Shown here in pieces: positions 1-64,000 of a stretch of 64,000 nucleotides of DNA. Where the stretch lies: positions 39,582,383-39,646,382 of the forward strand of contig OZ024879.1 of assembly GCA_964017185.1 (NCBI GenBank). The letters run 5' to 3'. The first letter of the stretch is position 1. The number at the start of each line of letters is the position of its first letter. The notes beneath the pieces were generated by a model. That model searched no databases. It was not told the DNA's origin and saw only the letters and a program-made list of their open reading frames with translations. The position numbers were made by a program, and so were the translations under genes. This stretch comes from Rugalucina vietnamica. Its lineage: Eukaryota; Mollusca; Bivalvia; Lucinida; Lucinidae.

Positions 1-749
1 GTGGCATTTTAACTGCGGTTGTTAGATGCATGAGAAGACATGACGATGTATGAAAATAAGGCTTTCAAGTTCTCAAAAAGTTGCAAATTGCACATGTTGC
101 ACGTGCACCATATTTTCAGGGTTAGTGGAACTGTTGAATGTCTCTAAATCAATATGAATGAAGCTACATAACGAATTTTTAAAAAAAATCTATATTTTTC
201 AAAATATCGAAGTTTTAGTTGTGGTAACTTTTCACTGACGCTGAGTATATATAAAAGTTGTGTTTAAGGGGTTATACATTTTACGGACATGTTATCTGAT
301 GTAACTACATACACAAACTAAACGTGTTCACCGCTGTATTTACCTCTCAGCATCACCAGAAGAAGAAACGACAGCATATATTCCTTACTCCGAAAACCCC
401 ACACCTTCCAAAATAGTATTCACCCCACATACACGCACGGAAACCACAGTGGCAGTGTCGGTGCCCACGCATTGGCCATGGCCCGAAAACTTGCGGTCCG
501 GCTGAAAAAAAAAAGTTCGATATAAATGATACCTGGTTGCGGTCAGACACGTGCCAGTTTTTTAAAAGGTCTGTACTCATTCACGGGGGTAAATCAAATG
601 GTGCTACTTGTACATGTGCCGTATATCTCCAGTGCCGTATTTCTCCAGTGCCGTATATCTCCATTGTTATTTAAGACCACATAAAACATTTTTGCATCCA
701 TTAAAAGCTTAGATTGACCGACGACGTGATTACTAGTAATCCATAGAAG
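1..749. other. Non-coding stretch with repeat fragments
   Basis: No supported gene. Positions 247-301 match the 3' end of the MITE1 family (TATATAAAAG box, then a run ending in ACGGACATGTT). Positions 616-664 hold three tandem 16-bp units of the form GTGCCGTATATCTCCA. The rest is AT-rich without recognisable features. Confidence 0.5.
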
Positions 750-960
750 CCTTCGTGGTGCAGTGGTTAAGCCACGCCTTGTAAACCAGGGGTCGCAGGT
801 TCGATCTCGGGGACTCTACAGTTCTTCGAATAAGACTGTAAACCGAGGTCCCACGGCAACTTTCCAGAAGACACGGATGGCAATAACATACGGTGACGAG
901 GCTGGAGACTATGCTGTGCTTTAAGTCCAAGAGACCTAGTCTTATGGTGCGCTGGGTTTC
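750..960 (+). mobile_element. tRNA-headed SINE (tRNA-Thr-like)
   Basis: The head at 750-820 folds like a tRNA, with an A-box-like TGGTGCAGTGG at 756-766, a TTGTAAACC anticodon-loop region and a B-box-like GGTTCGATCTC at 798-808. It is followed by an unrelated body, which is the layout of a SINE with an internal Pol III promoter. The 3' limit is approximate. The closest tRNA by eye is threonine (anticodon TGT), but mismatched stems argue against a functional tRNA. Confidence 0.6.
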
Positions 961-1146
961 CATTTTAAAGCTCTAAGTCAGTCCAGGAAAGTCAAACTTT
1001 CATACATATTAGCCTTAGTTCTTTACTTGTATTTATATATTATAAAGCACATGCATGTAACGAAATCTTAATGTTGGGTAGAAATACGTCGCATAAAATG
1101 GAGACAACGTCCTGGCCTAGCCATAGCTGTAAACGCCTTACTTTGG

Positions 1147-1423
1147 ATTACGAAAACTTGCCCGTGCAATTAACAGAGATTTTTCATCTTTAAAAATTGA
1201 AAATTTTCCGCTGAAAATTTTTGATATTTTTCTTATTTTTGCTCCAAACATAGATTGTGGGTACACGTTAGAACCGCCTCGGCGAGGCGGTTCTAACGAG
1301 TACCCACAATCTATGTTTTGGAGCAAAAATAAGAAAAATAGGTATACCCCTGCATACCCCAGTTTTGCTATATAAAAGTGGGGTTCAAGGGGGTATACAT
1401 TACACGGACATGTTTTCCTGATG
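1147..1423 (+). mobile_element. MITE1 copy, palindromic TIR element
   Basis: About 277 bp. It starts with ATTACGAAAACTTGCCC and ends with ACATGTTTTCCTGATG; the ends are imperfect terminal inverted repeats of about 25 bp. The centre is a long hairpin whose arms contain ACATAGATTGTGGGTAC and its complement, with AACCGCCTCG at the tip. A TATATAAAAG box and GGGGTATACAT follow near the right end. There is no coding capacity. Open frames seen across it are a by-product of the hairpin. Confidence 0.85.
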
Positions 1424-1692
1424 GAACATCTCTTGGCCAAAATGTGTCATCTATTACACCAAGTATTACTATTTTAGCCATCCCAACCCATCCGTCTACT
1501 CGTATATCTGTTTTTAACACATACCTTCAGCCATCTGAATCAGTGTTAGTCCAAGGACCAAAATAACGAAACAAGCTGCTACCGCTTTCATCATTCTGTT
1601 TGTCCTATCTCCCACTCCGCACAATGTAAGAATGGCAGAAAAAAGCTGCACCTCGATACTTAAACATCGAAGTAGGACACAAAACAGAATTA

Positions 1693-1938
1693 TGGAGGGC
1701 CGCGACGTGAGAAAACCTGGCTTCGAGATTTCCGACCAGGTCGCACCAGGTCTGACACAAACCGGACTGTACAGTCTCGGAGAAAGGCTAGAAGCTTGGA
1801 ATTTCGTATTTGAGAAGGGAAAGGATTGTACTATGTAGCGAAAACAAAGGCGCTGATCAGCTGTGCAGTCACTGCACAGCTGATCTGCGCCTTCGTTTTC
1901 GCACAGGCAAATTTCCGAGGTTCTCTCGTTGCGGCTCA
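1693..1938 (-). mobile_element. MITE2 copy (diverged)
   Basis: A member of the second palindromic family. It has an inner hairpin of AACAAAGGCGCTGATCAGC type facing its complement, and the conserved tracts GGTCTGACACAAACCGG and TAGAAGCTTGGAATTTCG. The terminal repeats of GAGCCGC...GAGAAAACC type are present but mutated. Non-coding. Confidence 0.75.
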
Positions 1939-2159
1939 AATCATCATGGTGATGAATGATTACAAATGGGCTTTGTGTGAAATGTTTTTGCATTAATCAG
2001 AAGTCAGTGCATAAACGGATTCTTGATGGATCTTCTTTACATACCTTCGTTCCATGTTTATAGTCATGTAAATTAAAATAATTCGCAGAAGGTAAACTGC
2101 CTAACACTTTTACTGCCACGCCTCTCAAAAAACAATATCTCACTGCCAAGGAGTTATTT

Positions 2160-2375
2160 TTTTTTTTATTAATTTATTTGTGTTGAGGCTAAACGTCCCA
2201 GTCAACATTTTTTCAGTCATGTCGGGACGGAGCCAACGCTTCCTGGGTTTAACAAGTACTGTAGGGAGTTAATGTGTCTTGCTCAAGGACACAACACGGT
2301 GCCACCTGTGGGGATTAAACCAAGGTCCTCTTGATTCGGAGCCCGACGCTTTACCACTACGCCACGGCGCTTCCT
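2160..2375 (-). mobile_element. tRNA-headed SINE (type 2), reverse orientation
   Basis: On the minus strand a tRNA-like head (TGGCGTAGTGGTAAAGCGTC, then a degraded B box) is followed by a body containing GTGTCCTTGAGCAAGACACAT and a tail ending CCAGTCAACA / GGACGTTTAGCC. The same unit recurs at 38665-38935, 53909-54115, 57105-57290 and 59345-59575. Confidence 0.7.
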
Positions 2376-3223
2376 AAATTATTTATATTTCTTAAATATT
2401 ATTTTTATAGATCTGTAAAAATATGAAATTTCGGACGCTTTTGAGCCATGTCCGTAGATAAATGCCGTTTATCACAAGGCCCAAACGATTCCAACACGAA
2501 TCTGACCGGCTCAGCTACGAGGTACACTTGATTCAATTAGAATACGCCATTTCATTGGATAGAAGCTTTAGGCGTGTTTGGTTAGCTCTCGAATTGACGC
2601 AGGGTCAAACATGAAAAATCGAACAGCTGGTGAGACGTACGGACGAAGCTGAAGGGAAAATCCGAGACCTGAATGTTTTGTTATATTAACAAATGATTCC
2701 AGTACTTTTAGGTGACGTAAATAAAGTTTTTTATTTTGATGAATTGATATTTTGAGAAGTAGTATGTTTCAGTTTTTATTTTCAAGAAGATTCAAGAGTC
2801 CGTATTTTCCCTTCAGATCCGCCCGTACTTCCCGTCAGCTGTAAAAATTCATAGAGCGAGTAGGGAACAGATCGATAGGAATATCTGATTGGCTGATTCC
2901 CGTGTGACGTTTTATGTGTTTTTCACTATTGGGAATATGGCACGCCGATATTTTATCTAATAAAGATCAACACAAAGCGTGTCATATATCAATGGAAGGA
3001 CTTGTTACGCTGAAAAATCTATAGATTAACCTCCCTTTTGAACTATAAAACGTAAAACGCCTACATGTACAGTTATCGGTGGCAGTGAACAGTAAAACGA
3101 CTACAGTCGTCGGTGGCAGTAAAAGTGTTAAACAGAGTACGTAATAAGTGACACGATATGTCTACATAGCCACAGTTAAGATCCTTTCGTGACATTTTCA
3201 AAACGAAACCATCTTGTTATACG

Positions 3224-3264
<41 letters not shown>

Positions 3265-3730
3265 GCTATATTACGGTCGATGCTTGTATCTGGCTTATAT
3301 TTACCGTCAAAAGATGGATTTTTATGGTGCGTTCGAGACATGGTCAAAAACGCAGCTACTAATGAATGCATCGCCGATGATGCATAAGTTATTTTTCAAA
3401 TTTTATACAAAAACATAAGCTGGACACGTGCAATTTTACAATTTTAGACCTGCGGAAAACGCTTCTTTCGTCAAATTGTTTTATATTCCCTGTAGGTCTG
3501 TCACCTTTCTCAACTTTTAATTGATAAGAATTGACTTTCTCAAGATGTTTATGTTAAAAAATGCGCATTGCTTATTCAGCGGGATAGTTTAATGTTATAG
3601 CACATATATTTTACGTGTATCATTAAATTAAATTCCCTTTATGTTTTAATGGGAAGTTTGCATAATTAATGTTTAATTTAAGGAAACGTTGTCAAACAGG
3701 TGATGGATGTTTCTAGGAAAACACTGATTT
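2376..3730. other. Non-coding stretch with a long poly(A)
   Basis: No open frame of interest on either strand. It includes an uninterrupted 35-bp A run at 3229-3263, which may mark the tail of a retrocopy, but no source sequence is recognisable upstream. The remainder shows no repeat structure I could identify. Confidence 0.5.
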
Positions 3731-3966
3731 GAACCGTCACATGGGAAAACCAACAATCTGCATAGACAAAAACAAAGCCGCAGATCAGTTGTGCAGTAGC
3801 TGCGCAGCTGATTAGCGCCTTTGTTTATCGCTACACGGATAGTACCATTCCTCTGCTACTTATATCCAAATTTTCAAGCTTCTAGCGTTCTTCTGTGACA
3901 GTACAGCCCAGTCTGTGTCGGACCTGGTCGGAACCCAAATTGTTGGTGTTCTAACGCAAATGCTCA
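3731..3966 (+). mobile_element. MITE2 copy
   Basis: Terminal CACATGGGAAAACCAACAAT, hairpin core around AAAGCCGCAGATCAG...CTGATTAGCGCCTTTG, then TACACGGATAGTACCATTCC, CAAGCTTCTAGC and GTCGGACCTGGTCGGAA, in the family order. The hairpin has more mismatches than the copy at 11475, so it looks older. Confidence 0.8.
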
Positions 3967-4562
3967 AACTAAAGTATACAAGTACCAAGAACTGGCGCAT
4001 TCAGATATCCCAAGTCCCACCCTAAAGGCCTCGTCACACATAAGCGAATATCTCTCGATACAGACATGCGTTTAAGTGCCAAAAATATTTTTGTTTGCTT
4101 GATTTATTGCTTTACGTCCCAAGAAACAGCTACATGTAGTCACGTTGGAACGATAGTTGTTGAAAGGGACGGAAATCAATATATCAAACAAACAAGAATT
4201 CCTTTTCATAATTATACAACACAAGTCTACGACGAATGATTTTCGCGTATGTGTGACGAGACCATTAAACCGAAGTGGGGAAAACCAAATTGACAATCAG
4301 GCTTTGACGCAGTGTGAACTTATATCGTAGGCCGAAAAAAAAGCTATTTCCCTAAAGGTGGCCACAGACTTTCCTGAACTTAACTAGATAAGTGAATAGC
4401 CATGATAATCACAAACAGCTCATAAAATCTACAACCAAACCAAAGAGGAAGGCCAAACAGTATATTTGCTGACGCAACAAAACGGAAACAGTGTCTTTTG
4501 CCATCATATCTATGTACATGTACATCCGGCCTGATCGGGACGTCAGATGGTGGGCTTACTTG
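3967..4562. other. Non-coding stretch
   Basis: No supported gene. A 60-bp portion near 4030-4270 carries weak inverted similarity between GTCTCGTCACACATACGCG-like ends (4030 and 4245), suggesting a small degraded TIR element. Short open frames here show no protein features. Confidence 0.35.
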
Positions 4563-4843
4563 ACATTTCGAAAACTTGCCCATGCAATGTACAGAAATGT
4601 TTAAGTTGTATAAGAGGAAACATTTCATCAGAAAATTTATGATACTTTTCTTATTATTGCCCAAAACATAGATTGTGGGTACACGTTAGAACCGCCTCGC
4701 CGAGGCGGTTCTAACGAGTACCCACAATGTATGTTTTGGAGCAAAAATGAAAAACATTAGGTATACCCCTGCAAACCCCAGTTGTTTCTATATAAAAGTG
4801 GGGTTCAAGGGGGTATACATTTCACGAACATGTTTTCCTGATG
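4563..4843 (+). mobile_element. MITE1 copy
   Basis: A full-length family member with CATTTCGAAAACTTGCCCAT at the left end and CATGTTTTCCTGATG at the right. The central hairpin, with AACCGCCTCGCCGAGGCGGTT at the tip, is nearly perfect. A TATATAAAAG box is present. Non-coding. Confidence 0.85.
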
Positions 4844-5207
4844 AGTTAATCTCTTGAAAAGGGTTGATATACAAAATCAAAAGCGCTTATCAGTTGCGTA
4901 AGTTTGCGCTTTTGCTAAAAACGCCATCAGTGACTCCTCTTTCTTCGGGCTCGTCTAACAAGCAAAAGTACCTCGACATAAACTCGCGTTTACTTACGAT
5001 ATGGAATTCTTGTTCGTTTGATTTATTGATTTTCGTCCCTGTAAACGACTTAACTTCCGACATAGCCATAGCTGCTGACTGGGATGTAAATCAATAAAAC
5101 AAACAAAAATGCTTTTTTCACAATTAAACGGAACTCTAGGCCAAGGGGCTTTCTTAATTTGCTTATTTGTGGCGAGGCCTTTAAGGCACTGCCATCCTTG
5201 TAGCACA

Positions 5208-5289
5208 TAATAATCAGGCCTCTATGTCATAAAGTTCAATCTCTAGCTTATGATGTCAAACTTCTAGCTCAACTAGCTTAACTCATAAT
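5208..5289. repeat. Minisatellite of TAGCTCGTAATAT-like units (left part)
   Basis: Loose tandem units of the type CTAGCTYATRATRTCAAAC. The array resumes at 9807 after the LINE and again at 10690-10985, so the LINE inserted into it. The last 12 bases (5278-5289, TTAACTCATAAT) are the left target-site duplication of the LINE. Confidence 0.65.
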
Positions 5290-5291
5290 TC

Positions 5292-5813
5292 CTTAAAATC
5301 AAATATACCAGAAATCTTTCATTCTTCGAAGCGCGCAAAATCGTTGAGCAGCAATCGTCGACTGCAAGCAGAAACTATGCCAGCATCATAAGAAGTGCTG
5401 GCACACAAGTCAAACTTGTAGATGCCATGACACAGACTGATGAAACATACGACGTTCAAATTAAAACACACCAAAATCCAGGAGGCGATGCCCCTTCTGG
5501 TACCAACCAGACTGCAGGAGGTAAAGCATCCCCTGCACAAGCAGGAGGCAAACCTCCTCCTGCTCAAAACCCTCCGTCCAACAAAACTGCAGGAGGTAAA
5601 CCTCCAACGGCAGGAGGAAAGCCTCCTGCACCACCAAAGCCTCTCTCACCAAAGGATAGAAGGAAGCTTCTGTCCGAGAGAGTACCGAAAGGGGCTGATG
5701 ACCCCGTAAGAACTGACAATTACTATGACTGCCTTGAAGAAACTAGCATGGAGGCAGATGTCACTCCTCCTAGTCCTCGCAAAGTGCATCTTCCAAGAAT
5801 TCCAAATACTTAG
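5292..5813 (+). CDS. LINE ORF1, 3' part (gag-like), 5'-truncated
   Basis: The reading frame is open from the truncation point of the element (no start codon belongs to it) to a TAG at 5811-5813, about 173 codons. The first 60 codons read like the C-terminal side of LINE gag proteins (an EARKIVEQ tract, then a NYAS-I-R stretch). A low-complexity segment follows with repeated AGGKPP / GGKPPAP units, then a charged tail. Any RNA-binding zinc knuckles would lie upstream and are lost. The last codon lies 57 bp before the ORF2 start. An internal ATG at 5427 could start a 128-residue product, but that is not the native ORF1 start. Confidence 0.75.
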   Translation, partial: LKIKYTRNLSFFEARKIVEQQSSTASRNYASIIRSAGTQVKLVDAMTQTDETYDVQIKTHQNPGGDAPSGTNQTAGGKASPAQAGGKPPPAQNPPSNKTAGGKPPTAGGKPPAPPKPLSPKDRRKLLSERVPKGADDPVRTDNYYDCLEETSMEADVTPPSPRKVHLPRIPNT

Positions 5814-5870
5814 TTTCCAGTCTTTTACATTTAAGAAGGGTCAAATTTTTAATTCTCTGTAAATTATTTA

Positions 5871-8800
5871 ATGGACAAAAGTAAACAGAGAATTATACAG
5901 TGGAATTGTCGAGGCATAAAACCACGTTATGAAGAATTACTATTACTATTAAGTCTACTAGGACCTTCTGTTTTCTGTCTACAAGAAACTTTTCTGAAAA
6001 CTGACGACAACTTTACTTTCAAAGGCTTTAATGTTTACAATCACATCCACTGTGATTGTGCCAGAGCTTCTGGTGGAAGCTCTATTCTAGTTAAGTCTTC
6101 CTTACCTCAACGTGAAATTAAGTTGAAAACAAATTTACAAGCTAAAGCTGTTTCTGTTACTCTTGACAAAGAGATTACTTTCTGTTCTGTCTATATCCCG
6201 CCTTCCTTCGAACTAAGATCTGAACATCTTAACTGTTTACTTAAGCAACTCCCTTCTCCCTTTATGATATTAGGTGACTTCAATGGTCACAATTTACTTT
6301 GGGGTAGTAACGATAATGACCCCAGAGGAGAGTTAATCGAGGAATTTATCACACAGAATGACATCTGCTTAATGAATGATAAATCTAAAACTTATCTTGA
6401 TTCTGGAAAAGGTACTTTTTCGTCTATTGATCTCTCACTCTTTCATCCCTCTCTCTATCTTGACTATAACTGGTCTGTATGTGAAGACCAACACGGGTCT
6501 GATCACTTTCCGATAATAATTGAAAGCATTCAGCATCACGATGAAGATCATAATCCTAAATGGAAACTAAATAAAGCTAATTGGGATTTATTTCATACTT
6601 TATGTGATGAATCCCTTACTAACACTTCTCTCTCAGAATCTTCTGATCCTATAGCAACTTTCACTTCTTCTTTAATAAGTATATCTGAAAAATGCATTCC
6701 AAAAACCTCGACAAACCCAAAGAAAAGTAACCCATGGTACAATGACGATTGTAAAGAAGCTATCAAGCAACGAAAACAAACACTATCTAGGTTCTGCAAG
6801 TTTCCAACTAATGACAATTTAAATACTTATAGGAATTCTAGAGCAAAGGCCCGTCGGACAATTAAATCAGCCAAACGTAAATCATGGCGAACATATGTGT
6901 CAAAATTAAATTACAAAACGCCAACCAAAAAGGTCTGGGATATGGTTAGGAAAATATCAGGTAAAACCAAAACTGCTACTTATCAACATCTTAATACAAA
7001 TTTTAACAACGGATCTGAATTGGCATCAACAAAGCAAGATATAGCAGACACTTTGGCATCACAATTTTGTTCAAATTCATCAACAAGCCATTACTCAAAG
7101 GACTTTCAAAAATACAAGAAAGAACAGGAAAAAATTAAATTAAATTTCAAGTCATCTAATAATGAAGAATATAATACACCATTTAATTTAGATGAACTGA
7201 AGGATGCTATCAGTAAAGCCCATGATACAGCAACAGGTCCCGACGAAGTTCACTATCAAATGCTTAAACATCTTCCTCCTAGCTCACTTCAAGCTCTATT
7301 AGAAATATTCAATGATATGTGGGAAACTGGCAAGTTTCCCGAAAGTTGGGAACTAGCCACAGTTATACCAGTTCCTAAACCAGGAAAAGACCACACAGAA
7401 CCTAACAATTACAGACCAATAGCACTTACAAGTTGTCTTTGTAAAACCTTAGAGAGAATGATTAATGTTAGACTTGTCTGGTACTTAGAAAGTAACAATC
7501 TTATTTCACCTGTTCAGTCGGGCTTCCGATCTGAACGATGTACCAATGACAATTTGGTAAGACTGGAAACATTCATACGAGATGCATTTGTTGCTAAAGA
7601 GCATGTGGTGGCCGTGTTTTTCGACTTGGAAAAAGCTTATGATACCACTTGGAGGTATGGCATTCTACGAGATCTCCATGATCTCGGAATTAGAGGCAGA
7701 TTAGCTACATTTATAGAAAGTTTCCTTGCGGATCGATGGATCCAGGTTCGAGTTGGATCGACTTTATCCGAACAATTTGATCAGGCACAGGGTGTCCCAC
7801 AAGGGAGCATTCTGTCTACAACATTATTCAATATCAAGATCAACAGCATAATGGACTGTTTGGATCCTAAAACAGATGGATCATTGTATGTAGATGACTT
7901 TTGCATGTGCTATAGATCGAAAAGTATGAGAACTATTGAAAGACACTTACAGCAGTGTATAAATAGAATAGAAAAGTGGGCTTCGCATAATGGTTTTAAA
8001 TTTTCCAAGTCGAAAACACAATGTGTACATTTCTGTCAGCTACGGAAAGTACATGATGATCCTGAACTTTACTTATATGGATCTCTTATTCCAGTGGTTG
8101 AAGATTTTAAATTTCTAGGAGTTCTATTTGATCGAAAGCTTTCCTTTATACCGCATATCAAGTATTTAAAGGCAAAATGTCTAAAAGCATTAAACTTACT
8201 AAAGGTTTTATCGCATACCGACTGGGGTGCTGACCGCACTGTCCTTCTGCAGCTATATCGGTCAATTATTCGGTCGAAGTTGGATTACGGATCCATTGTG
8301 TATGGATCAGCTAGAAAATCATACCTGAGTATGCTTGATACAGTTCACCACCAAGGACTAAGACTAGCTCTTGGGGCTTTTCGAACGTCACCTGTAGAGA
8401 GCCTCTATGTTGAGGCAGAAGAACCATCACTATATTTGCGTCGAGAAAAACTTACTCTTCAGTATGCCATCAGACTTGCAGCAAACCCCTCTAATCCTGC
8501 ACATAAGGTAACTTTCCCACCATATATTTCTGACGAGCTCTTACAACGTTATGAAAGTAAACCAAATGCTATCAGGTCTTTTGGTTTACGAGTAGCACCT
8601 CTTTTAACATCAGCAAAAATCAAACAAGATAAAATAGAAAAACATTCGGTTTCTGAAATTCCACCATGGTTCATTAGAAAGCCAACAGTAAATTTGACAC
8701 TTCACACAGGGAAAAAATCAGAATCAAATCCCCACTTTCTCAAAGAAAATTTCCACCAACTACATTCACAATTTTCTGATTATCATTTTATTTATACTGA

Positions 8801-9584
8801 TGGTTCAAAGGAAGATAACAAAGTAGGCTGTGCTACTTATTCCAAAGACGCTTGCAAAACTTTACGTCTACCTGATGGTTCTTCAATTTTCACGGCAGAA
8901 GCTAAGGCTATTGACTTAGCTTTAGACTTCATTAATGACTGTAACTCGTACAACAAATTCATTATTTTCTCTGATTCTCTATCAGTCCTTCAGGCCCTAA
9001 ACCATACAATGTCCAAAAACGAACAAATACAAAATATATTGCTGAAACATCATAGCATTTCTGAATTTAAAACTTTTGTGTATTGCTGGGTTCCCAGTCA
9101 TGTAGGAATATATGGTAACGAGCAAGTCGACAAGAAAGCAAAAGAATCACTGAGCCTAGAACAAACAGATTTTAAAATTCCTTTTATCAATTTTAAACCT
9201 TTTATCAACGAGTATGTCTTTAATGAATGGCAATCAATTTGGAGCAGAGCAGATGACAATAAATTGAAAGAAATTGAACCTCATGTAAAACGACCAAGAT
9301 TAATTCATAAACTTTCGAGACGGGAAGAGATTGTTCTTTCTCGTCTTCGAATTGGACATACACGATTGACACATTCATATTTACTTAAACGAGAAGACAA
9401 ACCTCAATGTATTGGATGTGACACACAATTAACTGTCAAGCACTTTCTGCTTGAATGCATTGATTTTATAGATGTACGCCGTTCCTGCTTTCAAAGTAAC
9501 AGTTTGAAAGATTTGTTCAAAAATGTATCTGTTGAACGCATTTTGTCATTTTTAAAACGAACTAACCTTTTTAACAAAATATAA
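5871..9584 (+). CDS. LINE ORF2: endonuclease, reverse transcriptase, RNase H
   Basis: A 1237-residue uninterrupted polyprotein for target-primed reverse transcription. An APE-type endonuclease fills the first 230 residues (WNCRG near 11, LQET, LGDFNGHN, GSDHFPI). The reverse transcriptase lies at about 440-720, with FFDLEKAYD (motif A, near 583), GVPQGSILS (motif B) and catalytic YVDD (near 673). The RNase H lies at about 970-1115 with YTDGSK near 975, an acidic FTAEAKA helix, FSDSLS and WVPSHVGIYGNE. The C terminus has a CIGC...KHFLLEC cysteine/histidine cluster, as in I-group elements. All the catalytic residues I can recognise are present, so the protein could be active in trans. The ATG at 5871 is the first in frame after ORF1. 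Confidence 0.95.
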   Translation: MDKSKQRIIQWNCRGIKPRYEELLLLLSLLGPSVFCLQETFLKTDDNFTFKGFNVYNHIHCDCARASGGSSILVKSSLPQREIKLKTNLQAKAVSVTLDKEITFCSVYIPPSFELRSEHLNCLLKQLPSPFMILGDFNGHNLLWGSNDNDPRGELIEEFITQNDICLMNDKSKTYLDSGKGTFSSIDLSLFHPSLYLDYNWSVCEDQHGSDHFPIIIESIQHHDEDHNPKWKLNKANWDLFHTLCDESLTNTSLSESSDPIATFTSSLISISEKCIPKTSTNPKKSNPWYNDDCKEAIKQRKQTLSRFCKFPTNDNLNTYRNSRAKARRTIKSAKRKSWRTYVSKLNYKTPTKKVWDMVRKISGKTKTATYQHLNTNFNNGSELASTKQDIADTLASQFCSNSSTSHYSKDFQKYKKEQEKIKLNFKSSNNEEYNTPFNLDELKDAISKAHDTATGPDEVHYQMLKHLPPSSLQALLEIFNDMWETGKFPESWELATVIPVPKPGKDHTEPNNYRPIALTSCLCKTLERMINVRLVWYLESNNLISPVQSGFRSERCTNDNLVRLETFIRDAFVAKEHVVAVFFDLEKAYDTTWRYGILRDLHDLGIRGRLATFIESFLADRWIQVRVGSTLSEQFDQAQGVPQGSILSTTLFNIKINSIMDCLDPKTDGSLYVDDFCMCYRSKSMRTIERHLQQCINRIEKWASHNGFKFSKSKTQCVHFCQLRKVHDDPELYLYGSLIPVVEDFKFLGVLFDRKLSFIPHIKYLKAKCLKALNLLKVLSHTDWGADRTVLLQLYRSIIRSKLDYGSIVYGSARKSYLSMLDTVHHQGLRLALGAFRTSPVESLYVEAEEPSLYLRREKLTLQYAIRLAANPSNPAHKVTFPPYISDELLQRYESKPNAIRSFGLRVAPLLTSAKIKQDKIEKHSVSEIPPWFIRKPTVNLTLHTGKKSESNPHFLKENFHQLHSQFSDYHFIYTDGSKEDNKVGCATYSKDACKTLRLPDGSSIFTAEAKAIDLALDFINDCNSYNKFIIFSDSLSVLQALNHTMSKNEQIQNILLKHHSISEFKTFVYCWVPSHVGIYGNEQVDKKAKESLSLEQTDFKIPFINFKPFINEYVFNEWQSIWSRADDNKLKEIEPHVKRPRLIHKLSRREEIVLSRLRIGHTRLTHSYLLKREDKPQCIGCDTQLTVKHFLLECIDFIDVRRSCFQSNSLKDLFKNVSVERILSFLKRTNLFNKI

Positions 9585-9806
9585 TTTTTTAACTTTAATC
9601 ATATTTATACCTTTCTCCATTTCTATCATTTCATTTTAATCACTGTATCTTTCATCTAGCGGAATAATTATTTATAACTTTGATAATTCTTACCATATTT
9701 TTTGCTTTTTCTCTGAACTAAATTATGCATTTTACAATTGTTAGACGCTAATGACCCATTAGGGTTGACGCGTCGTTAAACATCAATCAATCAATCAATC
9801 AATCAA

Positions 9807-10204
9807 TTAACTCATAATGTTAATATTTCAGCTCGCAATATTATACCTGTAGCTCGTAATATTAAATATGTAGCTAGTGATATAAACCTGTTGAGGGTCA
9901 TTAGGTAAGGGACAGGACATTAGAAAACCTAGTGCCCTGACAATGACTCAAAATACAGGTAGGGGCCAAAAAAAGGAAAATTCAATATTGGTTACAGATG
10001 GTTACAGATGGTTGTAAGTTTATTGCACAGGTTATCAGGGACCATTAAATCAACAAACAAGTATTATCCTGTAGTGGCCTCTTTATCACGCCAGATATGA
10101 TAATCACCTCAATATGACAGTCCTTTGATCTAAGGACCATATTGCACTATTGGGGGTCATTAACCGAACGAACAGTGGTACCACTTTAAGCTTCTTCAGA
10201 AGTT
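9807..10204. repeat. Right TSD and minisatellite continuation, then unique DNA
   Basis: 9807-9818 is the right target duplication of the LINE. 9819-9895 continues the array of TAGCTCGTAATATTAAA-type units that the LINE split. A 10-bp unit GGTTACAGAT is tandemly repeated near 9992-10012. No gene is seen up to 10204. Confidence 0.6.
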
Positions 10205-10560
10205 AAAAGGTACAAGTAGGCAAAGATCAGGAAAAGGCGCAATCAGAAAAAGTTTCCCACTCCAAAAACCGAGGTGGGAAAAAACCAAACTAACAATCAG
10301 GTACTTATACCATGAAACATATCGTAAGCCGAATGAGCAGCTATTTTCCCAATAGGTGGCCACTCAGTTACCTTAACTTAACTAAAAATATGAAAACATA
10401 CATAAGGCGCCAACAGCACAAAAAATTTTAAACACCAAGACATAAAACAAAAAGAACCACCACAGAAAAATCGACTTGGAACGATCAGTAACACGGCTTA
10501 AACCGGTTTTACAGGTACCTAACCTCACCCTCAGCTTCTGCAGTGGTTCATAACATTTAG
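10205..10560 (-). repeat. Repeat C copy
   Basis: A dispersed repeat of about 350-500 bp. It carries AAGGTACAAGTAGGCAAAG, CAGGAAAAGGCGCAATCAG, CCCACTCCAAAAACCGAGG, CCCAATAGGTGGCCACTCAG and AAGAACCACCACAGA in that order. Other copies are at 17075-17565, 18868-19240, 19690-19975, 22085-22480 and 44738-45100. The copy at 44738 interrupts another repeat, so C is mobile. It has no coding capacity, and neither its ends nor its class can be defined by eye. Confidence 0.7.
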
Positions 10561-10689
10561 TTAGTTCTTCGGTCCTCGTGGTGAATCTCTAACTAGTCAA
10601 CGAATCATCAAGAACAAACAAATAATTCATGATAAACATCCTGATGAATCAAAAACCAGGACTCACAGATTGAGTAAGCTGCCTTGAGA

Positions 10690-10985
10690 TCACAGATTGA
10701 GTAAGCCTTTAACTCATAATGTTAATATTTTAGCTTGCAATATTCTTTGAGGGCGGTCCATGCCTGACTACATATCTCGTATTCTCGTAATTACGGATTT
10801 TTATGAGCTACGATATACGATTTCGGTACCTTGACCCTTTTACTACATAATACCTGTAGCTCGTAATATAAAACATGTAGCTCGTGATATAAACCTGTAA
10901 CTCGTGATATAAAACCACTACCTCGTAATATAAAACCTCTAGCTCGTAATATCAAACATATAGCAAAGTCAGCTTAGTATCATAA
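10690..10985. repeat. Minisatellite, TAGCTCGTAATATAAAAC units
   Basis: Irregular tandem units of about 18 bp (GTAGCTCGTGATATAAACC and variants) are clearest at 10857-10965. The array is related to the one split by the LINE at 5278/9807. Confidence 0.7.
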
Positions 10986-11474
10986 ATCTCTAGTTCATAA
11001 TGTCTTGGTTCTTATTCAGTCCGGTTTGTGGCCAACTCATAGAGAATAGATGATTGAGAATCTGTTGCACGTATAGACTTACGTTTACATTTATATACAT
11101 ATGAATGACATGAATGTAATTACCAATAGGAACAGGTGTATCATTCATATATACACATGGGAATAAGTGAGGGAACACCTGTAATAATATGACTACCATC
11201 TTTGGACTGCATTTATCCTTCTTTGTATAAATTAAGAAGAATGTTTTTGACTTTTTTTTCCAGAAGCTGTAGTATCCAAAGGTGCTTCTATGTGAAAAAG
11301 GTTAAACCAGAAATAAACCGCGGCGGACAGCGGCCATCTTTGATTGAGAAAATGATTGATAGATTAAAGGAAAATTCCGATATTCTTTGCGATAACTTCA
11401 TTCGTTGAACTCGCATTGTCGTAATTTTTCGTTAGCCTCAAGCTGTGACATTGCTTGTTGAACTTTGATCATAA

Positions 11475-11713
11475 ATGAGCCAGTGCATGAGAAAACCAAC
11501 AATCTGCATAGGCGAAAACAAAGGCGCAGATCAGCTTCGCAGTAACTGCGAAGCTGATCAGCGCCTTTGTTTTCGCTACACGGATAGTACAATCTCTCTT
11601 CTTCTTAAATCCGAAATTTCAAGTTTCTAGCCTGCTTCTGTGACTGTTCAGCCTGGTTTGTGTCAGACCTGGTCGGAATCCCAAATTGTTGGTTTTCTCA
11701 TGCACAGGCTCAT
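11475..11713 (+). mobile_element. MITE2 copy with exact empty-site evidence
   Basis: A well-preserved copy with terminal repeats ATGAGCC...GGCTCAT, extended inward by TGCATGAGAAAACCAACAAT and its complement. The inner hairpin (AAACAAAGGCGCAGATCAGC and complement) is perfect or nearly so. The flanking TAA is duplicated (11472-11474 and 11714-11716). The homologous sequence at 29407-29420 reads GATCATAATTTC with a single TAA, so it is the empty site. TIRs with a 3-bp TWA duplication are a hallmark of PIF/Harbinger-type elements, so MITE2 may be a non-autonomous member; that assignment is an inference. Confidence 0.88.
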
Positions 11714-11823
11714 TAATTCTTTCTGACTGACTGTCGGCGATACCAGCGATAGGTTTCACGATCACGTTTTGTTCTTTGGCTATACATTTTACAGGTTGTA
11801 AATTTTGAGCCAGATATTCTATA

Positions 11824-12413
11824 CTGGACAAAATAAGTTAGGGATCAAACTTTTAAGGATGCATTTAGGGTCAATCGATAATTAATCATTTTTTTTTTTT
11901 CATTTATATGGGGGATTAGCAGTTTTATCGCACTTTCATATGCCACCAATTTTGAAATTGTGCATCGCCAGACTTAAGCACAGCCGTTCTTTTAAGCACA
12001 CTACCCTAAAAACCAAAGTGATAAAAAGTGCATTAAAAACTGATTCCACAAAAAAAAATCACTTTTGCCAATTCATGAAAATTTTGCGAATTTGCAAGAT
12101 AGTCAACAAGATTCATCATTTCTAAGGTCAGCCAGCTAAAAACATTGGAAATTTCTAGCCATTTTAAAAGTTTTGCGCGAACAAACTTACACACCATCAG
12201 TTCTCTATGGGAATTTCATACCACTTTCATTTTAAGGGTAGTGTGACTTAAAGCCTGGTCTTGTTGAATGCAAAGACTATTGTTTCGACCTTCAAGTGTA
12301 CAAAGCTTACAAAATGAATTACCTTGATGATAGAATTGTTTCATCTCACCAGCAGTTCGAAATCTTGTAGAAATTGCGCGTTAAAAGTTTGATCCCTAAC
12401 TTTATTTGTCCAG
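11824..12413. mobile_element. TA-inserting TIR element (about 590 bp)
   Basis: Terminal inverted repeats of about 32 bp (CTGGACAAAATAAGTTAGGG at the left, its near complement ending TTTGTCCAG at the right), flanked by TATA on both sides. It is absent from the homologous position in the X copy at 29.5 kb. Inside is a second inverted pair, CACACTACCCT...AAAGTG and CACTTTCATTTTAAGGGTAGTGTG. There is no transposase frame. The TA flanks suggest a Tc1/mariner-type non-autonomous element. Confidence 0.8.
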
Positions 12414-13230
12414 TATATATGACCCTTTGGGAATATAAACATGCACTTTCCGGTTATAGCGTCATAGCGGAATTATTCTTTTATGGCTTTATTTGCAAAA
12501 GATCAAGAATTGTGCTTTCCATAGAAATCTATGCAAACTGTAGATTTTGTATGATTAGTTTGTTTGGAGATGAAACATGAAAGTTAGATGAAACATGAAA
12601 GTTTATATCAGATTCAACATTTTATTCCCGTTTCACTTTCAAAAATTAAGTTTTGCAGAGTACAGAAGCAAAAAGGCAAACTCGTTTTTAGTAAAAGTGG
12701 AATTTCTCATATATGACATATTGTATCCTCCGTAGTACAAAGACAAAATGTTGTGTACTTCCGTAAATTGACCTGTACCTAGACCAAGGGATGAAATGTA
12801 TGTGATAAAAAATTCAGTATCGCCAGAATAAAGGAAAATGGATTTTTGTTTTTCAAACTTTCCCAAAAGCGAAAAGTGTTCCCAAATTTTGCTCCATGTG
12901 TAAATATAACGGAAAATCTATGACAAAAGTCTGCTAAGAGCGTCCGGGATTTATAACTTGTCAAATATATTCGTCATATATTCTAAATTCATTTTTGACT
13001 ATTTATGTTGTTGGTAATTCAAGGGTCAAGAACGAGTATTATTATACACGTTTCCGCATTCATGGATTTCAAAAGCATTTTACGAAATACAAAAAATATT
13101 TTTTGTCTGTGAAAAGCAGGTAAAAAGTTAAGTAACAATGTTATATAATTATGACGGTCTTGTCCCATTCAGTATTAGTAAATAGTGTGTTTTGTGTCCG
13201 TTTCTGAATGGATAATTAAACTAACTGATT

Positions 13231-15189
13231 ATGGATGCGGCTGAAACATTCAGATATTTTTTGACTTACCGAACTATTCCTGACACAGGGGTATCTGTCA
13301 ATGAGTTTGTATTTAAAACAGTGTTTTACAAGTGTGGACCGTCATATTGTATCTGCAGATGTGCCTACGATCACGAGATTTTGTCGTACGTATCTGACAA
13401 TGGTGATGTTGATATGGAGACATTAGACACATTGACAGCGGCTATTAAAGATGGTTATTGTCCGCACGCATCAAAATTTACAGATAAAAGCTATTTGAGA
13501 CCAACAGGAATCAACATTTTCCACATAGCGGCTGCTTTGGACTCGGAAGAGCTGTCACGAACATTCATATACGGATATTATAGTGGGGAAATCGATATTC
13601 GAAATCTATACAGTAAAATCTTTAAAAAACACCCTTTTCACATTTCAGTACTAAAAGGTAATGCTGTAGTGGCAGCACTTTTCGCCAAAAATAATTTACA
13701 TTCCGTTCCGGCGCAATGGGGTGACCGGATAATCCTTGCAAATGAAAGGCAAAGCAATGTGTTGCGCGCTGAACAGACTTCTCTTCATGAGCTTTGCATT
13801 GCCAAAAGGGACATCAAAATGATAGATTTGTTATTTAAATATGCAGACCCTGCTCACTATCTTTCAACTGGAGAACGGGTATATGAATTGTTGTTTAAGA
13901 ATAACCACACAGACATGTTAAATGCTATTTTAGATGATATCATGACCGAAAATGAAGAGTGGCTAAGCTCTTTAGGTGCTGATCCTTATTATGACCCTGA
14001 CTATTCAAGGCGCTATGATTTGGTCGATGTACTTTCAATGGCAAAGCTGGCTGTCATGTACAATCAACGAGACATTTTCGACAAATCATTACAATTACTT
14101 TCGGAAGGACGGACTTCTTCGGATGGGAACCCATTACTTACTGTACGCAATGAGGAAGGTCACCCATTAATTATGGTATGTGAAGCTTTCAAATGGGGGA
14201 AAATCATCAACGCCTTTTCACAAAAGGAACTTAAAAACCTGAAGGAAGTCGAAAATGTATCAAGCTTTGTATATCTCTACGGTTTATTAACTCACTATAC
14301 GTCCTCTGGATTGCAAATAAAACATGCAATGAAACAACTACCAGATATTTGTGAGCTCATCAACACTCCATTCGATGCAACCTTTAGGAAATACAAAACG
14401 TACGAGGGTCTTACACCTCTCCAGTCGTATGTATCAAAACATGGTCAGGTGAGCATGGAAGTAGTCCGAACTCTGGTGGAGCTTGGAGCGGACATTGACA
14501 CGTTGTATCCACAAGATCGTAAGGAATACAATGAATCAATAAGAAGCACGGTAACACTCAAAGGAGGAAAACCGCTGGTTCTGCATTTGTGTATATTGAA
14601 CGAAGACGATAAGAATATCAAACGAGAATGGAGAAAAATTCTCGAGCTGCTGCTATATGAAAATGTCTCTCTGAAAATGAATACAACAGTTGTTGCTTTC
14701 GGTCTTAAACACTACAAAGACCAAATTCTGTTTAAACGTAGGATGCAGGTAGGCACTAAGAATACAATGAAAAATGCAGAAAAAATTGAACCAGGAACAT
14801 ACATAATGGATTACACGAATCTGTCCTGGATTTTGCTGTACCACTTCTAATGGAAGCTGGATTCAACTACACACGTGCTGATATAGAAGAGGCAATTAAC
14901 TTGTCAATAGCTCCATCAGATGATTCTGTGGATGACTTGTTAGACGGACAACATTGTGGTATTGGATCTGGAGGGTCTCTTCCACTGGAAAAAAAATCAC
15001 GTGTTAGAGTATCTAGGGCAGTGTTTGTCAGGAACAAGGCCTCTGATGTTTCTATGTCGAAATGTTCTGAGAAAACATTTACCAAGACGTCAGATACATA
15101 GATACGTGTCTAGTGTAAAACTATCGCAAACTATAAAGGATTATCTATTACTGAAGCCATTGCTGCTAACATTGTCAGATGATATATAA
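13231..15189 (+). pseudogene. ASB-like (ankyrin repeat + SOCS box) pseudogene, arm A
   Basis: Related to ankyrin-repeat and SOCS-box proteins, which as a family recruit substrates to cullin-5 ubiquitin ligases. The ATG at 13231 opens 539 intact codons with ankyrin-like helices (INIFHIAAALDSEE, HPFHISVLKGNAVVAAL, TSLHELCIAKRDIKM, GLTPLQSYVSKHG, LVELGADIDT). Compared with arm B, a 7-bp deletion near 14813 shifts the frame to a stop at 14850, and an extra A in the A8 run near 14990 shifts it again. The SOCS-box remnant (LCRNVLRKHLPRRQIHRYV, then a TIKDYL end) lies in a third frame to 15189. It is intronless, so it may be a retrocopy. A truncated 539-residue product is possible but would lack the SOCS box. 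Confidence 0.8.
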
Positions 15190-15194
15190 ATAAG

Positions 15195-15320
15195 ATCATA
15201 AATGAGCTGTCGCACACAAAAACAACAACATGCATACGCGACAATAAATTCGCAGAACAGTTTCGCAATATCTGCGAAGCTGATCAGCGTCTCTTTTTCG
15301 GTATACAGATACACACAGGT
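15195..15320 (+). mobile_element. MITE2 fragment
   Basis: A degraded left half: GATCATAAATGAGCTG, AACAACAACATGCATA, then the hairpin trace CAGAACAGTTTCGC...GCGAAGCTGATCAGCG. It lies just downstream of the ASB-like pseudogene and is not found at the matching place in arm B. Confidence 0.6.
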
Positions 15321-16040
15321 ATGTTATTAAGTACATGTATGGGCAACGAGGCCTACGAACCGAATCTATAGGGTCACTGAAGAGGCTTAAATAGCCGAAA
15401 CCGCGGTATGGCTCATCCCCTTTTCAAGGGAAATGGCGGTCCCTATGGTGGTTTCCAAAATCCTACCCTGACACCTTTATCAAAGTTCTCTGAGATAAAT
15501 ATGAAAAATTTATATACGAAAAGCGATCGTATCCAAGAAGAGGATGAAATTGAACGTGAGGGTAACCCAAAATGCTAATTATAGGATGGTAATAAGATTT
15601 ATTTTTATATAAATATGATCATTGTTTGTACTGGCCTCGCTGTAATCAAAATATTAATCAATCTCACAATAATTTAGACGGTCAGTATCTATGCCCGTAA
15701 TAATAAAAATCATTAGCCGTCTCCGACTCGGTCTGATTCAAAACGCATGATTTTGCAAGTTATGGTCCAGGGAGATTCAACATTATGATAAATTTGTGGT
15801 TTCCTGCAGAAAGAAACGATCAAAGCAAAAACATGATACTTGCGTTGGTCGGTAAGGCATGTGTCATACAGCTAAACAAGATCAGAAGCTTACAATAAAT
15901 AAACATGTTTTACAAACCGATTCGCCCGAAGAAATCTCAGCCATTTTCATCGCGTCCTGCTTGTTGAGACGTTTATTATTCGCAGGCCTCGTTGTCCGTA
16001 GGTAAAGACAGAACGGTGTGAGGTAGAACAATTCCTCTTC
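15321..16040. other. Non-coding part of arm A
   Basis: No gene. From about 15520 it matches arm B (31380-31930 reversed), which confirms a duplicated non-coding flank. The motif ACGAGGCCTACGAA at 15349 recurs inverted at 15980 (TTCGCAGGCCTCGT), so this interval may itself be an old TIR element. Confidence 0.5.
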
Positions 16041-16260
16041 TTATTTTATCCTGACTGTCCATGCCATTTGCGACATACCTGGTCGAAAACCCAAATAGCT
16101 GGTAGCGGATCCCTGACTGAGTGGTAAAGAGCGCTGATATGTCATTACGGCGCTTAACGATTCGATCATTTCAGCGCCGTGCCTGGTATTGGTTCGAGTC
16201 GCACACGGGGCACATGTGAGACAAGCCAAGTTCTGCTTCCGGGTGTGCCAGGTGTCAACA
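16041..16260 (+). mobile_element. MITE2 remnant interrupted by tRNA-headed SINE (type 4)
   Basis: 16024-16104 is the right part of a MITE2 (AACAATTCCTCTTCTT, ACCTGGTCGAAAACCC). It is followed by a tRNA-like head (GAGTGGTAAAGAGCGCTGAT, a long variable arm, B-box-like GGTTCGAGTCGC near 16193) and the SINE body with ACAAGCCAAGTTCTGCTT. The same compound structure is at 31120-31375 in arm B, so both insertions predate the duplication. The long variable arm resembles class II tRNAs (Ser/Leu). Confidence 0.6.
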
Positions 16261-16739
16261 GATTATCATATTAAAATCAATGCCAATACACACTGAGTAT
16301 TGTCCTTTATATAGCCCCATGTAGGTCGATCTTTATATGCATATATATCATGTACCCTGAATGTTTATTGCTGTTGATCATCACAGACCGACCATCTTTG
16401 CTGTAGAAGCACAAAATTGTGAGTATCCGATCAGGTAATTGTATATGCACGATAGGCAGAAGCGTGATAGGCTAGAGGGTCAGTAAAAGTTTACCTCCAT
16501 AAGCATGTACCACCGTTAATGTCTAGTTCTCGTAAAATATTCGGGCCCCCGCCAATTGCGGACTAAAGAAATAAATGGGCTGCTTGTGCCTCCAGGCAAA
16601 GCTTATACGCTACTGACTGACCATCTGATTACTGGTTACCCGCTCAAGTATGAGCCTGCCCGGGAAAAGTGGTTCAAGTCGAACCATCCATATATATAAG
16701 CCTTAGATGCTTCTATGAGAGGTTATATTTAAAGCAATG

Positions 16740-16865
16740 TTTGGATGTCATCACGACATCCTGCTTTTGGGTAAATGTCCCATAGAATGAGGAAACATCC
16801 CGACATGACCATAGCTGTTGACTAAGACGCTAACCTTAACTCAAACAAACAAACAAAATAAATAA
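16740..16865 (+). repeat. SINE-tail-like fragment
   Basis: Carries GGATGTCATCACGACATCCTGCTTTTGG, GTCCCATAGAATGAGG, CATGACCATAGCTGTTGACT and a final CAAACAAACAAACAAA tail. The same tail type occurs at 28940-29090 (inverted, arm B) and 54680-54830. No tRNA head is visible here. Confidence 0.5.
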
Positions 16866-17074
16866 TAAGACATTCAAGTTTCCACCCATGCGGTAACCCA
16901 TGTGGGGAGCGCACTATCTAGGATAGTATACACGCTGTAGATTCACTATTCGCCAGAAATGCGGTGGTTGTGCAGTCACTAATGAATGAGCGCGTTGTTT
17001 ACAAAAATTGCGCAATAGTGGTAAGTATTTTGCATGTTTTCTGGTAATCGGATTTTTCCATCGTCGGGCAGCTT

Positions 17075-17565
17075 ACTCAATCTTTGAGTCCTCGTTTTTG
17101 ATTCATCATGGAATTGATCATGATTTATTTGTTTGTCCTTGATGATTCATTGACTAGTTAGAGATTCACCACGAGGACCGAACTACTAACTAAATGTGAA
17201 CCACTGCAGAAGCTGAGGGTGAGGTTAGGTACCTGTACAACCGGTTTAAGCCCGCCAGTAATTTCATATTACTGAACATTCCAAGGCGATACTTCTGTGG
17301 TGGTTCTAATTGTTTTATGTCTTGGTGTTGAAATGTATTTGTGCTGTTGGCGCCTTATGTATGTTATCATAGTTTTAGTTAAGTTTAGGTAGCTGAGTGG
17401 CCACCTATTAGAAAAATAGCTGCTCATTCGGTTTACGAAATGTTTTCATGGTATAAGTACCTTTAAGTTATTGTTAGTTTGGTTTTTTTCCCGCCTCAGC
17501 CTTTGGAGTGGGAATCTTTTTTCTGATTGCGCCTTTTCCTGATCGTTGCTTACTTGTACCTTTTG
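17075..17565 (+). repeat. Repeat C copy inserted in arm A
   Basis: Contains TTTGAGTCCTCGTTTTTGAT, ACCACGAGGACCGAACTACT, GCAGAAGCTGAGGGTGAGG, TTGGCGCCTTATGTATG and GATTGCGCCTTTTCCTGATC. Arm B runs directly from the sequence before 17075 to ATGTGCCACCTTTT, so this copy inserted after the arms separated. Confidence 0.7.
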
Positions 17566-17589
17566 ATTATGTGCCACCTTTTATCGTTC

Positions 17590-18400
17590 GTTGCTCGTGC
17601 CGTGTTATGGCAAAATTACCACAAAAGATATTTGTATGAGCATGCAGAAAGCATTGTTTTTGGATTGCAGTTGAAATAAAATCGCTGCAGGCATGCATGA
17701 TACCCTGCCACGCAAATTTAATTTAGCAAAAATGTTTGTCAATAAGCTCTCAAGATAAAGTGCAGAACAAAATTTTGTCATAAATGAAGGACCATAACTC
17801 TGTATACATTGATAAAATTTACCCATCTTCAATCCCAAACCACTACTTCCTGATTTGAACTTTTATACAAAGTTTGAAGAAAATTGGTTGATAAATGCAC
17901 ACAACAGAGGCAGGAAATGAAATTTTAATGTAAATCATGGGCCATAACTCTATACTTATTTAACGAAATTTATTGATTTTCAATCCCAAACCACTCCAAT
18001 ACAAAGTTTGAAGAAAATCAGTCAATAAATGCTCAAGATAGAGCCCGGAAACAAAATTTTAACTTAATCAAGGGCAATAACTCTGTACTTATTTGACGAA
18101 ATTGTACCCATCTTCAATCCCAGACCACTCCTTCGTGGTATCAACTCCTATACAAAGTTTGAAGAAAATCGGTCAATAAATACTCACTGTACTTATTTGA
18201 CGAAATTTACCCATCTTCAATCCCAAACCACTCCTTCCTGATATGAACTCCTATACAAAGTTTAAAGAAAATCGGTCAATCAATGCTCAAGATAGAGCCC
18301 GGAAACGAAACGCTGACGGACGGACAGACAGACAGACGGACGGACTCTCGAACGCATTTTTGGAGGGTTTAAATAATACGCCGCACTTTTTAAGTGGCGG
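17590..18400. repeat. Irregular tandem array (TTCAATCCCAAACCACT units)
   Basis: Units of roughly 100-145 bp repeat CCATCTTCAATCCCAAACCACT (near 17823, 17973, 18109, 18212), TATACAAAGTTTGAAGAAAAT and CGGTCAATAAATGCTCAAGA. They are followed by a purine-rich GGACGGACAGACAGACAGACG run (18312-18342) and AAGTGGCGGGGTATAAA. This layout is widespread in mollusc genomes. Short open frames here have no protein features. Confidence 0.7.
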
Positions 18401-18404
18401 GGTA

Positions 18405-18865
18405 TAAAAAGTCGGAAAAGTTCGAAAATCGAAGCATTGTCTCTTCTAGTTTGACAGTCGAACAATTTTGAAACAAAAAATGAATAAAACCGGAAGTAAG
18501 CGCTTCTTTGGATCTTTCACCATGTCAAATCGCATTCTGGTGTGATTTGTCTATTTCGTGATTTTCAGCAATTAGTGACTGTACATGCGAATTGCATAGG
18601 AAAGCGCGACTGTCGCAGTGAAAGAGAGACATTGTGCGAAGCAAATGATATCTAGTAAGTTGTTTTGTACCCAGTGGTATAAGAAATCGTTTACCTTTTT
18701 TTTTCATTAATTCTGAAGTGAGAAATGCTCACAGGGCGATAGAAATATGCGCAAACAATATTTTATAACATACCCTATGGTGCTACAGCGTTTAGCAAGG
18801 TAATAAATGCAGTTTGTATTATTTATTAATTAATTTTGATACCACTCATATAACTATAAACATAA
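18405..18865 (+). repeat. Repeat D copy
   Basis: Shares a long ordered set with 20110-20545 and, inverted, with 23990-24480: CGAAAATCGAAGCATTGTCTC, GATCTTTCA.CATG, GATTTGTCTATTTCG, ACTGTCGCAGTGAAAGAGAG, CAAATGATATCTA, AGAAATGCTCACAGGGCGAT and ATACCCTATGGTGCTACAGC. Non-coding. Confidence 0.75.
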
Positions 18866-18867
18866 AA

Positions 18868-19240
18868 AGGTACAAGTAGGCAACGATCAGGAAAAGGCGC
18901 AATCAGAAAAGATTCCCACTCCAAAAACCGAGGCGGGAAAAAACTAAACTAACAATAAGGTACATGTACTTATACCATGAAAACATTTCGTAACCGAATG
19001 AGCAGCTATTTTCCCAATAGGTGGCCGCTCAGTTACCTAAACTTAACTAAAATATGATAACATACATACGAGTATGTAAGGCGTCAACAGCACAAACATT
19101 TTTAAACACCAAGACATAAAACAATAAGAACCACCACAGAGGTATCGCCTTGGAACGATCAGTAATATAAAATTACTTGTGGGCTTCAACCAGTTTAATG
19201 TACCTAACCTCACCCTCAGCTTCTGCGGTGGTTCCCAACA
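18868..19240 (-). repeat. Repeat C copy inserted at the D/E junction
   Basis: Carries AAAGGTACAAGTAGGCAACG at the left and CCTCACCCTCAGCTTCTGC at the right. At 20545 the D and E repeats join directly (ATAACTATAAATATAAACTCCATATTC), whereas here C separates them. Confidence 0.75.
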
Positions 19241-19244
19241 TAAA

Positions 19245-19600
19245 GTTCATATTCTATGTAATCCTCCATCATCATACACTTTTCGACCTAACGCCGAAGA
19301 CTACAGAACCACAGCAGCTAATCTGTAGGTATTTAGTTCTTGTAGGTTGAGACAAAAGAGGAACAGATTCAGCTTTGGTGGATATATGTCAAGTAAGTAG
19401 TCTATTGGGTTATATCTACATACTAATAATCTTTCCGCTGCCACAGTCCAGCTAACTCTGCTTATTTCCCTACTTTTGAAAAAAAAAACACATAGTTTTC
19501 CATTTTGTTTCAAGATGGCAAACCATGTTGCCGGTGTTGAGGCTCCTTCTACAACAAATGTGGAAAACAAACCCTCGACATGGGCATAATATGTTGCGAA
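19245..19600. repeat. Repeat E copy
   Basis: Ordered motifs TTCATATTCTATGTAATCCTC, ATCATCATACACTTTTCGACC, TATTTAGTTCTTGTAGGT, AAGTAAGTAGTCT.TTGGGTTATATCTACA, CATTTTGTTTCAAGATGG and GTTGCCGGTGTTGAGGCT. Other copies are at 20545-20890 and, inverted, at 23250-23645. A 134-codon open frame on the minus strand (19301-19705) crosses this repeat and the next C copy and is not conserved in the others. Confidence 0.7.
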
Positions 19601-19689
19601 GAAAACGCTAATCAGGCCTTTTCGTCGCAACCAACCCCGATACAGCACCGAAATAAATCTCGTGTCCCCTTGCTCATGAACTGCTCTGG

Positions 19690-19975
19690 TAACTGATCGT
19701 TCCAAGTCGATACTTCTGTGGTGGTTCTTTTCGTTTTATGTCTTGGTGTTTAAAAAAGAAATTGTGCTGTTGGCGCCTTATTTTTGTTTTCATATTTTTA
19801 GTTAAGGTAACTGAGTGGCTACCTATTGGGAAAATAGATGCTCATTCGGCTTACGATATGTTTCATGGTATAAGTACCTGATTGTTAGTTTGGTTTTTTT
19901 CCAACCTCGGTTTTTGGAGTGGGAATCTTTTTCTGATTGCGCCTTTTCCTGATCTTTGCCTACTTGTACCTTTCT
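19690..19975 (+). repeat. Repeat C copy
   Basis: Carries CGATACTTCTGTGGTGGTTC, TTTTATGTCTTGGTGTTT, TGGCGCCTTATTT, GGAAAATAGATGCTCATTCG and GATTGCGCCTTTTCCTGATC. It faces the inverted C copy at 18868-19240 across 450 bp, making a potential large stem-loop. Confidence 0.7.
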
Positions 19976-20109
19976 ATTCTAATTGTACCTTTCTATTAAG
20001 TACAGCGATGATTCGGACAGTTCTGTAGCGTAGTATAATAGCGCAGTAAATTAGCGCAGTAAAATAGTGCCCTTGAGCCCGGTGTCTCCGACATTGTCTC
20101 CTATCCATT

Positions 20110-20900
20110 ACGTCGAACTCTTTTGGATGTCAGTTGAAAAAAATTCCCAAAATCGAAGCACTGTCTCTTCTTGTTTGACTATCGTATGCGCATCTTTAGA
20201 TCTTTCAACATGCCGAATCGTCGTCTGGTGTAATTTGTCTATTTCGAAATTTTCAGCAATTAATGCGAATTTCATTGGAACGCTCGACTGTCGCAGTGAA
20301 AGAGAGGCAATGTGCGAAACAAATGATATCTAATTAGTTATTTTGTACCCGGTGATATAAGAAAGCATTTTCCATTTTTTCCATTAATTCTGAAGTGAGA
20401 AATGCTCACAGGGCGATAGAAATATGCGCAAACAATATTTTATAACATACCCTATGGTGCTACAGCGTTTAGCAAGGTAATAAATGCAGTTTGTATTATT
20501 TATTAATTAATTTTGATGCCACTCATATAACTATAAATATAAACTCCATATTCTATGTAATCCTGCATCATCATACGCTTTTCAACCTGACACTGAAGAC
20601 TACAGAGCTGCCGCAGCTAATGTATAGGTATTTAGTTCTTGTAGGTAAATAAAAAAGAGGAACAGACATACTTGTCAAGTAAGTAGCCTGTTGGGTTATG
20701 TCTACATAAAATAATCTTTCCGCTGTTCCACACTCCAACTGACTGTGCTTATTTCTCTAATTTTTGCAAAACAAGAACATAGTTCTCCATTTCGTTTCAA
20801 GATTGCTGACCATGTTGCCGGTGTTGGGGCTTCTTCCTGGAAGAATCTTCCATCACAGATGTAGGAAACAGGGATACCCTCGACATGGGTATGATATACT
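20110..20900 (+). repeat. Contiguous D-E composite repeat
   Basis: D (20110-20545) runs straight into E (20545-20890), showing that D and E are parts of one larger repeat. Within D, about 40 bp present at 18470-18505 are missing near 20185. Confidence 0.7.
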
Positions 20901-21014
20901 GAAAACCACCCTGTTTTTGTTATTTTTTATGACTTAGTAGAACCATTTTTATTTCCAACATCATTTTTGGTTAATTCCAATATCAGATCTTTGACCTTGC
21001 AGCAGATTCAATAA

Positions 21015-21962
21015 TGTGGGTGATAATGCAAAATTTCGGGGCAAAAAGTGTAAAATTGGGAAAAACTATCTATGGATTTTTTTCAGTTCGTTTTCATTGT
21101 ACATGTGTCTGCATCATGACAGTAGCAGAAAAACAACAAAACATTTGAATTTAAGGGAATTTGAAGATTTTACAAAATTTTGAAGCTTGACATTTTCGGA
21201 AAATTAACCGGTGAAAATTCTTTTAAACTGCAAAGAAAACAAACAAAAATGCATTTTAGACTAATGCAGGTAAGCGCATACTTACTCGACTGTTTTGACA
21301 AGTTTCATAAACATAAGTCAGATCCGTTTGCTGTACTTCCGGTCTGTATGCAAGAACTTTTAATTTTGATTTTACAGCTACAGTTTTCTTATTTTTTAAA
21401 TTTGTATGTGCCATGTAAAGGGATAGGATAGAACAACTTGTCCTAAACAATATATTGATATGAACAAAACAAATAGTCTTAGGAGAGCAGAATAAAATTA
21501 GTGCTTTACTTGGTGCCATTGGCTTTTGTTTTAAAACTGTACCAAATAAAGCACAAACTCTATGCTGCTTTGCTGGGACTGTTTGTTTTGTCCCCAACAA
21601 ATGATTGTATGGGGCAACTTGTTCAATCGCAAACCAATACAATGGCATATGATAATCCCAAAAGTTGTGAAATCAAAATAAAAATTCATGCATGCAAACC
21701 GGAAGTATAGCAAACGGATATGACTTCTCTATATGAAACTTGTCAAAAGAGTCAAGTTGGGTATGTGCTTACCTGCTGTAGCCTAAGAATGCATTTTTCC
21801 TGTTTAAATGAAATCAAAACCGCCGGTAAATTTGTCTAAAAATTTTAATGCTAATTTTCAAAATGATTTGTTGCTTTCCTGCTTCTGAAGCTTTTCTGCA
21901 AATCTTGCAATTTTACACTTTTTTGCCCCAAAAAATTTACATGTACATTATCATCTCGAAAT
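21015..21962. mobile_element. Long foldback (inverted-repeat) element
   Basis: The outer ends GATAATGCAAAATTTCGGGGCAAAAAGTG and, inverted, CACTTTTTTGCCCCAAAAAATTT...ATTATC bracket about 950 bp. Inner arms also match: GCATTTTAGACTAATGCAGGTAAGCGCATACTTAC with GTGCTTACCTGCTGTAGCCTAAGAATGCATTTT, and CGTTTGCTGTACTTCCGGT with ACCGGAAGTATAGCAAACG. Two overlapping open frames on opposite strands are a by-product of this symmetry. No transposase is present. Confidence 0.75.
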
Positions 21963-22084
21963 AGACACCAGACGGTGATCTGGCATGTTGAAAGATCCAA
22001 AGAAGCGCATACTTCTGGTTTTATTAATGTGTTTTTTCAAAATTGTTCGATTGTCAAACTTGAAGAGACAATGCTGCGATTTTC

Positions 22085-22480
22085 GACTTGTTTTCAACTG
22101 TCCATTCGTGAGGGTAGGCGCCTGTAAAACTGGTTTAAGCTCCCCCCCCCCCAGTAATTTCATATTACTGAAATTTCCAATGCGATACTTCTGTTGTGGT
22201 TCTTATTGTTTTGTGTTTTGGAGTCGAATTTTTGTGCTGTTTGAGCCATATGTACGTTTTCATATTTTAGTTCAGTCCGAGTAACTGGGTGGCCGCCCAT
22301 TGGGGAATAGCTGCTCACTCGGCTTTCGACATGTTTAAATGGAACAATTACCTAAGTGTCATTTAGTTTTTTCCCACTCCTCGGTTTATGGAGTGGGAAA
22401 TTCTTTCTGATTGCGCCATTTCCTGATCATTGCCTATTTGTACTTTTTATCATCATTGTAGTTTTTGTTTCTCCCACACT
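22085..22480 (+). repeat. Repeat C copy (diverged), preceded by D fragment
   Basis: 21965-22080 is an inverted fragment of D (GGCATGTTGAAAGATCCAAAGAAGCG, GAAGAGACAATGCTGCGATTTTCG). From 22085, C motifs follow: CGATACTTCTGTTGTGGTTC, GGTGGCCGCCCATTGGGG, CCTCGGTTTATGGAGTGGG and GATTGCGCCATTTCCTGATC. Confidence 0.65.
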
Positions 22481-22564
22481 GGTTCCGCGACAGAAACGCC
22501 AAGGTTTATCCATTAGGACTCACGGATATCGTAAAAAAATACAGATTTGTCAACATGGTACACC

Positions 22565-22950
22565 CTAAAGATTAGATTCACTGTTCGCCAGAAATCCAGT
22601 TATGGTGCTTTCACCATTGAATGAACGCATTTTTTGACAAAAATTGCGCGATAGTGGTAAGTATTTTGCATGCTTCTAGAAATCAGATTTGTTTATGTGT
22701 CGCCTTTTACTGTTGATTGCATTTACCCACATGCACTCGTGCCGTGTAATGGCAAAATTACCACAAAAGATGATTGTAGGAGCATGCGGAAGGCTTTCTG
22801 TTTGTATGCTTGTTGACAAAAGTCGAAAATCGCAGCATAAAGTACGTACAAAATTCAAAGGAATGTGCGACTGTCGCAGTGAGAATGTTTTACTTTTTGT
22901 ACCCAGAGATGCTTTAGACTGCGAAGAATCGTTAGTAAGACAATTTGCGT
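22565..22950 (+). repeat. Repeat R copy
   Basis: Shares TTCGCCAGAAATCC, AATTGCGCGATAGTGGTAAGTATTTTGCATG, GGCAAAATTACCACAAAAGATG and GAGCATGCGGAAGGC with arm A (16955-17640) and arm B (28690-28840). A D-like tail follows (GTCGAAAATCGCAGC, GCGACTGTCGCAGTGAGA). The ends of the big inverted duplication therefore lie in a repeat that also occurs separately. Confidence 0.55.
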
Positions 22951-23249
22951 AATACTCACAGAAATCTGTTTAAGTTTCGGACAGTTATTTATTCTGTCAG
23001 CCAAAATAACATTTATAATCTTCACATTGTGTCCAGGACTATGCTGTTAAAGTATTTCGGTAGCCCGCCAGACTTTGTCTTAGAATTTCCAGTATAAGTC
23101 CGGGAATACCGGCAGGAGTACCGGAATTTATAGTGTACACTATGTGCATGCTGATGAGTCCTGGGGGTAGGGTTCGGTACCAGGCGTCCATAGGTGGAAG
23201 ACTGTGTCCCTATGTGGGAGGCGTCCTTACCATCAAGGTCCTTAGCGTT

Positions 23250-23348
23250 TTCTTCACAACATATGCCCATGTCAAGGGTATCCCTGTTTTCCACATGTGA
23301 TAGAAGGAGCCTCAACACAGGCACAGCCATCTTGGAACAAAATAGAAA

Positions 23349-23424
<76 letters not shown>

Positions 23425-23645
23425 AGTAGAGAGTTTGACTGTGGAACAGCGGAAAGATTATTAGTATGTAGATATAACCAAACGGGCTACTTACTTGACA
23501 AGTATCCACCATAGCTTGATCTGTTCCTCTTTTTTCTCTACCTACAAGAACTAAATACCCATAGAATAGCTGCGGCGGCTCTGTAGTCTTCAGTGTCAGG
23601 TCGAAAAGTGTATGATGATGCAGGATTACATAGAATATGGAATTT
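23250..23645 (-). repeat. Repeat E copy, inverted
   Basis: Read on the minus strand it runs in the E order (TCCATATTCTATGTAATCCTGC ... CCAAGATGGCTGTGCCTGTGTTGAGGCTCC). A TG microsatellite has expanded inside it. Confidence 0.7.
23352..23418. repeat. (TG)n microsatellite
   Basis: About 33 uninterrupted TG units. The poly-Thr-His or Cys-Val open frames across it are artefacts. Confidence 0.95.
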
Positions 23646-23989
23646 ATATTATCCATAGTGCAGATTATATTTTTCTTTTGATCCTTTGGGATCAGTGAAT
23701 ATATTTGGAGTATGTCAAATATATTGTACGTTAAGAATCATCTTCTTAACAACATTTTGATTATTTGGCCCCTTTGGGAATATGAGTCCTTGATTGAGAC
23801 TACACAGATGTAAATTCTTGAAATTGCAGAATAAATGTCTGGCTTTCGCTGCCAGTTTTGTAAAGGGTCACTGATGAAGGTTCATTACCCTAAATTGTAG
23901 AATATAGCCCATCTTCTCGCTTTGAATGTTTCACTGCTTGCAAAGGATCTAACGATTATTTTTATTATATTTATAGTTATATGAGTGGC

Positions 23990-24490
23990 ATCGAAATTAA
24001 TTAAGAAATAATACAAACTGCATTTATTACCTTGCTAAGCGCTGTAGCACCATAGGGTATGTTACAAAATATTGTTTGCGCATATTTCTATTGCCAGATA
24101 AGCATTTCTCACTTCAGAATAAATGGAAAACATAAACGATTTCTTATACGACTGGGTACAAAACAACTAACAGGATATCATTTGCCTCGCACAAAGCCTC
24201 TCTTTCACTGTGACAGTCTCGTGTTCCTATGAAATTCGCACGTACAGTCACTAATTGCTGAAAATCTCGAAATAGACGACTGTGATTTGGCATGTTGAAA
24301 GATCCGAAGTAGCGCATACTTCTGGTTTCATTCATATTTTTATCACAGACTGTGATTTGGCATGTTGAAAGATCCGAAGTAGCGCATACTTCTGGTTTCA
24401 TTCATATTTTTATCACAGTTGTTCGATTGTCAAACTAGAAGAGACAATGCTGCGATTTTCGAGCTTTTTTCAACTACCGTCCAAAAAGAA
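23990..24490 (-). repeat. Repeat D copy, inverted, with 70-bp tandem duplication
   Basis: Reverse orientation of D. Two consecutive, seemingly identical 70-bp units (about 24281-24350 and 24351-24420), each starting TGTGATTTGGCATGTTG, are unique to this copy. It is separated from E (23645) by about 345 bp not found in the other D-E pairs. Confidence 0.75.
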
Positions 24491-24526
24491 TGATAGTTCG
24501 TCTCTCACTAATGAGAAAGACCATCA

Positions 24527-27500
24527 TTATTTCTTGAATAGTGCTGATGTGTGTTGGTGAGTTCTTTGATGGCTGACTAGCCCAATTCTGGCTCTAAACT
24601 GTCGGTTGCAAGTAGAGCAAGTCAATGTCATAGAGTCTGATGGTGGCACATTTGTTTTGGCTTTGCGCTCTCTTCGCTTTCTTTCAGCTTCACAGATTCT
24701 CTCCTTTTCATAAAGAGCTGCTCCTTTGTTGATGAGACCTCGCCACTTTGATCGCTCCTGTGCAGTCTGTTCCCAGGACCCCATTGGTATTTCGAAATCC
24801 TTCAGAGAGGCTTTGAGGGTGTCATTGTAGCGTTTCTTCTGGCCACCTTGAGAGCGCTTTCCCTCCTGTAGTTCTCCATAGAAAACTTTCTTTGGAAGTC
24901 GCGCATCAGGCATTCTTATAACATGGCCAGTCCATCTTAGCTGTGCTAGCTTTAAGACTGTATGCATGCTTTGCATCCCTGCTTTCGTCAGGACCTCTGT
25001 GTCTGGAATCTTGTCCTGCCACTTGATTTTTAACAACTTTCTCAAACAGCTTAAGTGGAAATGGTTAAGTCTCTTTGCATGGCGTTGGTATACTGTCCAG
25101 GTCTCACATGCATACAAGAGGGTTGGCAGTACCACAGCCTTGTAGACTTTCAGCTTGGTGTCAAGCTTGATTCCATTTCGCTCCCAGACATTTGCACGGA
25201 GTCGTCCGAATGCCACACTAGCCTTTGCAATTCTGGCAGTGATCTCATCATCAATATGCACTGCTCTGGAGAGAGTGCTTCCCAGGTAGGTGAACTTGTC
25301 AACAACTTTCAGTTTTTGCCCATTCACAGTGATGGTTGGTTCATTATATGGCTTTCCGGGCGCTGGTTGGTGTACAAACTCTGTCTTTTTTGTGCTGATT
25401 GTGAGATCATAGTTATCACATGACTGTGAGACTTGATCCATGGCTCTTTGCATTTTTGCCTCTGTGCTGGCATTCTTATCCATATCATCTGCATAGAGGA
25501 GCTCATCTAGCACATCAGTCTGGACCTTAGTTTTGGCTTGCAACCTTCTGAGGTTGAATATGTTGCCATCAAAACGGTACCTGATTGGAAAACCAGTGTC
25601 ACTGTCCTGAAAAGCATCCATAAGCATGGCAGAAAACATCATGCTGAACAGTGTTGGTGCCAGGACACAGCCTTGTTTGACCCCATTTGTTACTTCAAAT
25701 GGTTCAGAGAACTCTCCATCATTTTGCACACGTGCCTGCATGCCATCATGAAACTGCCGCACCATTGCTATGAATCTGGGTGGACAGCCAAACTTGGCCA
25801 TGATTTTCCAATAACAGTGTCAAAAGCTTTGGTGAGGTCAACAAACGTCATGTATAGATCTACATTCTGTTCTTGGCATTTCTCCTGAAGCTGTCTTGCT
25901 GTGAAGATCATGTCTATTGTCCCTCTGTCTTTTCTGAATCCACATTGACTTTCTGGGATAAGTCCCGTCTGATCAAGATGAACATTCAGACGATTCAACA
26001 GAATTTTTGCAAGTATCTTCCCAGCAATTGATAGGAGGGAGATGCCTCTGTGATTGTCACAGACTTGAGGATTTCCTTTCCGCTTGTATAGGTGGATTAT
26101 GGATGCATCCTTAAATTCTTGTGGGATAGCCTCCTTTCTCCACATACAGTGAAACAACTCTGTCAGTTTCTCTGCCATGGGTAGCCCCCCAGCCTTGTAA
26201 ACTTCGGCAGGAATTGCATCTGCACCTGGGGCTTTGCCAGATTATAGTTGTTGAACTGCTTTTCTTGTTTCCGTAACGGTAGGAAATTCATCTAACAGAA
26301 CATTGCACTCTATCTGTGGAAGTCTGTTGATTGCATCCTCATTGATGTTTGATGGTCGATTAAGCACACTATTGAAGTGTTCTGCCAACCTTTCCAAGAT
26401 AACTTCTTTATCTGTGAGAAGAGTGTTACCATCTGCACTGAGCAATGTGGTGGCTCCAGAACTCTTTGGACCATAAATGGTTTTCAGTGCATCATGAAAT
26501 TTCTTCATGTCCTTTCTATCCGCAAAAGACTGAATTTCTTCTGTTTTCTTCCTCAGCCAGGAATCTTGCATGTCCCTAAGCTTGGTCTGGACTGTCTTAC
26601 AAATGTTGCTGTAGGCTGCTTTCTTTGATACTGAGCTAGTATCATCTTGATGTGCCTTGTGCAATCGGTGCTTTTCTTCAAGAAGCCTCTGAATTTCGTC
26701 ATCATTCTCATCAAACCAGTCTTGATGTTTGCGAGATGGATTGTCTAAGGTGCTTGCAGCTGAAGAAAGAACTGTTTTATGGAAAACTGTCCAGTTTTCT
26801 TCGGGGTCCTCTGAACTGAGATTCATTGCATCCAGTTGGTTGCAAATGTCTGTTAAGAAATCTTGTCTCATGCTGTCTTTATTCAGCTTTGAGACATCCA
26901 GTCTCTTAGGAGCTTTCTTGCCTTGAGGACGCCTCGCTGGCTGTATTCTTAGGTTGAGTTTGCTGACAACCAGTCTATGATCTGTCAAGCAGTCTGCACC
27001 ACACATAGTCTTTGTCACTTTAACATCCTGCCTGTCTGTTCTCCGCACTATGACATAGTCTATGAGATGCCAGTGTTTGGAACGGGGATGCATCCAGGAT
27101 GTTTTGTTCCTATTAGGTAGACGGAAGACTGTGTTGGTGATTAGAAGGTCATGTTCAGCACACTTCCTGAGAAGCAAGAGACCATTGCTGTTGCACTTTC
27201 CAACCCCTTCTGGACCTATAACTCCTTCCCAGGTCTGGTGGTCTGTACCCACTCTGGCATTAAAGTCGCCAAGAAGGATAAGCTTGTCTGTGCGGGGTGT
27301 TGCAGAAATAACATTGACTAGGTCATCATAGAACTTGTCCTTGGCCTCATCTGGATTGGCCATTGTGGGTGCATAAGCACTGACGATAGTTGCATGTTTA
27401 TTGCCTGACAGAGGAAGTCTCAATGTCATTAGACGGTCATTAATGCCTTTTGGCAATCCTGACAGCTTACCAACAAGTTCTGTTTTGATGGCAAAGCCAA

Positions 27501-27705
27501 CTCCTGCTTCACGCCTCTCTTCACTTTTGCGTCCACTCCAGAAGAAGGTGTATCCAGCACCAACTTCTTTGATCTCCCCAACATCTGCGAACCGAGTCTC
27601 ACTCAATGCAGCTATCTGTATATCATACCTCCCAAGTTCTCTGCCCACAAGGGCCGTTCTACGCTGTGGTCTATCTGACCCAGCATTGTCCATTAAAGTA
27701 CGCAC
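24527..27705 (-). pseudogene. LINE endonuclease/reverse transcriptase ORF, broken
   Basis: The coding region for one EN-RT protein is split into three open pieces. 27705-26242 holds the endonuclease (SETRFADVG, SAYAPTMAN, LLGDFNARVG, LIDYVIVRR, TDHRLVV) up to the nonsense codon. 26178-25768 holds RT motifs 1-A (RGISLLSIAGKILAK, QCGFRKDRGT, FVDLTKAFDTV) up to a 13-bp deletion. 25801-24527 holds RT motifs B-C (GVKQGCVLAPTLF, catalytic YADD), the thumb and a C-terminal C2H2-like finger (CSTCNRQF...HQRTHQH). The endonuclease start WNVRTL is intact here, unlike in the other copy. Confidence 0.9.
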
Positions 27706-28167
27706 ATTCCATGCGCCAATCCGTAAGGGGATTACTCTAGCTTTTTTCTTTGTATTTCGACCGCTTAAGGGGATCCCCGCTGATCGCGGTTAACCAGCCA
27801 GGGGGTTTGAAGCAGGCAATTGTTTAGGGCACCTTTTCTAGCCCCTTCCCCATGCTACGGGGGTGAGCAGTGCGGTCCTAAATAGGTCTGCTCAGTCGCT
27901 CAGCCGACTGCCGAATTCTGCTTACTGCTTCTCCTCACAGAAAACGACCATTAGAACTGAGCCGCCTGTGTGCAGGTCTGCAACTACAGCTCCCAGTGTG
28001 TCCTACACCTGCTGCTTCGCCACTCGCCCATCGCCACAGGACTTTGTAGGTATGTGGGTGCAAGTGTGGTGAAATTTTTGTGTATGCAAGTGCTTGTGTG
28101 TTGAGAAATAAGATGACATGCGCTATGAAATTGGATTATAGTGAGGAAGAGGTGCGCAACGTCAACC

Positions 28168-28350
28168 TCACTCTCTAGTCCTCGCCCAGCTGCGCCCAGA
28201 GGCAAGACACAGGTCAAGACGTCTGGAGTTGGGTTTGGATGCAGTGGATGACCGTAACATCTTTAGTGCCTTGTCACGCTCTGCATGTTCCACAACATGT
28301 TGCTGTATCGCTTTCTGAACCGTTGAATCAGGTGATTTCTTCCGCTCCAT
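28168..28350 (-). CDS. Small leader ORF of the LINE
   Basis: Sixty codons starting MERKKSPDSTVQKAIQQH, conserved with two substitutions (V/M, L/P) in the + strand LINE (46359-46541). It may be a remnant of an ORF1 or a regulatory leader. No domain is recognised. Its conservation could simply reflect the youth of both copies. Confidence 0.35.
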   Translation of the reverse strand: MERKKSPDSTVQKAIQQHVVEHAERDKALKMLRSSTASKPNSRRLDLCLASGRSWARTRE

Positions 28351-28939
28351 CTACCGAAACAGTCTTTGCATATCTGGACTAGGCATATCCAGACACACAG
28401 GTTTGATTTTGGAGTTTCCTTCTCCTAGATGAATTGCTGGCCACAGCTGAAGAGCTCCATCTACCCTTTCTTAGGTTTTGTTTAGAGACCTGTAAACTCC
28501 TAGGAGGACTGTCAACCAAGACTAATGAGTTCCCCATGCCCTGCTAGATTTTTGTGTAGAGAACTAGCTTAACTGTTAGATGAGTTGCCTTCCAAGGCTA
28601 ACGAGCCCCATCTGCACCACATGACAACAGGTAGTACTGATTACATGTTACAGTAGCAGTTACACTGACCTGACCTGATGTAGAATACCTTCTACATGTT
28701 CATACAAACTCCTTTTGTGGTAATAATGCCGTAACACGGATGTGTAAAAAAGGTGGCACATAGTCAAATCCGTTTACCAGAAAACATGCAAAATACTTAC
28801 CACTATTGCGCAACAATCACTGGATTTCTGGCGAATAGTTAATTTATAGGTTGTGTACTGTCATAGGTAGCGCGCTTTTCACATGTATATTATACATGTG
28901 AGTTACCACATGGGCGGAAACATGAATATTTTATTATTT

Positions 28940-29095
28940 GTTTCTTTGTTTGTTTGAGTTGCGGTTAAGCGTCCCAGTCAACAGCTCCGGTCATGTAGGG
29001 ACGTTAACTCAATTTTATGGGAAATTAATCCAAAAGCAGGATGTCATGACATCCAGACAGTGCTTCAAATTATAACCACCGATGTAAGCCTCTAA
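28940..29095 (-). repeat. SINE-tail-like fragment in arm B
   Basis: Inverted counterpart of 16740-16865: TTTGTTTGTTTGAGTTGCGG tail, CGTCCCAGTCAACAGCTCCG, CAAAAGCAGGATGTCATGACATCC. Confidence 0.55.
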
Positions 29096-29106
29096 GGCTT
29101 TTTATA

Positions 29107-30020
29107 CACATGGAAATATGTTAGGGAACACCTGTAATAATGTGACTACCAACTTTTGACTGTATATATCCTTCTTTGTAAAAATTATTAAGACTGTTTT
29201 GACACTTTATCAGAATCTGTAGTATCAAAAGTTGCTTCTTTGAGAAAATGGTTAGCATTAAACTTAAACTGCGGCGGACAGCGGACATCTTTAATGCAGA
29301 TTTTTTTTTTTTTGCTAAATGGAAGTACCGCACTGAAATTCGTTGCGATAACTTCGTTCTGTAAACTTTTTCGTAAGGATCAAGCTGAAACATTGCTTGT
29401 GGAACTTTGATCATAATTTCTTTATTTTCTGACCGACTGTCGGCGGTAGATATATACGTTTCCGGCGGTGGGTTTCATTATCACGTTTTGTTCTTTGGCT
29501 ATACATTTTTCAGGTTGTAAATGTAGGGCCAGATTTTCGATTTGACCTTTTATGAATTTAGACATGCACGTTCTGGTCATAGCGTCAGAGCGGAATTATT
29601 CTTTTACGGCTTTATTTGCAAAACAATACAAGGACTTTGCTTACCACAGAAATCAATGCAAATTGCAGATTTTGCAGGATTTTTTGGTTTGAAAATAAAA
29701 CATGAAGTTTTAGATCCGAAGTCGTTTGTTTATTAAGAACGATCAGATTCAATATTTTATTCCTGTTTCGCTTTCAAAAATTGAGTTTTGCGGAGTGCAG
29801 AAGCACAAAGGCAAAGCCGTATTCAGTAAAATTTCAGTTTTTCATCTATGGCACATTGTATCCTCCGTAGCATAAAGACAAAGTGTTGTGAACTTCCATA
29901 AAGGCTAAGGTATTAAATATGATATGTGATAAAAATTTCAGTATCGCCAGAAAAAACGAAAATGGATTTTTTTTAACTTTAACCTAGTGCTAAAAGCGTT
30001 CCTTAACTTATTCCCATGTG
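29107..30020. mobile_element. TIR element X, copy B
   Basis: About 914 bp with ends CACATGGAAATATGTTAGGGAAC and, inverted, GTTCCTTAACTTATTCCCATGTG, flanked by TATA on each side (29103-29106, 30021-30024). Arm A has the uninterrupted site CCATATATATAAGCC at 16687-16701, so this copy inserted after duplication. No coding capacity. Confidence 0.85.
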
Positions 30021-30394
30021 TATATATGGATGGTTCGACTTGAACCAAGTTTCTTGGGCAGGCTCAAACCAAGGCGGGTAACCAGTAATCAGATGATCAG
30101 TCAGTAGCGTATGCCTGGAGCACAGTAGCCCATCAATTCTATAGTCCACAAAGGGCGGGGCCCGAATATTTTACAAGATCTAGACTACTAAATATGAATG
30201 AAATACAAGAGTGTCTAATGCATTTGACTGAGCAGGATAGAGATAGATGATTTCTAATGGTAAACAATAACGGTGGTCTATGCTTACTGAGTTAAACGTT
30301 TTACTGACGATCACGCCTCCGCCTTTCATGACCATCTTTGCTGTAGAAGCACAATATTGTCTCTTAACCCATATTTGACGAAAGGACTTTCCCA

Positions 30395-30597
30395 TCATTA
30401 TCATTTGGGTGAGTCCACTTTTATTTTAGGGGCATCAGGAGTGATTTTTAAATTTTATTCCATTTTTCGATGAAAATTCTCTAGTAAGCAAACAGAATAG
30501 CCCCAGATGGGACGCCGCGTTCTGCGGCGGCACATCTGGGGCTTTTCTGTTTGCCTATGTCCCATAAAAGGGATGCCAGGCTTAAATGAGTTAAAGA
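30395..30597 (+). mobile_element. Palindromic element P3 copy
   Basis: The core hairpin AAGCAAACAGAATAGCCCCAGATG...CATCTGGGGCTTTTCTGTTTGC has GACGCCGCGTTCTGCGGCGG at its tip. It is followed by CTATGTCCCATAAAAGGGATGCCAGGC and preceded by TGAGTCCACTTTTATTTTAGG. Other copies are at 36560-36765 and 55865-56065 in the same orientation. No obvious terminal inverted repeats. Confidence 0.75.
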
Positions 30598-30733
30598 TTG
30601 TGAGTATATAAAAATACCTATTCGGCAAGCTATTTTTATATACTCACAATCTTTAAGGGACAATATTGTTTTTCTACAGCAAAGATGGCCAGTCTGTGAT
30701 GATCAACAGCAATGCACATTCCGTGTTCATTAT

Positions 30734-30971
30734 ATGAGCCGCCTCATGGGAAAACCAACAATGTGGTTTCCGGACAAGTCCGACACAAACCGACATGTGA
30801 AAGCACAGAAAAGAGATAGAAACTTGAAATTTAGGATTTAAGAACAAGAGGAAGTGTACTATCCGTGTAGCGAAATCAAAGGCGCTGATCAGCTTCGCAG
30901 TTACTGCGAAGCTGATCTGCGCCTTTGTTTTCGCCTAGGCAGATTGTTTGTTATCTCATGTGGCGGCTCAT
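30734..30971 (-). mobile_element. MITE2 copy in arm B
   Basis: ATGAGCCGCCTCATGGGAAAACC at one end and its complement GGCGGCTCAT at the other, with a clean inner hairpin (AAAGGCGCTGATCAGCTTCGCAG...). Arm A at 16345-16360 reads straight through the corresponding site (GCATATATATCATGTACC), so this is a lineage-specific insertion. Confidence 0.85.
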
Positions 30972-31119
30972 ATATATGCATATAAGGATCGACCTACATG
31001 GGGCTATATAAAGGACAATACTCAGTATGTATTGGCATTGATTTTAATATGAAAATCTATTGATGAGAGGATTTTTATTCAGTTAAACGGCCCTTTCAAG
31101 ATTATTTCAGCTCATATTA

Positions 31120-31375
31120 GACGGGCCAGTCAGTAGGTGGGGAGAAAACGGGAGAACCCCGAGAAAAAACACCTGGCACACACGCAAGTAGAACTTGGCT
31201 TGTGTCACATTTCCCCCGTGTGGGACTCGAACCAGTACGAGACACAGCGTTGAGATGATCGAATGGTTAAGCGCTGTAATGAAATATCAGCGCTCTCTAC
31301 CATTCGGCCACAGAAGCAGGCTGGAAGCTTGAAATTTTGGATATAAGAAGAAGGGGGATTGTTCTATTTCACACT
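31120..31375 (-). mobile_element. SINE (type 4) within MITE2 remnant, arm B
   Basis: Inverted match of 16024-16260. The SINE body AGAACTTGGCTTGTGTCACAT, B-box complement GGGACTCGAACC near 31222 and A-box region near 31300 are all present. The MITE2 remnant GAAGCTTGAAATTTTGGAT follows at 31325. Confidence 0.6.
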
Positions 31376-32091
31376 GATCTGTCTTTACCTACATGTACGG
31401 TCAACGAGGCCTACGAATAGTAAACGAGGAGGTCTCAACACACAGGACACTATTCAAAGTGTTCTTGGGGCGAATCGGTTTGTTAAATTTATTTATTTAT
31501 TATAAGCTTCTGATGCTGTTTAGCCGCATGTCACATGCCTTACGACCAACAAGCTTTTGCTTAGATCATTTCTTTCTGCAGGAAACCACAAATTTATTAT
31601 ACTGTTGAATCTCCCGAGACCAGTACTTGCAAAATTATGCATTTTGTATCAGACCGAGTCGGAGAAGAAGAGCTTATCTTGTGGCTCTAACGGTTCGACG
31701 GCCAATGATTTTTGTTTTTGCGAGCATAGATACTGGCCGTCTTAATTCTTGTGAAATTGTTAAATATTTTTATTACAACAAAATGGACACCGAGGCCAAC
31801 GCTACGAACAATGATCATATTTATATAAAATAAATCTTATTTCGATAATATAAGTACTGTAGCATTTTGGGTTACCCTCACGTTATCCTTTCATCCTCTT
31901 CTTGGCTACGATCGGTTTGCGATCGCTGTAACTTCTGGTTCTCGTCTGCACTCATAGCCTCATGTTGCTTAATCTGATCTTTCAGGATGAGATTTTCGTC
32001 CATTAGGTCCTGGTTTTTACCCGCAAACTGAAAAAATTACCATTTCACTGGTACTGGGGAAAAGTTTAGATAACAGGATTTATGTGTCAGA
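31376..32091. other. Non-coding flank in arm B
   Basis: No gene. It aligns inverted with 15520-16020. Short open frames at 31393-31833 are not conserved in the other arm. Confidence 0.5.
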
Positions 32092-34270
32092 TCAGATAAT
32101 GGCATTCAGATAATCCTTTATAGTCTGTGGTATTTCTACACTAGACACATATCTATGTATCTGACGTCTTGGAAAATGTTTTCTCAGAACAGTTCGACAT
32201 AGACATACTAGATGCCTTGGTCCGTTCAAACACTGCTTTAGATATTCTAACACGTGATTCCTTTCCAGTGGAAGACGTCCTCCAAATCCATAACCACGAT
32301 GGTGTCCCTCTAACAGTTCATCCTCAGTATCGTCTGACGGAACCATTGGCAAATGAATTGCCTCCACCATATAAGCACGGGCGTAGTTGAATCCAGCTTC
32401 CATTAGGAGTGGTACAGCATAATCCAGGACAGATTCGTGTAATTCAGCATCCATAATGTATGTTCCTGGTTCAATTGTTTCTGGATTATTCATTGCATTC
32501 GTAGTGCCTACCCCCATCCTAAGTCTTTTATACAGAATGTGGTCTTTGTAGTGTTTAAGACCAAAGCCAACAACTGTTTTATTCATATCCGATACATTTT
32601 CGTATAGCAGGAGCTCGAGAATTTTTCTCCATTCTCGTTTGTTATACGCATCGTCCTCTTTAAGTATACACAACTGCAGAACCAGTGTTTGTCCTCCTTG
32701 GAGTAATACTTCGTTGTTTATTGAATCGTTGTATATCCTAAGTCCTTTCGGAAACACTGTGTCAATGTCTGCTCCAAGCTCCAACAGAGTTTGGACTACT
32801 TCCATGCTCAACTGATTATGTCTTGATATATATGACTGGAGAGGTGTAAGACCTTCATGCGTTGCGTATTCCATAGAGGTTGCATTGAATGGAGTATTGA
32901 TGAGCTCAGAAATATCTGGTAGTTGTTTCATTGCATGTTTTATTTGCAATCCAGAGGACGTATAGTGAGTTAATAAACCGTAGAGATATACAAAGTTTGA
33001 TACAGTTTTGGCCTCCTTTAGGTTTTTAAGTTCCTTTTGTGAATAACTTTTGCGACTGTTCCTCCAATTGAAAGCTTCACATACCATAATTAATGGGTGA
33101 CCTTCCCCATTGCGGACAGTAAGTAATGGGTTCCCATCCGAAGTAGTACATCCCTCCGAAAGTAACTGCAATGATTTGTCGAAAATGTCTCGTTGATTGT
33201 ACATGACGGCAAGCTTTATAATTGAAGGTACATCAACGAACAAATCATAGCGCCTAAAATCGTCAGGGTCATAATAAGGATCAGCCCCTAAAGAGCTTCG
33301 CCACTGTTCATTTTCGGTCATGATATCATCTAAAATGTCATTTAACATTTCTGTCAGGTTATTCTTAAACAACAATTCATATACCCGTTCTCTAGTTGAA
33401 AGATAGGGAGCACGGTCTGCGCATTTAGTTAATAAACTCATCATTTTGAGATCCATTTTGGCAATGCAAAGCTCATGAAGAGAAGTCTGTTCAGCGCGCA
33501 ACACATTGCTTTGTCTTTCACATGCAAGGATTATCCGGGCACCCCATCCCGTAGCGGAATGTAAATTATTTTTGGCGAAAAGAGCTGCAACTGCAGCTTT
33601 ACCTTTTAGTACTGAAATGTGAAAAGGGTGTTTCTCATAGGAGCCTCGACGCGAGAAAACCGGTCTTCGGGGTTTCCGACCAGGTCCGACACAAACCGGC
33701 CTGTACAAGCTCAGAAAAGAGCTAGAAGCTTGAAATTTCGGATTTAAGTAGAAGAGGAATTGTACTATCCGAGTAGCGAAAACAAAGGCGCTGATCAGCT
33801 TCGCGGTTACCGCGAAGCTGATCTGCGCCTTTGTTTTCGCCTAGGCAAAAATCCGGTTTTCTCACGATGCGGCTCATAGTGTACGCTGTATAGTTTTCGA
33901 ATACTGATTTCACCACAACGATATCCGGAAATGAATGCCCATGACATCTCTTCCGAATCCAGGGCAGCCGCTATGTGGAAAATGTTGATTCCTGTTGGTC
34001 TCAAATAACTTTTAACAGTAAGTTTTGATGCGTGTGGACAATAACCATCTTTAATTGCCGTTGTCAATGTGTCTAATATCCCCATATTAACCTCACCATT
34101 GTCAGAAACGTACGACAAAAACTCGTGATCGTAGGCACATCTGCATAAACAATATGACGGTCCACACTTGTAGAACAAGTTGTTTTAAACACAAACTCAT
34201 AGACAGATATCCCCGTGTCCGGAATAGTTCGATTAGTCAAAAGATATCTGAATGTTTCAGCCGCATCCAT
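32092..34270 (-). pseudogene. ASB-like (ankyrin repeat + SOCS box) pseudogene, arm B, split by MITE2
   Basis: Homologue of 13231-15189. The N-terminal part starts at 34270 with MDAAETFRYLLTNRTIPD. About 2 extra bases near 34175 shift the frame, after which 34178-33880 continues in the new frame. A MITE2 (33638-33877) then interrupts the ankyrin region just before EKHPFHISVLKG. From there to the stop at 32092 the frame is open and includes ankyrin-like segments (TSLHELCIAK, GLTPLQSYISRHN, LLELGADIDT). It ends in a clear SOCS box (LCRTVLRKHFPRRQIHRYV, then IPQTIKDYL). This arm keeps the C terminus that arm A lost, while arm A keeps the N terminus. Both are non-functional as full-length proteins. 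Confidence 0.82.
33638..33877 (-). mobile_element. MITE2 copy inserted in ASB-like pseudogene
   Basis: GAGCCTCGACGCGAGAAAACC at the left, GGTTTTCTCACGATGCGGCTC at the right, and an inner hairpin around GGCGCTGATCAGCTTCGCGGTTACCGCGAAG. CTCATAG is found on both sides (33634-33640 and 33873-33879), overlapping the terminal repeat. In arm A the same codons run uninterrupted (13603-13635). Confidence 0.88.
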
Positions 34271-34491
34271 TAGTTAGTTTAATTATCCATTCAGAAACGG
34301 GCACAAAAACACACTATTTATCAATAAAAATGGGACAAAGACGTCCTATACAAACATAATTAGTTTAATTTTATCTACTTTTTACAGACGAGAGATTTCC
34401 GTATTTGGTAAAATGCTTTCAAGCGTGTGTAATATATTCGTCGCTGGTGAACACAAGGGTTGCGCTTCGAGGACGATTGCTTGCGCTTTAG

Positions 34492-34567
34492 CGCACTGTA
34501 CCGAATATTAGCGCAATGTACCGAATATTAGCGCATTGTAGCGAATATTAGCGCATTGTAGCGAATC
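34492..34567. repeat. 21-bp minisatellite
   Basis: About 3.5 units of GCGCAATGTACCGAATATTA / GCGCATTGTAGCGAATATTA. Confidence 0.85.
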
Positions 34568-34601
34568 GAATCCGACGCATGAATGAGAACTGTAACAATT
34601 A

Positions 34602-34878
34602 CATTACGAAAACTTGCCCATGCAATATACAGAGATTTTTAGCTTTAAAAATTGAAAATTTTCAGCTGAAACATTTTGATATTTTTCTTACTTTTGCTCA
34701 AAACATAGATTGTGGGTACACGTTAGAACCGCCTCGCCGAGGCGGTTCTAACGAGTACCCACAATCTATGTTTTGGAGCAAAAATAAGAAAAATAGGTCT
34801 ACCCCTGCATACCCCAGTTTTTTTATATAAAAGTGGGGTTTAAGGGGGTAGACGCTTCACGGACATGTTTTCCTGATG
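34602..34878 (+). mobile_element. MITE1 copy with 11-bp target duplication
   Basis: CATTACGAAAACTTGCCCAT at the left and CATGTTTTCCTGATG at the right. Both sides carry a perfect 11-bp direct repeat TGTAACAATTA (34591-34601 and 34879-34889). This fixes the ends of the family. A duplication of 9-11 bp with TIRs is typical of Mutator-like elements, so MITE1 may be a short MULE derivative (inference). The hairpin core with AACCGCCTCGCCGAGGCGGTT is intact. Confidence 0.92.
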
Positions 34879-35118
34879 TGTAACAATTAATTAGCCAACG
34901 AACGCATACGAAGGGAAACTTAGGCAAAAGCGAATTGTAGTGTTGAAATATGTGTATACGCTCGTAGATGTATGTGTATATGTTTTAGAAGTTATCAAAA
35001 AAGAAAGAAAAGAAAGAAATATTGATCAAATTTCAAGCTCTTCAAAGTTCGTATCAAAGTCGACGAAAGGGCGTCGAATCCAACAATTCAGAAATTTGTT
35101 TTTGACTTTCCCGATTTT

Positions 35119-35182
35119 AGCCATCTGTGTCAGACCTGGTCGGAAACCCCAAAGACTCGTTTTCTTGCATCACGGCTCATAT
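35119..35182 (+). mobile_element. MITE2 fragment (right end)
   Basis: GTGTCAGACCTGGTCGGAAACCCC ... CGTTTTCTTGCATCACGGCTCAT, the terminal 60 bp of the family. Confidence 0.6.
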
Positions 35183-35334
35183 GATGTCCTTGTTAGCAAA
35201 TCATATTATTCTGGATTCTGAGGGCAACCTCAAACAGTTCTGCTCAAATAAGGTTCAGACTTGGCGATACATGATAGGACTTAGTATATCCTGAAATGAA
35301 TTATGGATACTCAAAAATAGTATAGTTTTTGTTT

Positions 35335-35672
35335 TGTTTTCTTGTTACTCCCATCAATAAATTTCTGCTTATTCTTGAGAGTTGTACATTGTACCTCCAG
35401 TGTGTTTGCAGGATGAGCCTACATACATGAGGATAGAACCTGTGTATGGAACTTTAACCTGCACAGGGGATGACTGTCCCTGCACAGGGGGGTGGGGGGC
35501 CTCCAGTTAACGTCCCGATCCGAAGGACGGCGCACTGTAGCATGTCATTCCTGCAAATGACACGACGGGAAGCGTGTTCGGACCAACAATTTTTCCTCAC
35601 CGACGGCGGGGATCGAACCCGGGACCTCTAGCACAAGAAGCCAGTGCGCTAACCACTCGGCTTCGTCGCTTT
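35335..35672 (-). mobile_element. tRNA-headed SINE (type 3), reverse
   Basis: On the minus strand: a tRNA-like head with GAGTGGTTAGCGCACTGGC and B box GGGTTCGATCCCC (complement near 35607-35619), then GTCCGAACACGCTTCCC, GGAATGACATGCTACAGTGCGCCGTCC, and a tail ending near ACAAGAAAACAAAAC. A + strand copy is at 43450-43855. Confidence 0.8.
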
Positions 35673-36360
35673 AGAAAATACAGGGCCTCTCGTTCATTGC
35701 CCATCCTCTTCAAGACATAGTTAACAACTTAACAGCGATCAAATCGCTTGCATGAAGAGCGTTTCGTAAACGCAACACTCGTATACCTGCGCTCTTGACC
35801 GCTCCCTGTCGCATTCTATCGCGGGTGGATTAAACTAATATTACCTGCGCTGCGCAACGTATTTCGCTTTTTAAAGCCATGATTCGTAACCATTCACATC
35901 AAAGCGTAATCCTGCGTTTACCGTGCGATAAGAATTAATTGCAGGATTTGTTATATAACATATTTTCAAACACTTTCATCAAGAAAACGCAAAAGATAAC
36001 ATTATTCCCCCATTTTCGCAAGTCTGCGTTTTAGAAATACGCATAGGTGTGACGACCCCTTAAACACACAAACAGACAATTCCGAGTAGGATGGATAGTG
36101 GTATCTCTGAAGTTTGGCGTCAAAACTTTCGGCAGCTATAATATTCGGCCGTTTCACGGTATGCACGGTGTGCAATTACCAGCAGTTTGTACTAACAAAC
36201 CACTGCTGAGAAACACGTGGTACGAAATGGCGCACAATGAAATTCTGTCCGAAGTTAAGATGAGGAATTCTTAACCGCTCGGCCACGGGGCCGCTAAGAT
36301 GAGGAATTCGAGTTTTCTCCTGTAACTTTATTGACTGATATATAGATGCAATCAATGGCG
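35673..36360. other. Non-coding stretch with a SINE-head fragment
   Basis: No gene. 36245-36310 carries an inverted tRNA-like piece (AACCGCTCGGCCACGGGG) with GTTAAGATGAGGAATTC-like sequence repeated on both sides (36255 and 36295), consistent with a small insertion. Confidence 0.4.
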
Positions 36361-36524
36361 AAATTGAACATTTTATATTGAATGAAAGTAACATAAGGAA
36401 TCCAGTTTATTTCGTTTTCGCAAACACTTCCGCCCCATGAACATATAGTACTTCCAACACAATAACATTGAACGAAATAACCGGGATTTCTTATGTTACT
36501 TTCTTTCAATAAATGTTCAGTTTC
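36361..36524. mobile_element. Small inverted-repeat element
   Basis: TTGAACATTTTATATTGAATGAAAGTAACATAAG faces CTTATGTTACTTTCTTTCAATAAATGTTCAG across about 90 bp. Probable short MITE, non-coding. Confidence 0.6.
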
Positions 36525-36559
36525 TGCATTGACTGCACCTATCTATCAGTCGACGAATT

Positions 36560-36765
36560 GATTCTCCCATCGTTATCAATTGGCTGAGTCCAGTTTCATT
36601 TTTAGGGGTGTTAGGTGACTTTTATTTTTTATCTCATTTTTGATGAAATTTCTCTGTGCAAACAGAATAGCCTCAGATGGGACGTCGCGTGCTGCGGCGT
36701 CACATCTGGGGCTATACTGTTTGCCTATGTCCCACAAAAGGGATGCCAGACTTATATGAGTTAAC
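36560..36765 (+). mobile_element. Palindromic element P3 copy
   Basis: TGAGTCCAGTTTCATTTTTAGG, then the hairpin GCAAACAGAATAGCCTCAGATG...CACATCTGGGGCTATACTGTTTGC, then CCCACAAAAGGGATGCCAGAC. Confidence 0.75.
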
Positions 36766-38664
36766 ACTTCTTACAGGTAAGGAACTCTCCAATAACCATT
36801 TCTCAACAACTTTAATTGCTACAAAATGTACATTATTTGATATACTGAAAATAGTCAGCATATTGTGGCATCTTCCTGCTTAAATTTCCAGTTACCTCTG
36901 ATAAGCATATTTTTGAAAGGTGGCTTTAATTTACAACAATTCTTCGGCACTTTTAATGCCGAAAGTTTATAAGGGACCATTCCATATAAGCTTTGAAGGC
37001 ATCCAAAAATGATTCTCTGTACAAACTACATGTATATAATAACATTGAATACAATTTAGCCATCCACACCATTATGCATCTATTGTTTTAGGTTGTGTAT
37101 ATTATTTTGATGCTTCCATGTGGCTATTTAACATGTTATCTATTTTTATATAGACAATTCCAAACGCTGGCCAATGCGCTACACGTAAGTTGCGCATACA
37201 CTGAGTACGTACTCCACACGTTGCATACGTTCCGAGTGCGCCGCTGGCACGTTGCCATACGGCCGTGTACGCCCAGGCATTTGTGCATTGAGGATGCACA
37301 GAATTTCCTACGTATGCCGACGCAAGTTGATGAACGTTACCTGTTAAGCCTCTATTTCACTGGAATGCGACAACTATTTCGCGAATAGTTTGCGACTAAG
37401 ATTAACAATAATATGAACCTAAGGCATTGCCTTTAAAGCGACACCGATACCTTGAATATAATAGCAAAATACTTTCTCCATTTTCAATAACCACAATAAT
37501 AAATAGAAATCATTGATTGAAAATGTGTTTAAGTTTGATGGGTAATGGAGATAATTTATGTGTAAACATTATCCATCCCTACTTAGCCACATAGCCATTA
37601 ATGTGACTCTGAAATATAACAACAATGTTGGCATTCTTAAGGATATCAAATGGAAACTAAACTCGTTCTACAATTTCAAACAATTATTTATTCAGATTGC
37701 AATAATGAAAATCATAGAAATTTTGAACACATAATTGGATCTGGTGAAGCATTTACCCAACCTATTTGGGAAATGTGTGTCCCTTTGTCAACGTTTCTTC
37801 ACAATTTTCATGACAATGATGCAAAAAGTCTAGGAAAATTTTACTGCAAGTGTACAACTTGTGATAAAAGCTTGTAAGAATGAAGCTCAATAAATGAAAG
37901 TATCAATGGTATTTCCCCATTCAAGTGTATAGGCAACATACGTTGACCTTTCCCTATAGTAGGATAAGGTCATCACAGGGCCATGACTTATACATAAATT
38001 TTAGTGCCCTACATTTGAATGCTACATGCAAAGTTTCTTTGAAATCGGCCCACTGGTTCCAGGAAAGAAGATTTTTGAAGGGTTTTTACCATATACATGT
38101 ATAGGCATTGCGGCCATCTTGGTCATGTGACCAGGTTTTTATAAACGTGTTGCTACCCCTTTCTATAGATGCTCAACATAAACTTTGGCTTTGATGGGCC
38201 AAGCAGTTTGAGAGAAGATCTTAGAACATTATGGTAAAATATAAATATTGCCCTTGTTGGCCAATTTCAGATTCAATTTTCATGAAACTCGGGTTTGTAG
38301 CTGTGGGACTCCAGCCCATCATAATCTGTTTAATTGATGACCCTAGGATGACCAGATCTCAGGTAAGCAATTATAGGTCCACTTGTCCTCTGGTTTCTTA
38401 TTTAGCCACAATGATTTAAATATTTATATGACTTTCTTGATGCCAAAAAATTCACCTATGTTGCCATAATTTGCCAAAATTTAAATGTAGCTATACTACA
38501 AAAATTTTGATAAGGATCACTTTGTCTGTATTTTGCCTGAGGCCTATAGCCAATATATTTTCAAAATTCTTAGTAATTGAAAGTTTGATTAAATTCTCTT
38601 TCTTCATTTTTAACAAAACATGTCTCCGAACAAATGCATCCCTAAAATTTGCCAAAACACAAAA

Positions 38665-38935
38665 CAGGGGGAGCTCGGTGGCATCAAGGCAGAGTATCAG
38701 ACTTGGAATCAAGAGGTCCTGTGTTTCGTAAGAACAAGCGGCACTGTGTCGCATCCTTGAGCAAGACACATTTAGTTACTCCCCATAGTAATGGTTAAAC
38801 CGAAGAAGCTTTGGCTCCCTCATGACTAAATTATTTTGACTGGGATCTAAAGCCTCACAATGAACAAAAGCCAACTGTGTTGGCCTAGGGTGTGCACATT
38901 TTCCGTTCACTGGATTCAATAAACAGTTAATCACA
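38665..38935 (+). mobile_element. tRNA-headed SINE (type 2), diverged
   Basis: GAGCTCGGTGGCATCAAGGCAGAG head, TTGAGCAAGACACATTTAGTTAC, GGTTAAACCGAAGAAGCTTTGGC and TTGACTGGGA.CTAAAGCC, matching the order at 53909-54115. Confidence 0.6.
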
Positions 38936-40754
38936 AAAAAGTTTCTTTGTTGAAAAGCTTTATATCAAATTGATGAAATAGGCATTTTCCAAGATTCCAA
39001 AAATTTAAGATTTTTTGTCAAAATTTTTTGTCAAAAAATTGAGAAAAAATGTGATTGCCTAAATATAATCTCCAATCAATCAGAAGTTGGTTGGTGAAAC
39101 AAATTGAATTCTGATCACTGTTTTGATAGATATGGGCTTTTAAAATATTCCTGTATGGGATTTAAACTGGAGTGATTCTGAGCAAACTTTCAGCAGTACA
39201 TGTATATGTTAATACAACATGTTCATACATCAATAAAATTAATAAAGTATGCTCAACTCTGCCATTTTGTTTACAACCATAAATAAAATATGTTTGCCCT
39301 GCTGTACAAAAAATCATAGTCAATGACTATACACAATTAAAAAAGACCATAAACCCAAGATCAAGCATGAGTGGTAGCTCAAACCAGAGGACCAATGGTC
39401 CTGTAAACGCTCACCTGAGATCTGTGATACATGTATATACCAATAAACTTGACTAATATGGTCATATGCATGTATATAGCCCCAGGCATTTTAACAATTT
39501 ACTGCATATACAACCCTAGCTGACCCTGCAATAAAATAAGGTCAACGTCATCACAAGGTTATCATTTATGTACACATTGTAGTACTCTAGTCCCACATGC
39601 TACATGCAAAGTTTGGTTGAAATCAGTTCCACTGGTTCCAGAGAAGAATACTTTTGAAGGCTTTTTACCGTATATGGGCATGCATGCCATCTTGGTCATA
39701 TGACCTACATTATTTAAGTTACACATTGATCTTTAAAAATGACAGACGATGGATGGACGTCGGGTACCTGCCTATCCTATAAGCTCAAGATACTGTGAGC
39801 CTTTGGCTAAGGTGAGCCAAAGGCCTGCAAGATTCAAAGCTTAAATAATGGACACTTAGACGGACCTTCATGCTAACACATGCCTTTCGTAATGATATAA
39901 TCATGTAAATTTAAACGCATTTAATTTTTCTCTTCTGGTGATTCAAGATCTTTCGCTTTCTTGTAGAGCATTATATCAAGTTGAGACCAAATGTAAATTT
40001 AGCCAGATACGTGAGCCATTGCATCTGGCATATTGAGTTAACTGCTACATGTTACTGTATTCCCAACAATCACAATTCATGGTTAAAGAATGTGCACCAA
40101 GGACTGAAAATACGCTTATTATAGACAGATGCTTTATCTAGTGACTGAAATTATGTGGACTTGTCATGATCACCAAATCAATCAGTGGGTTTCTCTTCTT
40201 CATGGTCTCTATGTCCAAATTCACAACACCATGCCTCGATTTGGCAAAAGTGACTGATCCGTATTGCCAAAGAAATTCTTCCGACTGAATTGATGCTTAA
40301 CGTCCCAGTCAACAGCAATGGTCCAAGAATGGTCCAAAAATGATTCCAAGATGCAGTTGACCAGTGTCTTCATTTTCCAAAATTTCAGCCACTACAGTGC
40401 ATGAATATTATTTCTTGCTTTGGGTCCCAGGTCAGTCTTGCACTGTCTGTAGCTCTTGAACTCCATCATCATCATAACCATGTCTAACAATCTGTCCACA
40501 TAATCTGAAAAGCATAAGTATCATCTATAATAAAATTTGCTATCAAGCTAGATTTAACATGCTTATGAGAATAGTAATACAGTAAAATAATTAAACAAAT
40601 AAATTTGGCAAAGCAAATCACTCAAATCAAGGCAACAAAAATAAACAACAATACGCATGCAGCTCTATCAGGGATTTTCATGTAAAACAACATGGAAAAG
40701 GCAGCGTCCAGCAGTAAATAAATGAAATTTGTACAGTTTTGTTTTCTAATCAGT

Positions 40755-40915
40755 TTAATGTCCCTTTCAAGATTATCCAGCTCATATGAGATGGGCCGAA
40801 GGGCCATTAAACAGGTTGGCGAAAAAGGGGGGAACCCCAGAGAAAAACCTGCTGTCACACCTGCAAGCAGAACTTGGCTTGCCTCACATGTTGCCAGTGC
40901 GGGACTCGAACACAG
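40755..40915 (-). mobile_element. SINE (type 4) body fragment, reverse
   Basis: CCTTTCAAGATTATCCAGCTCATATGAGA, CAGAGAAAAACCTGC, AGCAGAACTTGGCTTGCCTCACAT and GGGACTCGAAC match 31085-31225; the tRNA-like head is missing. Confidence 0.6.
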
Positions 40916-42452
40916 AATTGAAACAACCCTGAACAGTTGTACTAGTACAACACCACAAGACTTGTTATATTGGGAAAATTCCACTCAATAGACATTTTGT
41001 AAATTACCTATGTTTTGAACAGATTTAACTTGTTTGGCTACTGAGATGTGGCTACTGGGGATCCTTTCTCATTTTTTGCGTGGAAATCTTCCACATATGT
41101 TTGCCTGTCATGGTTACATTCTATTTAAGTGAAGACACACAGTGTTCAGGCTGAAACAGAAACGATGAGCTGTGATTATAATCAAACAAAAAGAAGTTGT
41201 ACACAGTGCACTGATTGCTCACCTGAGTCAACAAGATCTGTCACTGGACAAAAGAAGTATTTTTTCTGCTGTACCCAATTGGACATGTGGACTCGGACTC
41301 CAGAGGCATGGATGGTAGGTTTTATAGGGTTATTACAGTTATTCTATTTGGCTCCATGTTTGGAAACCAGCGTCCTGAGTGATCCAACCTGATCCTTGAC
41401 GTAATGCAACCCTTCCCTCATCTAAATGATACTTTCGAAAAAATTTGATTGCGCCTTAGAGATATTCATGTTTGAAAGTGTGGACAGAAAGGATGCACAG
41501 ACAGACTCTGGCACAGGTATCACCCTATAAGCTCAACTTGTGAGCCTTCAGCTCAGGTGAGCTAAAAACATATGGTGTAAAAATCAGACAAAAGAATCTG
41601 CAAGGATAAGATCAGTGTCTATTTGGTTTGTTTTGCATTGAAGTTAGGATTGTTAATTTTTGTGCAAATACAATCTATCAAGTACCATGCAATGTTCTCA
41701 GTCATTGTGCTGCACAATGTGCAATTTTCAATCAATAATACTTATGAATTTGCAAAACTGCTCATGTCTTACATTGACCACAAAAGCATATAACCTACCC
41801 TCCATCCATACTCAGGTAAATGAAGTTGACACGCTTATTGAAGTGACAACAAATCGTATAGAAGGACTATATCTCTAGGTTTGCACGGCCAGTGACATCT
41901 TCCTGAATCTTTCAAGATGTATTGTCCCAAAATCACATCAGCAAATCGTTTGTGGGGTTTGAAACCTGGAATAAAATTTCAATTTTTCATTTATGGAGTA
42001 ACAGCTCTAAATGAACAATATTCAACATACACTATACTGAACAGACTGTACACCACAACCTGTTTGTTTGCATGTCCATGCCAATGTCTGAGCTGTCCAA
42101 TCTGTATTATAATGAGAGTAAAGTGATATACCCGGTATAGCAAAACCAGTCTCAGTAAAATGACCAATTGTGGTCTAGCATTTGCTCTGAGTTCCACCCA
42201 AATCTGTGCAGTAATAAATGAGTTGAGGTGTATCAAATTATTATTAACTAAATTACTAGTCTAAGTATCTCTTGCCATACCCCACATTCAAAATACTGTT
42301 AATTATTATCCATCAATTTTTTGCTATTGCATCGATTTTCCAACCTTCTCATTAATTGCTAGAATTGGGCCCTTGACTTTGTTTAAAAATAAACTTAGAG
42401 GGTAAACCTGTCAAATCGGTGGGAAAATGCGCTAGTTAGATCATCTTTCTTA

Positions 42453-42745
42453 AAGCCCCTATCTCACTGGAATGCGACAACTGGAGACTAGTTCGCAAAA
42501 AGTTTGCAACTATTTCGCGACAAAGACTGACAACATAAACACAACTTTCACGTTGCAGTCTCATTGAAAAGACATTTATGCGACAAATTCGCGAATTTTG
42601 GTCTAATTTTGAAAATATATCTCGCAACTGTTGCGCGACATTTGTGAGAATGTCTCACAACTTTCCCACGAATGTAGCTTATTTTCATTTTAATTCGTAC
42701 GACAGTTGCACGACATTCATATGAATGTCGCTTAGTTTTATTTTC
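42453..42745 (+). mobile_element. TIR element rich in TCGCGCGAC motifs, left part
   Basis: It begins CCCCTATCTCACTGGAATGCGAC, the inverted form of the end at 45395-45425. It continues with ACATAAACACAACTTTCACG, GACATTTATGCGACAAATTCGCGAATTT, GTCTAATTTTGAAAATAT and AATGTCTCACAACTTTCCCACGAATGTAG, all repeated at 44455-44610. The right half is missing. Confidence 0.65.
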
Positions 42746-43449
42746 TCACCAGTGTATGAAGCTTAGGATCTGGGATTGCTGGATATGGTATGGGGACACA
42801 GAAGCTAAGTATCCAGTAGCAGATGCCGAGACACTTCCTTTATTAAAAGCAATCACATATTTTTTTTGTGTATTCTTTACACTTTCCTTGGAACACGATG
42901 TGGTAATTTATCTATCTATTTATTGATATCTATTGATACTGTGACAGTATTATGCGCAGGGCTGCCTGAGGTGGAGGAATGCCAGCTCGGCTTCCTGGAA
43001 TGTGCCTGTGAAACCACCGCATTCGGCGACAGCCAGCGACCACATACCTTCTGTCGTGTTCTTGATTAATTTTTGTATTTCTATTCAGAAATATATTCGT
43101 CCAAGCCGGGACGTGAACTCGCAACCTACGGAATAGGTACATGTATGTAGCTCAGAAACTCCTGTATGAAACCACCGAGCTATTCCAACGCCCCGCAGCA
43201 ACATGATTTTTTACTATAATTTTGCATATTTTTTTTTTACTGTGTGCTGAGTCTATAAATTTCTGACCATTACCCCAGAAGCTATGGATTTGTGACTTGC
43301 TCAAGGCCACAATGAACGCCCCCCCCCCCGGCTGATGATTGAACCCGAGACATCTGGGACCGGAGTCCATCACTCTACCCCTGTGCGAGTACCACCCATG
43401 AATACGCTCCATATCATTTCACTAAAGTAGACTAGAGTTTCCGTAAACC
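42746..43449. other. Non-coding stretch with tRNA-like SINE remnants
   Basis: No gene. Inverted tRNA-like pieces are at about 43100-43190 (GGGACGTGAACTCGCAACC) and 43265-43400 (TTGCTCAAGGCCACAATG, then TGATTGAACCCGAGACATC). The second is a diverged type 2 SINE head. A C10 run is at 43321-43330. Confidence 0.45.
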
Positions 43450-43855
43450 AAGAGTTACGTCGAGTGGTTAGCGCACTGGCTTCTTGTGCTAGAGGTCCCG
43501 GGTTCGATCCCCGTCGGCGGCGAGGAAACTTTGTTGGTCCGAACACGCTTCCCTTCGTGTCATTTGCAGGAATGACATGATACAGTGCGCCGTCCTTCGG
43601 ATCGGGATGTTAACTGGAGGCCCCCTGTGCAGGCAGTCATCCCCTGTGCAGGTTAAAGATCCCTACACAGGTTCTATCCTGAATCTTAATAATTTACTGG
43701 TGACACGCCAAATGACATTATTTCACCAGGGTTAGGGTAGGCATATCCTCATGCATGCAGGCACATCCTGCAAAACACACCGGAGTGTACAATGTACACC
43801 TCCCAAGAATAATCAGAAATTGATTGATGGGAGTAACAAGAAAACAAAAACAAAA
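43450..43855 (+). mobile_element. tRNA-headed SINE (type 3)
   Basis: Head with GAGTGGTTAGCGCACTGGC near 43463 and B box GGTTCGATCCCC near 43501. The body has GGTCCGAACACGCTTCCC, TCATTTGCAGGAATGACATG, CAGTGCGCCGTCCTTCGGATC and CCCCTGTGCAGG. The tail has ACCTCCCAAGAATAATCAG and AACAAGAAAACAAAAACAAAA. The best-preserved SINE in the window. Confidence 0.82.
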
Positions 43856-44439
43856 GCGATGACTTTTGTCAAAAGCTTTAACTTGTACATATTCTGAATC
43901 GAGACCAAACTAAGAAAACCGTAAATTAGTCTCGCGAATTGTAAGAAAAATGTTAAAAGAATAAAATACTTCAGTCCCTTACATTTGTCCACGCCAGAAA
44001 TGTAATGTTCTATTGTGGGTATATTAAACAAAGTCACATGTTGGTTATATTGAATCTATTATGGTTAATGAATGCTCGTCCGAGCGCATGCAATGATAAT
44101 ATCCCAAAGTACTCATGAATACTAAGCTCCGCCTACTATGATAGACACTTCATGATAAACACTACAAGAAACAAGGCTAGAGACGAAATAAAACAGTCTA
44201 CGTGGTTTGTCAAAGGCCGTCGCCATTACGACTTTTGGAGAGGCTATTGGCATAATATGTTACCTGGTCACGTGGAACGTTTTGGTCTTCTCGGACTTTT
44301 TCCCTGCATCCTGTTTTTAACCATTCTAAAAATAAATTATTTTTGATTGATGGGCTGACGAAAGCTTTTTTCCTCTTCATATACGAACACGTGACTTATA
44401 CACGTGTTACCATTTAGCGCCACCGAGGCGGCGAAGCCG

Positions 44440-45425
44440 CCTGTCGGTGTCGCGATAAACACAATTTTTATGTTGCTGTCTCATTGAATGAACATTTATG
44501 CGCCTTATTCGCAAATTTCGGTCTAATTTTGAAAATATAACTCGCGACTGTCGCGCGATTGTCTTGAGATATTATATTCGTGAGAGTGTCTCACGACCTT
44601 CCCACGAATGTAGAATTATCATTTTCATTCGTACGACAGTCGCGAGACATTCGTAAGAGTGTCGCACGACATTTGTACGAATGTTGCTTACATTTATTTT
44701 CTCGCAAGATTGTCGCGAGGTGTTCGCATATTTTCTCAAAAGGTACAAGTAGGCAAAGATCAGGAAAAGGCGCAATCAGAAAGAGATTCCCACTCCAAAA
44801 ACCGAGGTGGGAAAAAAAACGAACTAACAATAAGGCACTTATACCATGAAACATATCGTAAGCCGAATGAGCAGCTATTTTCCCAATAGGTGGCCACTCA
44901 GTTAACTTAATTAAAAATATGAAAACATACATAAGGCGCCAACAGCACAAAAAAAAAAAAAAAAAAAAATAAAAAAAAAAAAAAAAAAATAAAAAAAAAA
45001 AATAAACACCAAGACATAAAACAAAAAGAACCACCACAGAAGTATCGCCTTGGAACGATCAGTAACACAAAGTTACTGGCGGGCTTAAACCCGCCAGTAA
45101 GACTGTCGCGCGATCGTCGTGCGACACTCGCACAGCATTCGTAAGACTGTGGCGAAAATTTCGCATTGTAAATTCGCCAAAATTTTGCGGCGACAGGTTT
45201 GCGAGACTCGCACGAATGTCGCGCGACAATCTTGCGAAATTTTTGGCGAAATAATTCGCATAAACTTTTTAAACATGTTTTAAACCTTCGCGACCAGTTC
45301 GCGGCACATGAAAATTCTCATGACACTCGTGCGACACTAGCACGAATGCCGTGCGAAAGTCCGCGACAAAAGTCGCCAAACAGTCTCGAGAAATTCGCAT
45401 GCCAGTGAGATACTAGCTTAAGTAT
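44440..45425. mobile_element. TIR element rich in TCGCGCGAC motifs, interrupted by repeat C
   Basis: The left part (44440-44737) matches 42520-42745. The right part (45105-45425) is full of short complementary motifs (GTCGCGCGAC, CGTGCGACACTCGCAC, ATTCGCGAA-like) and ends GCATGCCAGTGAGATACTAG, the terminal inverted repeat. Repeat C at 44738-45100 splits it. The density of self-complementary CpG-rich motifs is striking. No coding capacity. Confidence 0.7.
44738..45100 (-). repeat. Repeat C copy with A-rich expansion
   Basis: AAAAGGTACAAGTAGGCAAAG start and the usual C order. An A-rich tract at 44950-45003 replaces the short A run of other copies. It ends in a perfect palindrome, TACTGGCGGGCTTAAACCCGCCAGTA. 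Confidence 0.75.
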
Positions 45426-46033
45426 CCCCATACGTTTGCCTGACGATTGTGTTATGCCGAACACCATGTCTCATAGGTCGGCATACGCTGTGGTGTGGTC
45501 GCATTTTGGCAGTCGGGAACGCAATTTCGTATAAATAAAAATCACACGTTTCGCATCGCCGCATGGTTTTATGCCGAACACCCCAATCTATTGATTGTCG
45601 GTTTCAACAAATATATCTGATTATTGATTCTTTGTATTTCACAATAAATGACTAAAGTCTATTTTTATAATGACATATAACACAACGAATAGCAAGGCCT
45701 TAATGTTATAGATAGTTTATACATATATACACATTAACACACGACTGGAATACAGTGAAAGAATATTTGAGGAAAGAATATAATTCAAGGTTCGTTTTTT
45801 TATCTAGAAACTACATTGACACTCTCATTCTGATTGTTGTCTTTTGTCTTTTGTATTGATGTTAATAATGTCAAACACGTTAAAGGTTATTAATTATTAC
45901 ATGTTTCAAACTTTGTAAACATTGAATACTTTAAAGTTTCAGTCACTTTTCTTAACTATAATAAATTCTATACAAGTATGTATAGATTTATGGCCATAAC
46001 ATTACATGGTCATTTATGGCCATAACATTACAT
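45426..46033. other. Non-coding stretch
   Basis: No gene. Near 45445-45600 the phrase TTATGCCGAACACC occurs twice (45452 and 45570). Just before the LINE, a 26-bp unit ATTTATGGCCATAACATTAC.. is present twice in tandem (45986-46036), ending at the LINE junction. Confidence 0.5.
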
Positions 46034-46358
46034 GGTCAGGTCAGTTTAACTGCTACTGTAACATGTAATCAGTACTACCTGTTGTCATGCGGTGCAGATG
46101 GGGCTCGTTAGCCTTGGAAGGCAGCTCATCTAGGAGTTAAGCTAGTTCTCTACACAAAAATCTAGCTGGGCAGGGGGAACTCATTAGTCTTGGTTGACAG
46201 TCCTCCTAGGAGTTAACAGGTCTCTAAACAAAACCTAAGGAAGGGTAGATGGAGCTCTTCAGCTGTGGCCAGCAATTCATCTAGGAGAAGGAAACTCCAA
46301 AATCAAACCTGTGTGTCTGGATATGCCTAGTCCAGATATGCAAAGACTGTTTCGGTAG

Positions 46359-46541
46359 ATGGAGCGGAAGAAATCACCTGATTCAACGGTTCAGAAAGCG
46401 ATACAGCAACATGTTATGGAACATGCAGAGCGTGACAAGGCACCAAAGATGTTACGGTCATCCACTGCATCCAAACCCAACTCCAGACGTCTTGACCTGT
46501 GTCTTGCCTCTGGGCGCAGCTGGGCGAGGACTAGAGAGTGA
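46359..46541 (+). CDS. Small leader ORF of the LINE
   Basis: Sixty codons starting MERKKSPDSTVQKAIQQH, with a basic Ser/Arg-rich end. Counterpart of the minus-strand copy with two substitutions. No domain recognised. Confidence 0.35.
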   Translation: MERKKSPDSTVQKAIQQHVMEHAERDKAPKMLRSSTASKPNSRRLDLCLASGRSWARTRE

Positions 46542-47107
46542 GGTTGACGTTGCGCACCTCTTCCTCACTATAATCCAATTTCATAGCGCATGTCATCTTA
46601 TTTCTCAACACACAAGCACTTGCATACACAACAATTTCATCACACTTGCACCCACATACCTAAAAAATCCTGTGGCGATGGGCGAGTGGCGAAGCAGCAG
46701 GTGTAGGACACACTGGGAGCTGTAGTTGCAGACCTGCACACAGGCGGCTCAGTTCTAATGGTCGCTTTCTGTGAGGAGAAGCAGTAAGCAGAATTCGGCA
46801 GTCGGCTGAGCGACTGAGCAGACCTATTTAGGACCGCACTGCTCACACCCGTAGCATGGGGAAGGGGCTAGAAAAGGTGCCCTAAACAATTGCCTGCTTC
46901 AAACCCCCTGGCTGGTTAACCGCGATCAGCGGGGATCCCCTTAAGCGGTCGAAATACAAAGAAAAAAGCTAGAGTAATTCCCTTACGGATTGGCGCATGG
47001 AATGTGCGTACTTTAATGGACAATGCTGGGTCAGATAGACCACAGCGTAGAACGGCCCTTGTGGGCAGAGAACTTGGGAGGTAAACTATGATATACAGAT
47101 AGCTGCA

Positions 47108-50100
47108 TTGAGTGAGACTCGGTTCGCAGATGTTGGGGAGATCAAAGAAGTTGGTGCTGGATACACCTTCTTCTGGATTGGACGCAAAAGTGAAGAGAGG
47201 CGTGAAGCAGGAGTTGGCTTTGCCATCAAAACAGAACTTGTTGGTAAGCTGTCAGGATTGCCAAAAGGCATTAATGACCGTCTAATGACATTGAGACTTC
47301 CTCTGTCAGGCAATAAACATGCAACTATTGTCAGTGCTTATGCACCCACAATGACCAATCCAGATGAGGTCAAGGACAAGTTTTATGATGACCTAGACAA
47401 TGTTATTTCTGCAACACCCCGCACAGACAAGCTTATCCTTCTTGGCGACTTTAATGCCAGAGTGGGTACAGACCACCAGACCTGGGAAGGAGTTATAGGT
47501 CCAGAAGGGGTTGGAAAGTGCAACAGCAATGGTCTCTTGCTTCTCATGAAGTGTGCTGAACATGACCTTCTAATCACCAACACAGTCTTCCGTCTACCTA
47601 ATAGGAACAAAACATCCTGGATGCATCCCCGTTCCAAACACTGGCATCTCATAGACTATGTCATAGTGCGGAGAACAGACAGGCAGGATGTTAAAGTGAC
47701 AAAGACTATGTTTGGTGCAGACTGCTGGACAGATCATAGACTGGTTGTCAGCAAACTTAACCTAAGAATACAGCCTGCGAGGCGACCTCAAGGCAAGAAA
47801 GCTGCTAAGAGACTGGATGTCTCAAAGCTGAATAAAGACAGCATGAGACAAGATTTCTTAACAGACATTTGCAACCAACTGGATGCAATGAATCTCAGTT
47901 CAGAGGACCCCGAAGAAAACTGGACAGTTTTCCATAAAACAGTTCTTTCTTCAGCTGCAAGCACCTTAGGCCATCCATCTCGCAAACATCAAGACTGGTT
48001 TGATGAGAATGATGACGAAATTCAGAGGCTTCTTGAAGAAAAGCACCGATTGCACAAGGCACATCAAGATGATACTAGCTCAGTATCAAAGAAAGCAGCC
48101 TACAGCAACATTTGTAAGACAGTCCAGACCAAGCTTAGGGACATGCAAGATTCCTGGCTGAGGAAGAAAACAGAAGAAATTCAGTCTTTTGCGGATAGAA
48201 AGGACATGAAGAAATTTCATGATGCACTGAAAACCATTTATGGTCCAAAGAGTTCTGGAGCCACCACATTGCTCAGTGCAGATGGAAACACTCTTCTCAC
48301 AGATAAAGAAGCTATCTTGGAAAGGTGGGCAGAACACTTTAATAGTGTGCTTAATCGACCATCAAGCATCAATGAGGATGCAATCGACAGACTTCCACAG
48401 TTAGAGTGCAATGTTCTGTTAGATGAATTTCCTACCGTTATGGAAACAAGAAAAGCAGTTCAACAACTATCATCTGGCAAAGCCCCAGGTGCAGATGCAA
48501 TTCCTGCCGAAGTTTACAAGGCTGGGGGGCTACCCATGGCAGAGAAACTGACAGAGTTGTTTCACTGTATGTGGAGAAAGGAGGCTATCCCACAAGAATT
48601 TAAGGATGCATCCATAATCCACCTATACAAGCGGAAAGGAAATCCTCAAGTCTGTGACAATCACAGAGGCATCTCTCTCCTATCAATTGCTGGGAAGATA
48701 CTTGCAAAAATTCTGTTGAATCGTCTGAATGTTCATCTTGATCAGACGGGACTTATCCCAGAAAGTCAATGTGGATTCAGAAAAGACAGAGGGACAATAG
48801 ACATGATATTCACAGCAAGACAGCTTCAGGAGAAATGCCAAGAACAGAATGTAGATCTATACATGACGTTTGTTGACCTCACCAAAGCTTTTGACACTGT
48901 TAGTCGTGATGGACTCTGGAAAATCATGGCCAAGTTTGGCTGTCCACCCAGATTCATAGCAATGGTGCGGCAGTTTCATGATGGCATGCAGGCACGTGTG
49001 CAAAATGATGGAGAGTTCTCTGAACCATTTGAAGTAACAAATGGGGTCAAACAAGGCTGTGTTCTGGCACCAACACTGTTCAGCATGATGTTTTCTGCCA
49101 TGCTTATGGATGCTTTTCAGGACAGTGACACTGGTTTTCCAATCAGGTACCGTTTTGATGGCAACATATTCAACCTCAGAAGGTTGCAAGCCAAAACTAA
49201 GGTCCAGACTGATGTGCTAGATGAGCTCCTCTATGCAGATGATATGGATAAGAATGCCAGCACAGAGGCAAAAATGCAAAGAGCCATGGATCAAGTCTCA
49301 CAGTCATGTGATAACTATGATCTCACAATCAGCACAAAAAAGACAGAGGTTGTACACCAACCAGCGCCCGGAAAGCCATATAATGAACCAACCATCACTG
49401 TGAATGGGCAAAAACTGAAAGTTGTTGACAAGTTCACCTACCTGGGAAGCACTCTCTCCAGAGCAGTGCATATTGATGATGAGATCACTGCCAGAATTGC
49501 AAAGGCTAGTGTGGCATTCGGACGACTCCGTGCAAATGTCTGGGAGCGAAATGGAATCAAGCTTGACACCAAGCTGAAAGTCTACAAGGCTGTGGTACTG
49601 CCAACCCTCTTGTATGCATGTGAGACCTGGACAGTATACCAACGCCATGCAAAGAGACTTAACCATTTCCACTTAAGCTGTTTGAGAAAGTTGTTAAAAA
49701 TCAAGTGGCAGGACAAGATTCCAGACACAGAGGTCCTGACGAAAGCAGGGATGCAAAGCATGCATACAGTCTTAAAGCTAGCACAGCTAAGATGGACTGG
49801 CCATGTTATAAGAATGCCTGATGCGCGACTTCCAAAGAAAGTTTTCTATGGAGAACTACAGGAGGGAAAGCGCTCTCAAGGTGGCCAGAAGAAACGCTAC
49901 AAAGACACCCTCAAAGCCTCTCTGAAGGATTTCGAAATACCAATGGGGTCCTGGGAACAGACTGCACAGGAGCGATCAAAGTGGCGAGGTCTCATCAACA
50001 AAGGAGCAGCTCTTTATGAAAAGAAGAGAATCTGTGAAGCTGAAAGAAAGCGAAGAGAGCGCAAAGCCAAAACAAATGTGCCACCATCAGACTCTATGAC

Positions 50101-50200
50101 ATTGACTTGCTCTACTTGCAACCGACAGTTTAGAGCCAGAATTGGCCTAGTCAGCCATCAAAGAACTCACCAACACACATCAGCACTATTCAAGAAATAA
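47108..50200 (+). CDS. LINE endonuclease/reverse transcriptase with C-terminal C2H2 finger
   Basis: A 1030-codon open frame. It holds most of an APE-type endonuclease (SETRFADVG at the start, SAYAPTMTN, LLGDFNARVG, LIDYVIVRR, TDHRLVV), a linker, and a reverse transcriptase with FVDLTKAFDTVSRDGLW (motif A), GVKQGCVLAPTLFSMMF (motif B) and catalytic YADD near residue 709. After the thumb region come a basic KRRERKAK stretch and a C2H2-like finger at the very end (CSTCNRQF...HQRTHQH). The first catalytic Asn (WNVRTL) lies upstream of a 5-bp frameshift, so the endonuclease is probably inactive while the RT looks intact. There is no RNase H domain. The ATG at 47108 is unlikely to be the native start. 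Confidence 0.9.
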   Translation: MSETRFADVGEIKEVGAGYTFFWIGRKSEERREAGVGFAIKTELVGKLSGLPKGINDRLMTLRLPLSGNKHATIVSAYAPTMTNPDEVKDKFYDDLDNVISATPRTDKLILLGDFNARVGTDHQTWEGVIGPEGVGKCNSNGLLLLMKCAEHDLLITNTVFRLPNRNKTSWMHPRSKHWHLIDYVIVRRTDRQDVKVTKTMFGADCWTDHRLVVSKLNLRIQPARRPQGKKAAKRLDVSKLNKDSMRQDFLTDICNQLDAMNLSSEDPEENWTVFHKTVLSSAASTLGHPSRKHQDWFDENDDEIQRLLEEKHRLHKAHQDDTSSVSKKAAYSNICKTVQTKLRDMQDSWLRKKTEEIQSFADRKDMKKFHDALKTIYGPKSSGATTLLSADGNTLLTDKEAILERWAEHFNSVLNRPSSINEDAIDRLPQLECNVLLDEFPTVMETRKAVQQLSSGKAPGADAIPAEVYKAGGLPMAEKLTELFHCMWRKEAIPQEFKDASIIHLYKRKGNPQVCDNHRGISLLSIAGKILAKILLNRLNVHLDQTGLIPESQCGFRKDRGTIDMIFTARQLQEKCQEQNVDLYMTFVDLTKAFDTVSRDGLWKIMAKFGCPPRFIAMVRQFHDGMQARVQNDGEFSEPFEVTNGVKQGCVLAPTLFSMMFSAMLMDAFQDSDTGFPIRYRFDGNIFNLRRLQAKTKVQTDVLDELLYADDMDKNASTEAKMQRAMDQVSQSCDNYDLTISTKKTEVVHQPAPGKPYNEPTITVNGQKLKVVDKFTYLGSTLSRAVHIDDEITARIAKASVAFGRLRANVWERNGIKLDTKLKVYKAVVLPTLLYACETWTVYQRHAKRLNHFHLSCLRKLLKIKWQDKIPDTEVLTKAGMQSMHTVLKLAQLRWTGHVIRMPDARLPKKVFYGELQEGKRSQGGQKKRYKDTLKASLKDFEIPMGSWEQTAQERSKWRGLINKGAALYEKKRICEAERKRRERKAKTNVPPSDSMTLTCSTCNRQFRARIGLVSHQRTHQHTSALFKK

Positions 50201-50309
50201 TGATGGTCTTTCTCATTAGTGAGAGACGAACTATCACATGTTTATGCACATTTTTCGAATGGCCGTGTGTCGATCGTTGCCTACCAAAATCTTCAGCATG
50301 CCAAATATT

Positions 50310-50550
50310 TGTTCGATTGTAAAAATATTTCCTAGTGAAATCTCTAATTTTTGCAGCTGTAAAAATCTCTGTATATCGCATGGGCAAGTTTTCGTAATGT
50401 GTAAGGCTCTAGCGTGTACCCACAATCTATGTTTTGAGCAAAAAAAAAAAAAAAAAATAATAATAAATAAATAAATAAAATAAATAAATAAATAATTTTT
50501 GCAACCATAAAAATCTCTGTATATCACACGGACAAGTTTTCGTAATGTGT
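50310..50550 (-). mobile_element. MITE1 fragments in reverse, with A/T-rich microsatellite
   Basis: Two inverted left ends of MITE1 lie in tandem (GCATGGGCAAGTTTTCGTAATGTG ending near 50402, and CACGGACAAGTTTTCGTAATGTG ending near 50549), each preceded by AAAAATCTCTGTATATC. Between them are ACCCACAATCTATGTTTTGAGC and an A17 run with (AATA)n. Confidence 0.7.
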
Positions 50551-50929
50551 ACTGTTAGCCACCCTCCCCCAAATGTGAACTGACAAGCATTTTGTACTAA
50601 AGTTGTACCACCCGTCCCATGCAACATTATACAACTATTTCATACCTTCCTTTGTAACAGTCAAAACTATCACCCCGAGGTGCTGTGGATGACCCGATGA
50701 ACTGTTGCCCGAGGCCGAATATTAACAATATTTGCAAGTATGGTGAGGCAGTATAAAAGCATGCAAAGCATGTCACATGACTGGGAAACAGTAAAAACTG
50801 TTGCATATGAAACAGTTCATCACATGACATGAAACAGTTCATTGAAACTGGTTTAAACTATCTTTAACTGAAATTGTTTAAAAACAGCATGAAATGTTTT
50901 ATTTCTCTTTATATAGTATGTTGGGTAAT

Positions 50930-51175
50930 AAATAAATAATTTTTTAAGTTGTAAAAATATAAAATTTTTAGTAGATTTTTTTTTCTTATTTTTGCTCAAA
51001 ACATCGATTGTGGGTACACGGTAGAACCGCCTGGCCGAGGCGGTTCTAACGAGTACCCACAATCTATGTTTTGGGGCTAAAATAAGAAACATAGGTATAC
51101 CGCTGCATACCTCGGTTTTACTATATGAAAGTGAGGTGTACGGGGTATGCATTACACGGACGTGTTTTCCTAATG
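50930..51175 (+). mobile_element. MITE1 copy just upstream of the DUF4326 first coding exon
   Basis: Central hairpin (CATCGATTGTGGGTACACGG, AACCGCCTGGCCGAGGCGGTT) and right end ACGGACGTGTTTTCCTAATG. The left end is degraded. The right end lies 40 bp before the likely splice acceptor at 51215 and 62 bp before the ATG of the gene. The box reads TATATGAAAG here. Confidence 0.8.
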
Positions 51176-51215
51176 TTCAGGTCCATACTGGGTGGATTTT
51201 CGATATTTATTTCAG

Positions 51216-51374
51216 GTTTTGGAAGCATAATCGAGAAATGGCATCCAACAATCCATGGAATAAACCCTCGGCCTCGCCTCAGACACAGGGTCATCCTGTG
51301 ACGTCATCATTACGTGACATCATGAATGAACAGACTAAAGAAGAGACAGAAAAAGAGCCACCAATCAGTTCAAG
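51216..51374 (+). CDS. DUF4326 gene, first coding exon
   Basis: Acceptor GATATTTATTTCAG ends at 51215, the ATG is at 51238 and the donor AG|GTAACA follows 51374. The tryptophan motif and SSLRDIMNEQ lie here. The acceptor and phase-2 donor match the layout of the RIOK3 first coding exon. Confidence 0.75.
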
Positions 51375-53102
51375 GTAACATACACATGCATTACAAAAAA
51401 TTGCCCATGTAATATACATAGAATTTTTTCAGCATTAAAAAGTGAAAATTTCATTGGACTTTTTTTTTTATATTTTCAATATCATTACTCAAAACATTGA
51501 TTGTGGTTATACGTCAGAACCGCCTCGCCGAGTACCCACAATCAATGTTTTGGAGCAAAAATAAGAAAAATATGTCTACCCCTGCATACCCCAGTTTTAC
51601 TATATAAAAGGTATTCGTTGCATGTTTTCTGATGCATGGACAAACTTGAAAATGGATATCCGGCCGCGGGCGTTTTGGGTTCAATATACAGCCATAAAAA
51701 TAGCCATGGAATCAATTATTTTATTGTTTATGTATGAGCCTTAACATGCTTTACTATGATCAAAATTTTATGATCATACAGACTTGGTCTCGACGTTATA
51801 TGCAACTCTTCTGTGTCTTAATGCTCATTTGCCATTTTAACATAATATTATGTGGGCACAATGATGGATGGATGTGCCCTCCTGCCTTTCCTTACGAAAA
51901 TTTTGTCATGCAGTATACAGAGAAATGTTTAGGTGTAAAAATTGGAAATTCCATTGAAAAAAAATTGATTTTAAACGTTTATCTCATAACTTTTATTGTG
52001 GGTACACATTAACAAGTACCCACAATCTATGTTTTGGGTCAAAAATAAGAAAAATAGGAATACAACAGTTTTAGTATATAAAAGTGGGTTTCAAGGGGGT
52101 ATACATATACATTACAACGACATGTTATCGTTAGGAACTTATTCCCCTCGGTTTTCAATCAACCATGTTGTTATTATGATTATTATTATTATCATCATCA
52201 TCATCTCATTATTAGTATTTTGATTTTGTTTATAGGGAGGCATACTGGAGTGGTAGATATGACTTTTGTGCCGGAATTAACCCATCTAAACCATACACTT
52301 TCAAAAGTAAGTAAATTAGTTGCTTTTGTTTCATTTACAGAAAAAAAGACACTGAAAAATTGAAAAAAATACCGTCACTCAAAAAGGGGACCGGAGAAAA
52401 CGTAAGATGAGCCTCAGACTAAACAATGTACGCTTTATACCCTAACCACACAAGTCAGGCTGCTTACATGTATATCTGTCAAGTTATTGCAGGCATGGTT
52501 CGATACTCTCAAGATGAATCTTCAGGTTCCTCATTGATAAGCAGGGTGTGATTCCCTGGTCGTTAAAAACAACTAGGCAGTTTTAGCGATGCATATCCTT
52601 GAATGTATTCTTTAGATCAATCCCAGTGTGTTGGGCTTTAGTGGTTGTACATGTAGCACGACTTAATTGTTGTACAAAACTTAAGAAATGAATAAATTCT
52701 TCTTTTATTTGAGGCGAACAGGCAAAGTCGTCCAAAGAACCTGTCGCAAAGGTGGTCAATGTGAGAGCCCGACATCTGAGGGAAAATGGCTACAAAGATC
52801 TTGTTGAATGGACCAAAGATCCGAATAATGTCTACATAGGTCGGGATATGACCCATTACGTGCCGGGGGCGGTCGGTAGCATGTGGCACAACCCGTTCAA
52901 AAGCAAACAAATGGGACGGGACGAGAGTGTGCGGCGATTTAAGGAACATATCAAAACTAACAAACAGATACAGAGTAATGGCCGCACCTTGTTGGACTCC
53001 TTGCACGAGTTGAAAGGGAAGACTCTGGGTTGCTGGTGTCACCCGGAGCGTTGCCATGGACACGCGCTTGTGGAGCTGATAGAGGAATATGTTCACGATT
53101 GA
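51216..53102 (+). CDS. DUF4326-domain protein with RIOK3-like N-terminal exon, three exons
   Basis: Joining 51238-51374, 52236-52306 and 52714-53102 gives exactly 199 codons (198 residues plus TGA) with matching phases 2, 1 and 0. Every junction has GT-AG ends: AG|GTAACA, TATAG|GG, A|GTAAGT, TTGAG|GC. Residues 1-46 contain NNPWNK and SSLRDIMNEQ, like the RIOK3 first exon. Residues 47-80 are a linker with YWSGRYDF. From about residue 88 the domain reads VVNVRARHLRENGY, VYIGRDMTHYVPG, HNPFK and GCWCHPERCHG (175-185). This is the pattern I know for DUF4326 (Pfam), whose Cys/His cluster suggests metal binding; its function is unknown. An upstream non-coding exon is likely because an acceptor (TTTATTTCAG) precedes the ATG. 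Possibly a gene chimera. Confidence 0.8.
51389..51634 (+). mobile_element. MITE1 copy in DUF4326 intron 1
   Basis: CATTACAAAAAATTGCCCATG at the left, starting 15 bp after the splice donor, and CATGTTTTCTGATG at the right. The hairpin tip is shortened on one side (AACCGCCTCGCCGAGTACCC). Confidence 0.8.
51890..52134 (+). mobile_element. MITE1 copy in DUF4326 intron 1, hairpin tip lost
   Basis: CTTACGAAAATTTTGTCATGC at the left. The core is collapsed to TTGTGGGTACACATTAACAAGTACCCACAATC, with the GC-rich tip gone; TATATAAAAG is retained. The right end is degraded. Confidence 0.75.
52236..52306 (+). CDS. DUF4326 gene, middle exon
   Basis: 71 bp between TTTATAG and GTAAGT. Encodes EAYWSGRYDFCAGINPSKP and a short tail. 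It fits only because both phases agree with the flanking exons. Confidence 0.7.
52714..53102 (+). CDS. DUF4326 gene, last exon
   Basis: Acceptor TTTATTTGAG ends at 52713. The exon holds the whole DUF4326 domain. It is visibly richer in G and C than the surrounding AT-rich DNA. Confidence 0.85.
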
Positions 53103-53233
53103 CGATCTACAAGAATGGAATAATACTTATTTGTTCTATTGTTCTGTTTTAAGTTGCAGAGGGCCATATGTTAAAAAGTTATTTTATTTGCTAAATATGT
53201 CATCCTCTTAAAATAATATTTATTTTAATTTTT

Positions 53234-53290
53234 TATATTATTATTATTATTGTTATTATTATTATTGCTATTATTATTATTATTGTTATG

Positions 53291-53338
<48 letters not shown>

Positions 53339-53339
53339 T
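53234..53339. repeat. (ATT)n microsatellite
   Basis: Imperfect (TTA)n with G interruptions, pure from about 53289 to 53336. It lies 130 bp after the DUF4326 stop codon. A shorter ATT/ATC tract is at 52174-52212 in intron 1. Confidence 0.9.
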
Positions 53340-53451
53340 AATTTGATGTTGATAAAGTGATAAAGGCTCTAAGTTACAAAGAAAATATTTACATGTAGTT
53401 TTTTTTGTATCCATGCAGTCAGATCAGCTGATCGCTCTTTTTATTTGCCAT

Positions 53452-53689
53452 ATGAGCCGCCTCATGAGAAAACCAACAATCTGCATATGCGAAAACAAAG
53501 ACGCAGATCAGCTTCGCGGTAACCGCGAAGCTGATCAGCGCCTTTGTTTTCGCTACTCGGATAGTACAATTCCTCTTCTACTTAAATCCAAAGTTTCAAG
53601 CTTCTAGCCTGCTTCTGTGCTTGTACATGCCGGTTTGTGTCGGACCTGTTCGGAAACCACATAGTTGGTTTTTCCACGAGGTGGCTCAT
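53452..53689 (+). mobile_element. MITE2 copy
   Basis: ATGAGCCGCCTCATGAGAAAACC and, at the other end, GGTTTTTCCACGAGGTGGCTCAT. The inner hairpin is perfect around CGCAGATCAGCTTCGCGGTAACCGCGAAGC. One of the best-preserved copies. Confidence 0.88.
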
Positions 53690-53778
53690 ATGCTAGACTG
53701 TCATATTTTGTTCTCGATTAGTAGCATTAAGAAAACATACCTACATGTATATAATATCCAGTAATTTCAAATTAGTAG

Positions 53779-54204
53779 CTCAAAAATCGAAAATTTTCAG
53801 CGGAAAAATTTTGATATTATCTCTGATTTTTTTGCTAAAAATATAGATTGTGGGTACACGGTATAACCGCCTAGACGAGTACCCACAATCTATGTTTTGG
53901 AATAAAAAGGGAGCATGGTGACGTAGTGGTAGAGCGTCGGACTCCGAATCGAAAGGTCCTGGGTTCGATCCCCACAAGTGGCACCGTATTGTGTCCTTGA
54001 GCAAGACACATTAACTCTCTACAATACTGGTTTAACCCTGAAACCGTTGGCTCCGCCCCCACTTGACTGAAAAATTGTTAACTGGGACGTTAGGCCTTAA
54101 TACAAACAAACTTACAAAAAAATAAGAAAAATAGGTTTTCCCCTTGTAAACTCTCACAGTTTTACTACATAAAAGTGGGGTTTAAAGGGAGTATATATTG
54201 ATGA
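53779..54204 (+). mobile_element. MITE1 copy split by a SINE
   Basis: The left part runs to CACAATCTATGTTTTGGAATAAAAA (53908). The right part resumes at AAAAAATAAGAAAAATAGG (54115) and continues through TACATAAAAGTGGGGTTTAAAGG. The hairpin tip is reduced to AACCGCCTAGACGAGTACCC. Confidence 0.82.
53909..54115 (+). mobile_element. tRNA-headed SINE (type 2) nested in MITE1
   Basis: GGGAGCATGGTGACGTAGTGGTAGAGCG head, B box GGTTCGATCCC at 53962-53972, GTGTCCTTGAGCAAGACACAT, GGTTTAACCCTGAAACCGTTGGC and a tail GGGACGTTAGGCC...ACAAACAAAC. It is flanked by A5 runs from the MITE. Best copy of this SINE type in the window. Confidence 0.85.
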
Positions 54205-54880
54205 TGGCTTATTGTCATGCCTGTGTCTTATCTGGGGTACATGTATCTATAGCTTTAATCCCAATCAAACACTGCCTACTGAAAAAAGAGGACAATCGCT
54301 TCTTTTTAGAACTGCGCGTTCTGTATTTCAGTGTCTGTATTACTTACTGTTCAATATGTTCAAAGCATTCTGTGATATAATTGTTAATTTGTATGTTGTT
54401 TTAATATTCTTGCTTAAATTTGAATATGTGATTTGTTTAGGTTTGAGTGTTGTATTTAGTCGTGTTCGTCGAAATAAAAGCTTGTTCTCTTTCAGTTACT
54501 TTCTTGTTATACATGTATATCACTTTCCGTAAGGGTAAGACGAGCAATGAAAACGTTACATTTTCCTTTGCGTCTGTATTATTCGTTCGCTGGAAACGGT
54601 GTCAACTTCCCGACATGACTGAACATGTTGACTTGGACATAAAGCCATAACCAAACCAAACCACCCACCTGATTATATGTTCGAGCGCATGCATTTTTGT
54701 TGTCATAACATCCTAATTTTTGGCAGTTGGGTAGAAGTCCCATAAAATAGAGGTTACGTCCCGACATGACCATATATGTTGACTGCGACTTAAGACAGCA
54801 ATTCAAACAAAGATAAACAAACAAAATCACTCCAAGCTCAATTACTACTTGAATATATACTTTCTGAGTTTTAAATAACC
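54205..54880. other. Non-coding stretch
   Basis: No gene supported. 54680-54830 is a SINE-tail-like fragment (CATAACATCCTAATTTTTGGCAG, GTCCCGACATGACCATATATGTTGACTG, ACAAACAAAATC). Overlapping open frames at 54198-54650 have no recognisable domain. Confidence 0.45.
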
Positions 54881-55270
54881 GGGACGGCACCGTGCTATTC
54901 CGACACAAACCGTAATTTCACCTAGACTCCAAGATCTTAAATCGGGACCTACCGGCTTTATAATGGTTTGCCACGGTGTACCACGGTTCATCCCGGTTCA
55001 TCGCCACGGTTCTCGCTAGTTGCTGTTATTTTCAATACCGGAAAGCACCGGGGCATAACGGTGGTGCGACCAACAGCTACAGGGACGCCACCGTAGACAA
55101 CCGGGGTAACATCGGGCTTTACCGTAGTAAAACTGTTGCACACCGGTCTGCACCGTGACGACACCTTTATAGAAACGGAAGGACGACCGGTTCAACACCG
55201 GGGCGAGGTAACACCGTTACCGTGAAATGTAGTAGACGTTCCCCGGTTTATCACGGTAAACCGGTCTGTC
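54880..55270. repeat. CCGGT/CACGGT-rich block
   Basis: About 390 bp markedly richer in G+C than its surroundings and packed with short motifs ACCGG, CCGGT, CACGGT, ACCGT and CGGGG in both orientations. There is no single clear period and no persuasive open frame. Unclassified. Confidence 0.55.
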
Positions 55271-55499
55271 TCCACTGGGACAAACTGGGATTATAACAAT
55301 GATAGTGAGAACGGGTCTTCATCATTAATACAAACGTTGTCCTAATGAGAATGGTGTTTAATGAGTTCCCCTTTTCTTTAGTATGTCACTGCATGATTCA
55401 TGCACCAAGATGACATGTCCGTGAAATAACTCTTTAATATGTACATACGTACAGTAATATGTACAGTAAGATTAGAACTGGGATATACAGGGAGTATGC

Positions 55500-55560
55500 A
55501 TTTTTCTTATTCTTGATCCGAAACATAGATTGTGGGTACTCGTTAGGGCCACCTCGCATT
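55500..55560 (+). mobile_element. MITE1 fragment
   Basis: TTCTTATTCTTGATCCGAAACATAGATTGTGGGTACTCG, the left arm of the central hairpin only. A MITE2 fragment (GGTCCGACACAAACCGGTTTGTAC...GAAGCTTGAAATTTCGG) lies at 55785-55855. Confidence 0.6.
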
Positions 55561-55864
55561 TGTGGACAATAGTGTATCAATCGCGTTGCTGTTCTCTTTA
55601 ACTGCTCAACAGCAAAGCAGGTGACAAAGTTTCTCGGCGTTCAACTTTCTCAAACTGCTTTGACGTTGTGCACGGCGAAATCTGGCCATCGACTGCTTGT
55701 CGATTCCAAGATTCTCGACGTCGAGATCTGTCAGAGTTTCTGTTCCCCTCATATCGAGCTTCGTTTCATCTTCGGAGTTCCTTACAGGTCCGACACAAAC
55801 CGGTTTGTACAGTCTCTGAAAAAGGCTAAAAGCTTGAAATTTCGGATTTGCCGAATGGATTTTC

Positions 55865-56065
55865 CCATCATTATCAATTAGGTGAGTCCACATTCATTTT
55901 TAGATACGTCAGGAGTGATTTTTAAATTTTATTCATTTTTTCGATGAAGATTCTCTAAGCAAACAGAATAACCCCAGATGGGACGCCGCAGAACGCGGCG
56001 TCACATCTAGGGCTATTCTGTTTGCCTATGTCCCATAAAAGGGACGCCAGGCTCAAATGAGTAAA
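55865..56065 (+). mobile_element. Palindromic element P3 copy
   Basis: GTGAGTCCACATTCATTTTTAG, hairpin AGCAAACAGAATAACCCCAGATG...CATCTAGGGCTATTCTGTTTGC with the tip GACGCCGCAGAACGCGGCGTC, then CCCATAAAAGGGACGCCAGGC. Confidence 0.75.
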
Positions 56066-57104
56066 GGCTTGGCAGCTCTATTTGATTATCGATTACATAC
56101 CGACATGCTATGCATGTAACGGTCATGTTCTATCAATTTTGAGTTTTTAAAGACGAACGACATTGCTTCAACTTCACAAGCTTCTAAAATGATACAAGAA
56201 TATCGAAATTGCAACTTTTAAAAGTCTAAAAGCTTGCCTCTGATAATGGTTTTTCGCAAAAAAAAAAAAAAAAAAAAAAGAAAATGCATGGAGGACGACA
56301 AAAAAATATTTTCATGTCAAAATCTTGATCTTAGTTTGTCCTAATAGGACCTGCAAATATTTTGGAAATCGGCGAACAAATAAAGTTTTTATGGCCAAAA
56401 TGAATTTTGCATAGGGATTTTGCATTGGCAAGGGAGATCGAAAATCGTGAAATTGCATATTTTTCGAGATTTTTTACTTGATCATGAAGATTCTGTCTTA
56501 GGTATGTCATTTGTGTCAATTTATAATAATTTTGAGCAACCATGATTAATAGAATTTAAAATGTTTGCGGGAAAATATTTACCTCCCTTCCATGAGATTT
56601 TTGTACAGGAAATCCCTATTCAAAAATGTTTTTGACCAGAACTTTTTTATTTGTCAACCAATTTAAAATTTTTACTGCACACTTTGCGACAAACTCAAGA
56701 AAATATTTTTTCTACACTTGAACTGTTGTGAAATACGCGGCTGCGAAAAACCATTATCACACACTACGAAACAGCGGGACAAACAGACCGTTTAATTTTG
56801 AAACATATATACGTCCAAAAAAAAAAAACATGTTCACCAGTTGCAATGATCTCTTTATTCTATACATGTATATGCAATGAACACCAATATTTGGATCCGA
56901 GGTTTCAAATGTAGGAAAAAACAACAACTGAAAAGTCACAGGAAAAATGTCACAGCTTTGGGAAGGAAAAAGGTCACAGGAAACTGTCATATATAAAGTA
57001 TTACACTTTTACACTTTTTCTTTTCTCTACTTCTGGATAGGAATGGATATTATTGTTTTTATTATTATCATTACTATCACTTTATGATTTATTTGGAGTG
57101 ATGT
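56066..57104. other. Non-coding stretch
   Basis: No gene. A20 run near 56258-56279. The phrase ATAATGGTTTTTCGC (56242) recurs inverted as GCGAAAAACCATTAT (56743), and further complementary AT-rich pieces lie between, so 56240-56757 may be a degraded foldback element. Confidence 0.4.
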
Positions 57105-57290
57105 TTGAACATATTTAATGTCCCACTTAACAAATGTTCGGTCATATCGGTACAGAGCCTATGCTTCCTGGGTACCTAACCAGTTCTTTTGTATGGTCAA
57201 GAAGGACACTGCATGGCAATGGTTTGTTTCAGACCGAGTTCTCTGGCATCATGGCCTGAAACTCTACAACTGAGTCACCATGCTCCTCAC
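57105..57290 (-). mobile_element. tRNA-headed SINE (type 2), reverse, diverged
   Basis: AATGTCCCACTTAACAAATGTTCGGTCATATCGG, AGAGCCTATGCTTCCTGGGT, and a degraded head complementary to GGAGCATGGTGACTCAGTTGTAGAG. Confidence 0.55.
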
Positions 57291-57571
57291 ATTTAGTGGA
57301 TTCTCATCCATGCTATGTTTGAGTTAAATATTTTCCATTTCAAGGACAGGGTTCGATTCTGATTATGACATTTCCACATCATCTTCAAAATATCATCGCT
57401 TACTTTCATTCCTTACTTTTAACATGAAAATCATGTGTTACTATATTTATGTACAGATATATGCATTTTCCTGTGACTTTTTTTCGTAACTTTTTTCCTG
57501 CGACTTTTTTTCCTGCGACTTTTTCCCGTCCACCGAGGTTTCAGCAAGATTGAATCAGAACTAAAATATTT

Positions 57572-57960
57572 AAATCAAATCAAATATCTTTATTGGTTTT
57601 AAAATCCAGAAACAGGATTGTTACCAACTACATACAAACATACATAATACTTAACATACAAACAGGAAACGATTTAAATACGCATCACCAGTATCTCTGA
57701 TTAACTTAATACAACATTTTATGGTATCTATGACAAAATTAATGACTGGAATGGTATCTATGACCACAATACTAAAATGGTATCTATGATCTTAATAATA
57801 TACAACTATGACTAAGATGATAAAAGGTATCTATGACCAACTTAATACAACATTTTATGTTTTATCTATTACCAAATTAACGACTGGGATGGTATCTATG
57901 ACCTTAATACTGGAATGGTATCTATGACCTTAACAATATATAAAACTTTAAATATTTAAG
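57572..57960 (-). repeat. LINE 3' end and TGGTATCTATGACC tandem units
   Basis: On the minus strand the start AAATCAAATCAAATATCTTTATT reads as an AATAAAGATATTTGATTTGATTT tail, the type of 3' end seen in some CR1/L2-group LINEs. The adjoining 57720-57930 holds at least six irregular units with GGTATCTATGACC. No coding sequence remains. Confidence 0.5.
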
Positions 57961-58024
57961 AGTATCTTGTATTTTTTGCAATTAATGAAGAACTAAACGA
58001 AAACAAGAGATAGAGAGGATATTT

Positions 58025-58165
58025 GCTTTTTTGAGGCGAACACCAAATATATTTCATCGAGTGAGTTGAAAACATCAGAATTTTCACGAGTGCGCAGCAC
58101 GAGTGAAAATTTTTATGTTTTCAACTCACGAGATGAAATATATTTGGTATTCACCGAAAAAAAGC
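58025..58165. mobile_element. Short near-perfect palindrome
   Basis: About 141 bp. The arms GCTTTTTTGAGGCGAACACCAAATATATTTCATC and their complement enclose TTTTCACGAGTGCGCAGCACGAGTGAAAA. It would form a hairpin over its whole length. Probable MITE, non-coding. Confidence 0.75.
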
Positions 58166-59340
58166 AAATTTTCTTTTTATTTTATACAATACACGGACAT
58201 TTTTCAATTTACAAGGCAGGCGGTGAAAATGCAAAAACCAAACATTTTTGAAAACACAAATAATTTTGGTACCACGTGCACATTGTTCCTTAAGTTCTAA
58301 CTAAGAAAATGGATACCCACACTTTATGTTTTCGTTCATAAATAACGGAGTTATAGGCGTTTGAATTTCTGAAGTGAGACACATTTAATGACGTCAAGTA
58401 AATGGAAATGTCAGAAGTAATCCAAAATCTACAGTGAAGATATAGGCTGATATCAGTCACTAGTGACTTTTGATATCAATGAGATTTGATATCAGTGAAA
58501 TTTCATATCAATGAAAATACCAATTTTATCAAGTTTTGATAATTATACATGTACATTGGTTTTCACTGTAAAGTATAAAATAAATCATCATTCCGTTTCT
58601 TGTTGGATATGCTAGTTAGAGGGTTTTATTGGGAAATTTGCCCAACACAAATGTTGTCGCCCCTCAGTGGTCACAGGCTACGTTCGTGCTCCGGCCATCA
58701 GTCTAATACCGGCTTATAGTAAAAAGCACCTGCTGATCGAGATTACTGTGGTTCCCTGTGTCGAGCGTGAGTTAAATGCTGTAGAGCGGAAACCAGTCAG
58801 CTGTCAAAAACTATTACACAACATTTGGACACAACATTGCGAAATCTTTCTAAAAATATCAGTTGCTGGGTACATATTTTGCTGAATTATTGACAGAAAA
58901 TATATACAGTGATACTTGTTAAAGGTTTACACTGAAATTGCTAAAAAGGAATCACAATTAAGATAGAAAAATACTGGAAGAGGTATAATATCGGTAAAAC
59001 AAGTATTAGATTAAAAAAAAAAAAAAAGTAACATGTAATTGAATGTATCTCTACTACATATTTTCTTTCTTGTCACATACTTGTAAGACAGTACCTAGCT
59101 GTTAGAATGAAAATTTAACGATGTTCACTGCCAATGAAAAGGTATTCATTTTTGCTTCCGTAGGATAGGGTTTATTTTTTCAAGCTACAGGCATCTGAAC
59201 GAGACTTGCTAAACAACAAATGTTAGCAGCGAATATCATTAAGGCTTCTGCTAGCATGTTATCATATGTGAAATGTCAACTTGAGTGTTGGCAATATATA
59301 AGGTTCTCTGTAGGCTTTTGGCGTTACTTTTAAATGATTG
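58166..59340. other. Non-coding stretch
   Basis: No gene supported. Near 58450-58530 the phrase TGATATCARTGARATTT recurs three times. A14 run near 59012-59027. Confidence 0.45.
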
Positions 59341-59344
59341 AAGA

Positions 59345-59575
59345 CTGTTTGGTTTGTTTATGGCTTTACATCCCAGTCAACAATTTTTCAGTCATAGAAG
59401 CCACTGCTTCTGGGTTTTAACCAGAAATAGAGGAAGCTGATTAAAGTGTGTTGCTCAAGGACACTACAAAGTGGAGATTCAGAATCAGGAGGTACATGTC
59501 TGTATTGAATGCAGGCATCTCCCTCTGGAGTCCTGTTTTCTACTACCAAGCCACCTCTTGGAGACTGATTGTTAA
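59345..59575 (-). mobile_element. tRNA-headed SINE (type 2), reverse
   Basis: TATGGCTTTACATCCCAGTCAACAATTTTTCAGTCAT tail, CTTCTGGGTTTTAACCAG, GTGTTGCTCAAGGACAC, and head traces to ACCAAGCCACC. Confidence 0.6.
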
Positions 59576-59673
59576 TTTTGTTGACCAGGGGCAAGTTGTT
59601 CAAAACTTCGTTAAATTAACACTGTTGTTAAGCCCTCACTTTGTTAACTATATATCGACTTCAAAAGCAAAAT

Positions 59674-59767
59674 AATACACTGTTATTTCTTTGTTGACAA
59701 AATGTGAGAATCCTAAATACTATGCAAAGGATTCTCACATTTTATCAACAAAAAATAACAGTGTATT
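59674..59767. repeat. Inverted repeat (94 bp)
   Basis: AATACACTGTTATTTCTTTGTTGACAAAATGTGAGAATCC faces its near complement ending AACAGTGTATT, with a loop of about 13 bp. Confidence 0.75.
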
Positions 59768-59943
59768 TGTAATATTCATGTCATTATAACGCTATCTTTG
59801 GGGTCGATAAATGCAAACTGTTTGTTATAATGAAGCTTCTTACTACGAACATATAGCAAAATAATCAATTTGGGAGCCATGACATGGCCATGTTGTATTG
59901 AAAACTGCATTATGATTATTAGGAGGTTCAAGTGTACATGTAC

Positions 59944-60318
59944 TTAGGCCATCCTTAATAAATAGTTTGTTTGCTGTCACCCGACCCATGGTTTTAGGAT
60001 TGGGTCGGTCGGTAGGCTTTTTTTTTTTTTTTTGGACAGAACTGAAATATAATATTTTTGTTTGACTTTTACAGAGGATAGGTTTAAATTTCTGTTCAGA
60101 ATCATATAGGCAGTTACTCTTCATACTGTAAGACTGCACAATATTGCATTCAGACTATTATTATAATCAAAAAATAAGTAATTCAGAGACTGAAATTTAA
60201 GATATTCAAATAAAAAAAAAATCTTCTTTGAGAATGTCAATAAAATTTTTTGGGTAGGGGCAATTTTGGTGGGTCGGTCGGGTGACGGCAAACAGAGAAT
60301 TTTTTAAGGTTGGCCTTA
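59944..60318. mobile_element. MITE with about 45-bp TIRs (CACCCGACC element)
   Basis: TTAGGCCATCCTTAATAAATAGTTTG and TGTCACCCGACCC at the left are inverted at the right as GGTCGGGTGACGGCAAACAGAG and TTTTTTAAGGTTGGCCTTA. An internal A/T tract is at 60018-60033. Non-coding, about 375 bp. Confidence 0.8.
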
Positions 60319-60430
60319 GCTGCATGTTTCTGCACCTTTTCTCAAAACTATTGATAATGTTTCAAACTTGGTATTGGTTATATCCAGTGTTAAAACATTA
60401 CGCCATATTTGAATTTAAGTTCTCGCTTGA

Positions 60431-60710
60431 CATTACGAAAACACGCCCATGCAATATACAGAAATTTTTAAAGTTGTAAAAAAACAAAGTTTTTCAGTAG
60501 AAAATTTTGATAATTTTCTTCTTTTTGCTCCTCAATATAGATTGTGGGTACACTTTAGAACCGCCTCTGCGAGGTGGTTCTAACGAGTACCCACAATCTA
60601 TGTTTTGGAGCAAAAATAAGAAAAATAGATATACCCATGCATACCCCAGTTTCACTATATAAAAGTGGGGTATAAGGGGGTATATATTTCACGGACATGT
60701 TTCCTTGATG
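60431..60710 (+). mobile_element. MITE1 copy abutting the RIOK3 first coding exon
   Basis: CATTACGAAAACACGCCCAT at the left; ACGGACATGTTTCCTTGATG at the right. Hairpin with AACCGCCTCTGCGAGGTGGTT at the tip. Its right end is 14 bp before the splice acceptor at 60724 and 38 bp before the ATG. A TATATAAAAG box lies at 60655-60664. Confidence 0.9.
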
Positions 60711-60724
60711 ATATTTCTTTTCAG

Positions 60725-60927
60725 GTTAAAACAAATATAATAATAAGCATGGACGGAACGGTAGCAGAACCTAGTAAAGACACAACCAGCCCATGGAAAA
60801 GATCAACTGGTGGCTCACCTTGGGGAAAGACTAGCCCAGTACAGCCTTGTTCCCTTGAAGATGTTATGAGTGAACAGCTAGCTACAGATCTACAGGCAGA
60901 AGAAGAAAATTCTGTTCTGAATGAAAG
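60725..60927 (+). CDS. RIOK3: RIOK3 first coding exon
   Basis: Acceptor GATATTTCTTTTCAG ends at 60724. The ATG at 60749 is chosen because it starts the frame giving SPWKRSTGGSPWGK and the SLEDVMSEQ motif. Donor AG|GTATTT, phase 2. Confidence 0.9.
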
Positions 60928-63650
60928 GTATTTCCTCAACATCATGTGACTTTGTCATATCTCCCTTTAAAGGTTATTCACTTCGGCTAGAAATGATAAC
61001 CTTATGGTTCCTGGATAAAATAATTTAAACAGTAGAGCTTGTAAATGACCTACATTATGCCTGCATCATTACAGAAATTGCTACAGGCTTAAAAAATTCA
61101 GATCTTAAGTAGATTTGGTAGTTCTATTTGCATGTACATGTATTACAACAAAGTCAAGCATTTGTGTGCCCTGTCCTGCTTTGTAGTGAAGCAGATACAC
61201 ATGATTTTATTTATATGTGACACTATATAGCAGCATATGAACAGCATCTTGAATATGACATGTAGCTGATGACACAAAATACAAGAAAAATGTAGATCTA
61301 TGCATAAAGCCGTTTTTTCATAAATTCAGTTTATTTCTTCAATTTGTAGCAATGATGTTGAGCCTGAAATCCAAGATCTCATTGCGTCACTAGAAGCGGG
61401 AGCCAGCCCAGACCAAGATACCAGCAGTGATGTTGCCCTGGCCAGGATGTTACAGATGCAGTACGACAAGGAACATAACCAGCTGATTCAGGCACAAGAG
61501 AGAAAATTTAATGGCCCTGGTAAAGGTAGGCAGAGTTTGATAGAAATGAGCCACCTCGTGGGAAAACCAACAATGTGGTTTTCGAACAGGTCTGACACAA
61601 ACCCACCTATACCAGCACAGAAAAGAGCTAGAAGCTTGAAATTTCAGACTTAAGTAGAATAGGTATTGTACTATACAAGTAGCGAAAACAAAGGCGCTGA
61701 TCAGCTTCGCAGTTACTGCGAAGCTGATCAGCGCCTTTGTTTTCGCCTAGGCAGATTGTTGGTTTTCCCATGTAGTGGCTCAAATATTGATATGTATTAG
61801 TTATGCCACCATAAACATTGTTCTTGATTTTCAGCTCAGGTCTAACACAAAAGGGCTTGTCAAATATGGATAATTTTTAACAGATTCAGAAATTAGAATT
61901 CATCTTAGCCTATCTATAGCGTTCTAAGATTATTTAAAGCATTTTTAGTTGGTACTTCTCAAATGAATCGCCTCATGAGAAAACCGGATTTTTGTCTAAG
62001 CGAAAACAAAGGCGCAACTCAGCTTGGTACATGTAGTATGCTTACTCTTCTTTCTACGTCGGGAATTTACAGCCTCTAGCCATCTTCTGTGCTTGTACAG
62101 CTTGGTTTCTGTCAGACCTGGTCGAAACCCTGAAGATCGGTTTTCTTGCATTGCCGCTCAAATGGTCTTTCAGTTTCTGGCTTTGACATCAGTTATATAA
62201 ATATCTTTATTATAAATGGCTTGAGAGTTTCAATGTTGATTTAAGAAATAGAGTTATCAATTTATCTACTGCCTAAAATGGAAAATCAAAGGCCCTAAGA
62301 TCTGTGGCTAGATGCTAATCAGCAGCATGGCCATTGTTCAGCTTATGTTTGCTTTAATTTTTACAAAATTGTTGTATAAAATCTTTCTTGCTTAGTGACT
62401 CATACTTTCACATCACCATAATGCTGATTCACCTCATCCTCTTTATAACAGGATTCATTACAGCATGGTTTTGGATATATCACTGATCAGTGCTTGACTC
62501 CAAATGGTAATTTTAGAGTGAGTTTCCTATATATCTATACATTTCACTCTCATTATAACACAGACTGGATAGCTAGCTAGCACAGAAATTGGCTTGCACC
62601 CCAGCAATTGTGTTATAAAGAGGTTGTGGTGTACATTGTATTTTCAGTATCTGTCTCATTTGAAAATTACAAGTCCCTCCACCCTGCATTCAGAGATGAT
62701 GATGACTATCAAGAGCAAGATTACGATATAGAGGAACAGAAATCTCCGTGGGAAGAGGACGCTGCCCCCGACTTTAACAAACATGGCTACTCGGGCAAAG
62801 GTACATTGTAGTTTTGCACAAGTAAAACTACCATTACGAAAATATGCCCATGAGATATACCAAGACTTTTTTCAGAAGAAAAGAAATGAAAACTTTATCA
62901 GTAAAATTTTGATTTTTTCAATAGTTTGGCTCAAAACATACATTGTGGGTACACGTTAGAACCGCCTCCCACAATGTATGTTTTGGATCAGAAATAAGGA
63001 AAATATACCTCTGCAAATCCCAGTTTTTCTATATAAAAGTGTGGTTTAAGGGGGTATACATTTCACAAACATGTTTTCCTGATGAAAATGAGTACTTTAA
63101 AAAAGCAATTTACATAACACTACTGTTTGGAGGCACAGTAAGATCTGTAGAAAGAAGACACTGACCCAGATTTTAACAAACTGGTTACTCAGGTATAGTG
63201 TGCCATGTTATTATAAATGGATGTTCTCGATAAATTTACAAGTAAGAATAAAATAAAATTGGAAAATAGGAAATGATATGCAGAAGATTATAATAATGAG
63301 GAATATTGAATGCCGAGGCAATTCTAAGGTGTACCCACAATCTAAAACAGGGAGAAAAAAAGTAATGTCACAGTGCATGCAAAGTTCTGTCTTGTGATTC
63401 AACTCAAGGATGTGCCATTGGATATTTTTCTTCTTCAGGTAAAAACATAACTACCAAGCACGATGCTGTGATCTGTGGGAGGAAAAATGCCTCCAAGATG
63501 ATGGAATTTCCTCCGGAGTTTGTCTCTGGGGATGGGGAGGGGATGGACATGCAACTACCTAACCATGTGTATAACAAGTTGAAACGGCACTCTGAGAAGG
63601 AAAACAAAAGACAACAGAAACTGCATGAGAAGAAAGAACATTCTACTGCT
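60725..63650 (+). CDS. RIOK3: RIO kinase 3 (RIOK3), N-terminal part; gene continues past the window
   Basis: Four exons (60725-60927 with ATG at 60749, 61350-61525, 62648-62800, 63439-63650) join in phases 2, 1, 1, 0 to give 240 codons. The product matches the non-catalytic N-terminal half of animal RIOK3: PCSLEDVMSEQLATDLQAEEE, then DVALARMLQMQYDKE with KFNGPGK, then VSFENYKSLHP with an acidic stretch, then GKNITTKHDAVICGRKN, GDGEGMDMQLPNHVYN and the closing LHEKKEHSTA. Human RIOK3 is 519 residues, with the RIO kinase domain following this point. The family is an atypical Ser/Thr kinase group linked to 40S ribosome maturation and turnover and to antiviral signalling. A 5' non-coding exon is implied by the acceptor before the ATG. 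Introns carry MITE2 and MITE1 copies. Confidence 0.95.
61350..61525 (+). CDS. RIOK3: RIOK3 exon with LARMLQMQYDKE
   Basis: Acceptor TTCAATTTGTAG, donor AAAG|GTAGGC. Encodes an acidic start and the LxxMLQxxYDxE helix conserved in RIOK3. A MITE2 begins only 21 bp after this exon. Confidence 0.92.
61546..61783 (-). mobile_element. MITE2 copy in RIOK3 intron 2
   Basis: ATGAGCCACCTCGTGGGAAAACC at the left, GGTTTTCCCATGTAGTGGCTCA at the right. The inner hairpin of about 30 bp per arm (AACAAAGGCGCTGATCAGCTTCGCAG...) appears perfect. Confidence 0.88.
61963..62162 (+). mobile_element. MITE2 copy lacking the inner hairpin, RIOK3 intron 2
   Basis: ATGAATCGCCTCATGAGAAAACC start and TTTTCTTGCATTGCCGCTCAAAT end. 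One hairpin arm is lost after GCGAAAACAAAGGCGCAACTCAGC, so the copy is about 40 bp shorter. Confidence 0.78.
62648..62800 (+). CDS. RIOK3: RIOK3 exon with VSFENYKSLHP and acidic stretch
   Basis: Acceptor GTATTTTCAG, donor AAAG|GTACAT. Encodes FENYKSLHPAF, then DDDDYQEQDYDIEEQ and HGYSGK. Confidence 0.92.
62832..63084 (+). mobile_element. MITE1 copy in RIOK3 intron 3, hairpin tip partly lost
   Basis: CATTACGAAAATATGCCCATG at the left and CATGTTTTCCTGATG at the right. The core reads GTTAGAACCGCCTCCCACAATG, with most of the right inner arm deleted; TATATAAAAG is present. A further core fragment is at 63313-63350. Confidence 0.85.
63439..63650 (+). CDS. RIOK3: RIOK3 exon ending at HEKKEHSTA
   Basis: Acceptor TTCTTCTTCAG, donor GCT|GTAAGC. 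Encodes the conserved ITTKHD...CGRKN and GDGEGMDMQLPNHVYN segments that precede the kinase domain. The TGA reached by reading on is intronic. Confidence 0.92.
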
Positions 63651-63682
63651 GTAAGCTGACTTGAAATGCTAAATCAACTAAA

Positions 63683-63930
63683 GCCCTTGCCCCGAGGTTA
63701 TAAAACTTTTTTCAAGCTCAGCTCAGCTAAGCATGAAATTTCAACTGCTCATAAATGTTGAAATAGTAAAAAATTATGGAAAATTCAGGTACAAAACTCA
63801 GATACTAGTAATTTATCCTGCTCATAAATGTTAAAATGCCAACAATTGTTGGCATTTTAACATTTACGAGCAGGATAAATTTTAGTCTCAGCTGAGTTGA
63901 GCATGAAAAAAAGTTTATAACCTCAGGCCC
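63683..63930. mobile_element. Foldback element in RIOK3 intron 4
   Basis: GCCCTTGCCCCGAGGTTATAAAAC at the left and, inverted, GTTTATAACCTCAGGCCC at the right. The inner palindrome at 63811-63880 has 35-bp arms with one mismatch, centred on CCAACAATTGTTGG. Confidence 0.82.
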
Positions 63931-64000
63931 TTATCTCTCTGGCATGCAAAGTTCTGTCTTGTGATTCAAGTCAAGGACGTATCATTAAACATTTGCTAGA

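Follow-up and report, generated by a model that had tools for sequence, protein, structure and literature searches.

A single-copy gene of Rugalucina vietnamica encoding a DUF4326 domain was distinguished in tandem upstream of RIOK3 within the window (the whole analyzed stretch of DNA, 64,000 nucleotides), and its first coding exon encodes a nine-residue motif resembling one in the RIOK3 N-terminus. With about even confidence, we propose that an old local (tandem) duplication of the RIOK3 first coding exon, much diverged since, gave the DUF4326 enzyme an N-terminal docking motif. As the earlier note had recorded, both first coding exons are on the + strand with 9.5 kb between them, carry the motifs SLRDIMNEQ and SLEDVMSEQ, and end with a phase-2 AG/GT donor. 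The tryptophan-proline start that it described comprises the right residues in the reverse order, proline-tryptophan (PW), and the ATG codons are indeed close to the acceptors, but leader lengths are 22 and 24 nt instead of 23-25. Features of the two genes are summarized in Table 1.

Table 1. Features of the DUF4326 and RIOK3 loci and of the adjacent MITE copies (window positions)
Feature	Positions	Strand	Remarks
MITE copy	50938..51175	+	right end 40 bp before DUF4326 exon 1 acceptor
DUF4326 gene exon 1 (first coding)	51216..51374	+	22-nt leader, ATG 51238, MASNNPWNKPSASPQTQGHPVTSSLRDIMNEQ..., donor phase 2
SLRDIMNEQ motif (RIOK3-like), DUF4326 exon 1	51307..51333	+	17/27 nt identical to RIOK3 motif
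MITE copy	51389..51634	+	left end 14 bp after DUF4326 exon 1 donor; right end read by eye
DUF4326 gene exon 2	52236..52306	+	71 nt, changes phase from 2 to 1, without a recognised domain
DUF4326 gene exon 3	52714..53102	+	whole DUF4326 domain, C-W-C-H-P-E-R-C-H loop, stop
MITE copy	60431..60711	+	right end 13 bp before RIOK3 exon 1 acceptor
RIOK3 exon 1 (first coding)	60725..60927	+	24-nt leader, ATG 60749, ...PWGKTSPVQPCSLEDVMSEQLATDLQAEEE..., donor phase 2
SLEDVMSEQ motif of RIOK3	60851..60877	+	
RIOK3 exon 2	61350..61525	+	DTSSDVALARMLQMQYDKE...
RIOK3 exon 3	62648..62800	+	
RIOK3 exon 4	63439..63650	+	

The DUF4326 gene and its domain

The three exons of the DUF4326 gene have GT/AG borders and form one open frame of 198 aa, in agreement with the earlier prediction; splicing and expression of the gene are deduced from the sequence. 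A search of the 1.09-Gb genome with this protein returned its own three exons as the sole matches. There is no in-frame Met ahead of the domain in exons 2 and 3, and among six ATG candidates with a phase-2 donor found in a limited scan of 50.2-52.2 kb, the exon at 51216-51374 (and an ATG within it) reads best, so the gene seems to need this exon. We consider it very unlikely that exon 1 (and 2) is foreign to the gene, or that the locus is a decaying gene. The short exon 2, devoid of a recognisable domain, and the TTTGAG acceptor of exon 3 would suit such an error, but the three exons agree in frame and phase, and the domain keeps its conserved loop intact and is uninterrupted by a stop. No tRNA genes were found at positions 50000-64000 (ARAGORN).

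The protein matches the Pfam model PF14216 with 79.9 bits (E 2.2e-22; model positions 4-82 of 82), above the curated cut-off of 25 bits; the query carried one extra R outside the domain. Taken directly from the genome DNA, the match scores 81.3 bits and is the only DUF4326 match in the 1.09 Gb. The domain contains both the C-x-C-x4-C-H-G loop and LHELKGKT (alignment A1, 27 sequences), in which the invariance of the loop is biased, since part of the selection of relatives relied on patterns taken from the same loop. The DUF488-N3a model PF22751 reaches 26.2 bits (E 1e-5), just under its cut-off of 27. A fold comparison gave no deciding match, and the absence of a DUF488/rhodanese chain among the matches listed excludes nothing.

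Exon 3 is 46% identical to a Bacteroidia protein, and relatives of the domain occur in 3 of 395 Bacteroidia genomes, the source genome included. This stand-alone homologue begins at the domain, i.e. where the DUF4326 domain of exon 3 begins. PF14216 matches were present in 1218 of 50,697 phage records (E <= 0.01), and the N-terminal 72 aa of the DUF4326 protein had no match in viral contigs. A rhodanese-phosphatase assignment and a role in ADP-ribose-phosphate processing are proposed for DUF4326 in one study (PMC9503650); in the literature consulted, phages and large DNA viruses are the main context in which these enzymes are discussed.

Similarity of the two first coding exons

The match of RIOK3 exon 1 to human RIO3 (8zdb_p) has an E value of 2.6e-5. 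Human RIOK3 and the RIOK3 analyzed here also align in an LAxxLQxEEE stretch that follows the motif (0 of 10000 shuffles), which appears MIU-like by its consensus. An MIU is listed for RIOK3 in PMC12224918. Some of the targeted searches for literature on the RIOK3 N-terminus gave none, and the motif letters SLRDIM did not occur in the literature searched. RIOK3 splicing is reportedly the subject of one published paper.

Of 5000 shuffles, one scored at least as high as the peptide alignment of the two exons; this likeness is beyond chance, and its signal is the nine-residue motif. Among 1606 ORFs in 81.6 kb, the DUF4326 motif exon was the best non-self ORF both for RIOK3 exon 1 (score 51, runner-up 46) and for human RIOK3 (50, runner-up 38); with scores so nearly equal, a recent local copy is not indicated. 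Peptide similarity was at shuffle level both before the motif (1640 of 10000) and after it (4793 of 10000), as was DNA similarity of the leaders (506 of 1000 shuffles reached the score), of the 500 bp that precede the MITEs (242 of 1000), and of the non-MITE parts of intron 1 (495 of 1000). Two DNA comparisons stood out. Whole exons with leaders gave 20 of 1000, the aligned part being the motif end and what comes after; a 28-nt piece of DUF4326 intron 1, compared with 300 nt of intron 1 of RIOK3, gave 1 of 1000, by a 17-nt match at non-corresponding positions. All these DNA shuffles (leaders, flanks, introns, whole exons) preserved single-base composition only. The peptide likeness ends with the nine-residue motif, and this is one half of what the earlier note had named as speaking against its own proposal.

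The acceptors of the two exons, presented earlier as a shared trait, align with a score of 18 (9 of 1000 shuffles). The RIOK3 exon 4 acceptor also scores 18, and this value was reached by 8 of 874 control YAG sites and, among the pyrimidine-rich ones, by 4 of 148; the acceptor was rejected as a sign of descent.

When the 10.4 kb upstream of RIOK3 were searched with the predicted RIOK3 protein (tblastn), the DUF4326 motif exon ranked first, at E 1.8, and no left-over RIOK3 exon scoring better was found between the two genes; the query is sound to about residue 345, and the last RIOK3 exons were searched with the human sequence only. The RIOK3 introns contain two younger partial exon duplications (97.5% identity over 80 bp and 92% over 220 bp), which indicates that local exon duplication occurs at this locus.

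The upstream exon could also, or instead, be an alternative RIOK3 first coding exon that arose by duplication, with the DUF4326 gene sharing it or starting elsewhere. Duplicated first exons that provide alternative promoters are common, the donor phase is that of RIOK3 exon 1, and the frame stays open when DUF4326 exon 1 is joined to RIOK3 exon 2. We nevertheless regard this as unlikely, given the lack of an in-frame Met before the domain in DUF4326 exons 2 and 3 and the ranking of this exon as best of the six ATG candidates; moreover, such an isoform would lose the LAxxLQxEEE stretch.

Genome-wide distribution of the motif

A strict motif pattern had seven matches in 1.09 Gb (control 2), two of which, those of the DUF4326 gene and RIOK3, lie in recognisable coding exons. 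A relaxed pattern had 52 matches (control 27), and three of these are preceded in frame by PW within 35 residues: DUF4326, RIOK3 and L091, a 47-aa hydrophobic frame not judged to be an exon. Relaxed matches without PW were present in three long, perhaps coding frames (L059, 689 aa; L068, 372 aa; L063, 239 aa). No further convincing coding case with PW upstream came from an IM-EE scan. One SLAEIMEEE match (L086) runs into a stop early and lacks a convincing acceptor. The scans read PW within the same frame, so that a PW in a preceding exon would be missed. RIOK3 exon 1 as a genome query yielded one scored candidate, itself; the DUF4326 exon was not recovered, which makes this search too blunt to show absence. 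Among PDB proteins, the motif was found in human RIO3 and, at E 1.6, in a 24-residue viral peptide. A broader docking-motif class may exist in other eukaryotic proteins (e.g. IBTK).

The genome-wide scans located the motif with PW in no convincing coding exons but these two, which lie next to each other at 9.5 kb, and this makes a local origin of the motif exon from RIOK3 the best reading. The argument from uniqueness is post hoc, because the two sequences themselves supplied the search pattern. Of the earlier proposal, a duplicated RIOK3 5′ end, the part on the motif exon is the one with support; a duplicated promoter and leader are unsupported, given the lack of leader or upstream similarity and the separate MITEs.

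Somewhat doubtful, but to be taken seriously, is the view that the two proteins share a short linear motif without common exon descent, the tail having evolved a docking motif of the RIOK3 class, or kept one from an older gene, and the neighbourhood being coincidental. The limit of similarity at nine residues, the featureless flank comparisons (most of those made), the synonymous positions, which mostly differ (17 of 27 nt identical), and the motif-like stretches without PW in L059, L063 and L068 are all consistent with convergence. However, a common docking class should recur, and none of the three scans (strict, relaxed and IM-EE) turned up a further convincing coding case with PW; a second case 9.5 kb from RIOK3 would be a coincidence of about 1e-5 to 1e-4, a post hoc estimate from genome size.

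MITE copies beside the exons and the proposed origin

MITEs are present just upstream of both exons, as the earlier note had observed, but they are independent copies at different distances (40 and 13 bp). Their mutual identity is 81.1%, lower than the 85-86% that each shows with the copies at 1152 and 34608; in a star-like, weakly supported tree of 11 copies, the two are not sisters. A genome-wide search gave 9142 first-look candidates, 40 of which were scored; among the copies listed, 41 MITEs elsewhere, 39 of which lie on contigs other than this one, share 88-92% identity with the RIOK3-side MITE, and one further full-length copy shares 81% with it, the DUF4326-side copy not being among the rows listed. 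Of eight copies counted in the two genes, five have an exon edge within 45 bp (16% expected, p 0.003); this count omits a copy that is split (53.7-54.2 kb, 3′ of the DUF4326 gene) and the short fragments located around 50.35-50.55 kb and around 55.5 kb. The adjacency thus looks like a general bias. The MITEs beside both exons are independent insertions of an abundant family.

It is hardly credible, then, that the exon moved with its upstream MITE, by recombination between MITEs or by capture. Same-orientation copies do flank DUF4326 exon 1 (50938-51175 and 51389-51634), and another ends just before RIOK3 exon 1, but the MITEs have diverged far less than the exons, the upstream copies are not sisters, closer relatives of the RIOK3-side copy lie elsewhere, and proximity to exon edges looks general. 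Co-duplication of MITE and exon was rejected on the identities, the tree and the genome-wide search.

According to the tandem duplication that we prefer, the RIOK3 first coding exon would have been duplicated into or upstream of the DUF4326 gene, probably in that direction and long ago; the motif alone would then have been retained, and MITEs would have inserted later and separately beside both exons. A separate first coding exon would supply the DUF4326 protein with an N-terminus of the form PW...SLxD[IV]MxEQ. This tail may serve as a short docking motif for the partner of the RIOK3 N-terminus, and may bring a small rhodanese/DUF488-like, putatively active enzyme to that partner without the ubiquitin-binding-like helix of RIOK3. 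If the exon truly descends from RIOK3, SLxD[IV]MxEQ would be a portable docking signal, separable from the ubiquitin-binding part, and would direct attention to a partner of an animal DUF4326 enzyme. RIOK3, a ribosome-quality-control kinase, acts in 40S decay (PMC13230545) and is named among branched-ubiquitin binders (PMC11638074). That an animal lineage made a DUF4326 enzyme a side-kick of RIOK3 through the docking motif, with the same partner, possibly ubiquitylated 40S, in ribosome decay or antiviral signalling, is a speculative and rather improbable extension.

Compared with known systems, the DUF4326 exon resembles the RIOK3 N-terminus in having PW and then SLxDVMSEQ-like residues in a first coding exon with a phase-2 donor; RIOK3 additionally has the LAxxLQxEEE stretch after the motif and a kinase, whereas the DUF4326 gene lacks both. 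With other DUF4326 proteins (PF14216; phages, large DNA viruses, bacteria and Acanthamoeba) it shares the domain with the LHELKGKTLGCWC-P--CHG loop; unlike them, the gene has introns and a two-exon N-terminal extension, which the Bacteroidia relative lacks. Chimeric genes formed by local partial duplication and exon shuffling are a known route to new genes, in which, likewise, a neighbouring gene gives a 5′ coding exon to another domain; in contrast to such chimeras, divergence here is so great that nine residues alone stay recognisable.

The DUF4326 gene and RIOK3

The three-exon DUF4326 gene model of the earlier note was borne out in the sequence: the borders are GT/AG, and the joined segments read as a single open frame 198 aa long. 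The DUF4326 domain (PF14216, E 2.2e-22) is contained wholly in the last exon, where no Met precedes it, and exon 2 takes the frame out of phase 2 and into phase 1. In a limited search of 50.2-52.2 kb for start exons, six ATG candidates with a phase-2 donor came up, among which the exon at 51216-51374 reads best. Exon 3 is the sole DUF4326 match in the 1.09-Gb genome (four candidates scored), and the 198-aa protein matches only its own three exons (eight candidates scored). The predicted splicing yields a genuine-looking gene for a DUF4326-domain protein with a RIOK3-type N-terminal motif; an erroneous model is highly improbable. An apparently young non-LTR retrotransposon lies approximately 1 kb upstream.

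The neighbouring exon at 60725-60927, previously read as the first coding exon of RIOK3, matches human RIO3 (E 2.6e-5), which confirms that assignment. More RIOK3 exons follow downstream, within the window and past its end, and the RIO1 model matches (E 3.3e-11). A 155-aa kinase-side piece of RIOK3 matches its own locus and one other place (43-50% identity; eight candidates scored), which we infer to be, probably, another RIO kinase.

Features of the DUF4326-RIOK3 region (coordinates continue beyond the window end)
Feature	Position	Strand	Remarks
Non-LTR retrotransposon	47051-50200	+	1049-aa open frame (endonuclease, reverse transcriptase)
DUF4326 gene coding segments	51238-51374, 52236-52306, 52714-53102	+	joined open frame, GT/AG borders
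MITE clustering at exon borders	50938-65362		DUF4326 gene and RIOK3; extends past window end
MITE copies, among others	1152-1421, 34608-34876, 50938-51175, 60431-60711, 62832-63086		
tRNA-like sequence	53909-53984		
Hairpin repeat family	53450-53692, 61537-61785, 67487-67735, 69047-69284		
80-bp RIOK3 exon fragment, duplicated in intron	64642-64721 / 64990-65069		97.5% identity; beyond window end
220-bp RIOK3 exon fragment, duplicated in intron	66805-67024 / 66974-67193		92% identity; beyond window end

Origin of the motif exon

The peptides of the two first coding exons align with a score of 51, equalled or exceeded in 1 of 5000 shuffles. Among 1606 frames in 81.6 kb, the DUF4326 exon is the top non-self frame for both the RIOK3 exon (51, next 46) and the human RIOK3 exon (50, next 38). 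When the alignment is divided, only the common motif described earlier, SLxD[IV]MxEQ, gives the signal, and the likeness ends outside these nine residues (score reached in 1640 of 10000 shuffles before the motif and 4793 of 10000 after it); 17 of 27 DNA positions of its codons are identical. Independent gain of the motif, or an older motif common to both genes, is a possible though doubtful explanation.

The suggested duplication of the RIOK3 promoter and leader is not supported: the leader and 500 bp upstream compare at shuffle level, as does non-MITE intron 1. The first introns share a 17-nt match (1 of 1000 shuffles) at non-corresponding positions. The similar acceptor carries no weight, as that of RIOK3 exon 4 is equally alike.

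Scanning the genome for S-[LF]-x-D-[IV]-M-x-E-[EQ], a pattern derived from the pair itself and blind to motifs split by introns and to a proline-tryptophan (PW) in a preceding exon, gave seven matches against two in the control; two are the DUF4326 and RIOK3 exons and five lie in 15-81 aa frames without PW. A looser pattern gave 52 matches (27 in the control); translation of all of them showed three with an in-frame PW within 35 residues upstream: both exons and L091, a 47-aa hydrophobic frame and possible exon that, in our judgement, should not be taken as one. Another three of the 52 (L059, SFTELMYEQ; L063, TFEEVMAEQ; L068, TLTEIMEEE) fall within long frames, lacking PW, that may be coding. 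A third pattern gave three genomic matches, none resembling the pair.

The two PW-motif exons share a strand and are 9.5 kb apart, a proximity for which chance is hard to credit (estimated order 1e-5 to 1e-4, with the pattern drawn from the pair and split motifs or an earlier-exon PW invisible). That the upstream exon is an alternative first exon of RIOK3 is unlikely. RIOK3 exon fragments duplicated in introns demonstrate that local exon copying does occur at the locus; these partial tandem duplications are young. Over its rivals we favour, at about even odds, an old local duplication of the RIOK3 first coding exon as the putative source of the DUF4326 motif exon. Among the papers searched, seven name DUF4326 and none names it together with RIOK3.

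Repeats at the exon borders

The ~280-bp MITE family gave 9142 first-look candidates genome-wide, of which 40 were scored; the matches scored include at least 41 full-length copies at other places, 39 of them on different contigs, that share 88-92% identity with the RIOK3-side copy, and one further at 81%. A MITE does precede each first coding exon, as the earlier note held, but the two copies (81.1% identity) are not each other's closest and end 40 bp from the DUF4326 exon and 13 bp from that of RIOK3. The DUF4326-side copy is nearer to those at 1152 and 34608 (85-86%), in a star-like, weakly supported tree. Carriage of the motif exon by a MITE is very improbable. Of the eight MITE copies counted in the two genes, five are no more than 45 bp away from an exon edge, against an expected 16% (p 0.003; the count is small and post hoc), so the element seems generally prone to sit beside exons; one copy sits 5 bp past a RIOK3 exon. 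Since the exons are more diverged than the MITEs, we infer that any exon duplication would have preceded MITE arrival. A MITE also lies between the copies of the 80-bp duplication.

The 11 longer MITE copies compared are all in (+) orientation. A TATA-like box occurs in 9 of 11 copies (TATATAAAA in eight, TATATGAAA in one), mostly ~55 bp upstream of the right end. As it lies 93 bp ahead of the ATG at RIOK3 and 116 bp ahead of it at the DUF4326 gene, the MITEs could serve as promoters of both, with no upstream exon needed. The tRNA-like sequence (GTAGTGGTAGAGCG...GGTTCGATCCC) within a MITE copy, not called by ARAGORN, is probably a SINE. Copies of a second repeat family, which has a long near-perfect hairpin (GCGAAAACAAAGGCGC...), are ~80-89% alike.

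Comparison with the RIOK3 N-terminus

Directly after the motif, RIOK3 carries LAxxLQxEEE, conserved between human and R. vietnamica (0 of 10000 shuffles), which resembles the consensus of the MIU ubiquitin-binding helix. A MIU is listed for RIOK3, with no position within the protein, in PMC12224918. Unlike the RIOK3 N-terminus, the DUF4326 exon lacks LAxxLQxEEE, and what the two have in common is SLxD[IV]MxEQ.
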